Positions 1-64,000 of a DNA stretch of 64,000 nucleotides are shown piece by piece. This DNA is from Dipylidium caninum (Eukaryota; Platyhelminthes; Cestoda; Cyclophyllidea; Dipylidiidae). A program made the translations under genes and the position numbers. Position 1 is the first letter of the stretch. Each line of letters opens with the position of its first letter. The stretch lies in contig QEYB01000646.1 of the NCBI GenBank assembly GCA_017562135.1, forward strand, positions 1-64,000, read 5' to 3'. The notes under the pieces are model-generated. The model was not told where the DNA came from. It was given only the letters and a program-made list of their open reading frames with translations, and searched no databases.

Positions 1-3000
1 AGAGAGAGATCCAACCATGCCCGAGCTAAGGCAGCAATTTTCGGCAAGTAAAGACAAAGTAGCGAGACTAATATAAGCACTATGGGTGTGTTAGACAAAA
101 TTCCTTTAACAAAATACTGCCTGCAGGGTGGCAGAACAAGCAGTCCCACTCTCCACATATGGCGGGAAGATGAGTCTGATTGACACAGAAAGAGGAAGAT
201 TTCGCTTTCTATCTTGGGAGAACTGGGCTCAACTTACTCAAATAAAGTGAATTAGGCTTTAAAACCGGTAGATATTTGTTGAAAAGCCCAACAGCGACTG
301 AAGTCAAATACCCATCACAGAAGCCTTGAATAATGGCGGATCATGAAACCAACATTTTGGCATTGTCGAATCGGGTTTTCCAAAGTCTCCGGGAATACGA
401 TCTGGAGTGAAAATAGAGGTGTTGATAAAAATTCCAACCAAATCACTTCCTAAAAACCCATCAGAACGAGGGTAATAGCCGCCAAAATCAGTCTTAAGCA
501 AACGATTATGGCTTTCAACAATTGAGAAAAAAACAAGCGACAACTTGTTTGGTCTAGGAAATCTCCCAGCGGTTGAATAGCAAAAATATGGGGCTGAAGG
601 CATTAAAATATAGGATCCAGCAAACTTATAAACTATACAGCATGGGATGGGCAGGCAAAAATAAGCGGACAGAAAAAGTTCCCGCAACAGTGGAGAACGC
701 GCGAGAGGCAGGTATATCTGTGTATATGTATCTTTCACGATATGTGAAAATGCAAATAGCCACATACTTAAGAACCAATGACAGAAAAGAAAATGTCATG
801 TGGATATAAGGAAAGTAATTTGAGGAGACATTGAGTTTTCAGCTTAGGACTGGCCATTTATTTTGCGCGGCAAAATTCATCTGTTTGACAAACTTACTAG
901 TAAATTGTTGGTTTGCTCCGTCTGGCCAAATTTTTCGCTGGCAAATTTTGTTCTCAAATAAGTAACCGCCGTCACTTCTCATTTTCCTCCTTCATCCAGG
1001 AAGTCCAGCCCGAGCTAGTGTTCATAACTTTCGTAAAATGGGGTCTGTATCAATGAGTGAATTTAAGTAAATTGCCTTAATAAACAAACGCGTGCAGTTC
1101 GTGCATTCTGAGCCACTTCGCAGTGTTTTCGTATATGGATTCTTAAAACAACGGTTTTTTTAATTTACTTTTAACCTTATAGTGGTGTGATTGATGCTGT
1201 GGCTTCTCCTTCGGCCTTCATTAGATGTGCACAAAAGGTAAATAAGCACAGTTTTAACCCCACAATGCGCTGCCACAACCAACATTTCCTAAAGGGTCGC
1301 CACTTCAGAGAGTAACCTTTTGTCCAACGTGAACATGTGTTTATTCAAAGCTTATTAGCCAGTTGTTAGGTGCGTCGATTCATATATTTCCTTGAGGAAA
1401 ATGTTATTTAGTATAACTTTTTTGGGCTAAATGGGCCTCATTAAAATATAACAATTTCCCACGATCAGGAATTGTGTGCACCAATGTTGTACCCACTGAA
1501 AAAAAAGTTAAAGCTGTCCGAATACAAAACGGGAATGTAATAAGCATTAGGGGGCCCGTAGGCACATGTGGTCTTTTATTGGGCTTCATAAACCACGATA
1601 ACGCAGTCTCTCTCTAGCACTCCGGATACTGTCTTTACCTTTTTGATAAACTTAAGAACGTGTGTCGTCGAAGTACGGTAGCCGTAGATTGAAACAAGTT
1701 CGGCGAATTTTCGTGTAAAAGCTGTCTAAACTCGTGAGCAAACCGCAACATGATACACTCTGGCTGGCAACACGCCTTTGATCGGCTTCCGCACACGAAG
1801 GCGCAAATCATGTCACAACGTCCCGCCTCTTAAGTGCAAATACCATTGGCCGACCATCTAAGTCAGTAATTTATCTTAAACAGAAAAAAAAAAAATTTTG
1901 GGACCCCCACAAAAAATCCACTCCCTCTGCCTCTCTTCGTATTTATCAATGTCAGCACACACCGAGCTAAGAATGCTTGCAAGTGGAAAAGAGATCAATC
2001 ACCCTCCTCTGTTCTTTTTTGTATCGCAAATGTAAATTTATAAGGCAAGTGAAAAACTGATGTAATTAGAAATTGGGTGGTGGCATAAAGGAAAAATTTC
2101 TTGAGATACGCACTTAACTCGGTGGCACAACCAAGCAATGTTTGACACTCCTCAAGCTTCTTTGGCCCATGGTCCACACTCGGATTTTTCACCATTGAAT
2201 GCCCGCGACTCCTCTCAACCTTTCCGGCCCTCGCCAATTGCCTTAACAAGGGTCCACTTTACTGGAATCGCGCCAACTATCGCCCAGTCTTCAAGGGCGA
2301 TACACCGGGAGCCCCAAACTATCTCGCTATGTATATGTCTGTCTGTCTATATCTCTCGCCTCCACAGGAAGGTCCATTCCCCACATTTGAAGGGCCACGC
2401 ACTTGAGGCAAAAAATGCCCCCCTTTCTCTTACTTTTGTGCCTCCGAGATTTAGCCTCACTGTCGAGCGTTGACGACCTCTTCGGTGAGAAGTCGGAGGA
2501 TCCCCAAAGTCAGCAGAAAAGAGAGACGTCCACAATCTTATAGCAGCCAGGAGCCATCTCGGGCAACCTCCTCTCCAGGGGTTTATTTTAGAAGAGTTTT
2601 GTCGTAGAGAAGTGAATGGAATGGAATTGAGTGAGGCACACTGCAATAAAAACGAATCTCCTCACTATTAAATAAACGAAATTAGTGTGACGCATCGCTA
2701 GTACTGCTACTGTCCTTGAGAGAGGGTGGGATGATGTCCTTCCACCGCCAGCCTGCGAACACTCTGAGAGTGGAAGTGGTTTCACCAGACCCTTCTTCAC
2801 GATTAGCAGTAGACAACCCCAGAATTTTGGGCCGAAACTTGCCTTCATCATATTTGGCCTTCTGTGAAAATTTCACCGTAATTTCACGGAGTCGACTTCA
2901 CCGTCGGCCACAAGTCCAACACAGCCGCAGATGGTCACAATGACAGAGCGAAAAGAGCTGAGGTGCAACATTTCCGTCGTCCGGTAAACTTTTAACCCAT

Positions 3001-4159
3001 TAATTAAGCCTAACGTTCAACACCGGCCAGATTGCCCTTTCACGAGGGTGTGTCTTGCTTCCCACGCATCCGTCGTCTAAGTCCCTCCAACCTTCGAAAG
3101 GCTATCGTCTCGTGCTCCACCGCCACCGTGGAGCCAGCAGGAGGCGGTGAAGATGGCTCTTCCTCCTCTTTGCTCGCTCATTTCTCCTCATTAATTTGAA
3201 CGAGGAGCACGAACGGACACGTGAGGCAAAAATACTGCACTCTTCTCCTTCCCCTTCTCACGGAGGTGGGACCTTCCTCCTCACACCCCAGGCGGGACGC
3301 CGAATCCCCCAAACTGGGCGACATTAATCACGAAACGCCGGACAGGCTACCGGCGACGGTAATTGCAGGGCAAGAACGGGAAAGTCATTCCGTTCAAAAC
3401 GGAAGTACGGGATGCACCTAAAGCAAATCGGCTCATATGTTGTCGTTGTATTATTACTTGAAGCCCGGCTGTACTTATTTGCGGTCATAGATGAGGGAGG
3501 CGAAGAAGGGAAGGGCGGAGGAGAGTGAGGAGGAAGGGATATTGAGGAGGAAAAGGAGAAGGAGGAGGAGAGGAGGAAGAGGAATTGACTGTCCTGATTA
3601 CTTGGCACGTCGTACGAGTTTCCAGCCCTCGCAGGCCTTAACATCTTCCTTAGAAGATCCCATCTCCGTAAGCGAAAATTCCAAAGGCCGGCCAACGACA
3701 CAGAGGCGAGTTATCACACAAATTCCCCGGATGTGTAGTCTCGATTCCGCGGCACCGAGAGTCAACGAAATCGGTTAGGGCGCAGGGGAAAGAGAAGGTG
3801 TCCTCCTCCCGCATACTGGGAGTGACGGCCGATCTTGACGGCAGTTGAAGGTGACACAGAAAGGAGTTTAGAAACGACTAATTCAGGTCATCGACGAGGC
3901 GACCGAGTCAGCGGAGTTAATGGCTTTTCCAATTGATGAAAGTGGCGACCGGAAGTGATTCACGAGGCGCGCGAGTTTGCAACTCCCTCAAAGTCGTCTG
4001 ACTCCACCAGGGGGAAAGAAATATCCCGAGGGGATTGCGTCGTGTGGCGATTTATCTCTGCCGCACCGAGGGAGTCCGCAAAAATGCCAACAAACAGTTA
4101 CCACCGCTTCCCGACATCATCCCCGCCTCAATCCAATTAATTCTTCGCCTAAGGGCCTC
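1..4159. other. No gene recognised
   Basis: Moderately AT-rich sequence at the left, becoming purine/pyrimidine-rich after about 3480. Short open frames occur on both strands, but none has a recognisable protein, a consistent splice pattern or an unbiased composition. I see no RNA gene or mobile-element protein. A short GGA-rich tract lies near 3490-3590. Confidence 0.5.
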
Positions 4160-7100
4160 CACTTGCGACTCCACACACGTACGACGACAACAACAACGAG
4201 AAGTCGATTCCGGTCAGAAGGAAGCATTATCACCTCCTCCGGCACTGCACCGAGGGCTTCCTCACGTCTCCCACTACTCGTGGACACGACGATGACTGCG
4301 ACTGTCATCGACAACGTCCGCGGCAGGGAGTCGGGGAGAGGAGGCGCGTGTGCTGGGGGGGTTTTTTTCCCCCCCTGCCCCTCCCAGCTCCCGTCCCCGC
4401 CCGTCCCGTCCGCGTGCGCCGTCCCCGTCCTCGTACCCTCTCCGTCCACTCGTATCCGCTGCTCACGTCAAATTCAGAATGGAGTAGCAACAACGCACCT
4501 CGTCCATCAAAGGAAGTGCAGAGTTGAGGCATCCGTCCCCGCTCGCCAACTTCATTGCACTTCACCACCCGCTGTCCTTCCGTGCACGTGTGGAGCGCAC
4601 AATCCTCCGCTCTCTCGCGCGTCACACACACGTGTCACACGTCCCACACACCCACACAACCCACAGGCCCTCACGATGACGATGCGGGCGCTCGGTCTTG
4701 CTGACGTGTAACACCCTCCACTGAGGGAGCGGGAAGGCCAGAGACAGGGATGACGAGACGACAGACGACGAGGAGGCGAGAGGAGACGAGACGAGACGAG
4801 ACGAGTCGTCGAGAGGGCGCATAAATTTGACGCGTGGATCGATGACGAGGAGCGAGAGCGAGTTTCTTGAGAGTAGATGAAGCGAGACTAGTCAGACGTA
4901 GACGTCGATTGTCATTACTGCGCACATGAATAGCCTCTTGTGACACCATATGGGGAAGCCAACTGAGTGTGATTGATGCATTCCGCCTCCCACTCTCCGC
5001 TCTCCACGCTCTCTGCTGTGACGCCCATCCTCACGCCACCATCACAAACATCACCACCGCCTCCACCGCCCCGCCGCCTCCACCACCTTCATCGCCTCCA
5101 TCGCCATGTGACAAAGGTGACAGGCCACTAAAACGAATGGCACCGCAACAGCCGCGCCCACCGCCTCGTGTCACCGGCAGCACCGCGGCGATGACGACGA
5201 GGAGACAACACGAGTGCAGGGGTGCGTGGGGTTCGCGGGGTGCAGGGGTGACGTGTGGGCAGTGAAGACCACGACGCCTGACTCTTCTCCCACGCCACCT
5301 CCACTGCCTCCGCCTCCGCCTCCGCCTCTGCCTACTGCCTCTCGCCCCCTCGCTTCCTCTCCCGATTCCTCCCGATTCCTCCCGCTTCCTCTCGCCTAAC
5401 AGAAAGGCCTTGTGCATTACGCCCAGTCGTCGTCGTCGTCGTCGTCTGCGAGGAAGCCAAAGCCATCGCCTCTCATTTCAGCATCCCCTCTTCGGCCCGT
5501 GCGTGGCAGCCTCCTCTCCATCCCCTAGAGCTCCTCCATCCCCTCCATCCTGTACACGCTCCACTCCACCTCCGTCGTCTGCACATGCCTGCTGCGACCA
5601 CAATCCTTGGATTCGCCTCGCCTCGCCTCGCCTCGCCTCGACTCGACTCACCCCGACGCTGCCATCCACCACCTGCCCGACAAGTGGGCAACGCTGTCCG
5701 CTGATCCCCGTGTCAACGCACGCTTCCCCACTCCACCCCACTCCACTCCACACCACTCCACACCACTCCACTCCACTCCACTCCACTCCACTCACCGAGG
5801 CACTGACGCTGACGATGACACTCGCACCGCCCAGAGAAGCTTGGCCCAGCACCTCGTCAGTGTGGCGCAGAGGCACTTGCCTCACGAGGCGGCGTCCGTG
5901 CTGGCCTGTCAGACGACGCCTGTGTCACGGCATCGTGACTCGCCCCACGTGGTCAGGCCGTGACAGGTGCTCGCGGGCGTGGGTGCCGAGAAAGCTCCAC
6001 TGTCATCTGCCTCCCAACCTGCCTCCCAACCTGCCTCCCACACAATTCTGCTCCCCAGCGCCAACGCCAACGCCAACGCCAACGCCAACCAGTTCCTCTG
6101 CACCAGAGCCTTGTCAGCTTTACACGCAAAAACTTGTACAGGTGGGGGGGGGCGGGGGGGGGCCGCGGTGGCGAAGCATGGTGATGGAAGGAAGAGGTGG
6201 AGAGGGAGGGGAAGGCAATGGAATGGAATGGAATGGAAGGAAAGGGAACAGAAGACTTCGAGAGGCGACGGGCGTCGATGCACTCACCTGTCTGTGGGTG
6301 CAGTGGCGCCTCCCACCGAGGTGGTGGAGGAGAATCAAAATCGACGAGTTGGAGCATGTCACCACACCGCGATGTGTCGTAGGTGGCACTGAAGTTGCCA
6401 TTCAGGTGACAGACGACTCGATTCATGCATCGTTTTACTCAGTCCACCCTTCTCGCTTTTGTGCATCGCCTTCTCACTCCATTCGCCTCGCCTCTCGCCG
6501 TCTCCTCTCGACGTCTCTTCCCCTCCCCTCCCCTCCCCTTCCCTCTCCTCTCCTCTCCCAGTCTCCTCCTCCCTCTCCCCCGCTCTCCTCTCCTCTCCCG
6601 TCTCCTCTCCTCTCCCAGTCTCCTCTCTCTCCTCTCCGTCTACTCTCCTCTCCCCGTCTCCTCTCCTCTCCCCGTCTCCTCTCCTCTCTCCTCTCCTCTC
6701 CTCTCCCCAGTCTCCTCTCCTCTCCCCGTCTCCTCTCCTCTCCCCGTCTCTCTCCTCTCCCCGTCTCCTCTCTCTCTCTCTCTCCTCTCCCGTCTCCTCT
6801 CCTCTCCTCTCCTCTCCTCTCCTCTCCTCTCCTCTCCTCTCCTCTCCTCTCCTCTCCTCTCCTCTCATCCCCCGCCGCATTCCTTCTCCCTGATCACCGT
6901 CTTGTCAGTTGGTTGCAACGGCGTCTTCGTATCCGTTTGAGCACTCCAGTGACAGCGCTGCTGTCCGCCTTCAAGAGGCGCCGACAGATGCGAGACCACC
7001 AGCCCGGCCACGGCGCACCGTCATGCAGTGTCTGATGGCATGGCGGGAGAGCCGGTGGGATGGACAGCACTGCAGGATCAATCGGCGGCGTTGAATTGCC

Positions 7101-7330
7101 GCCAGCCGCCAGCCGCTAGTCGTCTCCTGCCCTCCTCCTGCCTCGGTGCCTCGAGGACGCGGTGCGACTCTGCGAACCGAAGGTGGAGTGGAGAAGAGCC
7201 CGAGCAATCAGGCCGGATGCCACCACTCTACATGCATAGTCCCTTAGTCCCTCAGCCCCTGTGCGTCCATGCATCTTTTCGCCATGAAAAACACATCTCT
7301 GGGACATTTCTCCTCCCGAGGATAGATGAA
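4160..7330 (+). repeat. Inverted-repeat arm A (partner 27120-30290)
   Basis: This block is repeated in inverted orientation at 27120-30290. Both ends give the same coordinate sum (about 34450), so the two copies are co-linear over 3.17 kb. It is a chain of simple repeats: GACGA pentamers near 4780-4806, CGCCT pentamers near 5613-5650, CCACT pentamers near 5727-5795, a 12-base unit near 6005-6043, a CCAACG hexamer near 6056-6091 and CCTCT pentamers at 6519-6874. Long frames run through it on both strands, but they encode only low-complexity Ser/Pro/Leu or Arg/Glu tracts. I treat the block as non-coding. Confidence 0.85.
6519..6874. repeat. CCTCT pentamer microsatellite
   Basis: About 350 bases of imperfect CCTCT/CTCTC pentamers with interspersed CCCGTCTCCT variants. 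The inverted partner in A' is GGAGA-rich and lies at 27552-27843, where the tract is shorter. The tract produces the longest open frame in the block (on the plus strand) purely from repeat composition. Confidence 0.9.
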
Positions 7331-9977
7331 TTTTCGATTTATTTTCTTTCACCTACTCCCAACGGCATAAAACACATTCCGTCAGTCTGAAGCGAAAACA
7401 CCCTATCTTTATTCCTTCCCCACTTTTGTCGTCAACATCATTCCAAGAGTCAAACTCGAAGCAGCTTAGACTTTCCGAATTCACTCAACCACCTCATTTT
7501 TCACACTCTCCTCTTCGTCAAAACCCCCCACGAGTAGTCATACAACCCGCCTGCTAACGGATCACGGCGTGTCTGTCATCTCCCTTCTGCTGTGTCGAAA
7601 ATGTCTTTTTATTTTGTATCCGTTTACTCTCCCACCGGAGAGGCGATGTGTCCTCCTGACCGGATGACGTAATTGCTCACAGCACTGTCCCTGTCCCTGT
7701 CCCGGTCCATTCCCTCCCCAAGACTGCGTGGACTGATTTTAATTTCAGCCTCCACTTTTCCCATTGGCTCGCGGGGGGAGGTGACTAAGCCGGAAGGACA
7801 AAATTCCCCTACCCGCAGTCCGCACCGCCCCATAATGGGCTATTTCGGCTTCCGTTTAAGCCTCCCACACCCGTCGCCCGTCCGCCCGCCCGTTTCCTTC
7901 CCCCAATCCGCCTTGCCCTCAGAAAATATTAATTAATACCGTAGTTAACCTGCCTGTGATTGCCCGCCCCTCGAGCCTGCAGTGAATATTCCGGAGAGGC
8001 TTTAATCCCACGTCTGTTTGCCTTCTGCAGACAGGCGTACTGACTCACTCGGACGATTATTCACTTCCACGGAGAGGGCAGTTTTCCCTCGACCATCGGA
8101 TTAGCGGAGACGAGGAGGCGATGTGAGTGGAATACTCCAACGCGACATTTCCTCTACATTCAAATGATTCTTTTTATCACAGGTGTCGAGTTACACCCCC
8201 GTCGGGAAAAAAATATTCTTGAGTCGTCCATCCCCTCCACCATCTCGTCTACCCGTCCCATCATTTCGTCTCCTCCCGTCGCCATGGTAAGGTGTGTTTG
8301 AGTATGTCATCATCATCCCGTCGAGGGTGGGAGGGGGGGGGGCAGCGGGCTAGTTTATGAATCCTCCATCCGGCCTGGAATCGTCAAGACAGCCCGTAAG
8401 GCATCACAAAGCACCGACATGCTTTGTCGGTTTACACAACCCAACAATGTATTCGGCGCCTCATGCAGCCGCGATGGACAAAAAGCGTGACACTGACAAT
8501 TCACCACTTCGAGTGACTGTCCAGCCACTTTGGAGGCAGAGGGCATGGGGTGAAACTCACCCTCACCCTCACCCTCCCCCCCTGGGCATCCAGAAAGTGT
8601 GTCGACGATTGTTCTTTCCATGTCCCAATGGCTGACAGACAGGAAAGAGTCTCGTAGACGAAAATTTAGCACAGACCACCGGTCCAAGTTCCCCCAGCGC
8701 ATTGGGTTGGTGAGAAGAGAGCAGTGGATGAGGGCAACTTCCTGGCAAGAAAACATGAGTCCATTTCGGCGGTCGACTGTCGAGAAAAAAACGAGGGAAA
8801 GAGGAGGGGGGCAGCCTACAAATAAAACCGCTGATTTGGGCAGAATACTTTTACGAGGAGTTGGGAGCACCACCGAATGCTAGAAACGTAGAGGACAGCA
8901 GGTCGTACCAGTAACTGCCTGTTTTCAAAATCCCTACAGCGCAGTTTTTTTAATTGTATATACTGAAGTGTTCACGCACTACCATGATTAGAGGTCGTGG
9001 TGGTATTCCCACGGCTACAATCCCACCCATGAGAAAGCGGACCAGCGAAAGTTCAATCCACCTCGTCCTCGAGGCTACGCAAAAGCCATCACCTCGGGAT
9101 GTATCTTCCATGGGAATTGAGGGGCCAACGAGAGAACTGCGTCAAAATTCCCCTCTCCTCGAAGTGCAGGAAGCACCGGTTAGTGAGCCTCGAATAACGG
9201 AGTCCAATTCTCACTAGGACTCCTCGGCTACCTTCAAGGGACGAGTGGAACAATCACGTCCTTCAGCAGGTAGCCACCTTCACTCCGCTCCTGTCGACCA
9301 GAACACCACCAATTAGGGGCACAGGTACACGGTAAACCGCGCCGCGCCGCCAGCATACATCAACAACCGGCGACTCGGCGGAGAGCGGTCGCCCCCCGCA
9401 CACCAACGACCCGACGAGGCAAACTCCTCCAGGCGCCGGTTTTAGCATCTAAATTATGCATGCAGCGCCGTCTCCGATCTGACGCTATAACACTTAAAAC
9501 GTTCACACGCGAAACACATCTGCCCCCCCCCCTGTCGAACATAAACCAGAGGGCAGCATAGAAGGCTCGCACCACAGGACAATCCACCGGGGGGAATGCT
9601 TCGACGACGCGTTGTGACGACCTCAAACACAACGTAGATCCACTCAGCACAGACAAAGAGCACCAAGCCGGGGCCGAACTATCCATCAGTTAAGCCCCAT
9701 CTGTGCATAAGACTAAAATACATCGTCCTTTGATGTTATGCTCCCATGCAACCCCTGTTTTCACACAGAAAGGCATTGCTTATGAGAGCGCAACCGTTTT
9801 TAGTAACTCCCTGACGCTCCGACGCACCAGCAACGTGATAAAACAGTAAAAAAGAGCGGCGCAGTGAGTCATATAACGGGAATGGGAAAGCGAAGGAGCG
9901 AGGAAGTACATACAAGTGTCCAAATATACAGGAAGCGCTTGCACACCGTCATTTGCGTATCGTCTCTAACATTGCTC
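7331..9977. other. No gene recognised
   Basis: Unique sequence between arm A and the minus-strand gene ending at 9978. Several frames of 60 to 170 codons overlap on both strands without a credible protein. I see no terminator, RNA gene or repeat longer than short C or G runs. Confidence 0.45.
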
Positions 9978-12487
9978 TCAGAGGATACGTTTGTTCAGAT
10001 TCACTGTCAGCCGACGCAAGTTCGGGTAGATGAGATGAGGGGACTTCATCGACACCACCGGCGCTTCACCATCATTAGATGCCCCATTTTCACAAAAATT
10101 AATGAGTTGATGACACGAAGAGCGTACTATTGACGTGGTTGCTGTGGGGACAAGCAAACTCTGTCCACTTTGACCGCTGTCTCCGCCTAAACCGGTGTCA
10201 GGTGAGCTGTTTGTTCTTTCGTTCATCGCGGCAAAATTAAGAATCGAGTAAGTGGGAGGCGGCTGACCACAGAACGGTTGTTCCATTGGTCGTAATCGTC
10301 CGCAGTCCACGTAGGCTTGTCGTCTCCTAGTGGGCGATGCGAACGGCAAGGGGGATGGAATATCCGACTTGAAGGCATATTTACTCGAATTGGGATAGAC
10401 ACAGGCCTGAGTAGGTGTAACCACATGTCTTCTAGGGGGCGGAGGAGGCTGCTGCAGTTGCTGCACGGAAAGAGCATTGTTGTTGGAGTGAAAGCTTGGA
10501 TCTGGGAAGAAGACGTAAGGGACAGTGTAGTCCTGATGAGCTTTCGCTCGAGGGGTTGGTCCCGGCGTGGCAGAACAGCTTCGAAGCAGCCCCGATGATG
10601 GAGTTAGGCCTTTCTGTTTGGAGGGTAGACGACCCGTCCTCACGTACTGGTAAATGTCATCGAGATCATCATAAAAAGAGTGCAGATCAGGTGACTTCCC
10701 TCTTCCATCAGTGTCTAGATGAAGCAACGTCGAGGCGGCAATGCTTGCAACCGCTGTATGTGAGGCTGCCGAACCTTCAGCGCTCAAGGGACCAAGGGTT
10801 TCTGTTAATGGACGATGAGAAGGCCCTACAGAAGAGCAATGCGTCACATCCTCAAGATACTTAAGAAGGTAATTCAGTCCACAAGCAGGATGAAAAGCAG
10901 CCAGGAAATGTGCCACCCTCGAGGCATGCATTTTCAACTCCTTCGCAAATAACTGTGAAGACTGTGGTGTTGCAAGGATGAAGCGGTGCTGGGAGAGCAT
11001 TTCTGCAGTAACTACAAAGAAGCGTGAGTTTGCGCCTGCTGCACCCGCGCCACTGTCGTTGTTACTACTAGCAGTGGACACACTTCCACAGTCAGCAATC
11101 GGTTCGAGGAAGACGAGATCACCGTGGTAACAGGAAGTTAGATGGAGACCAGCGTTCCCTTCTTTCATGCAAGGAGAAGAGGTAGTCAACCAATTAGCCA
11201 AACTGTGATCCATTACAGGGCGAACGGTGAGAGGGAGAGGGAAGTGGGAGAGGAGGCTAAGAATTGAATGAGCTCCTGAATAAGCCCATCCAGTATTCTT
11301 ATTCTCTCGCGAATTGGGTGGTGGTGTAGCTATCGGATAAAAGGAGACCGTCCGGTCATCTAAGGGGAGATAAACGAGACGAGGACCACTGGCGAACCAA
11401 TAGAGCGCGTCATCAGGGGGGATGTTGTTAGCCAACGAGGCGTACTTCGCCAACGACTTACTCCCAACCACTTCGCATTGCAGGAGCGGAGCAGTGGGAG
11501 GACATTGTGGATTGGTTTTCGACACCAGTCTACAACTCTTGCAATCAATCAGCCGCAGAACAGTGCCGGGATGCAGATGTACCACATTATCCAGATCTAG
11601 AGTTACCGGACCACGGGAACCGCCCGAAGACACCGACAGAATACACTTAGTCTGCTTCCGTAGCAGGAACATCAAAGGTCGGGACTGCCACAGTGCCGTT
11701 CCGGAGTTCCAGCAGAGAATGTCGGGTCGTTGAAAAGTATCGTTGCGTTGCTTTAAAATTTCGAACCAAAATGGCGAACAAGAAGTTAAAATGAGTGGGA
11801 TCTGATCGTTTAAATTGCTGTTATTAGGGGTTGAGGATCGATCCAGGGGCGCCTGACACTGTGAGGACTGGCAGGAAGTAAAGGATGAACGACTGGGCTG
11901 GAGACGCTCAAAGGCAGGCGAAATTGAACTCCACTTGGGAGAATGTTGCGGAGCGTGTGACACTTGGTGTTGGAGGCTGGACCAATTACCTCGCACCAGA
12001 CTCACTCCGCAAACTATTTTAAGAGCTAACGCCGGCTCCTGTTTTAGAACACACTTGCATCCCGGTTTTGAGGCATTCTATGCGCACTAGCTTAGACGGT
12101 TGATCCACGCAATATGCAAAGTTGGCGTCGCACTTCTCCTGCTGGATCAGCTCACTCGCCTTCATTCTTAGGAGTTCGGGAGAACGGCCAGAGGGAAAAC
12201 TATGCTGCGAATAAACCCATTCAATCTGGGGCTTCGTGGACATAGACTGGTGATAGTGGGAATGATTTTGCAGATGGCTGGTGAGCAGGTTGTATATTTT
12301 CACTGCAGTTTTGGAGAAAAGAGAAATTTTCGAGGACTAGAGTAGGCACTGGTGGCACCATTTGTCCTCTGCCCTCATTTCTCAATTGCAACCGGTAGAA
12401 AGGTTGTTCGGTGGCAGAGGGCTGATTGCCCTCCATTTGTTGATCAAAGTAATTCTCCGTAGCAGGTACGAGTCCGTGAGCTACCAT
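9978..12487 (-). CDS. Large Pro/Ser-rich protein, possibly CABIT-domain (GAREM/THEMIS-like)
   Basis: The main exon runs from about 12050 down to 9978 and encodes roughly 690 residues. Two shorter upstream frames (12487-12221 and 12303-12019) in other frames probably supply the N-terminus, beginning MVAHGLVPATENYF. One candidate junction is a 49-base intron with donor CTA/GTGCGC and acceptor CTAAAACAG/GAG near 12085-12037; the first junction is unresolved, and a sequencing frameshift is possible instead. The first half has alternating beta-type hydrophobic segments, including LHPGTVLRLID, LLQCEVVG and RLVYLPLDDRTVSFYPI, that resemble the CABIT fold of THEMIS/GAREM adaptors. This is a resemblance only. 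The second half is low-complexity and adaptor-like, with a tyrosine segment DDLDDIYQYVRTGRLP, a poly-Gln/Pro stretch and many Ser/Thr. Such proteins act in receptor-kinase signalling. The composition and long single frame make it a confident gene; the family call is weak. Confidence 0.7.
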
Positions 12488-12643
12488 AGGCTAAGTTCAC
12501 CACACATCAGAACAGACGGAATGGAGTACGAAGACCAAACAAGTATCGAACACCGTAACAGCAAAATGTAGAACCGCACGGCGCTTGACTGCTGCAAATA
12601 TGCGCGCAATTGGCGAACAGTCATCACGACCGTCCATTCCCAG

Positions 12644-12670
12644 TTGATTGGCTAGCGTGCAGCCAATCAA
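12644..12670 (-). promoter_or_regulatory. Inverted CCAAT-box pair, likely promoter of the gene ending at 9978
   Basis: TTGATTGGCT and AGCCAATCAA form a perfect 10-base inverted repeat around a 7-base spacer. Each arm contains a CCAAT box, the NF-Y type core. The element lies about 160 bases upstream of the first methionine of the minus-strand gene, which is a typical promoter position. Function is inferred from motif and position only. Confidence 0.5.
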
Positions 12671-15600
12671 AACGCGCCAAGTGACTAAACAGCTGTTCTT
12701 ATTTTCAGACTAGCGGGGTACGCATACGCGTGCCTTTGCGTTCGTATTTGTGCGCGAGTGCTCGCATCACGTCTGAAGACTGGACTAACCCGTTGATTGC
12801 TTCGTCCTTTCCTTGATTGTCTGCTCAGCTAATAGCCTCAAATCTCAACTCCATAGTTCTTATCTTCACCCACCCTTGCCAGATATTCTTACCACTGCGC
12901 AACCAAAATTCACACTCATTTTGGAAACTATTTCGAATCTTTTATAACCAATCTATTATGTCAACTGTGGAAATTCAGCAATTCCCCTTCCCCAACTCGG
13001 GTTATACGGAGAGGGAGATGTGCAAAAGCCCAATAGAGAACTGGACGGCCGCACTCAAGAATGAAAAGTTTTCGGGTCCTCGCCTTACGTCCCCCAAAGT
13101 TTATCACATTGTAAAAAACCAGTCGCTTTCATTAGTATACGTCCAGATGCATATTCCTTCCCCCGCCTGCAGACCGTTTACCTTCACCGATTAGTAACCA
13201 TTGTCAATGTTCACTGTCTCAAACGTCGTCTCGTAAACAAACCTAGCATTCATGTGTTTTATGCTTGACGATTGCGCATTTTGGTCGAAGGCAACACTAT
13301 TGGTAACATGGTCCCCATCGCAATAACTCCCGCATTTGGCAAGCCTACACGAAATTTCAAGGCATGGAGGTAGGGTGGAATGGTGTTTTTGGGCATAATA
13401 CACTTCACTGCTCATAGTCTTCACGATAGGATCGTCGTAATCATAAAATTAATGTTATTCCCAATCAAAGGGAAGCCGCCAACCTCCCCCGATGCTGGAG
13501 TTAGATTACCTACCCACTCTGTTGTTGCCCTCGAATCTGGTTTTCGAAGCTACCTCAATTACGCCTATTCCTAAAGTTTGCTGCCAAGCACTATCGTAAT
13601 ATGTCCATGACAAATTTTATTCTCAAAAGTACTGTCACCAAACACCATTGGAATGACATTTTTATCGAAGCTGGTATTATCAATCCACCCAGGTTACCAC
13701 ACATCCTAAAATTCGCATGTCCGATAAGGAGAACACAACGTCCCATGAAAAATTAATCGATGGAGGCGTGTGCACATACGCGAACTGGGAAATCGATTTT
13801 TCTAATCAATACAACTCGTTGATCGTGTGTTGCTTGAGTGCCGTTCACTGCAAGTGCATGGATGATGTAGCCTTGAACTAAGACCGCTCCACTGTGTTCA
13901 ACTACGGTGAAACTCTTTGTTCATGCTAAAAGACGGATGAGTCACGCTACGACAACTTCATCAGTCCTAAATGAGTCATTCCTCGGTACCATGGTAATGC
14001 GGGCCGTGTACGTGTTCATATGCATGGACGTGATTTGGGCAGAGTTGATTTGCATGAAGGCGGACCCCTCACTAATGTAAACATTCCTGGGTTTATTTAA
14101 GGGATGTGAGTTGTTTTAAGGGGATATACTTAAGCATTTAATTTATCACAACACCGACCGTACATGTAAATATTTTTGCACTTAAGGATGGAGAGTAATT
14201 TATATCGTCTCACCTCTCCCATTATTCGCCTTACATTTTTTCACTTCTCAAGAAGGTAAGGTAAAAAAAGGTGATATAAAAATAAAGGAGATAAAAAATC
14301 GTCATGCTACGTGAAAAGGAGGCGCTGAAAACACACGACAAAGTAAGACTTTTCGCAGGGGAGGTGATAAAACTTCGAGACGGAGGATTTTGATTGGCTG
14401 ATGAGACCGGTCGTAAGACCTGCGCTGTTTCCACAACAATGTGAAAGGGGAGAAGCTGAATCCCTTCTAATCCCTTCCATTACGGCTGTTCTTCAACTTA
14501 GAAACTACGAGATGCTAATTAAATCCAACCGTAAGGCAAAGGGGAAACTAATAGTTTAATTTTAACGTGTCATTGAGGGGACGAAAGAGTCAGGAATAAT
14601 TTTGGCCCATGGTTGTGGAGGTACCTGTTTGCCGGGTCGACGAGGGCGTCCTCCCATCCCTAATGTGAACTCCATTGGATCACAATGAGTCATCACGGAG
14701 GTTTCATGGGGATAAGCTAGTTGTTCACATCAAACCGGGACAATATGAGCAGGCAGGGGTTTGGTTTAAATATTTTCTAATCCTCGGCTGTCATTTTTGC
14801 ATGAAATTCTTCTCTTTTGCGAAGCTATAATTTTGCCTCAATTTTTTAGCCCTGTAATTGTCGGTCTACGGACTGCTTTGAGAAAGGAGGAAGAAAGAAA
14901 GACAGGAAGAAAGGCAAAGGAAAAGGAAAAGAAATATGGTATCCAGAGCGCACGGGTCCTAGAGAACCACATACTAACACCATCCAGAAACTGCGCATCG
15001 CGTATTTTTCTCACCCGCTGGGTGATCTGAATGGCGTTATTTAACAGTCACTCGGGTAGTTGGCAGCACACCAACTTAACCTCCACCAGCATCGCGAATA
15101 TTTGATGCACTTTCGAAAGTGTGCACTTTTGCCTAAAGTGCCCCTCCCAGCAGTTGAGACGGAATATGTCTCCGTCCTTTCCCACCGCCTCATACCACCA
15201 ATGGTCAAATTCAAATGGATAAATCTTTTTGTGTCACGCATTTACACTGTGAATTGGGTGAGAGGGTGGGCTAACCCCCCCCCCCCTCGCAGCAGAGACT
15301 GTCATCTGTGGAGTGGATGAAGTTGATCTGGAAGGGATGCGTGTACAGCTGGGACAGCTGAAGTGAGCGGTTTCACCTTGACATCGTCCTTCGGGGATGA
15401 ATTTGCTATGGGGGGCTGGGGGGGGGGACGTGGATGGCCTCGACTGGCTATCATTCTGATGATAGACATTTCGACGTGCAAAGGCATAATTATAGGCGAT
15501 TATTTAAAAATAACTCTAAATACGAGAGGCGGTGGGCGTTGGAGGAGGACCCAAGGAGGAGGAGGACCCAAGGAGGAGGAGGACTCAGGGAGGACTCAGG

Positions 15601-18600
15601 GAGGAGGAGGAGGAGGAGGAGGTGGAGGTGGAGGTGGAGGAGGAGGTAGCCTTCAATTCAACCCGGCTATCTCCCCCGACTACTCGCCCTTTGGCCGAAT
15701 CAGCCTTGATATCTTTCCTCTGTTGATCGCCTTCGTCTCGATTAGCACCACTAACAAGAAAATCGTGAATTTATGCAGGTAGACTCCACAAATGAGTCTG
15801 CCGAGAGATGAACAAGGCAGTAATAAATGTGGGAACATCTGTCACCGTCATAAAACCACACTTTTCGCATTCACCTCCCTTCTTCCTTCCCTTTATTCGA
15901 GCTCAGCAACGACCGCCGTTCGTTCCTCTGATTGGAGGCGTGTCTATGCGCAAGTCGAAAGTTTTCGAGGAGTCTGTCCAAACATCGCCGAGTATCACCG
16001 TCGACTCCACTCGGCAATATCTCCAAATTTACCTTTAAGGGAGTTATCCACTCCATTTTCCTTCTCGAGAGGACGGACTCTCAGCTTAATAAGGAAAAGA
16101 TCAAATCAGAGACGACGTGTTCAACCTCCACCCCACTAATTCTCCCTCCTTCCCTTCAACGGCCATTCAACCCCCCCCCCCCCCAGAAGAAATCACTCCA
16201 GTCAATGCTCTGTTTCCTCATCCGCTTAGTGAGGTGACTCGAACGCAAAGTTGACCCAGAAGGAGCTCTCGACAAGACAGAAGAGATTTTAAAATGAAAG
16301 AGAGTTGATTTCATTTCTCCCACCTCGTAACTGTTCAGGCCTGTCGCCAATTCACCGTCCAGTGTCCTCACGATGGAGAAGGAGTCGGAAGACCATCAGA
16401 GATCAGCAGTGTCCACCCAACCACTGGAGGTGTTGAGCGGCCCGAGCGTCAGGAGAAGCGGGCGCCGACTGTCACCGTCCGACGCCGTGTTTGGCCGCTA
16501 TCCACCACCAGCTGGAAGTGGACGCTACCGGAAGGCTACTCGCCCTTCTACCAACGAAAAAACCTCCTAAAACTCAACAGAAGCCTTCAAGGCGCTTAGT
16601 GAAACAGTAACACCCTGTGGACAGAATCCATCACTTTCAAATTGGTGTTTTTTTCCTACTTTTGGATGGTATCACCAAAGCATGCAGTATATTTTTTGTT
16701 TTTTTGGGTAAATTCTCCCCCTAAAACACCACGGAGAGTCGGTTTTTGGTCGTGTTCATCGCAGGAGGGTAAAGAAACTGCCTAAAATGAAGTTGAAAAT
16801 GGAAATGTCGGGCGATTTCAGGGTTTGGATGAAATGACGGCATTTGTCTTCTGTTTTTACCTTCAGCCTTTTGCTGAAAGAGTCAACTTATGCGTCTCTC
16901 CGTCTAACAGCGAAGAAGAGGCTTTCTTTCTCTCCTTTCTTTTCATGGGGGAGTAGGTTGTTAAGTTGGGCAGTCGTCGGGCCAACGCCGGTCCCTTTTC
17001 CCGACTGCCTTCAACGCGCCTTGGCACCAAATCTTCATCTTCACAGACGGAGACTTCACTTCCTCAATCTGATCCCACACAACTTAAAAAAGATGCTGCT
17101 GGCGCTGACTTCCGATAGGCGGAGGGGATTGCCAAAGGAAGTAGTTACGCAAGCGTAAGTACACCGGTATTTGAGGTCGCTTCAAATGTCAAGCATCATC
17201 TCCCATGGCATTAGATGTCATGTGCGGACACGGCGGTCTTCGCGTCTGCCATCACCTTCGCCATTTCGTGTGCTGTCCGCCCGGTTCGATCTTTGAGACA
17301 AACGCATTTCTATTTTTAGCCTCCCCTCCCCCTCCACCCCCCACCAGCACCCCCGCGCTCTGCTATCTTATTTCCCGTCGCGAAGGCGGTGCAGGGCAAT
17401 CTCTTCCTCGGTGGGACAGGGGATGGTGTCCTCATCGAGGCGACGACCTCATCGCCCAGAGGAGATGAAAAATATCATCCCGTTGGGATGTCCAATAAAA
17501 AGAGAGAGTGTATATGATACAAAAAAATCAGCCCCTAAAGTGACATATTATTTTACCGGATCACTACAAGAGGTATTTGCACTTATGGAATGCTGGACGT
17601 ATTAATTTATGCGGGGTTTAATTTAACACTCCTGTCCAGGGTCGATGGACCCACAAACACACATCGACAAAGGCGCACACACGCACCGAGGCGCGTACAT
17701 TCACGCCTCTCGTGTCTGCCGCAAAATGCAGATTATCGCAACGCCAAAAGTGGCGTCAGACGGTGGTGGCGCGGACCTCTGTGGGCTCGGCGAGGGGGAG
17801 CGAGGCGAGTTTATTAATTTCGACGTAATCTCAAAAGGCGGGAAATTATCGATCGCGCTAACTGAAAGTGCACTGATGGGTGGGTGGGTGGGTGGGGCGG
17901 GGGGTAGGGGGAGGCCGATGATGAAAAATCGTTAGGCTGCCGCGGGGAGGGGAGTGGTGGGGAGGGTGAGAAACGCACTACATGGGACATTCGGGTGACA
18001 AATTGCCTCTCATAAAAGGGGGGGGGGAGGAGAGGCTTTTTTTTCTTCTTTGTAGCCTTGGCGACATCTCCACCAATGAGGAAGAGGAGAAGAAATTTGT
18101 TACTTTCACATAATCGTGTCCACAAGGCGGCAGCCCGTATGAGATGATGGGCTCTCGTTCACCACGTGTTCATCCACAGTGGACAATTTACCATCACACC
18201 TTTGGCTTTCGATAGACTCTTTAGCAGCAGCGACAGCACCAGCAGCATCAGTGTGCCTTTTCTGCTTCGCGCCGTTCTTGTAACATCCAAACTAACCGAA
18301 TGAATCATTAAGAAGCCTTAAACGCCTCCACCACGCACAGCTCCGATGCGGGCAGTCGAATAACGACGGCGTCAGGGTGGCTGACGGTGAGGTTATCGCT
18401 CTGCCATTAGCTTCATCAGGCTCCCCCGTTGGGAAAGGAAAGAAGTGGCGCATAGAGGAAGTAGTGGTGGTTGTGATGATAATATGTATACCTCCTAATC
18501 TCTTCCGAGATCCTTGAAGCCTTCCCTCCCCTCCCTCCTCGTTCTCGAAATCATCGCTTCGTTGCGAGTGTAAGTTATTCTGCTGTGGACGAGGTGGTTG

Positions 18601-19218
18601 GAGGGGAAATTGAAGGTGCGTCAATGCCGAGACCACCATCGCTTCTGCCTCCTCATTATCCACCACGTCTGCTCCGTCAAATAAGCAGTCCCTACATCTT
18701 CACCGGGATGGGCATTCCGTGGAGACGCCTTCTAAACCGGCCTTAGTAGGCATTGTATTTCCAGAGGCAGTTTAATGAAATGTTGGTAGAAGGATGCTTC
18801 TCGATTTGTACCATCTTAAAAAAAGAGGCGGATGACTGGCGTTTGGGAGCCTCACTTACAAGAACAGCGTCACTTATGGATGCTCAACCTCTCAATTTCG
18901 CAATCATCAATGCCGTTAATCTCAATAACAGCCTCGTGGCAGGCATTAGCATCCCGCTGAAGAGAATGGGAACCAAGAGCGCACCTCCCTTCCAGCATCC
19001 AGTCAATCACCAAGTTGCGTCCACGGCTTATTGGTAAGCGGAGGTCAAGATGAAAGCATATATTATGAAAATGATTTCACTGATAAGTCGTTACGTCCTC
19101 TGAGTGCGCAGAGTGCCTCCAATGTTTCCATCCCTCTCCTCCATTCCAAACACTTATGGACTCATATCAGTTTGCTGCGATTCTGTCCAATCCACTCCAG
19201 TTCAGTCTATTTCCCTGG
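12671..19218. other. No gene recognised; GGA-rich minisatellite inside
   Basis: Mostly unique sequence with no supported gene. AT-rich from about 13200 to 15000, then GC-rich. A GGA/AGG-rich minisatellite at about 15538-15650 repeats units such as CCAAGGAGGAGGA. C or G runs occur at about 15274, 16170 and 18018. Frames of 60-140 codons exist but are short, overlapping and unlike known proteins. Confidence 0.45.
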
Positions 19219-19825
19219 GGCACACCCAAATGACCTCCACTCTGCCTGACCTTTTCGTGCAGCCAAACAGCTCAGTGCACACGACGCTCTACCCAACGTC
19301 CCTGCCACGGCTCTTCCAAGACGACCACGGGGATGGCAGCCTCGAACACCGACCTTGGCTAAGGTCGCGAGTGTGGCCATAACTTACACCTCGTCCAAAA
19401 TGTCAGCCGCACGTAGCGCGTCTCACGCCAGACAGGGAGCGGGCAGTTGAGGCAGCTGAGGCAGTCGAGAGGCTGGTGGAAGAAGGCGGTCGGCAGGCTG
19501 CACATTCACCGAGTCGGGGCTGCCTTTCACGTGGTCGGACTGCACCGACTTGAGAGCGGTCAGTTCAAGTCACCTCGTCCGTCACCTCTCGCCAGCCACG
19601 CCGCACCACCCATGCAAATCATGTCAAGTCACGTCATGCCACGCCACGCCACGCCACGCCATGCCGTGCCGTGCCGTGCCGTGCCGAGCCACGACAGTGC
19701 AACGGTCACGGCGGCTGCAGTGGCTTCGCATGTCAATGACCTCAACAGCGGCAATTTAACACAGATGGCAACACCGCACGTATCAACAGGAGGCTTTTGC
19801 ACGAGACACAAAAAATCTTTTTACG

Positions 19826-19859
<34 letters not shown>

Positions 19860-22800
19860 AAGACAGACAGAGAGAGGAACAGACAGGAGCACGGCTGTAG
19901 TCCTCTTAGTTTGCTCAGCTTCCTCAGCTTCATCCATCATCTCGACGTGCAAACAGATCAGATCAGACCAGACCCGATCAGATCAGATCAGATCAGATGG
20001 GAGAGGATGGGGAGGAGCAGGTGCTCGTCGGAGTGGAGTGGAGTAGAGTGGAGTGGAGTGGAGCGGAGGAGAGCAAAGCATGCACGACGCCACCGACCGC
20101 TTCGTTTGGTCGCGTCTCTCTCCCACGCACCCCGTCGCTCGCAGCCGCGGCACCGCCCACTCCTCCAGCTCATCCGAGATGCTGATGAGCGGTCGGGTGG
20201 TCGGGCGGTCGGGCGGAGGTGGACGGTGTGTCAACAGGAAGTGCGGCATCGCTGACCGCGTCTTGTGTGTCAGGCCGACGCGACCACTCGTGAGGACAGT
20301 CAATTGGCGAAGGTGGCAGCAGACCGCGATCGGAGTGAGGTCAAAACCTGTCTGTCAGTGCGAGGCTGGGCTGTGGCGTCCTGAGCTGTGGTGCCGGCGG
20401 GGGAGGAGAGGCGAGTAGAAGTGAGGAGAGGAGAGGAGACGGGGAGAGGCGGGGAGAGGCGCGAAGGCTGGAGGAGACGCGAAGTGGTGTGAGGTGAGTC
20501 TAAATTCTCCTGTGGACACCAAGGGCACCTCGTGTCTCGCCGATGTCCTTCTAATGCGCATTTGCGTTTGCGCTTGCCGGTTGCAGTTGGAGTCGCGGTT
20601 GGGGTTGTGTGAGGGTGCCGATGCGGACGTGGGTGCTCGGGACACCCATGACGACCACTTTGCTCTGCGACGCGCGCGAGGACAGTCTGTCCTTCGCCCC
20701 GGTGAGGCATAAACCGAGCAGCGAACTCGCAGACACAGACGCCGGTCCGACAGCCTCCTTCGTCATTGTTGGTGGTGGCGGCGATGATGGCGACGACGAC
20801 GAGATGAGTTGACCAGTCAGACGAGGACAGTCGACGCACTTTCAGACTGGAGGCAGTGGAGCACGGACAAAAGTGGCGCGGCGTGCAACCGACACCTCGC
20901 AGTCAGGTGGCAGTGGCCGCGTCGCATGAGGCCGTGCAGAGCATCTGCGCGGAGTGGAGGCAGTGAGAGTGACAATGACAATGACAATGACAATGACAGT
21001 GGCGGTGGCAGTGGCAGTGGCAGTGGCAGTAGCAGTGACTGCGTGTGTTCGATTGGGAGCGTTAGTGGCAGTCGAGGGCGGTCGGAAGCGGACACGCAGG
21101 CAGGCAGACAGACAGACAGACAGACGGGCAGACCCTCCTGGCCATCAATAACTCATCACGGCTCGTTCAGCGGCTGCCAGTGTTGCTCGCAAACGTTGCG
21201 ACCAACTCAACGTCAACGCAATCAGCCCCGACGGCCCAACATCTCCCATCCTCCGGGTGGGGCATCAAGACGTGTGATTTCACGTGTTGTGTCGGCAAGT
21301 GACGGGACGGGACGGGCCGAGGCAAATCGAAAAAAGGCAAGAAAGAGGAGAAATGAAAAGAGAAGAAGAGTTGTGCTGTCATGCGCGCGCATGTGTGTGT
21401 GACGTGAGACGACGTCAGGTGAGCGGGACGAGGCCCACACGAGCAGTAGAGCACATCACCGCAACGCCCAACACGGTCGCCATTTCTCCCCACGTCCACT
21501 CCCGCCAACCGCCGTCCTCACGACCGACCTCGGGTCTCCGAGCAGACAAACTCATCCGCGACGTGTTCCACTTCTCTCGCCTCTCGCGGACGCGTGATCG
21601 TCCACTCGCTGTGTCAGCTCCACTGCACCCGCACCCGCAACCCGCAACGCAACCGCAACCGCAACCGCAGCGAAACCGGCACCTGCGCGTGTGCCTGTCG
21701 CATGACTGTCGCATGACTGTCGCGCGACAGCGTGTCTGCCACCCCATCGGAAGACCACCGCGTCACCACATCACCACATCACCACATCGCCACATCAGCC
21801 AGTGTCTCTTTCACTCCGCGTGTGAGTGGTGCCCTCCCGACGACGACCCTCCACCACAACGAGTCTGTGCTGTCACCAGCCGCCACACGAGGGCATTTCG
21901 GGTCGGTTTGGCGGCAACTCCACGACACTGGCACACCCTCCGCTCTCCCTCGAGCTCGCGTCGAAGCAGCACGCACTCACCTCGCCCACCTCGAGAAGCC
22001 CCCGTCCCCCTCGTCCACCTCGTCCACCTCGTCCACCTCCGTTTTGTGAACGAGGCGTTTGTGAACGAGGCGGTGAACAAGGAGACGAGCAGAGACAGGC
22101 AGAGGCAGAGGCAGAGGAAGACGCACTGAGGAGGAGAGGAAAGCCACTCTCGTCTGCCATCGGCGTCCTCCCTCCACACCCGCCTCCACCAGACCTCTTC
22201 TGAGACGCCAACTCTTCCACCACCCACCAGTTCACCACAGGGTCACTGCTTCCCACGCCACATCACCGTTCCTCTTCAGCCCCCGTCTCGACAGGTCGCC
22301 TTCCACGCACCTCGCAGCGCTTCGTCGTCTTCACTGCGACCGAACGTGCCACTGTCTTCCGCGTCCACGCCTTGTGCCAGTCGCTCGCAAATGCAAAACT
22401 GCCCGTCTCCTCCTAAATGTTCCACATCTTTCCTCCCCAACAACTTCACGCAACGCTGAATGCGTCCACTTCTTCTCGACTGCCTCAGCGACTGCCTCCC
22501 AACTGTCCGCCTTCCCGACTCGACTTCCATCTGACCGCCTCGCCTCCGTTTGGGCGTCTCTTGCATGCACTCCTCACTTTCCACTTGTCCACTTGTCCAC
22601 TTGCCCACTTGCCCACTTGTCTACTTGCCCACCTTCTCTCTCCACCCACTTCACTTAATTATGGCCTCCCTCGTCGCGCCCACCCGTGGCATCGGCGCGA
22701 TCGCCTGGCCGACAATCTCCTCCTCTTTCATGCCACTCGACCCTGTCATGTGCGTCCGAGTGTTGGAGGTGGAGGGAGTGACAAGCATCGACCCTCCCGC

Positions 22801-24323
22801 CCCCGCCCCCGCCCCCGTCCCCCCCCCTAAAGGCGACTCCCCTCTGCCATTTGAGCACACGCCTCTTCCCCATGCCTCCCCCGTCTTTGTCAAACACACT
22901 CATCCGATCTTATGTCTACTGCGAACTTTTATTTGGTTTTTTTTTTGCAGAACAACCTTGACGACTTGTTATACTACTGAAATGGTCGCATCAAAAGTAG
23001 TGGGTTGACAGCCAAGTCAAGGGCGGCCTTCCACCTTCCTTCGTCTCGTCAACGTGTTCACAGCACCTCTCCCAACTTTTTTTCCTCTTATGTGGACTTC
23101 TACCTCCAATTTAGTGCAAAAAACTATGCCGTTTAGTCCTGCAGTGTTGATTGTGTCGCCAATTTGAAAGGGAGGAATTGGGCGTGCACCTCAGAACTAC
23201 TTAGTAGTACTATTTTTATCCGAAGAGACGATAACGCATCGCAAGTACACACCACAAATGTGTTGTAGATGGGAACGAAGGCCTGAAAGAGAAGCGGAGT
23301 GAGAATTGGTTTGTCAGATTTTGTTCTGTTGGTGTTTCACTGGAAATTCCTCAACGATTTGGCCGACCTTCCAGTCGAAGTCGCGGCCACCCGCGTGAAT
23401 TGCGGCCATTGCCGACTCAGATGGTCGGAGCACAAGACGGGGTGTCGCAGAAAGGCTCAAGGCATCACATGCATGCACGGGGAGGGAACTCGAGCTGTGG
23501 ATGCCTCATCAGCTTGGGCAAGTGCTTTTGCTGCCACGCATTGGGAGCAGCGATGCCGTGCGTCTCAAATGATGTTACTGGGAACAAGGAGAAGTGGAGG
23601 GTTGAGAAGAAGGTTAAAGGGAAGATTCGGTAGGTGATGCGAGACGAACCAGGCCAGGCGACATCAGAAGCAGAGATTCGGGAAGGGGAGATTTTGCGGT
23701 CAGTGGGGTGGGATTCTGCACTTTGAACGTTTCCCGAACAACCAAACGGTCATTCCAGTCGTGGGGTTTAAAACTCGGCAAAATGAGCGAATCCTTTAGA
23801 GCAAGTGGGCCAGTAGTGGCAAATCTTCGTAAGGGTGTTGGTATCTGCCAGGAGCTCCACGATCTCTCGTGGGCTGCGTTCACGTCTCCGCCACGCGGTC
23901 CTGGCGTTGCGCCCTCGCGCCACAAATTATCTCATCGTTTCACGGGGTCCTCCTTCAAGGACGAAATTTCAACGTCGCTAATAATATCAGATCACACTTG
24001 ATTCCATTTTTTTGCTAGCAAAGGTCAAAAATTGCCCGAATTGGAATTATGACACCGCTTGAAAGATGCCGAAAGATCATCCACAAAATCGTATGGAGCT
24101 TGATAAAATAAAAATGATATTTTGTGGCAAAAATTTTTGAATTTTTATTCTCACCTAAAGTGCACAGTTATCCCGTTGCCCTGGGAGTTCTCCCTTTGCT
24201 CTCGTCGGGCAGCCTACGCTGAAGGACTTCAAACTCCAAAGTTATTTATCCCAACAACTTGTCCATTGTTCCACGTCTTTCCTGACCACAAGGCGTCCGA
24301 GGGCGCGGGGAAGTGAGGCCGGT
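19219..24323 (+). repeat. Inverted-repeat arm B (partner 35037-40231)
   Basis: A 5.1-kb GC-rich block whose reverse complement forms 35037-40231. The outer edge begins at GGCACACCCAAATGACC and the inner edge ends at GGCGCGGGGAAGTGAGGCC. It contains several microsatellites: CGTGC/CCACG pentamers near 19632-19690, GACA at 19825-19880, GATCA pentamers near 19955-20000, AATGAC then GGCAGT hexamers at 20970-21042, GACA again near 21100-21125, and CCACTTGC/TGTCCACT units near 22575-22640. Open frames occupy all six frames and carry no recognisable protein. Confidence 0.88.
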
Positions 24324-25529
24324 GGAACGCAGCGACATTGACGCCGTGCAATAACACCCTCAAAATGTACACGACTCGAGTTGGCCCAATCGTCAGAAGA
24401 CCTGCCTCCCGTCTGAGCATTCCTGGGCACTCGGGAGGTTGTGGACGTAGTGACGAATTCGGCAGCCCTCCAACACACGAACACTGTCAACATGCGCAGG
24501 TCACCGCCGCCACACCGACGGTCAGTAATGGTCGGACCACCTGGGCTGACATTCTCCTTTGTGAACACATCCTCGTGAGGCGATGGGCGAGTTTCTCGGG
24601 AGTCGCCTCGTCTCAGGACTGCGCGAGGCGGGGGCCCAAACTGACGGGATGAGATGATATTTCATGTCACGCGGCGACTTTTAAAGGTCCATGAGTCACT
24701 GGGGGGAGGGGAGGGGATGAGGGCGTCTTTCCGGCCGTTGGTCATCTAAGGCGGGCGCAGTGTGAATCCGGCCTGTTTCCTCGACAGCCCAGTATCCGGG
24801 CGACTTTGTGCCCTTTTCCACGTAGTCTCGCGACCTCATCACACGCTCTCTCCGACAGCGCAGTATCATCGAGGGGGTGACAATTGGCGGCTCAACAACC
24901 GTCCCTCTGAGCTCCCATCGTTCAGCAGGTTGACGCCCAAACTCTGCGAATTGGCCAACTGCGCTGACTCAAATCGTGGGACACTAGCAGGGATGGAAGA
25001 CCATCATCGGCTAGAGAGTTATGGGAGGTAAAAAGACCTCGGCTAGCCGAGCAGTATGGACGGAGTTGGTGGCATTCCTGCGACTGCTTCGACGATGGAG
25101 CGAAGAGTGAGGATGCTGGAGAGTGCAAATCGAACCAATGACTGGTGAAGAGGAGAGGAATGAAAGAAAAGGGGACATAAGTGTGCGGCAAGAACGTTTC
25201 ATCTTGTTATTCTCACATGGTTTGTCAAATAACCCATTTCCTTTCCTTGACTACACTTGCAAAAAGGCCATAAAAGGGCCTTCCTCCGGTGGAGAGTGGT
25301 AGAAAGAGCCCTTGAAGGCTCGACCACGGCCATTTGTAGAAATGACACTTCGACAAAGACAAGTTAAAGAAGACGGAAGACTAATAAGAAGCGGATGAGG
25401 AGGTGCGACGTAATTTGCGCATCTACCAACGACTATCAAAAGTGACATCCACATCGACAACTGCCGAATATTGACACATGAGACTCGAGACTCTTCTACG
25501 AGCTGGCACATGTCGATCTTCCTTCAGCT
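24324..25529. other. Non-homologous segment between arms B and C
   Basis: About 1.2 kb separates arms B and C on the left. The corresponding interval on the right (33684-35036, about 1.35 kb) shows no visible similarity to it in either orientation. I see no gene. It interrupts an otherwise continuous inverted repeat. Confidence 0.6.
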
Positions 25530-27093
25530 AAGAGGAGGAGCCGAGAAGGAGGAGGAGGAGGTTAATGACTCTCTTGGTTGCTCCTTCCATCGCCCTCTGC
25601 CACCGCCTTACTTTCCACTGTACTCCAGACGCCGAAACCACCACGTGACCAACGCAATTTCGCTCATCCACCATCGGCATTTGACGACTGTTAACCGTCA
25701 ACCGTCAAACCGGCCCACTACCAGCTGCCACTCACAGGATGCGCAGCCTCCATTCTCCCAACAATCATCAAGTCCCCTCGTCGAGCACGGAAAAGTGATC
25801 GGCGAAGGAGGAGGAGGAAGAGGAAGAAACAGAAGAAGGAGAATGAAAACAAGAAATGAATGAAGAGGGGGGGGCGAGGGAGGGAAGCAATGGGTGGGGG
25901 GGGTCTGGCGGCGGCGGCGGCGGGGGCGGCGGCAGCAGCAGCAGCAGCAACATGAGTGTGACAAGGAATTTCGTCGATGTAGCTTCTCTCGCATTCCTCT
26001 CCACACCTCGTCTTCCCCATCCCCCCCTCCCCCCCCCCCACGCACACACACACACCACACTCTACTGTCACTAAGGCCCTTGTCAACACCGCCCAACGTC
26101 CCCGTTCAACTCACTTTCCACTGACGGATAATAACATCCACTGGCGATGTGTCAAGTCACCCCGTTGCACCGAGTTCACGAGTTCACCGTCTTCCCTGCA
26201 ATTGACACGACTTCTCTCATCTCCACTTTCACCTCAACTCACCTCCCCCGACCTAATCTCCTTGCCATACTCCTACTCCACACACCTCCACCATCTCCAT
26301 CACCTCTGACACATCCTCGTGAGACCTTTGGAGGGCACAACGGACGTGCCTCACCGACGAGCCTCTTGCAGCCCCTTCACTCATTCCACATCCGCGTGCC
26401 TTCCATCCCCCACCCCCACCCCACCCCCACCGCCCAACACCCAACACTACCTCTCCTCTCCTCTCCTTCCCTCTTCTCCTTCCCCCCTCTCCTTCCCTCC
26501 TCTCTCCCCATCGGACACGGAGGCGACATGGCGAGGCGATTCCTCAAGAACGCCCACCTCTTCCTCATCACATGATGCGGCGTCCAAGAGGACTGGAGTG
26601 GGGACGAGGTGGGCACGAGGCGGGGAAGAGAGTGGGAGGCGGTGGAAGAGAGGATCTCGAGGCCTCCAGAGAGGGCGAAATGTGGACCGGTGAACGGGAG
26701 GAGCAGGGCGAGGAATACAGAGACGGAAGGAAGGAAGGAAGAAAGGAAGGAAGGAAGGAAGGAAGGAAGGGAGGAAGGAAGGGAGGAAGGAAGGGAGGAA
26801 GGAAGGAAGGAAGGAAGGAAGGAAGGAAGGAAGGAAGGAAGGAAGGAAGGAAGGGGATGGAAAGCAGTAGCCTCACTTCACAAGGTGCTCGAAATCTCCA
26901 ATGGACTTGTTAAACGCGTCTTATGTTGTCGTTGCAAGAAGGTGGTCGAGACGCCATCATCCAGTTGAGCCATTCGCCTCCTCCTCCTCCTCCTCCTCCT
27001 CCCTGAGTCCTCCTCCTATTCGTCCCTCTTTATCCTCCTCCTTCGATTTTTCCTCTTGATCTTTTATTCTTGAAATGCTGCGGGCGTCAAAAT
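25530..27093 (+). repeat. Inverted-repeat arm C (partner 32127-33683)
   Basis: A 1.56-kb block pairing with 32127-33683 at a coordinate sum of about 59215. It contains an AAGG tetranucleotide array at 26725-26853, a GGC/GCA run near 25909-25951, and CCT trinucleotides near 26980-27003. The left and right copies match through unique sequence on both sides of these arrays, including the end near GCTGCGGGCGTCAAAAT. No coding signal. Confidence 0.85.
26725..26853. repeat. AAGG tetranucleotide array
   Basis: GGAA/AAGG units with occasional GGGA variants over about 130 bases. The partner array in arm C' is CCTT at 32376-32475 and is shorter. Confidence 0.92.
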
Positions 27094-27119
27094 AGATGGA
27101 CTGGACGTAGGCGAGGCAA

Positions 27120-30100
27120 TGCGTCGAGAGGAGAAATGTCCGGAGAAGTAGTTTTCATGACGGAAAGATGCGAAATTGACATCGTCGCACAGGACTGAGG
27201 GACTCTGCTTGCTCGGCCTCTTCTCCACTCCACCTTCGGTTCGCAGAGTCGCACCGCGTCCTCGAGGCACCGAGGCAGAAGGAGGGCAGGAGACGACTAG
27301 CGGCTGGCGGCTGGCGGCACTTCAACGCCGCCGATTGATCCTGCAGTGCTGTCCATCCCACCGGCTCTCCCGCCATGCCATCAGACACTGCATGACGGTG
27401 CGCCGTGGCCGGGCTGGTGGTCTCGCATCTGTCGGCGCCTCTTGAAGGCGGACAGCAGCGCTGTCACTGGAGTGCTCAAACGGATACGAAGACGCCGTTG
27501 CAACCAACTGACAAGACGGTGATCAGGGAGAAGGAATGCGGCGGGGGATGGAGGAGAGGAGAGGAGAGGAGAGGAGACGGGGAGAGGAGAGGAGAGGAGA
27601 GGAGACGGGGAGAGGAGAGGAGAGGAGAGGAGACGGGGAGAGGAGAGGAGAGGAGACGGGGAGAGGAGAGGAGGGAGAGGAGAGGAGAGGAGAGGAGAGG
27701 AACGGGGAGAGGAGAGGAGACGGGGAGAGGAGAGGAGACTGGGGAGAGGAGAGGAGAGGGAGAGGAGAGGAGACGGGGAGAGGAGAGGAGACGGGGAGAG
27801 GAGAGGGAGAGGAGAGGAAGGGGAGGGGAGGGGAGGGGAAGAGACGTCGAGAGGAGACGGCGAGAGGCGAGGCGAATGGAGTGAGAAGGCGATGCACAAA
27901 AGCGAGAAGGTGGACTGAGTAAAACGATGCATGAATCGAGTCGTCTGTCACCTGAATGGCAACTTCAGTGCCACCTACGACACATCGCGGTGTGGTGACA
28001 TGCTCCAACTCGTCGATTTGATTCTCCTCCACCACCTCGGTGGGAGGCGCCACTGCACCCACAGACAGGTGAGTGCATCGACGCCCGTCGCCTCTCGAAG
28101 TCTTCTGTTCCCTTTCCTTCCATTCCATTCCATTCCATTGCCTTCCCCTCCCTCTCCACCTCTTCCTTCCATCACCATGCTTCGCCACCGCGGCCCCCCC
28201 GCCCCCCCCCACCTGTACAAGTTTGCGTGTAAAGCTGACAAGGCTCTGGTGCAGAGGACTGGTTGGCGTTGGCGTTGGCGTTGGCGTTGGCGTTGGCGCT
28301 GGGGGAGCAGAATTGTGTGGGAGGCAGGTTGGGAGGCAGGTTGGGAGGCAGGTTGGGAGGCAGGTTGGGAGGCAGATGACAGTGGAGCTTTCTCGGCACC
28401 CACGCCCCGCGAGCACCTGTCACGGCCTGACCACGTGGGGCGAGTCACGATGCCGTGACACAGGCGTCGTCTGACAGGCCAGCACGGACGCCGCCTCGTG
28501 AGGCAAGTGCCTCTGCGCCACACTGACGAGGTGCTGGGCCAAGCTTCTCTGGGCGGTGCGAGTGTCATCGTCAGCGTCAGTGCCTCGGTGAGTGGAGTGG
28601 AGTGGAGTGGAGTGGTGTGGAGTGGTGTGGAGTGGAGTGGGGTGGAGTGGGGAAGCGTGCGTTGACACGGGGATCAGCGGACAGCGTTGCCCACTTGTCG
28701 GGCAGGTGGTGGGATGGCAGCGTCGGGGTGAGTCGAGTCGAGGCGAGGCGAGGCGAGGCGAGGCGAGGCGAGGCGAGGCGAGGCGAGGAGGCGAGGCGAA
28801 TCCAAGGATTGTGGTCGCAGCAGGCATGTGCAGACGACGGAGGTGGAGTGGAGCGTGTACAGGATGGAGGGGATGGAGGAGCTCTAGGGGATGGAGAGGA
28901 GGCTGCCACGCACGGGCCGAAGAGGGGATGCTGAAATGAGAGGCGATGGCTTTGGCTTCCTCGCAGACGACGACGACGACGACGACTGGGCGTAATGCAC
29001 AAGGCCTTTCTGTTAGGCGAGAGGAAGCGGGAGGAATCGGGAGGAATCGGGAGAGGAAGCGAGGGGGCGAGAGGCAGAGGCAGAGGCGGAGGCGGAGGCG
29101 GAGGCAGTGGAGGTGGCGTGGGAGAAGAGTCAGGCGTCGTGGTCTTCACTGCCACACGTCACCCCCTGCACCCCGCGAACCCCACGCACCCCTGCACTCG
29201 TGTTGTCTCCTCGTCGTCATCGCCGCGGTGCTGCCGGTGACACGAGGCGGTGGGCGCGGCTGTTGCGGTGCCATTCGTTTTAGTGCCTGTCACCTTTGTC
29301 ACATGGCGATGGAGGCGATGAAGGTGGTGGAGGCGGCGGGGGCGGTGGAGGCGGTGGTGATGTTTGTGATGGTGGCGTGAGGATGGGCGTCACAGCAGAG
29401 AGCGTGGAGAGCGGAGAGGTGGAGAGGCGGAATGCAATCAATCACCACTCAGTTGGCTTCATGTGTCACAAGAGGTCAATTATGGCCTCGTGGTGTATTG
29501 ACGACTCGTCTCGTCTCGTCTCGTCTCGTCTCGTCTCGTCTCGTCTCGTCTCGTCTCGTCTCGTCTCGTCTCGTCGTCTCGTCTCGTCTCGTCTCGTCTC
29601 GTCGTCTCGTCTCGTCTCGTCTCGTCTCGTCTCGTCTCGTCTCGTCTCGTCTCGTCTCGTCTCGTCTCGTCTCGTCTCGTCTCGTCTCGTCTCGTCTCGT
29701 CGTCTCGTCGTCTCGTCATCCTGTCTCTGGCCTTCCCGCTCCCCAGTGGAGGTGTTCACGTCAGCAGACCGAGCGCCCGCATCGTCATCGTGAGGGCCTG
29801 TGGGTGTGTGGGTGTGTGGACGTGTGACGACGTGTGTGTGACGCGCGGAGAGCGGAGGATTGTGCGCTCCACCACGTGCACGGAGGACAGCGGTGGTGAA
29901 GTGATGAAGTGGCGAGCGGGGACGGATGCCTCAACTCTGCACTTCCTTTGATGGACGAGGTGCGTTGTTGCTACTCCATCTGATTTGACGTGAGCAGCGG
30001 ATAACGGAAGTGGACGGAGAGGGGGACGAGGACGGGGACGGCGACGGGGACGGGGACGGGGACGGGGACGGGAGCTGGGAGGGGCACGGGGACCCCAGCA

Positions 30101-30290
30101 CACGCGCCTCCTCTCCCGCTCCCTGCCGCGGACGTTGTCGACAGTCGCATCGTCGGTGTCCACGAGTAGTGGGAGACGTGGAGGAAGCCCTCGGTGCAGT
30201 GCCGGAGGAGGTGAAATGCTTCCTTCTGACGGAATCGACTTCTCGTTGTTGTTTCGTCGTACTGTGGAGGAGTCGTGGAAGTAGAGGCTT
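27120..30290 (-). repeat. Inverted-repeat arm A' (inverted copy of 4160-7330)
   Basis: The reverse complement of arm A, sitting in the loop between arms C and C'. Unique stretches match almost base for base, but tandem arrays differ in length. The 12-base array is longer here (28317-28379), GGCGA pentamers at about 28738-28790 have about ten units against four, and the TCTCG array is about eight times longer. One end diverges near 27120-27172, where similarity to 7280-7330 is weaker. Confidence 0.85.
29505..29717. repeat. TCTCG pentamer microsatellite, expanded
   Basis: About 210 bases of nearly perfect TCTCG units with a few TCG slips. The matching site in arm A (4780-4806) has only about 25 bases of the complementary pentamer, so the array has expanded here or shrunk there. 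It also lies at the symmetry axis of the B/C inverted repeat. Confidence 0.95.
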
Positions 30291-32126
30291 TTTGGAGAAT
30301 GAAGCGCAGACTATTGGCCTTTCTACAGGCCCCCTGTGGTTCCGAGGTCATTCACACATCGACTTGATATCTCGTACATTCGAAGCGGTGGTATAATTAG
30401 AATGGTTATAGAAATTATCAATCTACCCCCTCAAATCATACTTTAATGACAATTTTTACTATTTTGAGCGTCATCCGGTGCTTCTGCACCAACCCTTACC
30501 CGCCACGTACTTTAAGTCTTGTCAGCCGGTTAGCAGAACAGTGACGTTTTTTGACATTTCGCGTTATCCAGCCTCCTGCGCCCGAATGTCCTGTTTTACG
30601 TCGTGTCACTTGCACATCATCTTTTGACGTGAAGCCATTTTTCGTGTTGTCGAGGGGTTTTTGTGTTTTATTGCCTTATTGCCGAGCGGTTTGTCCGCAT
30701 TCCCAGGCCTTTCCAGCCCTTCCGACACTACCGCCCCCATTTCCTCATGATTTCCACCTGCTTTAAACCAAACAGGCGTTTGGCTAAATCTGTGCCCCAC
30801 TTGTCAAGTAAATCATCGGCATTGCAAACATGTCATTTCTTCCTCAAGCCCCGTGTCGTGAGTGGTAACCTGTGCTCTCTAAAATTTTATACCTTTTCGT
30901 TGTTAGGCTGCAAAATGGGAAAGGCCTCACCTTGGCTTTTCGGTGTGCGTTTGGACCAAAGCATTGGGACTTTCGTTGGACGCGGCGAGGACGCGCCTTA
31001 AGCCGTGCTTATGACTCACATTCGTCCCAGGCGATGACTCATCCCCGCACCGGCAGCCAATGGAGTTTGAGGCGAAATCGATGATTAATCGACACGAGCC
31101 GCCTGCCCGAGGACGACATTAGGAGAGATTTCAAGACAGTTTTGCCCCACTGCGCACCTTTCGACGGCTTAGATGACTCAATCACTGCCCTCCCCCGCCT
31201 CCTCCACTCCGCCCACAGCGCTGTCTGATGGTCCAAGGCCTTGAATAGCCCGCGTGATTCAGCAACTAACTGTCCAACCGCTTAATCTCAGTGTGAACTT
31301 CAGGCCCCTTGCAACAGACGTCATGATTTCGGCAGTGGCGGCACGGGACCGCGGGTAATTGGAAGTTGGACCGGGGGGGTGTGGGGGATGCGGGGGGCTT
31401 ACAACAAGGTCCTGGAAGTCGATCTGCTTAAAAATCGACACAGACTGTCTAAATATTTATTTTAACCGTATATGAGGCATATAACTCTAACGGTTTCGGT
31501 AAATCATTGTCAGGTGGCATGTATGCCACACGTTCCCACAGTAACTGACTCACCCAATCGTGCAATAAACATCTCACTCTCCCTCCTCTACTGATGGCGG
31601 CTTCTTCCATGACGTCGAGTTGGAGGAGGCGCATCCCCCCAGTCCATGCTAGCACGTAGGGAGAACTCCGAGGTTCTGAAAGCAGATATTTCAATTGAGT
31701 GTGAAATAGGAGGATTTTGTCATGCGGATGGCCATCACTGAACAAACCATCGGGTTAGAGAGAGAGAGAGAGATAGAGAAGGAGCAATTTTTCTTGCACA
31801 TACTACTTATTTCGGTATAGGGCGACATCTGTTTTATGCACTGTTCGAGTGTTATTGTCTGGTCACGAGCTTCAATGATGCCAGCTTACACTTTCGTGGT
31901 GAACTGGACAAGTAAATCCAGAAGTGAGGATTTGATATGGTGAGCAGTCTCGCATTGCCACGTCGCCAAGCTTGTCTTGGCAGGCAAGAAGGAGGGTAGA
32001 GAAGAAATAAGAATGAGACAATGACAAAAAACCAGTGCATTTGAAAATAAGTAGTAAAAATCGATCGGTACGTTCTGATGCGAGTCCATCTTGTCCAAAA
32101 AAAAGCGTTTTACTCAAGATTCTTAT
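30291..32126. other. Loop sequence of the 21-kb inverted repeat; no gene recognised
   Basis: Unique, less GC-rich sequence between A' and C'. Frames up to about 110 codons exist, none convincing. It contains a run of AGAG near 31758-31772 and C/G runs near 31374-31400. No homologue of this segment is visible elsewhere in the window. Confidence 0.5.
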
Positions 32127-33683
32127 CATTTTGACTCCCGCAGCATTTCGAGAATAAAAGATAAAGAGGAAAAAATCGAAGGATGAGGATAAAGAGGGAC
32201 GAAGAGGAGGAGGACTCAGGGAGGACTCAGGGAGGAGGAGGAGGAGGAGGAGGCGAATGGCTCAACTGGATGATGCCGTCTCGACCACCTTCATGCAACG
32301 ACAAACATAAGACGCGTTTAACAAGTCCATTGGAGATTTCGAGGACCTTGTGATGTGAGACTACTGCTTTCCATCCCCTTCCTTCCTTCCTTCCTTCCTT
32401 CCTTCCTTCCTTCCTTCCTTCCTTCCTTCCTTCCTTCCTTCCTTCCTTCCTTCCCTTCTTCCTTCCTTCCTTCCGTCTCTGTATTCCTCGCCCTGCTCCT
32501 CCCGTTCACCGGTCCACATTTCGCCCTCTCTGGAGGCCTCGAGATCCTCTCTTCCACCGCCTCCCACTCTCTTCCCCGCCTCGTGCCACCTCGTCCCCAC
32601 TCCAGTCCTCTTGGACGCCGCATCATGTGATGAGGAAGAGGTGGGCGTTCTTGAGGAATCGCCTCGCCATGTCGCCTCCGTGTCCGATGGGGAGAGAGGA
32701 GGGAAGGAGAGGGGGGGAGGAGAAGAGGGAAGGAGAGGAGAGGAGAGGTAGTGTTGGGTGTTGGGCGGTGGGGGGTGGGGGTGGGGTGGGGGATGGAAGG
32801 CACGCGGATGTGGAATGAGTGAAGGGGCTGCAAGAGGCTCGTCGGTGAGGCACGTCCGTTGTGCCCTCCAAAGGTCTCACGAGGATGTGTCAGAGGTGAT
32901 GGAGATGGTGGAGGTGGTGGAGTAGGAGTATGGCAAGGAGATTAGGTCGGGGGAGGTGAGTTGAGGTGAAAGTGAGATGAGAGAAGTCGTGTCAATTGCA
33001 GGGAAGACGGTGAACTCGGTGAACTCGGTTGCAACGGGGTGACTTGACACATCGCCATGGATGTTATTATCCGTCAGTGGAAAGTGAGTTGAACGGGGAC
33101 GTTGGGCGGTGTTGACAAGGGCCTTAGTGACAGTAGAGTGTGGTTTGTGTGTGTGTGCGTGGGGGGGGGAGGGGGGAGGGGGGATGGGGAAGACGAGGTG
33201 TGGAGAGGAATGCGAGAGAAGCTACATCGACGCAATTCCTTGTCACACTCATGTTGCTGGCTGCTGCTGCTGCCGCCGCCCCCGCCGCCGCCGCCGCCAG
33301 ACCCCCCCCCACCCATTGCTTCCCTCCCTCGCCCCCCCCTCTTCATTCATTTCTTGTTTTCATTCTCCTTCTTCTGTTTCTTCCTCTTCCTCCTCCTCCT
33401 TCGCCGATCACTTTTCCGTGCTCGACGAGGGGGACTTGATGATTGTTGGGAGAATGGAGGCTGCGCATCCTGTGAGTGGCAGCTGGTAGTGGCCGGTTGA
33501 CGGTTGACAGTTGACGGTTAACCAGTCGTCAAATGCCGATGGTGGATGAGCGAAATGCGTTGGTCACGTGGTGGTTTCGGCGTCTGGAGTACAAGTGGAA
33601 AGTAAGGCGGTGGCGGAGGGCGAATGGAAGGACCAAAGCAAGAGAGTCATTAACCTCCTCCTCCTTCTCGGCTCCTCCTCCTC
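32127..33683 (-). repeat. Inverted-repeat arm C' (partner of 25530-27093)
   Basis: Reverse complement of arm C, with the CCTT array at 32376-32475. It begins at ATTTTGACTCCCGCAGC and ends in GGA/TCC-rich sequence around CGGCTCCTCCTCC. It differs from C by short indels in homopolymers and by array length. Confidence 0.85.
32376..32475. repeat. CCTT tetranucleotide array
   Basis: About 100 bases of CCTT units with one CCCTT interruption, the counterpart of the AAGG array at 26725-26853. Confidence 0.92.
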
Positions 33684-35036
33684 CGCCTCCTCCTCCGCCT
33701 CATCTTCTCTACCCATCCGCATCCACTCGTCTTTGGCGGTTGGCTCAAGTCGGCGAGCATTGTTTTTAGTCGCCATATAAATCCTCCACCTCTCACCGCC
33801 GTGTCAACAACATCCTTTTCGCTGGCATCCACCACCTTTGACATTCTCCATGCTCTCCTGACTATGTCAGGTTCCGTTTACCCTCATTCACCGCTTCCGA
33901 TGGTGAAAAACATGATTCGGATCGCATCGACTTCAAACCCTCCTGCTTAACTCCAAACTCGTCTGCCTTATGTTTTGATTCCGCGCCTACCCGGTGTGCC
34001 GGCTTTTGTCCACTAGACACGTCGAATTCACCTCCCACCGTCGTCGTCTCGTCCCTCGCCAGGCGAGATGCGCCATCACGCACAGAGTTTTGCGGCGTCT
34101 CCCTCGAATTATTCACCTCGCCAGAATGCTCTTTAAAGGTCGTGAGATGACACACCATTCTGCCCCGATAAGACGAAAAGTAATCACTTCACCTCCTCCG
34201 CAGATGGGAATTCTGCCCATCAGGAGGGCAGTAAAGCGCCACCTCTCGTTCTTCTCCCACCACAGTCCGTGTCTCAATTCCCGTCCATTCGGGGTGAACG
34301 GGGGGCGCGAGACGGCGGCCCGGTGGCGGTGGCGGAGCATTAAGCAGCGGTCCGCTCCGAGGGAAATGCCAATTGCATCGTCGTGCATGACGTCGCCCCA
34401 GTCTACGCCGGAGTATTGCCTTTTCTGGGGAAGATTTTTCCCCTAAAATGAAATCGACGGCGATTGATTGTCTCGCGGACGACAAGAGAACAATGTCTGT
34501 CAAAGGCACTGACAAGGTTATACGGCTTGTCAGACTGTAGTGGAGACATTTTGGCGAGGGTTTGGATGCACTTTTTCCTTGACAAGTGATATTTCACCTC
34601 ATGGTCAAAGAACTGACAAGAGTGAGAATAATTTTGAAAATATTTTCGCCAGTTGGTTGAATGTCTTTAACTTACAGCCAAAGTAACATTGTTGTCGCCG
34701 TGAAGTGAAATGTTTAAAGCCGTGTTTGGTATTACATTTGACGAGGAGGACAAGCGAAAGGAGGTGAGACGATTGTCCACAAATCAGAGGAATCACATTA
34801 GTTTGTAAATGATTCAATTTTAAATCGGAGCACAACCAAAAAATACATAAATAACGGTGTATTTTTTACCAAATGAGGCGTAAAAGCTAATATAATAAGA
34901 CAAAAAATGTAAGTCGAGGCACTTGAATAAGTTAACGAGAAGAGGAATATTGAAAATCCGCAATGACTTATTGTCAATTCTACTTAATTTGAACAATGCG
35001 CATTTCAGTAGTATAAGAAGTGAACAGGATTTGCCA
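33684..35036. other. Non-homologous segment between arms C' and B'
   Basis: About 1.35 kb with no match to the equivalent left interval (24324-25529). GC-rich near 34000-34400, then AT-rich. It contains CATTTCAGTAGTATAA at 35001-35016, which recurs at 36421-36436. I see no gene. Confidence 0.55.
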
Positions 35037-38000
35037 CTGGCCTCACTCCCCGCGCCCTCGGACGCCTTGTGGTCAGGAAAGACGTGGAACAATGGACAAG
35101 TTGTTGGATAAATAACTTTGGAGTTTGAAGTCCTTCAGCGTAGGCTGCCCGACGAGAGCAAAAGGGAGAACTCCCAGGGCAACGGGATAACTGTGCACTT
35201 TAGGTGAGAATAAAAATTCAAAAATTTTTGCCACAAAATATCATTTATTTTATCAAGCTCCATACGATTTTGTGGATATGATCTTTCGGCATCTTTCAAG
35301 CGTTGTCATAATTCCAATTCGGGCAATTTTTGACCTTTGCTAGCAAAAAAAATGGAATCAAGTGTGATCTGATATTATTAGCGACGTTGAAATTTCGTCT
35401 TGAAGGAGGACCCCGTGAAACGATGAGATAATTTGTGGCGCGAGGGCGCAACGCCAGGACCGCGTGGCGGAGCGTGGCGGACGTGAACGCCAGCCCACGA
35501 GAGATCGTGGAGCTCCTGGCCAGATACCAACACCCTTACGAAGATTTGCCACTACTGGCCCACTTGCTCTAAAGGATTCGCTCATTTTGCCGAGTTTTAA
35601 ACCCCCACGACTGGAATGACCGTTTGGTGTTTCGGGAAACGTTCAAAGTGCAGTCTAATCCCACCCCACTGACCGCAAAATCTCCCCTTCCCGAATCTCT
35701 GCTTCTGATGTCGCCTGGCCTGGTTCGTCTCGCATCACCTACCCGAATCTTCCCCTTTAACCTTCTTCTCAACCCTCCACTTCTCCTTGTTCCCAGTAAC
35801 ATCCATTTGAGACGCACGGCATCGCTGCTCCCAATGCGTGGCAAGCAAAAAGCACTTTGCCCAAGCTGATGAGGCATCCACAGCTCGAGTTCCCTCCCCG
35901 TGCATGCATGTGATGCTTGAGCCTTTCTGCGACACCCCGTCTTTGTGCTCCGACCATCTGAGTCGGCAATGGCCGCAATTCACGCGGGGTGGCCCGCGAC
36001 TTCGACTGGAAGGTCGGCCAAATCGTTGAGGAATTTCCAGTGAAACACAACAGAACAAAAAATCTGACAAACCAATTCTCACCCGCTTCCTTTCAGGCCT
36101 TCGTTCCCATCTACAACACATTTGTGGTGTTGTACTTGCGATGCGTTATCGTCTCTTCGGATAAAATAGTACTACTAAGTAGTTCTGAGGTGCACGCCCA
36201 ATTCCTCCCTTTCAAATTGGCGACACAAATCAACACTATACATTGCCTGGACAAAGAGAGAGCTGGACTTAAACGCATAGTTTTTTGCACTAAATTGAGT
36301 AGAAAGTCCACATAAGAGGAAAAAAAGTTGGGGAGAGGTGCTGTGAACCACGTTGACGAGACGAAGGAAGGTGGAAGGCCGCCCTTGACTTGGCTGTCAA
36401 CCCACTACTTTTGATGCGACCATTTCAGTAGTATAACAAGTCGTCAAGGTTGTTCTGCAAAAAAAACCAAATAAAAGTTCGCAGTAGACATAAGATCGGT
36501 ATGAGTTGTGGTTTCTGACAAAAGACGGGGAGGCATGGGGAAAGAGGCGTGTGCTCAAACGCTGGCAGAGGGGAGTCGCCTTTAGGGGGGGGGGGGGGCG
36601 GGGGCGGGGCGGGAGGGTCGATTTAGCTTGTCACTCCCTCCACCTCCAACACTCGACGCCGCACATGACAGGGTCGAGTGGCATGAAAGAGGAGGAGATT
36701 GGTCGGCCAGGCGATCGCGCCGATGCCACGGGTGGGCGCGACGAGGGCAGGCCATAATGGTAAGTGAAGTGGGTGGAGAGAGAAGGCTGGGCAAGTAGAC
36801 AAGTGGGCAAGTGGGCCAATATAGTGGACAATGACAAGTGGACAAGTGGATATAGTGCAGGAGTGCATGCAAGAGACGCCAAACGGAGGCGAGGCGGTCA
36901 GATTGGAAGTCGAGTCGGAAGGCGGACAGTTTGGGAGGCAGTCGCTTAGCGCAGTCGAGAATAGTGGACGCATTCAGCGTTGCGTGAAGTTGTTGGGGAG
37001 GACAAGATGTGGACATTTAGGAGGAGACGGGCAGTTTTTGCATTTGCGAGCGACTGGCACAAGGCGTGGACGCGGAAGACAGTGGCACGTTCGGTTCGCA
37101 GTGAAGACGACGAAGCGTTTGCGCCTGCGAGGTGCGTGGAAGGCGACCTGTCGAGACGGGGGCTGAAGAGGAACGGTGATGTGCGTGGGAAGCAGTGACC
37201 CTGTGGTGAACTGGTGGGTGGTGGAAGAGTTGGCGTCTCAGAAGAGGTCTGGTGGAGGCGGTGTGGAGGGAGGACGCGATGGCAGACGAGAGGTGGCTTT
37301 CCTCCTCTCCTCCTCAGTGCGTCTTCCTCTGCCTCTGCCTCTGCCTGTCTTGCTGTCGTCTCCTTGTTCACCGCCTCGTTCACCGAAACGCCTCGTTCAC
37401 TAAACGGAGGTGGACGAGGTGGACGAGGTGGACGAGGGGGATCGGGGCTTCTCGAGGTGGGGCGAGGTGAGTGCGTGCTGCTTCGACGCGAGCTCGAGGG
37501 AGAGCGGAGGGTGTGCCAGTGTCGTGGAGTTGCGCCAAACCGACCCGAAATGCCCCCTCGTGTGGCGGCTGGGTGACAGCACAGACTCGTTGTGGTGGAG
37601 GGTCGTCGTCGGGAGGGGGCACCACTCACACGCGGAGTGAAGAGACACTGGCTGATGTGGCGATGTGCGTGATGTGGTTGATGTGGTGACGCGGTGGTCT
37701 TCCGATGGGTGGCAGACACGCTGTCGCGCGACAGTCATGCGACAAGTCATGCGACAGGCACACGCGCAGGTGCCGGTTTCGCTGCGGTTGCGGTTGCGGT
37801 TGCGGTTTGCGGGTGCGGGTGCAGTGGAGCTGACACAGCGAGTGGACGATCACGCGTCCGCGAGAGGCGAGAGAAGTGGAACACGTCGCGGATGAGTTTT
37901 GTCTGCTCGGAGACCGAGGTCGGTCGTGAGGACGGCGGTTGGCGGGAGTGGAACGTGGGAAGAAATGGCGACCGTGTTGGGCGTTGCGGTGATGTGCTCT

Positions 38001-40231
38001 ACTGCTCGTGTGGGGCCTCGTCCCGCTCACCTGACGTCGTCTCACGTCACACACACATGCGCGCGCATGACAGCACAACTCTTCTTCTCTCTTGTTCATT
38101 TCTCCTCTTTCTTGCCTTTTTCGATTTGCCTCGGCCCGTCCCGTCCGTCACTTGCCGACACAACAGTGAAATCACACGTCCTTGATGCCCCACCCGGAGG
38201 ATGGGAGATGTTGGGCCGTCGGGGCTGATTGCGTTTGACGTTGAGTTGGTCGCAACGTTTGCGAGCAACACTGGCAGCCGCTGAACGAGCCGTGATGAGT
38301 TTATTGATGGCCAGGAGGGTCTGCCCGTCTGTCTGTCTGTCTGTCTGCCTGCCTGCTGCGTGTCCGCTTCCGACCGCCCTCGACTGCCACTAACGCTCCC
38401 AATCGAAACACACGCAGTCACTGCTACTGCCACTGCCACTGCCACTGCCACCGCCGATGTCATTGTCATTGTCATTGTCATTGTCACTCTCACTGCCTCC
38501 ACTCCGCGCAGATGCTCTTGCACGGCCTCATGCGACGCGGCCACTGCCACTGACTGCGAGGTGTCGGTTGCACGCCGCGCCCACTTTTGTCCGTGCTCCA
38601 CTGCCTCCAGTCTGAAGTGCGTCGACTGTCCTCGTCTGACTGGTCAACTCATCTCGTCGTCGTCGCCATCATCGCCGCCACCACCAACAATGACGAAGGA
38701 GGCTGTCGGACCGGCGTCTGTGTCTGCGAGTTCGCTGCTCGGTTTATGCCTCACCGGGCGAAGGACAGACTGTCCTCGCGCGCGTCGCAGAGCAAAGTGG
38801 TCGTCATGGGTGTCCCGAGCACCCACGTCCGCATCGGCACCCTCACACAACCCCAACCGCGACTCCACTGCAACCGCAAGCGCAAACGCAAAATGCGCAT
38901 TAGAAGGACATCGGCGCGAACACGAGGTGCCCTTGGTGTCCACAGGAGAATTTAGACTCACCTCACACCACTTCGCGTCTCCTCCAGCCTTCGCGCCTCT
39001 CCCCGCCTCTCCCCGTCTCCTCTCCTCTCCTCACTTCTACTCGCCTCTCCTCCCCCGCCGGCACCACAGCTCAGGACGCCACAGCCCAGCCTCGCACTGA
39101 CAGACAGGTTTTTGACCTCACTCCGGATCGCGGTCTGCTGCCACCTTCGCCAATTGACTGTCCTCACGAGTGGTCGCGTCGGCCTGACACACAAGACGCG
39201 GTCAGCGATGCCGCACTTCCTGTTGACACACCGTCCACCTCCGCCCGACCGCCCGACCACCCGACCGCTCATCAGCATCTCGGATGAGCTGGAGGAGTGG
39301 GCGGTGCCGCGGCTGCGAGCGACGGGGTGCGTGGGAGAGAGACGCGACCAAACGAAGCGGTCGGTGGCGTCGTGCATGCTTTGCTCTCCTCCGCTCCACT
39401 CCACTCCACTCTACTCCACTCCACTCCGACGAGCACCTGCTCCTCCCCATCCTCTCCCATCTGATCTGATCTGATCTGATCGGGTCTGGTCTGATCTGAT
39501 CTGTTGCACGTCGAGATGATGGATGAAGCTGAGGAAGCTGAGCAAACTAAGAGGACTACAGCCGTGCTCCTGTCTGTTCCTCTCTCTGTCTGTCTTTCTG
39601 TCTGTCTGTCTGTCTGTCTGTCTGTCCGTAAAAAGATGTTTTTTGTGTCTCGTGCAAAAGCCTCCTGTTGATACGTGCGGTGTTGCCATCTGTGTTAAAT
39701 TGCCGCTGTTGAGGTCATTGACATGCGAAAGCCACTGCAGCCGCCGTGACCGTTGCACTGTCGTGGCTCGGCACGGCACGGCACGGCACGGCATGGCGTG
39801 GCGTGGCGTGGCATGACGTGACTTGACATGATTTGCATGGGTGGTGCGGCGTGGCTGGCGAGAGGTGACGGACGAGGTGACTTGAACTGACCGCTCTCAG
39901 GTCGGTGCAGTCCGACCACGTGAAAGGCAGCCCCGACTCGGTGAATGTGCAGCCTGCCGACCGCCTTCTTCCACCAGCCTCTCGAACTGCCTCAGCTGCC
40001 TCAACTGCCCGCTCCCTGTCTGGCGTGAGACGCGCTACGTGCGGCTGACATTTTGGACGAGGTGTAAGTTATGGCCACACTCGCGACCTTAGCCAAGGTC
40101 GGTGTTCGAGGCTGCCATCCCCGTGGTCGTCTTGGAAGAGCCGTGGCAGGGACGTTGGGTAGAGCGTCGTGTGCACTGAGCTGTTTGGCTGCACGAAGGT
40201 CAGGCAGAGTGGAGGTCATTTGGGTGTGCTC
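35037..40231 (-). repeat. Inverted-repeat arm B' (partner of 19219-24323)
   Basis: Reverse complement of arm B over 5.2 kb. The match is close from about 37900 to 40231. Between about 35400 and 37600 the copies differ by many one- or two-base indels, mostly in homopolymers, such as CTCTTCC against CTCTTTCC and CCCCCG against CCCCG near 22860-22900 / 36510-36540. That pattern looks like uncorrected long-read error. Arrays match arm B: hexamers at 38420-38495, CTGT/GTCT at 38320-38350 and 39577-39629, and GATCA-type pentamers near 39460-39500. Confidence 0.88.
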
Positions 40232-41041
40232 AAGTCAACTCTGCTGCTCGAACAGCATCGGACTCTCACAAAGAATTGTCGAAAGTCGAGGAGGATGAGA
40301 GAGAATCGCTGAAGGTTATCTGGCAATGATTTGTTGGAAGATGGCGACTATGGTGGCGTTGATATTGTATTATCGCCACATGTAATTCCTTTGTCTCATG
40401 TGTTTGATGCTTCTGCATTGTTGCATGTCCTCTTGTAAGTAAGATTGGAAATTTAAAAACGTGTAGTTTACTCATGTCGCGATGAAAATATATCTCCTAC
40501 TTAAACATCCGGCTATTCTTCGTCTACGCCTCTACATACTAACACAACCGCTGGGGAAAGGAGTGACTTGTCTTTCTATCGCCCTTCTACCATCGCCACC
40601 ACTTAGACTCGTAATCGCGTTAAACTAGTATTTTTGACTAACTAAACATCCGACACGCCCCTTTCTTTTTAATGGCCACACAATCTCTACTGATTAATCT
40701 ATAAGTAGCACAGTTTGAAGGTTTTTTCTGCGTGTCAGCCTACCAGTGCGAGGAGGACGGGGGGGCCTGTAAACCCTATTCTGGCCAGTAATTGTGAGAA
40801 GCAGGCCATAGGGACGTTAAATCTCGCCTACTACACGAAACATACCGCTTAAATGACAAATTTTTTGGCTGGTGAAATACCGATTTTTGGTTGTACGTGG
40901 ATATTGACCCGGTAAGAGTTCCGTTACCTAAATACAAACGCAGATCGACGAGGTCATACACAACTGCGCTGTTTTTGTGTTAATGGCCAGCGCAGCGGAG
41001 AAGGCCTCGAGTTGGTTCATTTTTACATATCCAACTTCAAC
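40232..41041. other. Spacer between the 21-kb repeat and duplication D
   Basis: AT-rich unique sequence. Its last 100 bases belong to the outer edge of duplication D: AAACGCAGAT at about 40938 and ACAACTGCGCT at 40972-40982 recur, inverted and in the same order, upstream of the small gene starting at 49456. No gene otherwise. Confidence 0.5.
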
Positions 41042-41176
41042 ATGTCGGAGCCAATCACCATGGAGGATCTGAAGCGTCTCCTTCTCATCTTTTGCCTCCT
41101 TCGCCAAATTTGTTGCTGTTGTGATTGCAAATGCAATAGCCAACAATGCTGTTGTGGATGCTTGTTTGAGCAGTGA
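41042..41176 (+). CDS. Small cysteine-rich protein, member 1 of the D-cluster family (44 aa)
   Basis: A single-exon frame of 44 residues. It starts MSEPITMEDLKRLLLIFCLL and ends in a tail with 12 cysteines in about 20 residues, including CCCC and CCCGC clusters. The middle is a short amphipathic to hydrophobic helix. A canonical AATAAA lies at 41200-41205, 24 bases past the stop. The mirror-image gene at 49456-49328 shares the plan and sequence (PIT-x-ED-[LV]-K-[KR]-x-LL, then CL, Q and CCCC), as well as upstream motifs. That two such frames occur at mirror positions makes chance very unlikely. Role unknown: the tail could bind metal, be lipid-modified or form disulfides. There is no classical cleaved signal peptide. 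I do not recognise the family. Confidence 0.75.
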   Translation: MSEPITMEDLKRLLLIFCLLRQICCCCDCKCNSQQCCCGCLFEQ

Positions 41177-41199
41177 TGTTCCTCTTTTTTTTTCTTATT

Positions 41200-41205
41200 A
41201 ATAAA
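41200..41205 (+). terminator. Polyadenylation signal AATAAA of small gene 1
   Basis: Canonical AATAAA 24 bases downstream of the stop codon at 41174-41176, preceded by a T-run. The position fits a very short 3' untranslated region. Confidence 0.6.
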
Positions 41206-43023
41206 CTTAGTTTTTATCAACTCTCCGCCTTCGCTTCTAACGGGGGACGTTCGTTCAAGATCTGCGTTCTCCCCTTACGGCCAAATATAAAGGTTTACGT
41301 GTGAACAAACCCCTTTCTTTTTTCTTCTCTCTTGCTCTTCGCGGCAGTTAACTGTATCCGACGAAGTATGGCGGCCAAACTGATGAAAAGTGGCCCGTGC
41401 CACTGCAATTTCCCTTTTCCTCGTCCCGCGCTCAATCGCAGCCAATAGCATCCCCACCGGAAAGATTAACGGTATTTCTGGCGCCCCAGTTTCACGCGCC
41501 TGGCTCCCCACCTTCCGCACTTAAGTGTGTTTCCCTAAGATGCATAAGTCAATCACGAAACAACCGACCAATAAGATGAGCCGCCCAAGGTCAAAGGGGA
41601 TCCATCGAATTTATGCTTTATCATTTGCTCCATCTTTTCCACTTCCCCATCTACTATGTTTTAAAATAGTGCATGGAATATACGTCGTAGATATCAGACA
41701 TCAAAATCAACCTACCTAGCGACCCATTTATCATGAAATCATCGCATAACATTGAAACCGCCAGCTGAAGGCACAACTGGAAAGGGTTTTACGAAAATGT
41801 CGAAGCCAATGTGCGGCACTTTCAGTATCTTATCCGTTTCATTCACCCCAAAATTTTTAAAGCAAGAAAGTTTATGCTAAGGGCGGACACTGGGGAGATT
41901 GGACAATGTGACCACCTTCAGGCTACTTTCTGTTCTGATCGCGCCAACGTGTTTGCATGGCAACTGGGGAGGAAACAACGCCAGTTACTTATTTCTGTCT
42001 GAGCACAAGTGATGCAGCGAAGGCGGTGGCAATTTAAGCAACTCCCCTTAGGCCTACAAACACTGTGCAGTCCTGACAAAGCTTAAATGCTACGCCACCG
42101 TCACAACAACCACTAGCAACATCGTCACTGCCACCAACCACTCACACGCCAATTCGCTTACTGTCTAAACCTGGACTTCTGCAATAAAACGCCATTTTCA
42201 AACGACTGGAGGCGTAGAGGTGGCTTAAAGACGCACGAAGAGACGAGGAGAGTTGGGCGACCGTCAAACACACCGTTTTTGATCTTATGGCTAGACAAGT
42301 AACCTTTCTCCGTGGTGCCTTCGCGTCTCCGTCCATGTCAGACGTCGGGTCGACAATTAGGACGACGCGCACACCGGCGGACCTCAACTGTCCAGTGGGA
42401 TGCGGGACTAACGCCAGTCCACTTCACCGCCGGTGACGTCGACCCTCTCATCAGGATCACGGCAGTGGGAAAAGTGTGCCCAAATAAGGGTGGCGGAAAT
42501 TAGGGGCAGGCGGATTGTCCAACTCGCCTGTCTGTCTGTCTGTCTGTCTGTCTGTCCGACCGAGGAGGCATCTCCTTTCCACTCGAGCTAATCCCGACCA
42601 CACCTGTCTACTGAGAACAAATTCAGTAGGACGCACGAAGAGAAGATAAGGTTGGTGAGGCGATCTGATTGGCGGAATGACAATGAAGTGAGGGGAGGAG
42701 GGTACAGCCTTGAGGTGGGGTGCATTCTTCATTCTCAATCTTCCACCGTCGTCTCCTGATCTCCACAACGCATTGTCGACGGTCTAGCGTCTACCGTCGG
42801 ATCACACCTGCATGCTTGACAATGCGCCAACACACTAGCAAACGGCCAGATCGGAGATGTCACGTCGGTGCAGAGAGAAGACGGTCCAGAAAGTGCACAG
42901 GAAGAGAGGAGGAAATAGGTAAAAGTGGATCGAAGGGGTCGAGGAAAGAGGATGATAAAGAAGAATACAAGATGAAGAAGGGTCTAGTAAGGCGGCAGGA
43001 AAATGGGCAGTGGGCAGCGATGG

Positions 43024-43203
43024 TTAACAGCAACAATGGCTGGGCAGACATCCGCAACAAGAGCACCCACAGCCTTGACAAAGTCCGAATGGTCGCAGAT
43101 CGAAGTCCCCAGTTCCAACGGAATCACGGAGGCTCCTGTACAGAATGTACAAAATCAACATTTTCTGCAAATCGGGAGCTGTCAAGGGGACGGGTGTCGT
43201 CAT
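43024..43203 (-). CDS. Small cysteine-rich protein, member 2 of the D-cluster family (59 aa)
   Basis: Fifty-nine codons from ATG at 43203 to TAA at 43024. The start MTTPVPLTAPDLQKMLILYI is followed by a short linker (RSLRDSVGTGDFDLRPFG) and a tail with nine cysteines in its last 18 residues, ending HCCC. The leader PDLQKMLILYILYR aligns with EDLKRLLLIFCLLR of member 1 and EDVKKYLLLHCLFC of member 6. A TATAAG box begins 51 bases upstream (43254-43249), and TGACACGTCA lies above it (complement at 43280-43289). It is divergent from member 3, sharing an 845-base intergenic region. This is the clearest member having both an intact frame and a recognisable promoter. Function unknown. Confidence 0.75.
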   Translation of the reverse strand: MTTPVPLTAPDLQKMLILYILYRSLRDSVGTGDFDLRPFGLCQGCGCSCCGCLPSHCCC

Positions 43204-43248
43204 TTTTGGTGCACTCGCTGATCGCGTCCACCGTGGTCCACTCGACTT

Positions 43249-43289
43249 CTTATATGGCCAAATCAGCTGTCATCTCATCTGACGTGTCA
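43249..43289 (-). promoter_or_regulatory. TATA promoter of small gene 2
   Basis: Reading on the minus strand: TGACACGTCA (43289-43280), TGACAGCTGATT, then CCATATAAG with the TATAAG hexamer at 43254-43249, 51 bases before the ATG. The same order and spacing occur before genes 3, 4 and 5. TGACACGTCA is a bZIP/CRE-like palindrome and CAGCTG an E-box; binding is inferred. Confidence 0.65.
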
Positions 43290-43962
43290 CCTGCTTCTCC
43301 GCATCACAGGGTGCGAGGTGAGAAGTGGCTCCCACTGACCACAAGACCAACGCCTCCCCACTATCGCCCCACATCAGCCTGTGGTTCTCACGTCGAGACG
43401 ACTGCTGCGACGCAGACACCCACTCTCGACTCTCGACTCTCGACTCGCCAACACACCGATTTATTATGCGCTATACCCCCGTCCACCCCCGTCAACCCCC
43501 GTCAACCCCACCTGCCTTTCACGTCTACCCCGCCTTCCCACGCCTCGACTCCGCCGACATGCTGATGGGCGTTTGGGGTGAGGTCCACCACCGCCATCTT
43601 CTCACCCATCCGCCCCGATTCAGTTTCTCCCCCGATTCCGCGGCCAGCAGCATCGGACATCGCGCTCACCGAGTGCTGCAACTGACCCGCCATTCACGAT
43701 GAGCCGCCCAACAAGTCCCGTGGACCTGGACGAGTTATGAGCGAAGGGAGGATGGTGTGAGGAAGAAGCCCCACCGCTTCACTCTTAGCATCACCTTCAC
43801 GCCCTTTCTCGAGAGTCGAGAATCGAGAGTGGGTGTCTGCGTCGCAGCAGTCGCCTCGACGTGAGAACCAGAGGCTGATGTGGAGAGCCAGTGGGGAGGC
43901 GGTGGTCTTGTGGTCAGTGGGAGCCACTTCTCACCTCGCACCTGTGATGCGGCGAAGCAGGT

Positions 43963-44003
43963 TGACACGTCAGATGAGGTGACAGCTGATTCGGCCATAT
44001 AAG
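43963..44003 (+). promoter_or_regulatory. TATA promoter of gene 3
   Basis: TGACACGTCA at 43963-43972, TGACAGCTGA at 43980-43989 and TATAAG at 43998-44003, which is 51 bases before the ATG at 44049. The block is nearly identical to those of genes 2, 4 and 5. Confidence 0.65.
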
Positions 44004-44048
44004 AAGCCGAGTGGACGACGGTGGACGCGATCACCCGCTTTATACAAA

Positions 44049-44402
44049 ATGTCTGGCACTGAGCAGCCACCGACTGGCACTGAACCTCCTCCCTCTCCTC
44101 CTCCGCCTCCTGCAACACCCGCTCCTGTTAACCTCACCGAAGCTCTGCAATACTTTCTTTGGTTTCTCCTACCAGTCTTTTTCAATCGCCCAGACGCAAT
44201 TCAAGAGGATTCCTTTTCTGAGATCTGTCCCCTGTCGATTCTCTTGGACCTTTTCCCTCTTCATCCAACATTGCGTGCCCACCCCACCTTCCCTCCTCCC
44301 CCTTCGTCAACGCTCCCTCCCCTCCCCTTCCTCCCCTCCCCTCCCCTCCCTTTTCTTCGGGGCTTTCCGCTTCCTCCTCCCGTCCCCTGTCACCCTCGCT
44401 GA
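44049..44402 (+). CDS. Proline-rich relative in the D cluster, member 3 (117 aa)
   Basis: The ATG lies 51 bases after a TATA box identical in context to that of gene 2. The protein begins MSGTEQPPTGTEPPP, then a proline stretch, then PVNLTEALQYFLWFLLPVFF, which lines up with the PITMEDLKRLLLIFCLL leader of the cysteine-rich members. After residue 45 it turns into an acidic segment (NRPDAIQEDSFSEICPL) and a Pro/Leu/Ser-rich end encoded by CCTC repeats. The cysteine tail is missing. The 3' flank still resembles that of gene 2. This is either a variant that swapped its tail or a decaying copy. The reading frame through the repeat-rich end is doubtful, and the true C-terminus may be shorter. Confidence 0.5.
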   Translation: MSGTEQPPTGTEPPPSPPPPPATPAPVNLTEALQYFLWFLLPVFFNRPDAIQEDSFSEICPLSILLDLFPLHPTLRAHPTFPPPPSSTLPPLPFLPSPPLPFLRGFPLPPPVPCHPR

Positions 44403-44700
44403 TCCCCCTCCTTCCCTCTCCTTGTTCGCGATTTCCACCGCCTCTCCGCTGCACCCGCGTGACATCACCGATGTGGCCCGACGCAGCAGACTGGCTCGTG
44501 CACGGTTGATGCGAAATTAGACACTCGACAGTGGACGGTGGAGATTGGAAGACGACGGTGGAAGGTGTGGGATGGAGAATGGACCTTGTCTCAACACTGA
44601 ACTCTTCTCCCCAAACCCTTGTCATTCCACCAATCGCAATGTTTCACCAAACCCTCTTTGTGTGACACATGCTACTAAAGCCCTTTTCAGTAGGTCGTTT

Positions 44701-45944
44701 CGGAAAAATCTTTGCGCCGTATAACTTTCATTTACTACTTGTGCGGCAAGGTTGACAAACCGCTTTTTGGAGGGTGCCCTTCCTTTGTTTATTTTGAGAC
44801 TACTAAAGATATCTAACTGAGGCAATCACGTAGGGTTCAACAGTGTCGTTACCTGATTAGACCCTTCTGTCTTAATCTATTTTCAATGACTAGGAAGATT
44901 AATTATCTTCGCTAAAACTAACTTGCCATCAGCCAAACGCTAATCGACTCGGAGCTTTTTTGGCTGGCGGACTCTACTGTCTCAACCAAAACCAGATGTA
45001 ATGGTATCGCCTACTAACGTTTCAGCTTGTCGTGTTCTCGTCTCATTCTCTGTCCTTCACTGATGTCCTTTGGTTCGACAGCCGAAAAACATCTGGTTTT
45101 GCCATTTGGCTTTGTCATACGAAAATGCAGTATCGCTCCGACCCAGTTGGCGTCTTCCCCGAGGCGTCGACTCTAACAAACAACCAAATGACGAGGTTTG
45201 GCTGCATGATCCCGTGGCTTCAGGGTGAAACCTCGAGTTGGGCAATGTAACTCTCTCGCCCAAATTTTTTCAGAAATGAGTGAACTTCCTTAGGCTTTGC
45301 AATCAGCGACATTAGCATTTGTAGCCCTATAAAAGTGTCACTTGAAAAGCGACGTTAAAACTCATGGGGTCAGTGTAAACTAAGCCGACGGTTTCATCCT
45401 GAAGCCACGGGAATATCAGCAGCAAACTCGACGGTGAGAGTCGACGCCTCAGAGGCGGGACGCAACTGTCGAGAACGGGCGGCATGCGAGATGCATTTTT
45501 TCTATCCCTTCGGCAAACATGGGCGAAAGGAAAATTTTTTCGACACCATCCTGTAAACAAAAACATCGAGCTAACGTACTTACATGCGTCCGTTTAACGG
45601 AAGTGAGGCGTCTCCTTACATTGGTTTGGATTACCCTAATTCTGGAGACTTCCCCGGTCAAAAAGATTAGCTCCGATCGGCTGGTAGCGTTTGGCTGACT
45701 TGGGCAAGTTGATTGCTTAGCCGAAGAATAGTTTTCCCATTGAAATGAAAGAAGGGTCTAATCGATTAGACCACCAGGGAAAATCACCACTGTAATCAAG
45801 ACCGCGCAATTGAGATAATTTTTTCCAAAATTAAAAAGGAAGGGCAAAAAGCCCCCCTCCAACGCGGTTCACCTGTCGCAAAATTGCCTGGCTAGATTTA
45901 TATTATTCAACGGCGCAAAAGTTTTCCGATTAAAGATTGTCTAC
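44701..45944. other. Central region of duplication D, weakly palindromic, no gene supported
   Basis: AT-richer sequence. Blocks such as GATTAGACCCTTCT, CAGCCAAACGCTA, GAGGCGTCGACTCT and CCCGTGGCTTCAGG appear on each side of about 45311 in inverted order, separated by diverged sequence. Small frames (45032-45250 plus, 45327-45566 minus) share PWLQ(G/D)ET at the mirrored position, which could be remnants of a duplicated exon. That is too little to call genes. Confidence 0.5.
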
Positions 45945-46246
45945 TGAAAAGGCTTTAGTAGCATGTGTCACACAAAGAGGGTTTGGTGAAACAATGCAAT
46001 TGGTGGAATGACAAGGCCTTTGGGGAGAAGAGTTCATTGTTGAGACAAGGTCCATTCTCCACCCCACATCGTCAACAGTCGACCTTTCAATCTCCACCGT
46101 CCACTGTCGAGTGTCTAATTTCGCATCAACCGTGCACGAGCCAGTCTGCCGCGTCGGGGCCATCGGCGATGTCACGCGGGTGCAGCGGTGAGGCGGTGGA
46201 AAACGTGAACAAGGAGAGGGGAAGGAGGGGATTAAGCGAGGGTGAC

Positions 46247-46598
46247 AGGGGGACGGAGGAGGAAGCGGAAAGGGGTAAGAAGAGGGAGGGGAGGGGAGGG
46301 GAGGGGAGGGGAGGGGAGGGGAGGGAGGAGCGTTGACGAAGGTGGAGGAGGGGAGGTGGGTGGGCACGAAATGTTGGATGAAGAATGAAAAGGTCCAAGA
46401 GAATCGACAGGGGACAGATCTCAGAAAAGGAATCCTCTTGAATTGCGTCTGGGGCGATTGAAAAGACTGGTAGAGGAGAAACCAAAGAAAGTATTGCAGA
46501 GCTTCGGTGAGGTTAACAGGAGCGGGTGTTGCAGGAGGCGGAGGAGAGGAGGAGAGGAGGTTTCAGCTGCCAGTCGGTGGCTGCTCAGTGCCAGACAT
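46247..46598 (-). pseudogene. Broken copy of gene 3 (D-cluster member 4)
   Basis: The ATG at 46598 sits 51 bases after a TATAAG box (46649-46644), and the first ten codons equal those of gene 3. An indel then gives a stop after MSGTEQPPTGS. Sequence for the NLTEALQYFLWFLL segment is still present downstream, with further one-base slips. It is the mirror partner of gene 3 (44049). The breaks are described as seen; sequencing error cannot be excluded. Confidence 0.6.
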
Positions 46599-46643
46599 TT
46601 TGTATAAAGCGGGCGATCGCGTCCACCGTCGTCCACTCGGCTT

Positions 46644-46684
46644 CTTATATGGCCGAATCAGCTGTCACGTCATCTGACGTGTCA
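46644..46684 (-). promoter_or_regulatory. TATA promoter of member 4
   Basis: On the minus strand: TGACACGTCA (complement at 46675-46684), then TGACAGCTGATT and TATAAG at 46649-46644, 51 bases before the ATG. Matches the promoters of genes 2, 3 and 5. Confidence 0.6.
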
Positions 46685-47399
46685 CCTGCTTCGCCGCATC
46701 ACAGGGTGCGAGGTGAGAAGTGGCTCCCACTGACCACAAGACCACCGCCTCCCCACTGGCTCTCCACATCAGCCTCTGGTTCTCACGTCGAGGCGACTTG
46801 CTGCGACGCAGACACCCACTCTCGATTCTCGACTCTCGAGAAGGGCGTGAAGGTGATGCTAAGAGTGAAGACGGTGGGCTCTTCCTCACACCATCCTCCC
46901 CCGCTTCGCTCTTCCCCGCATAACTCGTCCAGGTCCACGGGCCGACTTGTTTGGCGGCCCCGCCATCATCGCCCGATGATGCTCGCGGGTCAGTTGCAGC
47001 ACTCGGTGAGCGCGATGTCCGATGCTGCTGGCCGCGGGGAATCGGGGGAGAAACTGAATCGGGCGGATGGTGAGGAAGATGCGGTGGTGGACCTCACCCC
47101 AAACGCCTGTCGTCCATCAGCATGTCGGCGGAGGAGTCGAGGCGTGGGTTGGAAGGCGGGTATAGACGTGAAAGGCAGGTGGGGTTGACGGGGGTGACGG
47201 GGTGGACGGGGGTATAGCGCATAATAAATCGGTGTGTTGGCGAGTCGAGAGTCGAGAATCGAGAGTGGGTGTCTGCGTCGCAGCAGTCGCCTCGACGTGA
47301 GAACCAGAGGCTGATGTGGAGAGCCAGTGGGGAGGCGGTGGTCTTGTGGTCAGTGGGAGCCACTTCTCACCTCGCACCCTGTGATGCGGTGAAGCACGG

Positions 47400-47440
47400 T
47401 GACACGTCAGATGAGGTGACAGCTGATTTGGCCATATAAG
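47400..47440 (+). promoter_or_regulatory. TATA promoter of member 5
   Basis: TGACACGTCA at 47400-47409, TGACAGCTGATTTGG, then TATAAG at 47435-47440. The expected start lies about 53 bases downstream because of a two-base insertion relative to the other copies. Confidence 0.6.
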
Positions 47441-47486
47441 AAGTCGAGTGGACGACGGTTGGAACGCGATCACCCGCTTTATACAA

Positions 47487-47800
47487 AATTGTCTGGCACT
47501 GAGCACCCGACTGGCACTGAACCTCCTCCTCCTCCTCCTCCTCCGCTCCTGCAACACCCGCTCCTGTTAAACCTCACCGAAGCTTTCTTTGGGTTCTCCT
47601 CTCCAGTCTTTTTAATCGCCAGACGCAATTCAAGAGGATTCCTTTTTTTCGAAATCTGTCCTCCGTCGATCTTTCTCTTACATTTTCGCTCTTCATTCGA
47701 CATTCGGCTCCCACCCCATTCCTCTTTTTCCCTCCTTCCCCCTTTTCCATTCGTTTCAACTTCTTCCCTCCTCATTCATCTGCAAATTCGATTATCACTT
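47487..47800 (+). pseudogene. Degenerate copy of gene 3 (D-cluster member 5)
   Basis: The promoter and leader match gene 3, but the start codon context reads AAAATTGTCTGGC instead of AAAATGTCTGGC, so the ATG is lost by one inserted base. Further indels break the proline stretch and the NLTEA segment. It occupies the mirror position of gene 2, yet its body is of the gene-3 type. Confidence 0.55.
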
Positions 47801-48158
47801 TCCTGCCCCTCTCTAGCACTTTAATCTGCCTTTCTCTCTGCACCGTGTAAAATTCCACTTCTCCCTTAAGGCCCGGATTAGCTCGTAAGTGTTTTCGCGC
47901 ATAATGAAATATGTACATATGGTACAGCGTAAGCAGCCGAAGATGGACAATGGAGATTGGGAGACGACGGTGGATTGAGAATGAAGAATGCACCCCACCT
48001 CAAGGCTGTACCCTCCTCCCCTCACTTCCTTTTTCATTCCGCCAATCAGATTGCCTCACCAACCCATCTTCTCTTTCGTGCGTTCTACTGAATTTGTTCT
48101 CAGTAGACAGGTGTGGTCGGGAATTAGCTCGAGTGGAAAGGAGATGCCTCCTCGGGCG

Positions 48159-48189
<31 letters not shown>

Positions 48190-48550
48190 AGGACGAGGTT
48201 GACAAACTGCCTGCCCCCTAATTTCCTCCACCCTTATTTGGGCACACTTTTCCCACTGCCGTGATCCTGATGAGAGGGGTCGACGTCACCGGCGGTGGTG
48301 GACTGGCGTCAGTCCCGCATCCCATTGGACACAGTTGAGGTCCGCCGGTGCGCGTCGTCCTAATTGTCGACCCGACGTCTGACATGGACGGAGACCGCGA
48401 AGGCACCACGGAGAAAAGGTTACTTGTTCTAGCCATAAGATCAAACGGTGTGTTTGACGGTCGACCAACTCCCTTCGTCTCTTCGTGCGTCTTTAAGCTA
48501 CTTCTACGCCTCGAGTCGTTTGAAATGATGTTATTTTGCGCTGTCGGGAT

Positions 48551-49327
48551 GTATTTAGTAGTTCGTAGCAGTCACGACAGTGGCAGCTGTGGCAGCAGCC
48601 TTTAAGTCCTGTCAAAATAGAGCCGCTTCAACGGACCCTAACGGAAGCTGCGGTGCGTCGCCACCAGCGCCACTATCTCACGACTCGTCAGACCAGACAT
48701 GGGTGATTGGCCGTGTGTCCCTTCCGTTTGCCGGCCCAGGGACGTCCGGCTGGAGACCTCTGAGGTCTCAATAAGGTCAGCGGGGGAATGGATTGCAGAG
48801 AATTGTGTAAGAGACTCTAAGACATTCTGTCAACTGGGGTCATCCGCTCGAGATGGTCGAAACAGAAGACATTGTGAAACGAAGTTAGGCGTCTTCGATG
48901 TTACGACAGTGGTAGAGTATAAAAATTTTAATATTGTCATCCAAATTCCTGTAGCTTTATCTAATACAACTTAAAATCATCAATAGACTTTACCGAGGCC
49001 GACCTGGCTCCATCAGCTCTCCACTCAGCAGTCCTCGCGGGTGCGTGTGGACGCCGCGTGGCTCTCAGGATGGATGATCCAGTCAAGTCCTCGGTTTGGT
49101 GGAGCTTTTAGGTCTACGATGAAGAGAGACGAAACATTCTCCTCCTCCCTCCTCCCCGCTTTCATCTACTCGATGGAACCATCCATAGTCCACGTCGGGC
49201 CTCGTCTCCAGCTCAATGTACAAATTTCACCCCAAGAACAGGTTAGAATTTCGAAAATTGTTAGAAAAAACACTTTACTGTCCAATCATGTGCAAGAGAA
49301 AAGTAATCGTCAGTAAATAGGAGGGTA
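48551..49327. other. Spacer in duplication D, no gene recognised
   Basis: Unique sequence between the right arm and small gene 6. A variant polyadenylation signal for gene 6, AGTAAA on the minus strand, lies at 49279-49274, about 49 bases past its stop. Frames of 60-90 codons are unconvincing. Confidence 0.45.
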
Positions 49328-49456
49328 TTAGAAACACCCACATCCACAGCCGCATCCACATCCGCCTTGGCCACGACAGCAACAGCACATCTGACAGAAG
49401 AGACAATGGAGGAGGAGATATTTTTTAACGTCTTCTGTTGTAATCGGAGTTCCCAT
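49328..49456 (-). CDS. Small cysteine-rich protein, member 6 of the D-cluster family (42 aa)
   Basis: Forty-two codons from ATG at 49456 to TAA at 49328. It begins MGTPITTEDVKKYLLLHCLF, then CQMCCCC and a tail of strictly alternating Gly-Cys ending CGCF. Twelve of the 42 residues are cysteine. It is the mirror partner of member 1 at 41042. The leader aligns without gaps (PITMEDLKRLLL against PITTEDVKKYLL), and upstream motifs AAACGCAGAT and ACAACTGCGCT are shared in the same order. Unlike members 2-5, it has no TATAAG 51 bases upstream. Alternating Gly-Cys tails suggest metal binding or cross-linking, but that is speculation. Confidence 0.75.
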   Translation of the reverse strand: MGTPITTEDVKKYLLLHCLFCQMCCCCRGQGGCGCGCGCGCF

Positions 49457-50687
49457 TCACATTCACGGAGTAGCAGAATGCAAGCAAATGAAGTTACGAG
49501 GTCACCAAACCCCCTCTCTGCCGCCACCGGCCCTCACCAACCCCCGTCCGCGTGCAATTAGCACTATGTCCTGCTTATACTTATTTAAAAGCGCAGTTGT
49601 GAGTGGCTGCGTTCAAATCACATGAGTGCATCTGCGTTTCTAGGCTTCTCGAACTATTATCACCCATAACGCAGTTTTCGCCGTGATCCTACTGAAGAGG
49701 GACCATTTAAGTAGCATATGTTACTGAGTAGATGAAATTTTCTTTATGACTGAGATGTTTAAAAGGATTTCCTCCTGATTCCCGCAATAGTCACGAAAGT
49801 GAGATTTACAGAGCCTTTCTCGCCCCGTCACTGGCAGGCTGACAGTAAAACACGTCAGCGCGACCTACTTACAATGACATCAGTAGCACATGATGCACCA
49901 TTAGGTGGAAAGGGTCTTGTCAGAGGTTGGTGGTGAAAAGGGCGGTTGTAATTGTGATCTGCGAGAAATTAGGGCTGTCGAGGACTCCACACCCTTGTCC
50001 ACCTTCGTCGGGGCCACACAACCTCTCGCACCGATGCCATCACATGCGTCTTCTGTTCGTTCTCACCGCTTCTCTTAACGCTACTGCTTTCCTCCAATCC
50101 CAACGCGTTGGCCACTGATTGCGCAATTCAAATGACCTGACGAAAAAAAGCACGAAAGTGCGCAGAGCTGGAGGTAGGAAACAATTGCGACATCGTGGTC
50201 TTCGTTTTAACCTCGTTCTCCGCACAATTCAATCTGCGAGACTCCGCGACACACGTACGTTGTTTTGCTCCTTTCTATCTGCCGTCTCATCCTCCTCTTC
50301 CTCCTCACGCGCTTTACCCACACTCTCCTCTTTGTTTAAGCACACCTGTCTCGTCCACCCTCCGCTCCGGGGGCTTGTTGAACTTCTCGTTCCACTGGTG
50401 GTGATAACTTCTGTGTTGCGGGCGAGCTTGTTTTAATGAGCCGCATAGAATTGAGCAATTCCATCTTTCAAGGCAAGCGGGATGGAGCATGTTTTATAGC
50501 CCATCCTTCCGTCACGTCTTTGTCGCTCATTTACACGGCCAGAATTAAGATCATCTGCTGTCTAAAAACTTCCCTTTGGAGTTTTTTTAGAGGGAAAGGG
50601 GCACACCTCTTCTGCCGCATTTCAGTAATATTCTTAATACCTGAACTGTGAAATTTTTCTATTATTGAAGGTGTGCAACTGAGGTGA
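49457..50687. other. Upstream region of genes at 49456 and 50688
   Basis: Contains the inverted motifs AAACGCAGAT (near 49640) and ACAACTGCGCT (near 49595) shared with the promoter of member 1. The remainder is unique. A splice-acceptor-like CTATTATTGAAG near 50658-50669 could end a 5' untranslated intron of the next gene. Nothing else is recognised. Confidence 0.4.
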
Positions 50688-51434
50688 ATGCAAAATCGAG
50701 GAGGAATGAATGGCCACGGAGGACATGTGAACCACCTAGGCCATGCCCGGCATTACAGTCAACAACAATGCCATCCACAGCAACAGGGTCCACTCAACAA
50801 CTGGGCGACAACCACTCAATTTGTCAATCGTGCCAAACAAGCCGCACTACAACAGAGTGGAAATCACCAACTGGCTGCCCTCTTCGCCAATCACACTGGT
50901 GGCAGTGCCGTCGGTGGTGGTGGCGGTGGTGGAGGCGCTTCTGCCTCCTACGACGGTTTCATGCGGCCACCGGTGCCTGGTGTTCGAATGGGCGCGGCAG
51001 CACCACCGCAATCTCAACCGGTGGGTGGTGGGAAAGCTGCCTGTCAGTGCGCTAATTGTACGACTGAGAATCAGTTTCAAGGCTACCGACCATTCACGAG
51101 TGGAATGGATGAGACACAACAGCCTCGTGGAGGAGTAATGAGATTCACGTCACAGTTAACCGGTCTGCCTATTCCCGAACATCCGTCGGGACTGTTCCCG
51201 TCGGTTGACTTTGTTATGGTGCCTGCTGGCGAAAATGTCGGATGTGAATGCGGCTGCGGACAAAACATGATGTCGGCGTTTGTGGGTGGACCCCATCCAC
51301 AGGCTCAGCCTCCACCGCCGGTCCTACATTCTCGTCCGCAACAGCAGCAGTACGGATGGAATGGACCTCCGGACAACGGCGGTGCTCGGTACTATGGCGG
51401 TGGCAATAACATGCCTACGAACTGTCTCTTCTAG
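50688..51434 (+). CDS. Gln/Gly/Pro-rich protein with two cysteine clusters (248 aa)
   Basis: One uninterrupted exon from ATG to TAG. The N-terminus is Gly/His/Asn-rich (GGMNGHGGHVNHLGHARH), followed by a Gln-rich patch, a helical stretch (FVNRAKQAALQQSGNHQLAA), a poly-Gly run, then CQCANC at about residues 122-127. A folded-looking middle follows (RFTSQLTGLPIPEHPSGLFP, VDFVMVPAGENVGCECGCG), and the end is Pro/Gln/Gly-rich, finishing NCLF. The balanced composition outside the low-complexity parts and the absence of competing frames favour a real gene. CxCxxC and CxCxCG could bind metal. I recognise no family. No canonical AATAAA is close downstream. Confidence 0.65.
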   Translation: MQNRGGMNGHGGHVNHLGHARHYSQQQCHPQQQGPLNNWATTTQFVNRAKQAALQQSGNHQLAALFANHTGGSAVGGGGGGGGASASYDGFMRPPVPGVRMGAAAPPQSQPVGGGKAACQCANCTTENQFQGYRPFTSGMDETQQPRGGVMRFTSQLTGLPIPEHPSGLFPSVDFVMVPAGENVGCECGCGQNMMSAFVGGPHPQAQPPPPVLHSRPQQQQYGWNGPPDNGGARYYGGGNNMPTNCLF

Positions 51435-53516
51435 GGGAGAGACGTGGTGTTTGGCTATGCTCCCTCCGTGACCTGCCCCACTCCTCGGTTAACGCTTTAA
51501 ATCAATGCGATTTGAGTTATTGTCGTAAATTTTATGTCTTAACATAATTACCTCTCCTCCATCTCCTTCCTATCGCCTCATTCTGAGCCTTTCCATCGAA
51601 TATTACCTGGCGCATAACACATACTACTTTTTACATATCAGTACGCACACGAGGCTCTCAGTGGTTAAGGCAATTAGGGTTAGCTGTCTTAATAAGAAAA
51701 TAGTGTTTATTTCGACCCGAACCTTTAGACCAATGTGAGGCAATGAAATTAACATTTGCCAATGCTACACTCTTTCAGCTTCCCATGTCGTCCGCGAGTT
51801 TCCATAACATATGAATTGAAAGACACACCGCATTGAAACGTATAAGATCGAGTAAGTTTATGGAAGCAGCGAATACAATTACTCTCCTGTCATTTAGGGC
51901 TTGTCCATGGAGGCAGTAGATTTGCTCAGGGCAAAAGTGAGCCTGACCATGTGACAGTTACTGGGACAGGGGCGGAGAACGTATTCTCCACACTCGCCTG
52001 TTTAATGCTGTCTGGCTGATCCACGGTTTGTTAGGAAACACCTCGCCAAAATATTAAATGATCTGTTAAATAAGGCGGTGTAAGACCTGAGTATTTTGTC
52101 GACGTGTTTTAGATTTTAGTGGTCCATTCTGACGTACTTACATGACGATCCAAGCCTCCTTATTTTAATTTCCCCTCCAACTTTGCTGATAGGAGTTTTC
52201 ACTTTCGACATGATAAGGCAGACTTGAGAGTAAATCGGTTGCGTATCCTCTATAACATCGTGTGGTGCCCTCGGGGGTGTTTTCTGTATGTCAAAAATTA
52301 CTGAAATGATCCGGTCTGTGTGCGGAGGGTTTCTGACTGCAGATCGTTATTTGACTTGAACACCAGGGTCCCGTATGCGTTAATCACGCCCTAGAGGCGT
52401 TATGATCCCCTGTAGAACTCAAAGATTTGTAGTATCCTCTGCTTCTGATAAGTAGCACTTTTTCCAATACAATTACTTTGTGAAATTTTAGCTATTTTTA
52501 GGAACTCACTGAAAATCCTTAGACGAAGTGACAGCCAGGGATACCGACGTAGAAGCTAAAAAATGAGGAAGGCTGCATTGTAATCCCTTTTCAAACACAG
52601 CATCTAATTAGCCCCTTTCTATCGCTAGCATTCAAAAATAGGACATAGTAAATATCTGAATTATTCTTCTTCCTGACGTAATATTAGTCAACGCAGTTTC
52701 CATGACACAAAATCAAAATAGGGAAGATAAGTGGAGTATTAGCCCATTGACCCGGTGTACACTCAAATAGTACTTTAATGATCTACCTTTCATTGGCACT
52801 TTGATTATTTGCCAATCGAAAAACATGGCTGAGGTTTCGTTAAAGTGGTTATCAATGTTTGTAAGAGGAAAGGGCAGGTATGAGGCCCCAAGAATTCAAT
52901 AAAATGTCTGCGACAAAATCGTGTTTAACAGCAATAATTTTTAGTCTTACAATTATTTGGTCACCTAATACAGAAGGAAGTCTATGTTTTAATTTTCTCT
53001 TATATGAAGAGGCAACCCGATTTGCTTTCACTGGTATTCGTCAACGCCGGCGGCCTCGCGCCGTTGGGCTTGAATTATTTCTGGTGCTATGCTCTTAAGA
53101 CCTTTTTCATTTTACTCCATCCAAAGATCTTTTTTTGACGAAGGTGTAGCTTTTGTTGGTGTCTGGTAACCCCCTCATTTAACTTCCTAAATCCCAACCA
53201 ATATCAACTTCGGATATTTTGGTGCACAAGTTGTACTTTCTAGCTTCGTCTACATAGCCTTCGAACCACTAAACTTTGCGCGTTCCCTACAACATTGGTA
53301 AACCGTTTTACATTTTGTTCTCAATAAAGTACAATCTCTAAGTTCCTATTTTGCCCCTCACCTAAGTGAGAGTCTTTATCAATCCAGTCTGCCTCGTTAA
53401 GTATCAAAATAACAACGTTTTTTAATGGCTTTCTATGTAGGAAAAGTAGCTTCTCATTCCCTTTTATTTTGCCATTCCTTAGTCAACGATACAAGCACCA
53501 TCATTTTCTCTATCAG
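51435..53516. other. No gene recognised; may hold upstream exons of the next gene
   Basis: AT-rich unique sequence. The gene continuing at 53517 begins at an acceptor, so its earlier exons must lie in or beyond this interval, but I could not identify them. A 72-codon frame at 52880-53098 contains LLYEEATRFAFTGIRQ, which is worth testing as one. Confidence 0.4.
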
Positions 53517-54783
53517 AGGATGACTCTGGCTGGCAATCAGACCAAAATCGTTACCTGCTCGAGTCTATGGTCGTCTTCGCTCTGCGTCGAGGCTTCATGC
53601 AGGCTGCCTGTAAAAGTAAGTGCGCACTTAAAAACACTGTTGAAGCAACTAATTATAACGACAAATTTTTGTCTTATCCCGCTACAGAAATTACATCTCT
53701 CGTCTTCCTTTAGAATATCCTTAAGAGTAACAGCACGTTCGGGATAGAGTAGCATAGGTTTTGGCCTGAATAAGTACGTTCTATTTGTAATACCTTCTAG
53801 TTGCATCAGTAATGAGGAAGGACGGTTTGCAGCCCTCCAGCATGTCATTATGGTGTCTCAATGCTTTGTCTTCTCGGCTTCACGAGTTGGTGGAACGGTC
53901 TCGCTCCACTCCCACGGATCCCGAACTTTTGTGCATTCTGGAGGAACTCTCTGAAGCAGCATTAGCTCTCTCAATGGCCGCAGGACATGAAAGTCACTAC
54001 TCCAAACCTCTCCTCGTCTACAAACGTCATGTCGATCAATTAGTAAGTACTTCATATTTTCTGTCTTTTTTGAGAATCACTTGATAGCCTATTAACATGA
54101 ATGAGAGATTGTGTGTGCACATATTCTTTTACCTCAAGCACCACGTTTTCAGTCAACTCTTGCATCTGAGACTTCTCAACAGTCTCTGCTCCTAACTTTC
54201 GACTACCATTCAGACGCTTCTTTGCGATTTCAGCTTATGTTTCTTCATCTCGGATCCCCTAAGGAGGCTCACTTGCCCCATCTAATTCTCAAACTCAATC
54301 ATAAATTCCCTCCACACTCAAAGGTTTGTTTCCTTTGTGCTTCCTCTCAATTCCATTTCGTGTAAATTCGTTCTCATCTCTGTCAATAGGACCCTGAAAT
54401 CCAATTATTTCGCAATGGGTACGCAAAGCTTCTCGGATCGACAAGCGAGGCTGAGCGTTACTTGGCCGATGTTTGGTTTCCAAACCGCAGAAAGACCTTT
54501 GAAGCCCTTTTTAATAATGTTCGGGCTGTAGCTCAACTGCTTCCATACACATTCTTGGACCAGGTACTGCCAATACTTTGTAAAAGTACGTCCTACTCTA
54601 TCCCCATAAGTAATATTGCGCTTGATTTAGGTTGGAACACGACATCATGAACTCGCCGCGCGGGCGATTCAGAAAATTGAAACTGATTTTGGTAGAAATT
54701 TGCTCTCTGTACTGACCAATGCAAAGGAGTCGCTCACAGAAGCGGACTTACTTCGTGTCTTTGATACAACGGAGCCTGCTTAA
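53517..54783 (+). CDS. C-terminal part of a helical protein, five exons visible
   Basis: Exons by splice signal and phase: 53517-53615 (acceptor TATCAG, donor AAAA/GTAAGT), 53801-54042, 54153-54323, 54390-54563 (donor CAG/GTACTG) and 54631-54783, ending at TAA. Introns are 185, 110, 66 and 67 bases. The joined frame gives about 280 residues, nearly all helix-like. Segments include QNRYLLESMVVFALRRGFMQ, LWCLNALSSRLHELVERS, TSEAERYLADVWFPNRRKTF, ALFNNVRAVAQLLPYTFLDQ and ARAIQKIETDFGRNLLSVLT. The pattern suits a helical-repeat or coat/scaffold protein, but I cannot name the family. The consistent phases across four introns make the gene very likely. The first exons are not located, so this is a partial model. 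Confidence 0.75.
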
Positions 54784-55659
54784 CTTTTTCTATCATGTTT
54801 ATAAATCGGTTTTCCTTCTCGGATTGATGTGCATTCTTGAGGCCCTACACATTTTTGCTTTTGCTCTGTGAAAGCTATCCTTGTACTTTTCAGCTCTTGC
54901 CACAAGGTAGTTTTCTGACTGGCGTCAGGTTGTTAAGTCTGCTGACTCCTAGGGAGGGAGCTCTTCAAACTTCCATTTGGAAATAATGGTGGAAACTCGT
55001 CAGTTCGTTGATATTTCTTAAATCTGTGAAAAAACCATTCGGATTTCTAGTGATGTAAGTTGTGTCCTTTTATTCTCACCTCTCTGCCCTTCTCCGCACA
55101 AGGTTACAATTTTTCGCCTTAATCCGCCTATCGTTGAACTTAATTCCGTGGATCATCTCAACAGTGGCAGTTTCTAAATTATGTTCCAGTTTTGCCACCT
55201 TCATGCCCTAGGAGCAGTACCTCCTAACGCCAGTTACTAGCACTTACTTGTATTCTAAATCCTTGCTCGACTTGACTCCACAAAGGCAATCCACTTTACT
55301 GTCCGTGGATCTCTTTTCTTCCTGCAGCCATTGTTTCCACTTTTGTCATCCGAAGGCCTCGGTGATAGTGTTTCAATGGGGAAGTGGAGTAGCGTCGAGA
55401 TTGTCTGATTTATAACACATTCAGAAGGGAGGTCGCCACGTCTTGCTTTGAGTCCAAGCCAATTATCCCAGACGTCAGAGTGATCTCTCATCGTCTTGGC
55501 AGTTCGAGTTGTGAGGACTGGTTGTTGTGCTACCAAGGTAAACGGACGCATTAGGAGGCAATAGTGTAATGTGGGGACGAAAGTACTCCGGTCGGGTGTA
55601 CAACTATTCTGGCAGAGCACGGGAATCCATTCACGTGTCACCATCAAATGAAGTAAGTG
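54784..55659. other. No gene recognised
   Basis: AT-rich 3' flank of the preceding gene, then unique sequence up to arm E. On the minus strand a long open frame (55255-56169) runs from here through arm E, but its only distinctive parts lie in repeat sequence. Confidence 0.4.
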
Positions 55660-56728
55660 CAGTGATGGGCGGAACTGAACTTTGTCATTTGGAGAGTTGG
55701 CGGTGGAAGGGTTACACAAGACGAAGTCATTCCAACTCATCTCATCGCCCAATCTACCAACTGACGAGAAAAGGGAACAGATGGTGGAAGAGGGCACTCC
55801 GTATCGCCGGCGTCGTCTTCGCCTCACCAACCTCGGCACTCCACAGACTCTTCGCCTCAAAGGACGACTTTTCTCGTGTGCCTGCACCACGCTGGTGTCT
55901 GAGATGGGGAAGAAGCCTCGGCGTGCTTGTGTGCGTGTGTGTGTGTGGGGGGGGGTGCGTGAGTGAGTGAAGCGGTTAAATGGGTGGGTGGACCAGCGTC
56001 TCGTAGTTGTGACGTGACGCAGCTGCTGGGTGGGCCCAAGTGCCACATGTTTGAGCAAGCCTTCTTCCTCCAACACGCCTTCAACCCGCCCGCACGCCTG
56101 CCTGCCTGCCTGCCTCGCTGACCCCACACACGTCGTGGTGACCAGACGCGCGGACGACCAATGATGCATGAAAGCGTCAGTGTGTGAGGTTAAAAAGGCG
56201 ACGATGCGGTTGATGTGGCTCCAGTCGAGATCAGACGAGGGACTGAGATGCCCTCACACTCCCCACAGTCCGCTACGAGTGGGATGGGCAGGAGAGAGGG
56301 TAGTTGAGCGCCACCACCACCAACCCACAACTCGGAGAGGAGGGTGGGAGACACCAGCCAGGTCGCGGCAGTGGAGTTCATCACGTGGCGATTGCAGCAC
56401 GAGGTGTCTCTACGTCCCCTCAATCATTGGGACGTGCTTTTTTCCTACTGACTGAGGAGGGGTCCCATCAGTGTACTACTGCATGGATGTGACAGTCGGC
56501 GGAGTCACATGTGGGGGGTCTTGACAATGGATCTGGTTTGAGGTAGGTGGATGGAGGTTGTCAGTAGAAGGCGTTGGGGATATGATCGACTGGTTTCTGT
56601 TGGGACTTCTCGAGCCGGTCTTAAGGTTGTCGCCTGAGATCGTGGTTAAAAGGGGGCAGTGGGAATATCCGTTCAGCCTCCTACCATTGGGTCTACCCAT
56701 CGAACTAACCAATCGGACTTTTAGGCGT
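55660..56728 (+). repeat. Inverted-repeat arm E (partner 57465-58530)
   Basis: A 1.07-kb arm whose reverse complement is 57465-58530 (coordinate sum about 114190). It includes CA/GT and CTGCCTGC tracts and a GT array near 55934-55952. The inner edge contains CCAATCGGACTTTTAGGCG. Frames in the minus orientation keep similar translations in both arms (for example LFSSVGRLGDEMSWNDFVLC), but the DNA is nearly identical, so this does not show coding. Confidence 0.85.
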
Positions 56729-57464
56729 TGGATAATATAAGCGGCCCGACTTCCATGTCACAACCTTCTTTAGATTTCACCACCGTCTGGTGTAAGGGAA
56801 CGGCAACCTCATGCCACTGGCATGAGTAAAGTTGCTGGTGTAGTGATGTCATTACCTATCAACTGAAGCCGGTGGTACACGATTTACCCCTTTACTTTGT
56901 GGGACTGACATGCATCTGCATGGACAGACAATCTGTATATACGGGCGTAGACTTTCGTGCAGCAAGTTGGCGTCGTCGACTTTAAGCAGTCGGTCTCGCC
57001 CTTGCAGACATTTGCCGAGGTCCTCGTGCCATATTCCGTTCCTTAATCTCATTTAAGTAGCATGGGCCCCTTTTCAGGTAGGATGGCTCCGCTTGCGAGA
57101 AAAATGGTGGAGAAATAATTTCGCTGTCCGTCCTCTATAAGTGTCGCCTTCGCTTCGTCGGAGTTGGCTGAACAAACTGGTAGCGGCGGCGAATGGATTT
57201 AGTCAGTTAGTCCGTGATCCAGTGCGTCTCCACAGCGACATAATGACTTCCACCAGGCCCAACCAATGAGGTATTCGATGACTCATGAGTAGTCCCATTT
57301 ACCCCTTTTAGACAACTGTAGGTAGGTCTTGGCACCAGAGCTAACTCTGCGTCTTTGTTGCCTAACCCCAGATTGGGTGTAATCAGAAGTGTAAGAGAGG
57401 TCTTCTTGCACCCAATCACAACGATAGTAGTGTGATCTGAAGAAGGTTGTCTGACCAATCATAT
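56729..57464. other. Loop of inverted repeat E
   Basis: About 736 bases of unique sequence between the arms of E. A minus-strand frame (57052-56852) begins MRLRNGIWHEDLGKCLQG and is the only mildly protein-like stretch; it is too short to assign. No transposase or other element protein is seen. Confidence 0.5.
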
Positions 57465-58530
57465 CGACCCGCGCCTAGAAGTCCGATTGGTTAGTTCGAT
57501 GGGTAGACCCAATGGTAGGAGGCTGAACGGATATTCCCACTGCCCCCTTTTAACCACGATCTCAGGCGACAACCTTAAGACCGGCTCGAGAAGTCCCAAC
57601 AGAAACCAGTCGATCATATCCCCAACGCCTTCTACTGACAACCTCCATCCACCTACCTCAAACCAGATCCATGTCAAGACCCCCCACATGTGACTCCGCC
57701 GACTGTCACATCCATGCAGTAGTACACTGATGGGACCCCTCCTCAGTCAGTAGGAAAAAGCACGTCCCAATGATTGAGGGGACGTAGAGACACCTCGTGC
57801 TGCAATCGCCACGTGATGAACTCCACTGCAGCGACCTGGCTGGTGCTTCCCACCCTCCTCTCCGAGTTGTGGGTTGGTGGTGGTGGCGCTCAACTACCCT
57901 CTCTCCTGTCCATCCCACTCGTAGCGGACAGTGGGGAGTGTGAGGGCATCTCAGTCACCTCGTCTGATCTCGACTGGAGCCACATCAACCGCATCGTCGC
58001 CTTTCTAACCTCACACACTGACGCTTTCATGCATCATTGGTCGTCCGCGCGTCTGGTCACCACGACGTGTGTGGGGTCAGCGAGGCAGGCAGGCGGGCGG
58101 GCGGGTTGAAGGCGTGTTGGAGGAAGTAGGCTTGCTCAAACATGTGGCACTTGGGCCCATCCAGCAGCTGCGTCACGTCACAACTACGAGACGCTGGTCC
58201 ACCCACCCATTCACCCGCTCACTCACTCACTCACGCACCCCCCCCCCACACACACACACGCACACAAGCACGCCGAGGCTTCTTCCCCATCTCAGACACC
58301 AGCGTGGTGCATGCACACGAGAAAAGTCGTCCTTTGAGGCGAACAGTCTGTGGAGTGCCGAGGTTGGTGAGGTGAAGACGACGCCGGCATACGGAGTGCC
58401 CTCTTCGTCCATCTGTTCCCTTTTCTCGTCAGTTGGTAGATTGGGCGATGAGATGAGTTGGAATGACTTCGTCTTGTGTAACCCTTCCACCGCCAACTCT
58501 CCAAATGACAAAGTCCAACTCTGCTACTCA
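57465..58530 (-). repeat. Inverted-repeat arm E' (partner of 55660-56728)
   Basis: Reverse complement of arm E. Differences are few: short indels, for example one base near 57953 where GTCACC stands against GTCC, and length change of a C/CA tract near 58238-58265. Confidence 0.85.
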
Positions 58531-61500
58531 CATCGATACGAGACGTCCCGTAGGCGCTCGAGTCGGCGTAAAGTGTTTGTGTGAAAACGCTTCGTCTTCA
58601 TTATCTCGTTCTCTGATAAAGTTGACGCAGCTATCGGTGGTGATGCCTTTCTCTTGGGCTCTCGAACGGCTCCCGCCTTTTCACCCCTCGCTGTCCCACT
58701 CACACACACATGCAAGCCATTCCATTTTACCGCGAGCATTCGCTTCAGAAGCACGGCCTAAGAGGGGCCACGCCTAAAGTTCCTCCTTTGTGGGAGAACG
58801 AAATAGGCCAGGGAATGCGCAGAAACACACACGATCAAAATGCTCGCCTCTAAGAGCCCCTCTGATTGGTCGGGAGGGGCCACCGCCCAGCTATCACGGG
58901 TGAAAGGTAGGTAGAAGGCAGGCAGGCAGTGGGGAATGCAGGCGGCGGCGGCGTCGGCGGGGGAGGCGGCGGAGTAGGAGGAGGAGGAGGAGGCGGAGGC
59001 GGAGGCGGAGGAAGCAGGGGAGGCACGTTTATCCCGTGTGGCTGTGTCATGGTTGGCTTAGCAACAAACAACAGGGCCTGTGCTCATGCCAGCCGACGGG
59101 CGAACTCAATTGCGTCACCTTCCGCTCTTTCGTGTGTTTATTCACCTGCTAACTGGCATATATTCAGTCGCCACGCTCCTACCAGTGTGCCACTCTCCTG
59201 CTACGCCATGCTGTGCCGCGCTGTGCTGTGACCTACGTGGGTACCAATCAGACGACGGTACCTTGCACCGCAGCGCCACCTACCTTTCATTCTGACGACC
59301 GTGCGTCATCAGCTGCCGGCCAGGGGTTCCACCTACTTCGCCCAAGCCGATTGCCGCCGTAACAGCATCGTCATCAGCGCGTGGTACAAACGACGGCGCA
59401 CTGTTTAGTGCCCCAAATTGGTGTACCTTCACTGCTCCAGCCTTTTCTTATAGTTGGGAATCCCTACGGCTGCCTATTCAATTATAGACAATAAGGCTTT
59501 GCTTCCCTCTCTCATATTGGACGCCGTTTTTAACTCAGACAGGCGCGAATAAGCAAATCGCTTTGGTCGAAGATGTTCCGCGAAACTTCTTGGCAAAATA
59601 CCGTCTGTTTCTCGTTTTGATAGCTTTTCGAACGCCCACCAGATCACGTGGACACATCATGTTCGGATTTAAGATCCCACTTGGAGTTTTGGCAGTGAAG
59701 GGTGCCGCAATGCTAGAAGCGTCAAAAGTGCAGCCTCAAGAAGCTTCTCTTAAATACTGCTGAAATTCCCCATCTTTCAAATCACTTGCTCCACCTTTGA
59801 CCTGCACGATAAATCCCACTCGGGGCGAGAGGTTGACGTCTTCGTCGGCCTCTCTCTTCAATCTCAGCACAAAAAAAGCCAAAATTTGGCAATTCAAACA
59901 CGTTCAGACGTTGGCCAATCACATCACTCGAAGTGATAGACAAAGGTCAGGCCACCTTTGATCTCCTCCAAGCATAATCACACATGATGCCATCACCTCG
60001 TCGCGGTCACCAGTCGGTTGGGCGCCCACATTGGCCCCGAGGGAGATTCAAATGTGTTGATTTATGTAGATGTCGAGCGATGAACCGATATTCAGCCGAT
60101 GTGCTTGAATTGGCCTAATGGTGTCTTCGCAGCCACTCATAGTGCCTCCGCATGCGTTTACAGGAGACGAGGCAACCAGAATCCGTGCGTGGACTGCGAA
60201 TTTAATGGAGTTACCATCTGTGCGACACAAGTCGATGGGACGTCACACATTTGTGACGCACGGGTTACGATAGGCGTGTTGTGAATTCGCTGGTTTCTAA
60301 AGTCGTGAATTGACCTTGTTGGGCAGGGTTTCACTATGTGGTGGCGCCTAAACTGACCCCAGCGCAACCCGTATGTGTCTGCGTCCGAGGTGCCCCTCCG
60401 CCGCCTCCCGCCTCCCCCCGCCCAAACCACCTCGAGGGCGCGTGGGCCAAGGGCCAGTGGTGATGACGTGTGACGTGGCCCGTACCGACGGTCCAGCTGT
60501 CTCCAAAGCTAAGGCCACCGCAAGCCCACGCAGACGCAAAGCAGATTGCCAGGCTGGCTAGCCAGCGGGACCGCCCGCACTGAAGTCGCCCACTCAGATT
60601 GAAGCAGGCGGGCGGTCGGGGGACCAATGAAATTGACGAGAGAGGCGGACGATTGCCAGTAAAAATTTCTCAGGGGCTAGCAGCCATCGATCGGTGGGCT
60701 TTTTATGCCCCCCAAGACATCCGGATGCTGAATTCTCCCCACCTATGGGGCAAGGCCTACCTCCGGCCCTGGGCGGGTGAATCAGGGCCAGTGGGCTGGT
60801 GAGTTCCTCCGCCTGGTTTACGCCAACCCTCCGACTCCCCAACCTAGACAGTCACTGGGCTTGTCACCGACGAGAAAATCTCGCCCCAAAGAAGGCATTC
60901 ACCCGCCTTTCTTGCCCTAATTTCGTCCTCATTCACAGTTTGTTTTCCCCATTCATGAATGCGCGTAGCTGCCGTGATAATCCACTGCTTCTTTCATGCC
61001 ACTATCGCGTCTTCATCATGGGACTTTTTGTAAGTCTAACAGTGAAACAAATGAGGCGGTCTGGTGTGTAGAAGCCACGCGCCACAATAGGCGGCAAATG
61101 CCCAGTGCGTGGGCGACGCGAACAACAACAACGGCGGCAGCAGCAGCGCCACTTGACTGGTTTCCCGACTCTCCTCGGTGAGGTTTGTCAACTTTTGCTA
61201 TTCCCCGTCCCAATCGTTTAGGTGAATGGGGAAATGGTCTCCATGGGATTTCTATGAGCGGCGGGGGGGGGGAGCGGCAGGGAGACGGGGGCCCAGGAGG
61301 TCCGTGTCTGTGAACCTGAAATCGCCTCAGTCACAAAGTCGGCAGTCAAGTAGCGTCCCTCCCCTCACCGCCTCGCCACTTCGAAGTCCCTGAGCCAGAC
61401 GGACAGATATATCGTGAGAGATACACACACACACAGAAACACATGGCCGCACACTTTGCCGTGTCGGTGACAGGGGGGAAAAGGCCTGAGTGACAGACCC

Positions 61501-64000
61501 TGCCGCAAGGGCCATCCCTTCTGGCAAGACGAAGCGGCCACATGACTCGTTATGTCACGGCCAATCAGCTCCACGCCGGCCCTCGCCCTCCGTGCCCCTG
61601 GCAGTGGGGAGGCCGAAGGAGGGTGTCAATAAATTCTGCGTGGGCTAGACGCGGCATTCCACGCAGTGGGCAAGTAACTTTCGCAGTGACGGGCTGAGAC
61701 CGACCGATGCGCCCTCCGTCTGGATCGCCCAGCCCACCACCACTGCCCGAAAAGCGGCGGGCGGGTGAGGCGGACCGAGAGTACTTTGTGCCGTCGGAGT
61801 GGGGGTAATTTTTTTTAAATTACTCCTCAGTCGTGTTAACACAAATGACATTCAGTCGCGTCAATTTCGTCACCAATTTTTTGCGTCTTTTCTTCTGACA
61901 GTCAAAAGTAACATCAACTCGTCTGGTGGGTAGAGGAAGAAGGTGAAATGCCTTTTTCGTGTTCACACAGATGCAACGGAAGGAGGGCGTTCGAAAAGGC
62001 CCTAAAAGTGGTGTGATTGACAGCACTCGCTATACTCTCGTAGCGTACAAACTGACAAATACAGTTCAATTGAGATGAAATTGGACAGTGATGACTGAAA
62101 GACGGGACAAGTGTGTAACTGAGGCCGCGAAACCATCTACAAACTGACGATTCTACGTGGTCCGGTCAACTTAACCTCGTATAGGTTGTGATATTCTTGC
62201 GCGTTAGCATCTTTAGGGTGGAAAAAAAGGGAGGACGAAGAGACGCACGAGTGGACGGCCACCAACCGGGCACTCCCGCTGTAGTTGAAAGTTGGCACCA
62301 AAGTGTAGAAAAGTGGGTGCGCAGTGTGCTTGGGGGTGGAGGGGGCGAGCAACCGCGAAATCCTCTTTTACCCGAGTTGACACCGGGGGAGGAAAAAACA
62401 GTCGATGGGATCATCCGAGTAGGCCGAAAATCCAACCAATCATGATGAAGAATGGGAAATAGCCGACAAGACTCATCCCACGGCTCTCGCCCCAGGTTTA
62501 TAGGTTAAGGATCAAAGTTAGGTGCCGTTTTGGTATTTTTTGAACACACACACGTACACATAAACATTTTTGACTCACGCACCTTTAACCAAACTGTGTT
62601 TGCGACTACGCCCATACACAAGGCGGTTACTTGCACGCAGCCAATCAGACTCTCGCCTGAGGCGTGCGCACGCGCGTAATCGATCGAGCCCACGGCGTGG
62701 CCGTGGCACAGGCGTTGCCACCGGCAACGCGGTGAGTGCTGCTTGTACACGCAAACCCTGTTTGGGTGTGTATGCGAGAGAACTCACATGCGGGTCAGCA
62801 GAGCCACGCTCTCGCGGTTCAGGGCAGTTCACGACAAACTCACCTCGCCGGCAACCGATGACGTCCGGCCGCGACGGACCGTGTTGACCTCCGCCGTCAC
62901 CAGGGTGGAGTCGTGGGGCAAACTCGAGCCTTGGAAGTTGGGACAAAACGGGGGGAGAATTTGGAAGCCAACTGGTTTCCATTAGTCTATCATTGTCTCG
63001 AGTCTTCGACATTCGTGTTGTTTGGGTCCCCTGCCTTCCGTACATTCCGCTCATTCTCTCCCGCCTCGTAGTTGACGCCACCCCTTCCGACACTGTTCTC
63101 GAATGACTCTCGAATGTTCTCGGGCCTCCCCGAGTGTAGACGTAGTAAACAACGTTCTCAAGCGGAACTGTTACCTACCTCCTGGCGATTCATACCTCCG
63201 CCTTCCAACATCCCCCATTCCTATCCGTCGGCAACAGACGCCCGCCTTTTGGTACTTGCAGCTGGAATTAGCCAACAGGCCGACTCGAGACAAGTAATCC
63301 GAGTGTAGGACATGTGGGGAGCGGGGTGGAGGCGTGAGACGAGGCGGCGTTGGGCAATTAGTGCTACAGGCCTAGGCGAAACACAGGTCGCGAGGCTATT
63401 ATGTGTCTGAGAGAGTATCTGGAGTTGTGGAGCTCCATCCTCGTGATGTCGGAGGCCGAGGGCACCAGACGACAAGTCATAATCCGGTACCGAAACTCCA
63501 CTCTCCATCCCTCCCTCTTGTCCTTCCCCTCCCCCCTCCTGGCCTCCTTGAATGCCACTTCCCGAGGAGAGTAGAGAGTAGAAGGCTATAACGGCCCGCT
63601 GCAAAGCCTCTGCATCTCTCTGTGGTGGTCTAAACTCGTAAACGGAGGTGTGAAGAGGATGGACGCTGGAAAGAACCTTAAAATGCATCTCTGTGTGGGT
63701 GTGTGCCCAAGTGACCGAGTGTCTGTGGAGGTGGGAAAACGCCAGGTTCGAGGCCGGTGAGCGAATATCGCGGCCGAGGGGAGTTGGGCTCACCGAGCCC
63801 CCCCCCCCTCCTCTCGTCCTGAGTAGAAATCAAGCGCGGTGGTCGCAACAGCCACCTCCACCACACCATGTGCGTGCGTGCGTGAGTAGGTGTGTGTGAA
63901 CGCGTGTGCGCCTAACCCTCAGTTCACCCGGTCGATACACCCTGGTTGCGGCTGCGTGGGGGGTCGCGATAAGGCCTACGCATGACACCACCATCAGGGC
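58531..64000. other. No gene recognised; simple repeats
   Basis: Unique, mostly GC-rich sequence. A GGC/GGAGGC tract lies at about 58940-59015, G runs near 61262-61272, and a CA tract near 61424-61434. Frames up to 190 codons (63221-63793 minus) occur but lack recognisable domains and overlap others. I see no RNA gene. Confidence 0.45.

Follow-up and report, generated by a model that had tools for sequence, protein, structure and literature searches.

The window analyzed here, a 64-kb stretch of DNA from the tapeworm Dipylidium caninum, contains six related loci arranged as the two arms of one mirror palindrome with its centre near 45.3 kb. We refer to each locus by its start coordinate. Three of them are Cys-tailed microgenes with intact ATG-to-stop frames, whose lengths, cysteine-dense tails and common layout had been described in an earlier note on this DNA and were all confirmed: microgene 41042 (41042-41176, forward strand, 44 codons) is the outer left member and mirrors microgene 49456 (49328-49456, reverse strand, 42 codons), the outer right member, and microgene 43203 (43024-43203, reverse strand, 59 codons) lies between them. 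Their products share a leader of the form P-I/L-T-x-x-D followed by a hydrophobic helix, and cysteine makes up about half of the tail, accounting for 10 of 21, 9 of 18 and 9 of 19 tail residues in 41042, 43203 and 49456, respectively, as counted by eye from the translations. A run of four cysteines directly follows the helix in 41042 and 49456, and tail spacing and length vary among the three. The Gly-Cys tail of 49456 consists in part of tandem hexamers (49334-49363), so slippage would make this stretch easier to obtain; no tandem arrays are listed inside the 41042 frame, and the sole array within the 43203 frame (43137-43155) falls in the helix, outside the tail. A possible poly(A) signal, AATAAA, lies 23 bases past the 41042 stop (41200-41205, forward strand) and recurs at +24 in a second copy of this gene on contig C817, and A(A/T)TAAA was not found within 300 bases past the 49456 stop, 400 past that of 43203 or 300 past that of a related gene, C817:3642.

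All six loci had been put forward as encoding Cys-packed proteins, which holds for the three microgenes but not for 44049, 46598 and 47488, which are Cys-poor. The leader VNLTEALQYFLWFLL ascribed to these three is present in 44049 and in 46598, where an in-frame stop precedes it, but not in 47488. Locus 44049 (44049-44402, forward strand) has a 117-codon open frame with an intact leader and a shifted tail, the frame of which differs from that of C817:3642-3812. Its mirror partner 46598 (46443-46598, reverse strand) is disrupted by an in-frame stop after 11 codons, and 47488 (47488-47647, forward strand), the mirror partner of 43203, is disrupted by absence of the ATG and partial loss of the helix. 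The Cys-poor protein encoded at C817:3642 has the helix and no Cys at all.

The inner arms of the palindrome span 42181-44720 and 45910-48539, within which 42181-42765 pairs with 48539-47951 (91%) and 43219-44720 with 47472-45910 (91%). Outer remnants pair 40645-40753 with 49928-49823 at 69% (E 4.4e-4 when 2.7 kb was compared with 2.8 kb). The inner four loci form two head-to-head pairs with near-identical promoters, 43203(-)/44049(+) with 845 bases between and 46598(-)/47488(+) with 889. Each promoter region is itself an inverted repeat: in the first pair (43219-44033) the arms are 43219-43443/44033-43809 (93%), with TATAAG at -51 of both genes, and in the second (46615-47459) they are 46687-46798/47285-47396 and 46625-46686/47398-47459. 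Microgene 43203 carries the promoter of the Cys-poor class up to roughly 30 bases short of its start, followed by a different, Cys-tailed coding sequence; compared with 47488, 25-30 of every 30 bases are identical from -269 to -30, against 8-12 of every 30 in the coding sequence. For the outer genes, the longest exact word common to the 250-base upstreams of 41042 and 49456 is the 12-base CACAACTGCGCT, a candidate shared box at -83 of 41042 (40959-40970, forward strand) and at -145 of 49456 (49590-49601, reverse strand), where TATAAG follows 22 bases after the box, at -123. No telomere repeats occur in the window or in C817:1-10000, and Rfam gave no matches over 38000-52000.

Judged from how the DNA differs between copies, the short Cys-tailed frames are very probably real protein-coding genes, and substitution analysis of 41042, 49456 and the Cys-poor leader showed the constraint that had been predicted. 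Microgene 41042 differs from its copy at C817:5706-5840 (reverse strand) at 5 of 132 bases, four changes being synonymous and one nonsynonymous (Glu-Asp), with no indel over 44 codons; the surrounding 2.67-kb alignment has 86% identity overall, and this frame is one of only two stretches in it with five or fewer differences per 132 columns. Between 41042 and 49456, 16 of the 27 residues of the leading part are equal yet only four codons are identical, and the third codon positions have diverged (identity 18/27, 21/27 and 6/27 at positions 1, 2 and 3). Leader and tail are both under this constraint. In the 21-codon leader of the Cys-poor class, 44049 and 46598 differ from C817:3642 by three and two synonymous changes, respectively, and by no nonsynonymous ones.

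Chance was assessed on 274 kb (the window plus C817:1-210000) and on ten first-order Markov shuffles of it. The real DNA has five ATG frames with at least seven Cys in the last 25 residues, namely the three microgenes, the C817 copy of 41042 and C817:85339 (seven Cys), which does not look like the family and was rejected as a member; the ten shuffles gave no such frame and a mean of 0.1 frames with six. Leader similarity was scored as BLOSUM62 local alignment against 5000 shuffles and then 5000 shuffles preserving the hydrophobic/polar pattern. No ordinary shuffle reached the scores among the three microgenes, and pattern-preserving shuffles did so in 0 (41042-49456), 9 (41042-43203) and 1 (49456-43203) of 5000. 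Against the Cys-poor class the corresponding counts were 0 and 26 for 43203, 115 and 591 for 41042, and 32 and 130 for 49456. Because of these scores, we regard 43203 and the common promoter as what links the Cys-poor class to the family, its other ties being weak.

Relatives elsewhere in the assembly were found on C817, with no acceptable match beyond contigs C51 and C817. All genome match counts are lower bounds: the 41042 protein matched at least three places, the 49456 protein at least three (including two weak matches, at E 0.19 and 0.3), the Cys-poor protein at least six (the sixth, on C739, having E 1.2 and two stops) and the promoter DNA at least six. The coding part of 43203 matched only itself, and no other copy of 49456 was found by protein or flank DNA search, the flank likewise matching only itself. 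The leader pattern matched at least seven places versus three for a reversed control, three of the seven being family. Five of the seven were inspected, the remaining two being on C751 and C807; the match on C349 was rejected as a member for want of a Cys tail, and that on C539 for its resemblance to a Sec7 exon.

As the earlier note had also recognized no known family, it agrees with our searches of Pfam, NCBIfam, PDB and a 5.8-billion-protein set, which gave no match at the thresholds used. Pfam-A at E up to 10 returned no families for 41042, 43203, 49456, C817:5709 or C817:3642, and at E up to 1 the 117-residue frame of 44049 matched only DUF4029 (E 0.18, below the family cut-off). NCBIfam, which covers bacterial and archaeal families, had no matches for four proteins, and PDB had none for 41042 or for the alignment. 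In the 5.8-billion-protein set, 43203, the one protein used as a single query (rather than 41042, 49456 or the Cys-poor protein), had no candidate, and a four-sequence alignment gave 61 candidates, none at E ≤10. We found no such family described in the titles and abstract openings of the open full-text literature. COX1 on contig C637, translated with genetic code 9, places the genome among tapeworms: in the best 120 of 8000 scored sequences the nearest named species are tapeworms, at 87% (Echinococcus), 86% (Taenia) and 85% (Cloacotaenia), and none of the 120 is a close match at species level. An Echinococcus spliced-leader fragment was not found with up to two mismatches, which says little. 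At the level of protein libraries the family is apparently an undescribed orphan.

We propose, at a probability of roughly 0.38, that these are membrane-seeking microproteins whose tails would cross-link into a keratin-like hard part. Each gene would be a single-frame microprotein gene of a tapeworm family, and its product, if expressed as we infer, would have a short polar or proline-bearing start, a capped hydrophobic helix and, at three loci, a thiol-rich tail. The helix would seat the protein on a membrane face or pack against like helices, the tails would most likely be oxidized into cross-links, and the cross-linked proteins would harden a keratin-like material lining membranes inside the cell, for example that of the embryophore or hooks, with the Cys-poor class, under the same promoter, as a possible non-cross-linking partner. 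Exchange between the palindrome arms may keep the head-to-head pairs alike, so that promoters stay uniform and coding parts diverge. Tapeworm hard parts contain cystine. In the accessible part of one account, the embryophore of a related tapeworm consists of keratin-like protein blocks under and lining the inner-envelope membrane, a location that suits a membrane-seeking helix without an evident secretion signal; cystine and sulphur have no occurrence in that part of the text (PMC5486576). The codon-level constraint supports the genuine-gene part of the proposal, and the Gly-Cys tail of 49456 also counts in its favour. Against it stand the few loci found for a bulk structural protein (three Cys-tailed in the window and one on C817), the lack of a second copy of the 43203 coding part, the failure to find A(A/T)TAAA past the three stops named above, the silence of the cited embryophore text on cystine, and the conserved hydrophobic helix, which to our knowledge belongs neither to chorion nor to hair keratin-associated proteins.

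Silkmoth chorion proteins are larger, secreted proteins with a central domain that is conserved, whereas the tapeworm proteins are 42-59 residues long, carry a hydrophobic helix and gave no Pfam match to that domain, and membership in the chorion family was rejected on these grounds. The likeness lies in Cys-rich products and in genome organization, since the silkmoth high-cysteine eggshell genes, in the accessible part of their description, form head-to-head HcA/HcB pairs on a common promoter region in small reversed groups, with gene conversion and with pseudogenes amid intact copies (PMC4639761). Pairs on a common promoter region are present at both inner pairs here, and the head-to-head TATA pairs, 91% arms and mixture of disrupted and intact copies match the chorion feature set, which supports a structural role. 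Hair keratin-associated proteins are likewise small, extremely Cys-rich, clustered, apparently intronless and cytosolic in a hardening cell, but the tapeworm family has no Pfam match, and its hydrophobic leader is not known from them. The fuller proposition is that this orphan family of cytosolic, thiol-tailed, membrane-seeking microproteins offers a first molecular candidate for what makes up keratin-like embryophores or hooks, and that in its chorion-like palindrome arm-to-arm exchange has held the promoters uniform and swapped the coding sequences behind them, a Cys-tailed gene thereby replacing a Cys-poor one; this seems to us rather improbable.

A close rival to the keratin-like proposal, though itself doubtful, is S-acylation, whereby the helix would bring the protein to a DHHC enzyme and the adjoining cysteines would be palmitoylated, coating it onto the cytosolic membrane face. 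The four-Cys runs straight after the helix fit this, as does the helix, which in three of four proteins is either not long enough or not apolar enough for an ordinary membrane span (Kyte-Doolittle means of the best 19 residues 1.73, 1.04, 1.00 and 0.79). Cysteine-string protein, whose Cys string coats it onto that membrane face, similarly has a dense Cys run adjoining a hydrophobic stretch; the tapeworm proteins have no J domain (no Pfam match within 42-59 residues), and their Cys-poor relatives, including the Cys-free C817:3642, keep the helix. No cysteine string known to us resembles the Gly-Cys alternation of 49456, and the helix is only weakly amphipathic (mean moments 0.30, 0.21, 0.06 and 0.12). 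The zDHHC17/13 recognition motif [VIAP][VIT]xxQP, given for cysteine-string protein and SNAP25 in the accessible part of PMC8059564, is absent by eye (compare PITMED, PITTED and PLTAPD).

We consider it unlikely that the leader serves as a signal peptide for a secreted product whose mature, disulfide-bonded part is the tail. A hydrophobic stretch of 8-10 residues does lie near the start, and small Cys-rich products are often secreted, but 12-29 residues with acidic residues or prolines precede the stretch and a T-x-x-D helix cap is present in 41042, 49456 and 43203, both of which appear unlike a usual signal peptide, and the leader is constrained together with the tail. Metal binding of the metallothionein kind is slightly less likely again: CYSTM and metallothionein families are tiny Cys-rich proteins too, and C-x-C and C-C spacings are present, but neither profile matched (Pfam, E up to 10), the conserved leader has hydrophobic and aromatic residues, and the tails differ in spacing and length. 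That the loci are chance or repeat-borne frames spread by segmental duplication, as two disrupted loci of six and the hexamer repeat of 49456 might suggest, is very improbable given the third-position pattern between 41042 and 49456, the excess of silent changes between 41042 and C817, and the Markov shuffles.

Frames of 42-59 codons fall below common gene-calling limits, so families of this kind can be absent from annotated tapeworm genomes. The combination of a kept promoter with a different coding part (43203 versus 47488 and C817:3642) makes exchange between promoter and coding sequence directly testable. If the keratin-like proposal is true, the family would give a molecular handle on hard parts otherwise described, in the accessible literature, only as keratin-like, and would be a second, independent and non-insect case of head-to-head Cys-rich pairs kept alike by exchange.

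All three frames that the earlier note had proposed to encode tiny cysteine-packed proteins are open from ATG to stop, at 41042-41176 (+, 44 codons), 43024-43203 (-, 59 codons) and 49328-49456 (-, 42 codons) of the 296,751-base contig C51, whose first 64,000 bases are the window and which belongs to a 106 Mb assembly of 920 contigs. COX1 on contig C637, translated with the flatworm mitochondrial code, has tapeworms as its nearest matches among the best 120 of 8000 scored (85% Cloacotaenia, 86% Taenia, 87% Echinococcus), none of them close at species level, so the source is taken to be a tapeworm, probably cyclophyllidean. Counted by eye, about half of each tail is cysteine, and an alignment of these frames (hereafter 41042, 43203 and 49456) with a copy on contig C817 has 13 invariant columns, including P4, T6, D9, L14, L19, Q22 and six cysteines (41042 numbering). 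Across 274 kb (the window and C817:1-210000), five ATG frames had at least seven cysteines in their last 25 residues, four of them from this family, and ten first-order Markov shuffles of the same 274 kb produced none of that grade. The fifth, a 49-codon frame at C817:85339-85488 (+) with seven cysteines in that stretch, lacks the family leader. The leader likeness held up as well, exceeding that of shuffles that included ones keeping the hydrophobic/polar pattern, which matched the observed score in 0, 9 and 1 of 5000 cases for the three pairs. Less weight falls on the Gly-Cys run of 49456 than on the other tails, because part of it consists of five copies of a hexamer repeat. Immediately 5' of this frame lies a start-stop pair (ATG-TGA-ATG at 49454-49462, -), an arrangement like that of genes preceded by a minimal upstream ORF.

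Coding constraint, expected by the earlier note across copies, was found in two comparisons. C817 starts within a diverged copy of the cluster region, and over 132 bases its frame at C817:5706-5840 (-) has five differences from 41042, four silent and one Glu-Asp, with no indels; at most one amino-acid change among five random single changes has P 0.004 (0.017 with fourfold transition weight). The surrounding 2.67-kb alignment has 86% identity and 31 indel events, and only 98 of its 2581 windows of 132 columns contain five or fewer differences. These fall into two groups only: the first begins at 41021-41049 (the 41042 frame) and the second at 42566-42634 (the inner palindrome edge). Over their first 27 residues, 41042 and 49456 share 16 residues yet only four codons, with identity at codon positions 1, 2 and 3 of 18, 21 and 6 of 27, in an alignment built on protein likeness that somewhat favours a low third position. 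Synonymous change has reached saturation (18.5 differences at 17.4 sites), compared with 17.5 differences at 63.6 nonsynonymous sites; a third position at chance level beside 67-78% at the first two is still typical of old coding paralogues. For 43203, which has no second copy, divergence from other members (pN 0.52-0.56) is too great to say much.

The loci are arranged around an inner palindrome centred at ~45.35 kb, in which 42181-42765 pairs with 48539-47951 and 43219-44720 with 47472-45910 (each 91%), and an outer remnant pair (40645-40753/49928-49823, 69%) has about the same centre. Mirror partners are 41042(+)/49456(-), 43203(-)/47488(+) and 44049(+)/46598(-), and two head-to-head pairs, 43203/44049 and 46598/47488, whose members are separated by 845 and 889 bases, sit on inverted-repeat promoters. 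Palindromes build much of the window, which holds four more large inverted duplications of 90-97% identity (19220-24325 and 35034-40229; 25532-27097 and 32125-33680; 4166-7211 and 27205-30275; 55679-56727 and 57472-58514); both arms of the first match C817:6838-10000.

In the head-to-head promoters TATAAG lies at -51, a position measured upstream of 43203, 44049 and the C817 locus at 3642. Upstream of 41042 and 49456 the shared element is a single 12-base box, and none of the TATA forms sought was found for 41042. The inner promoter DNA was located six times, four of them in C51 and two in C817; within the reach of that search it is therefore no dispersed repeat. Between 43203 and 47488, 25-30 of every 30 bases match from -269 to -30, 20 of 32 from -29 to 0, and 8-12 per block of 30-32 in the coding part; 43203 and C817:3642 give an equal picture, promoter alike and coding part unlike. 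Between C817:3642 and 47488 the coding part, too, is alike (18-29 per block), and thus two of the three arms have cysteine-poor coding parts and one a cysteine-tailed part. Either arm exchange ended at the 43203 start codon, or a cysteine-tailed coding part was placed behind the promoter.

Of the three cysteine-poor loci said to share the leader, 44049 is open (117 codons, with the tail shifted to a different frame), 46598 is interrupted by a stop following codon 11, and 47488 lacks an ATG and has a shortened helix. These defects are either genuine or arose in assembly where the sequence is of low complexity. On C817, 3642-3812 (+) is a clean 56-codon frame with no cysteine and a basic aromatic tail, and 2379-2555 (-) is open for 58 codons with the same end and a different middle. 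Against C817:3642, the 21-codon leaders of 44049 and 46598 have three and two changes, all silent.

Elsewhere, an open frame at 53791-54081 (+) matched the N-terminal domain of GCP5/Mod21 at E 0.053, short of the cut-off, and a PDB sequence search gave this no support. Partial COX1-like matches occur on C471 (in two orientations, with internal TGA/TAG), C261 and C637:24888-25928, additional to the mitochondrial one on C637; they may be copies in the nucleus, other oxidase-like reads, or a second copy of mitochondrial origin.

The earlier note recognised no known family; Pfam, NCBIfam, PDB sequences and a large protein set gave no match at the thresholds used, and no comparable family appeared in the literature titles and abstract openings listed. 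The tests applied place the proteins outside the chorion, cysteine-string, CYSTM and metallothionein families. The leader opens with proline or polar residues, followed by a cap (T-x-x-D in all three cysteine-tailed proteins) and 8-10 hydrophobic residues flanked by basic or polar ones. Helical moments are low, hydropathy makes a usual membrane span unlikely in three of the four proteins, and no secretion signal is evident. Each tail has 9 or 10 thiols, for which two chemistries are suitable, oxidative cross-linking and S-acylation. We prefer, at a probability of roughly 0.38, that the thiols would be oxidised into cross-links, with S-acylation a close second, because of the head-to-head pairs, arms kept alike, nearby pseudogenes and Gly-Cys runs. 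Tapeworm hard parts such as the embryophore and hooks are rich in cystine. The analogy is with silkmoth high-cysteine eggshell genes, whose reported layout is like the palindrome cluster here, with head-to-head pairs, similar arms and pseudogenes among them (PMC4639761). Small cysteine-rich proteins are already known as a kind; it is their arrangement in this cluster that is new.
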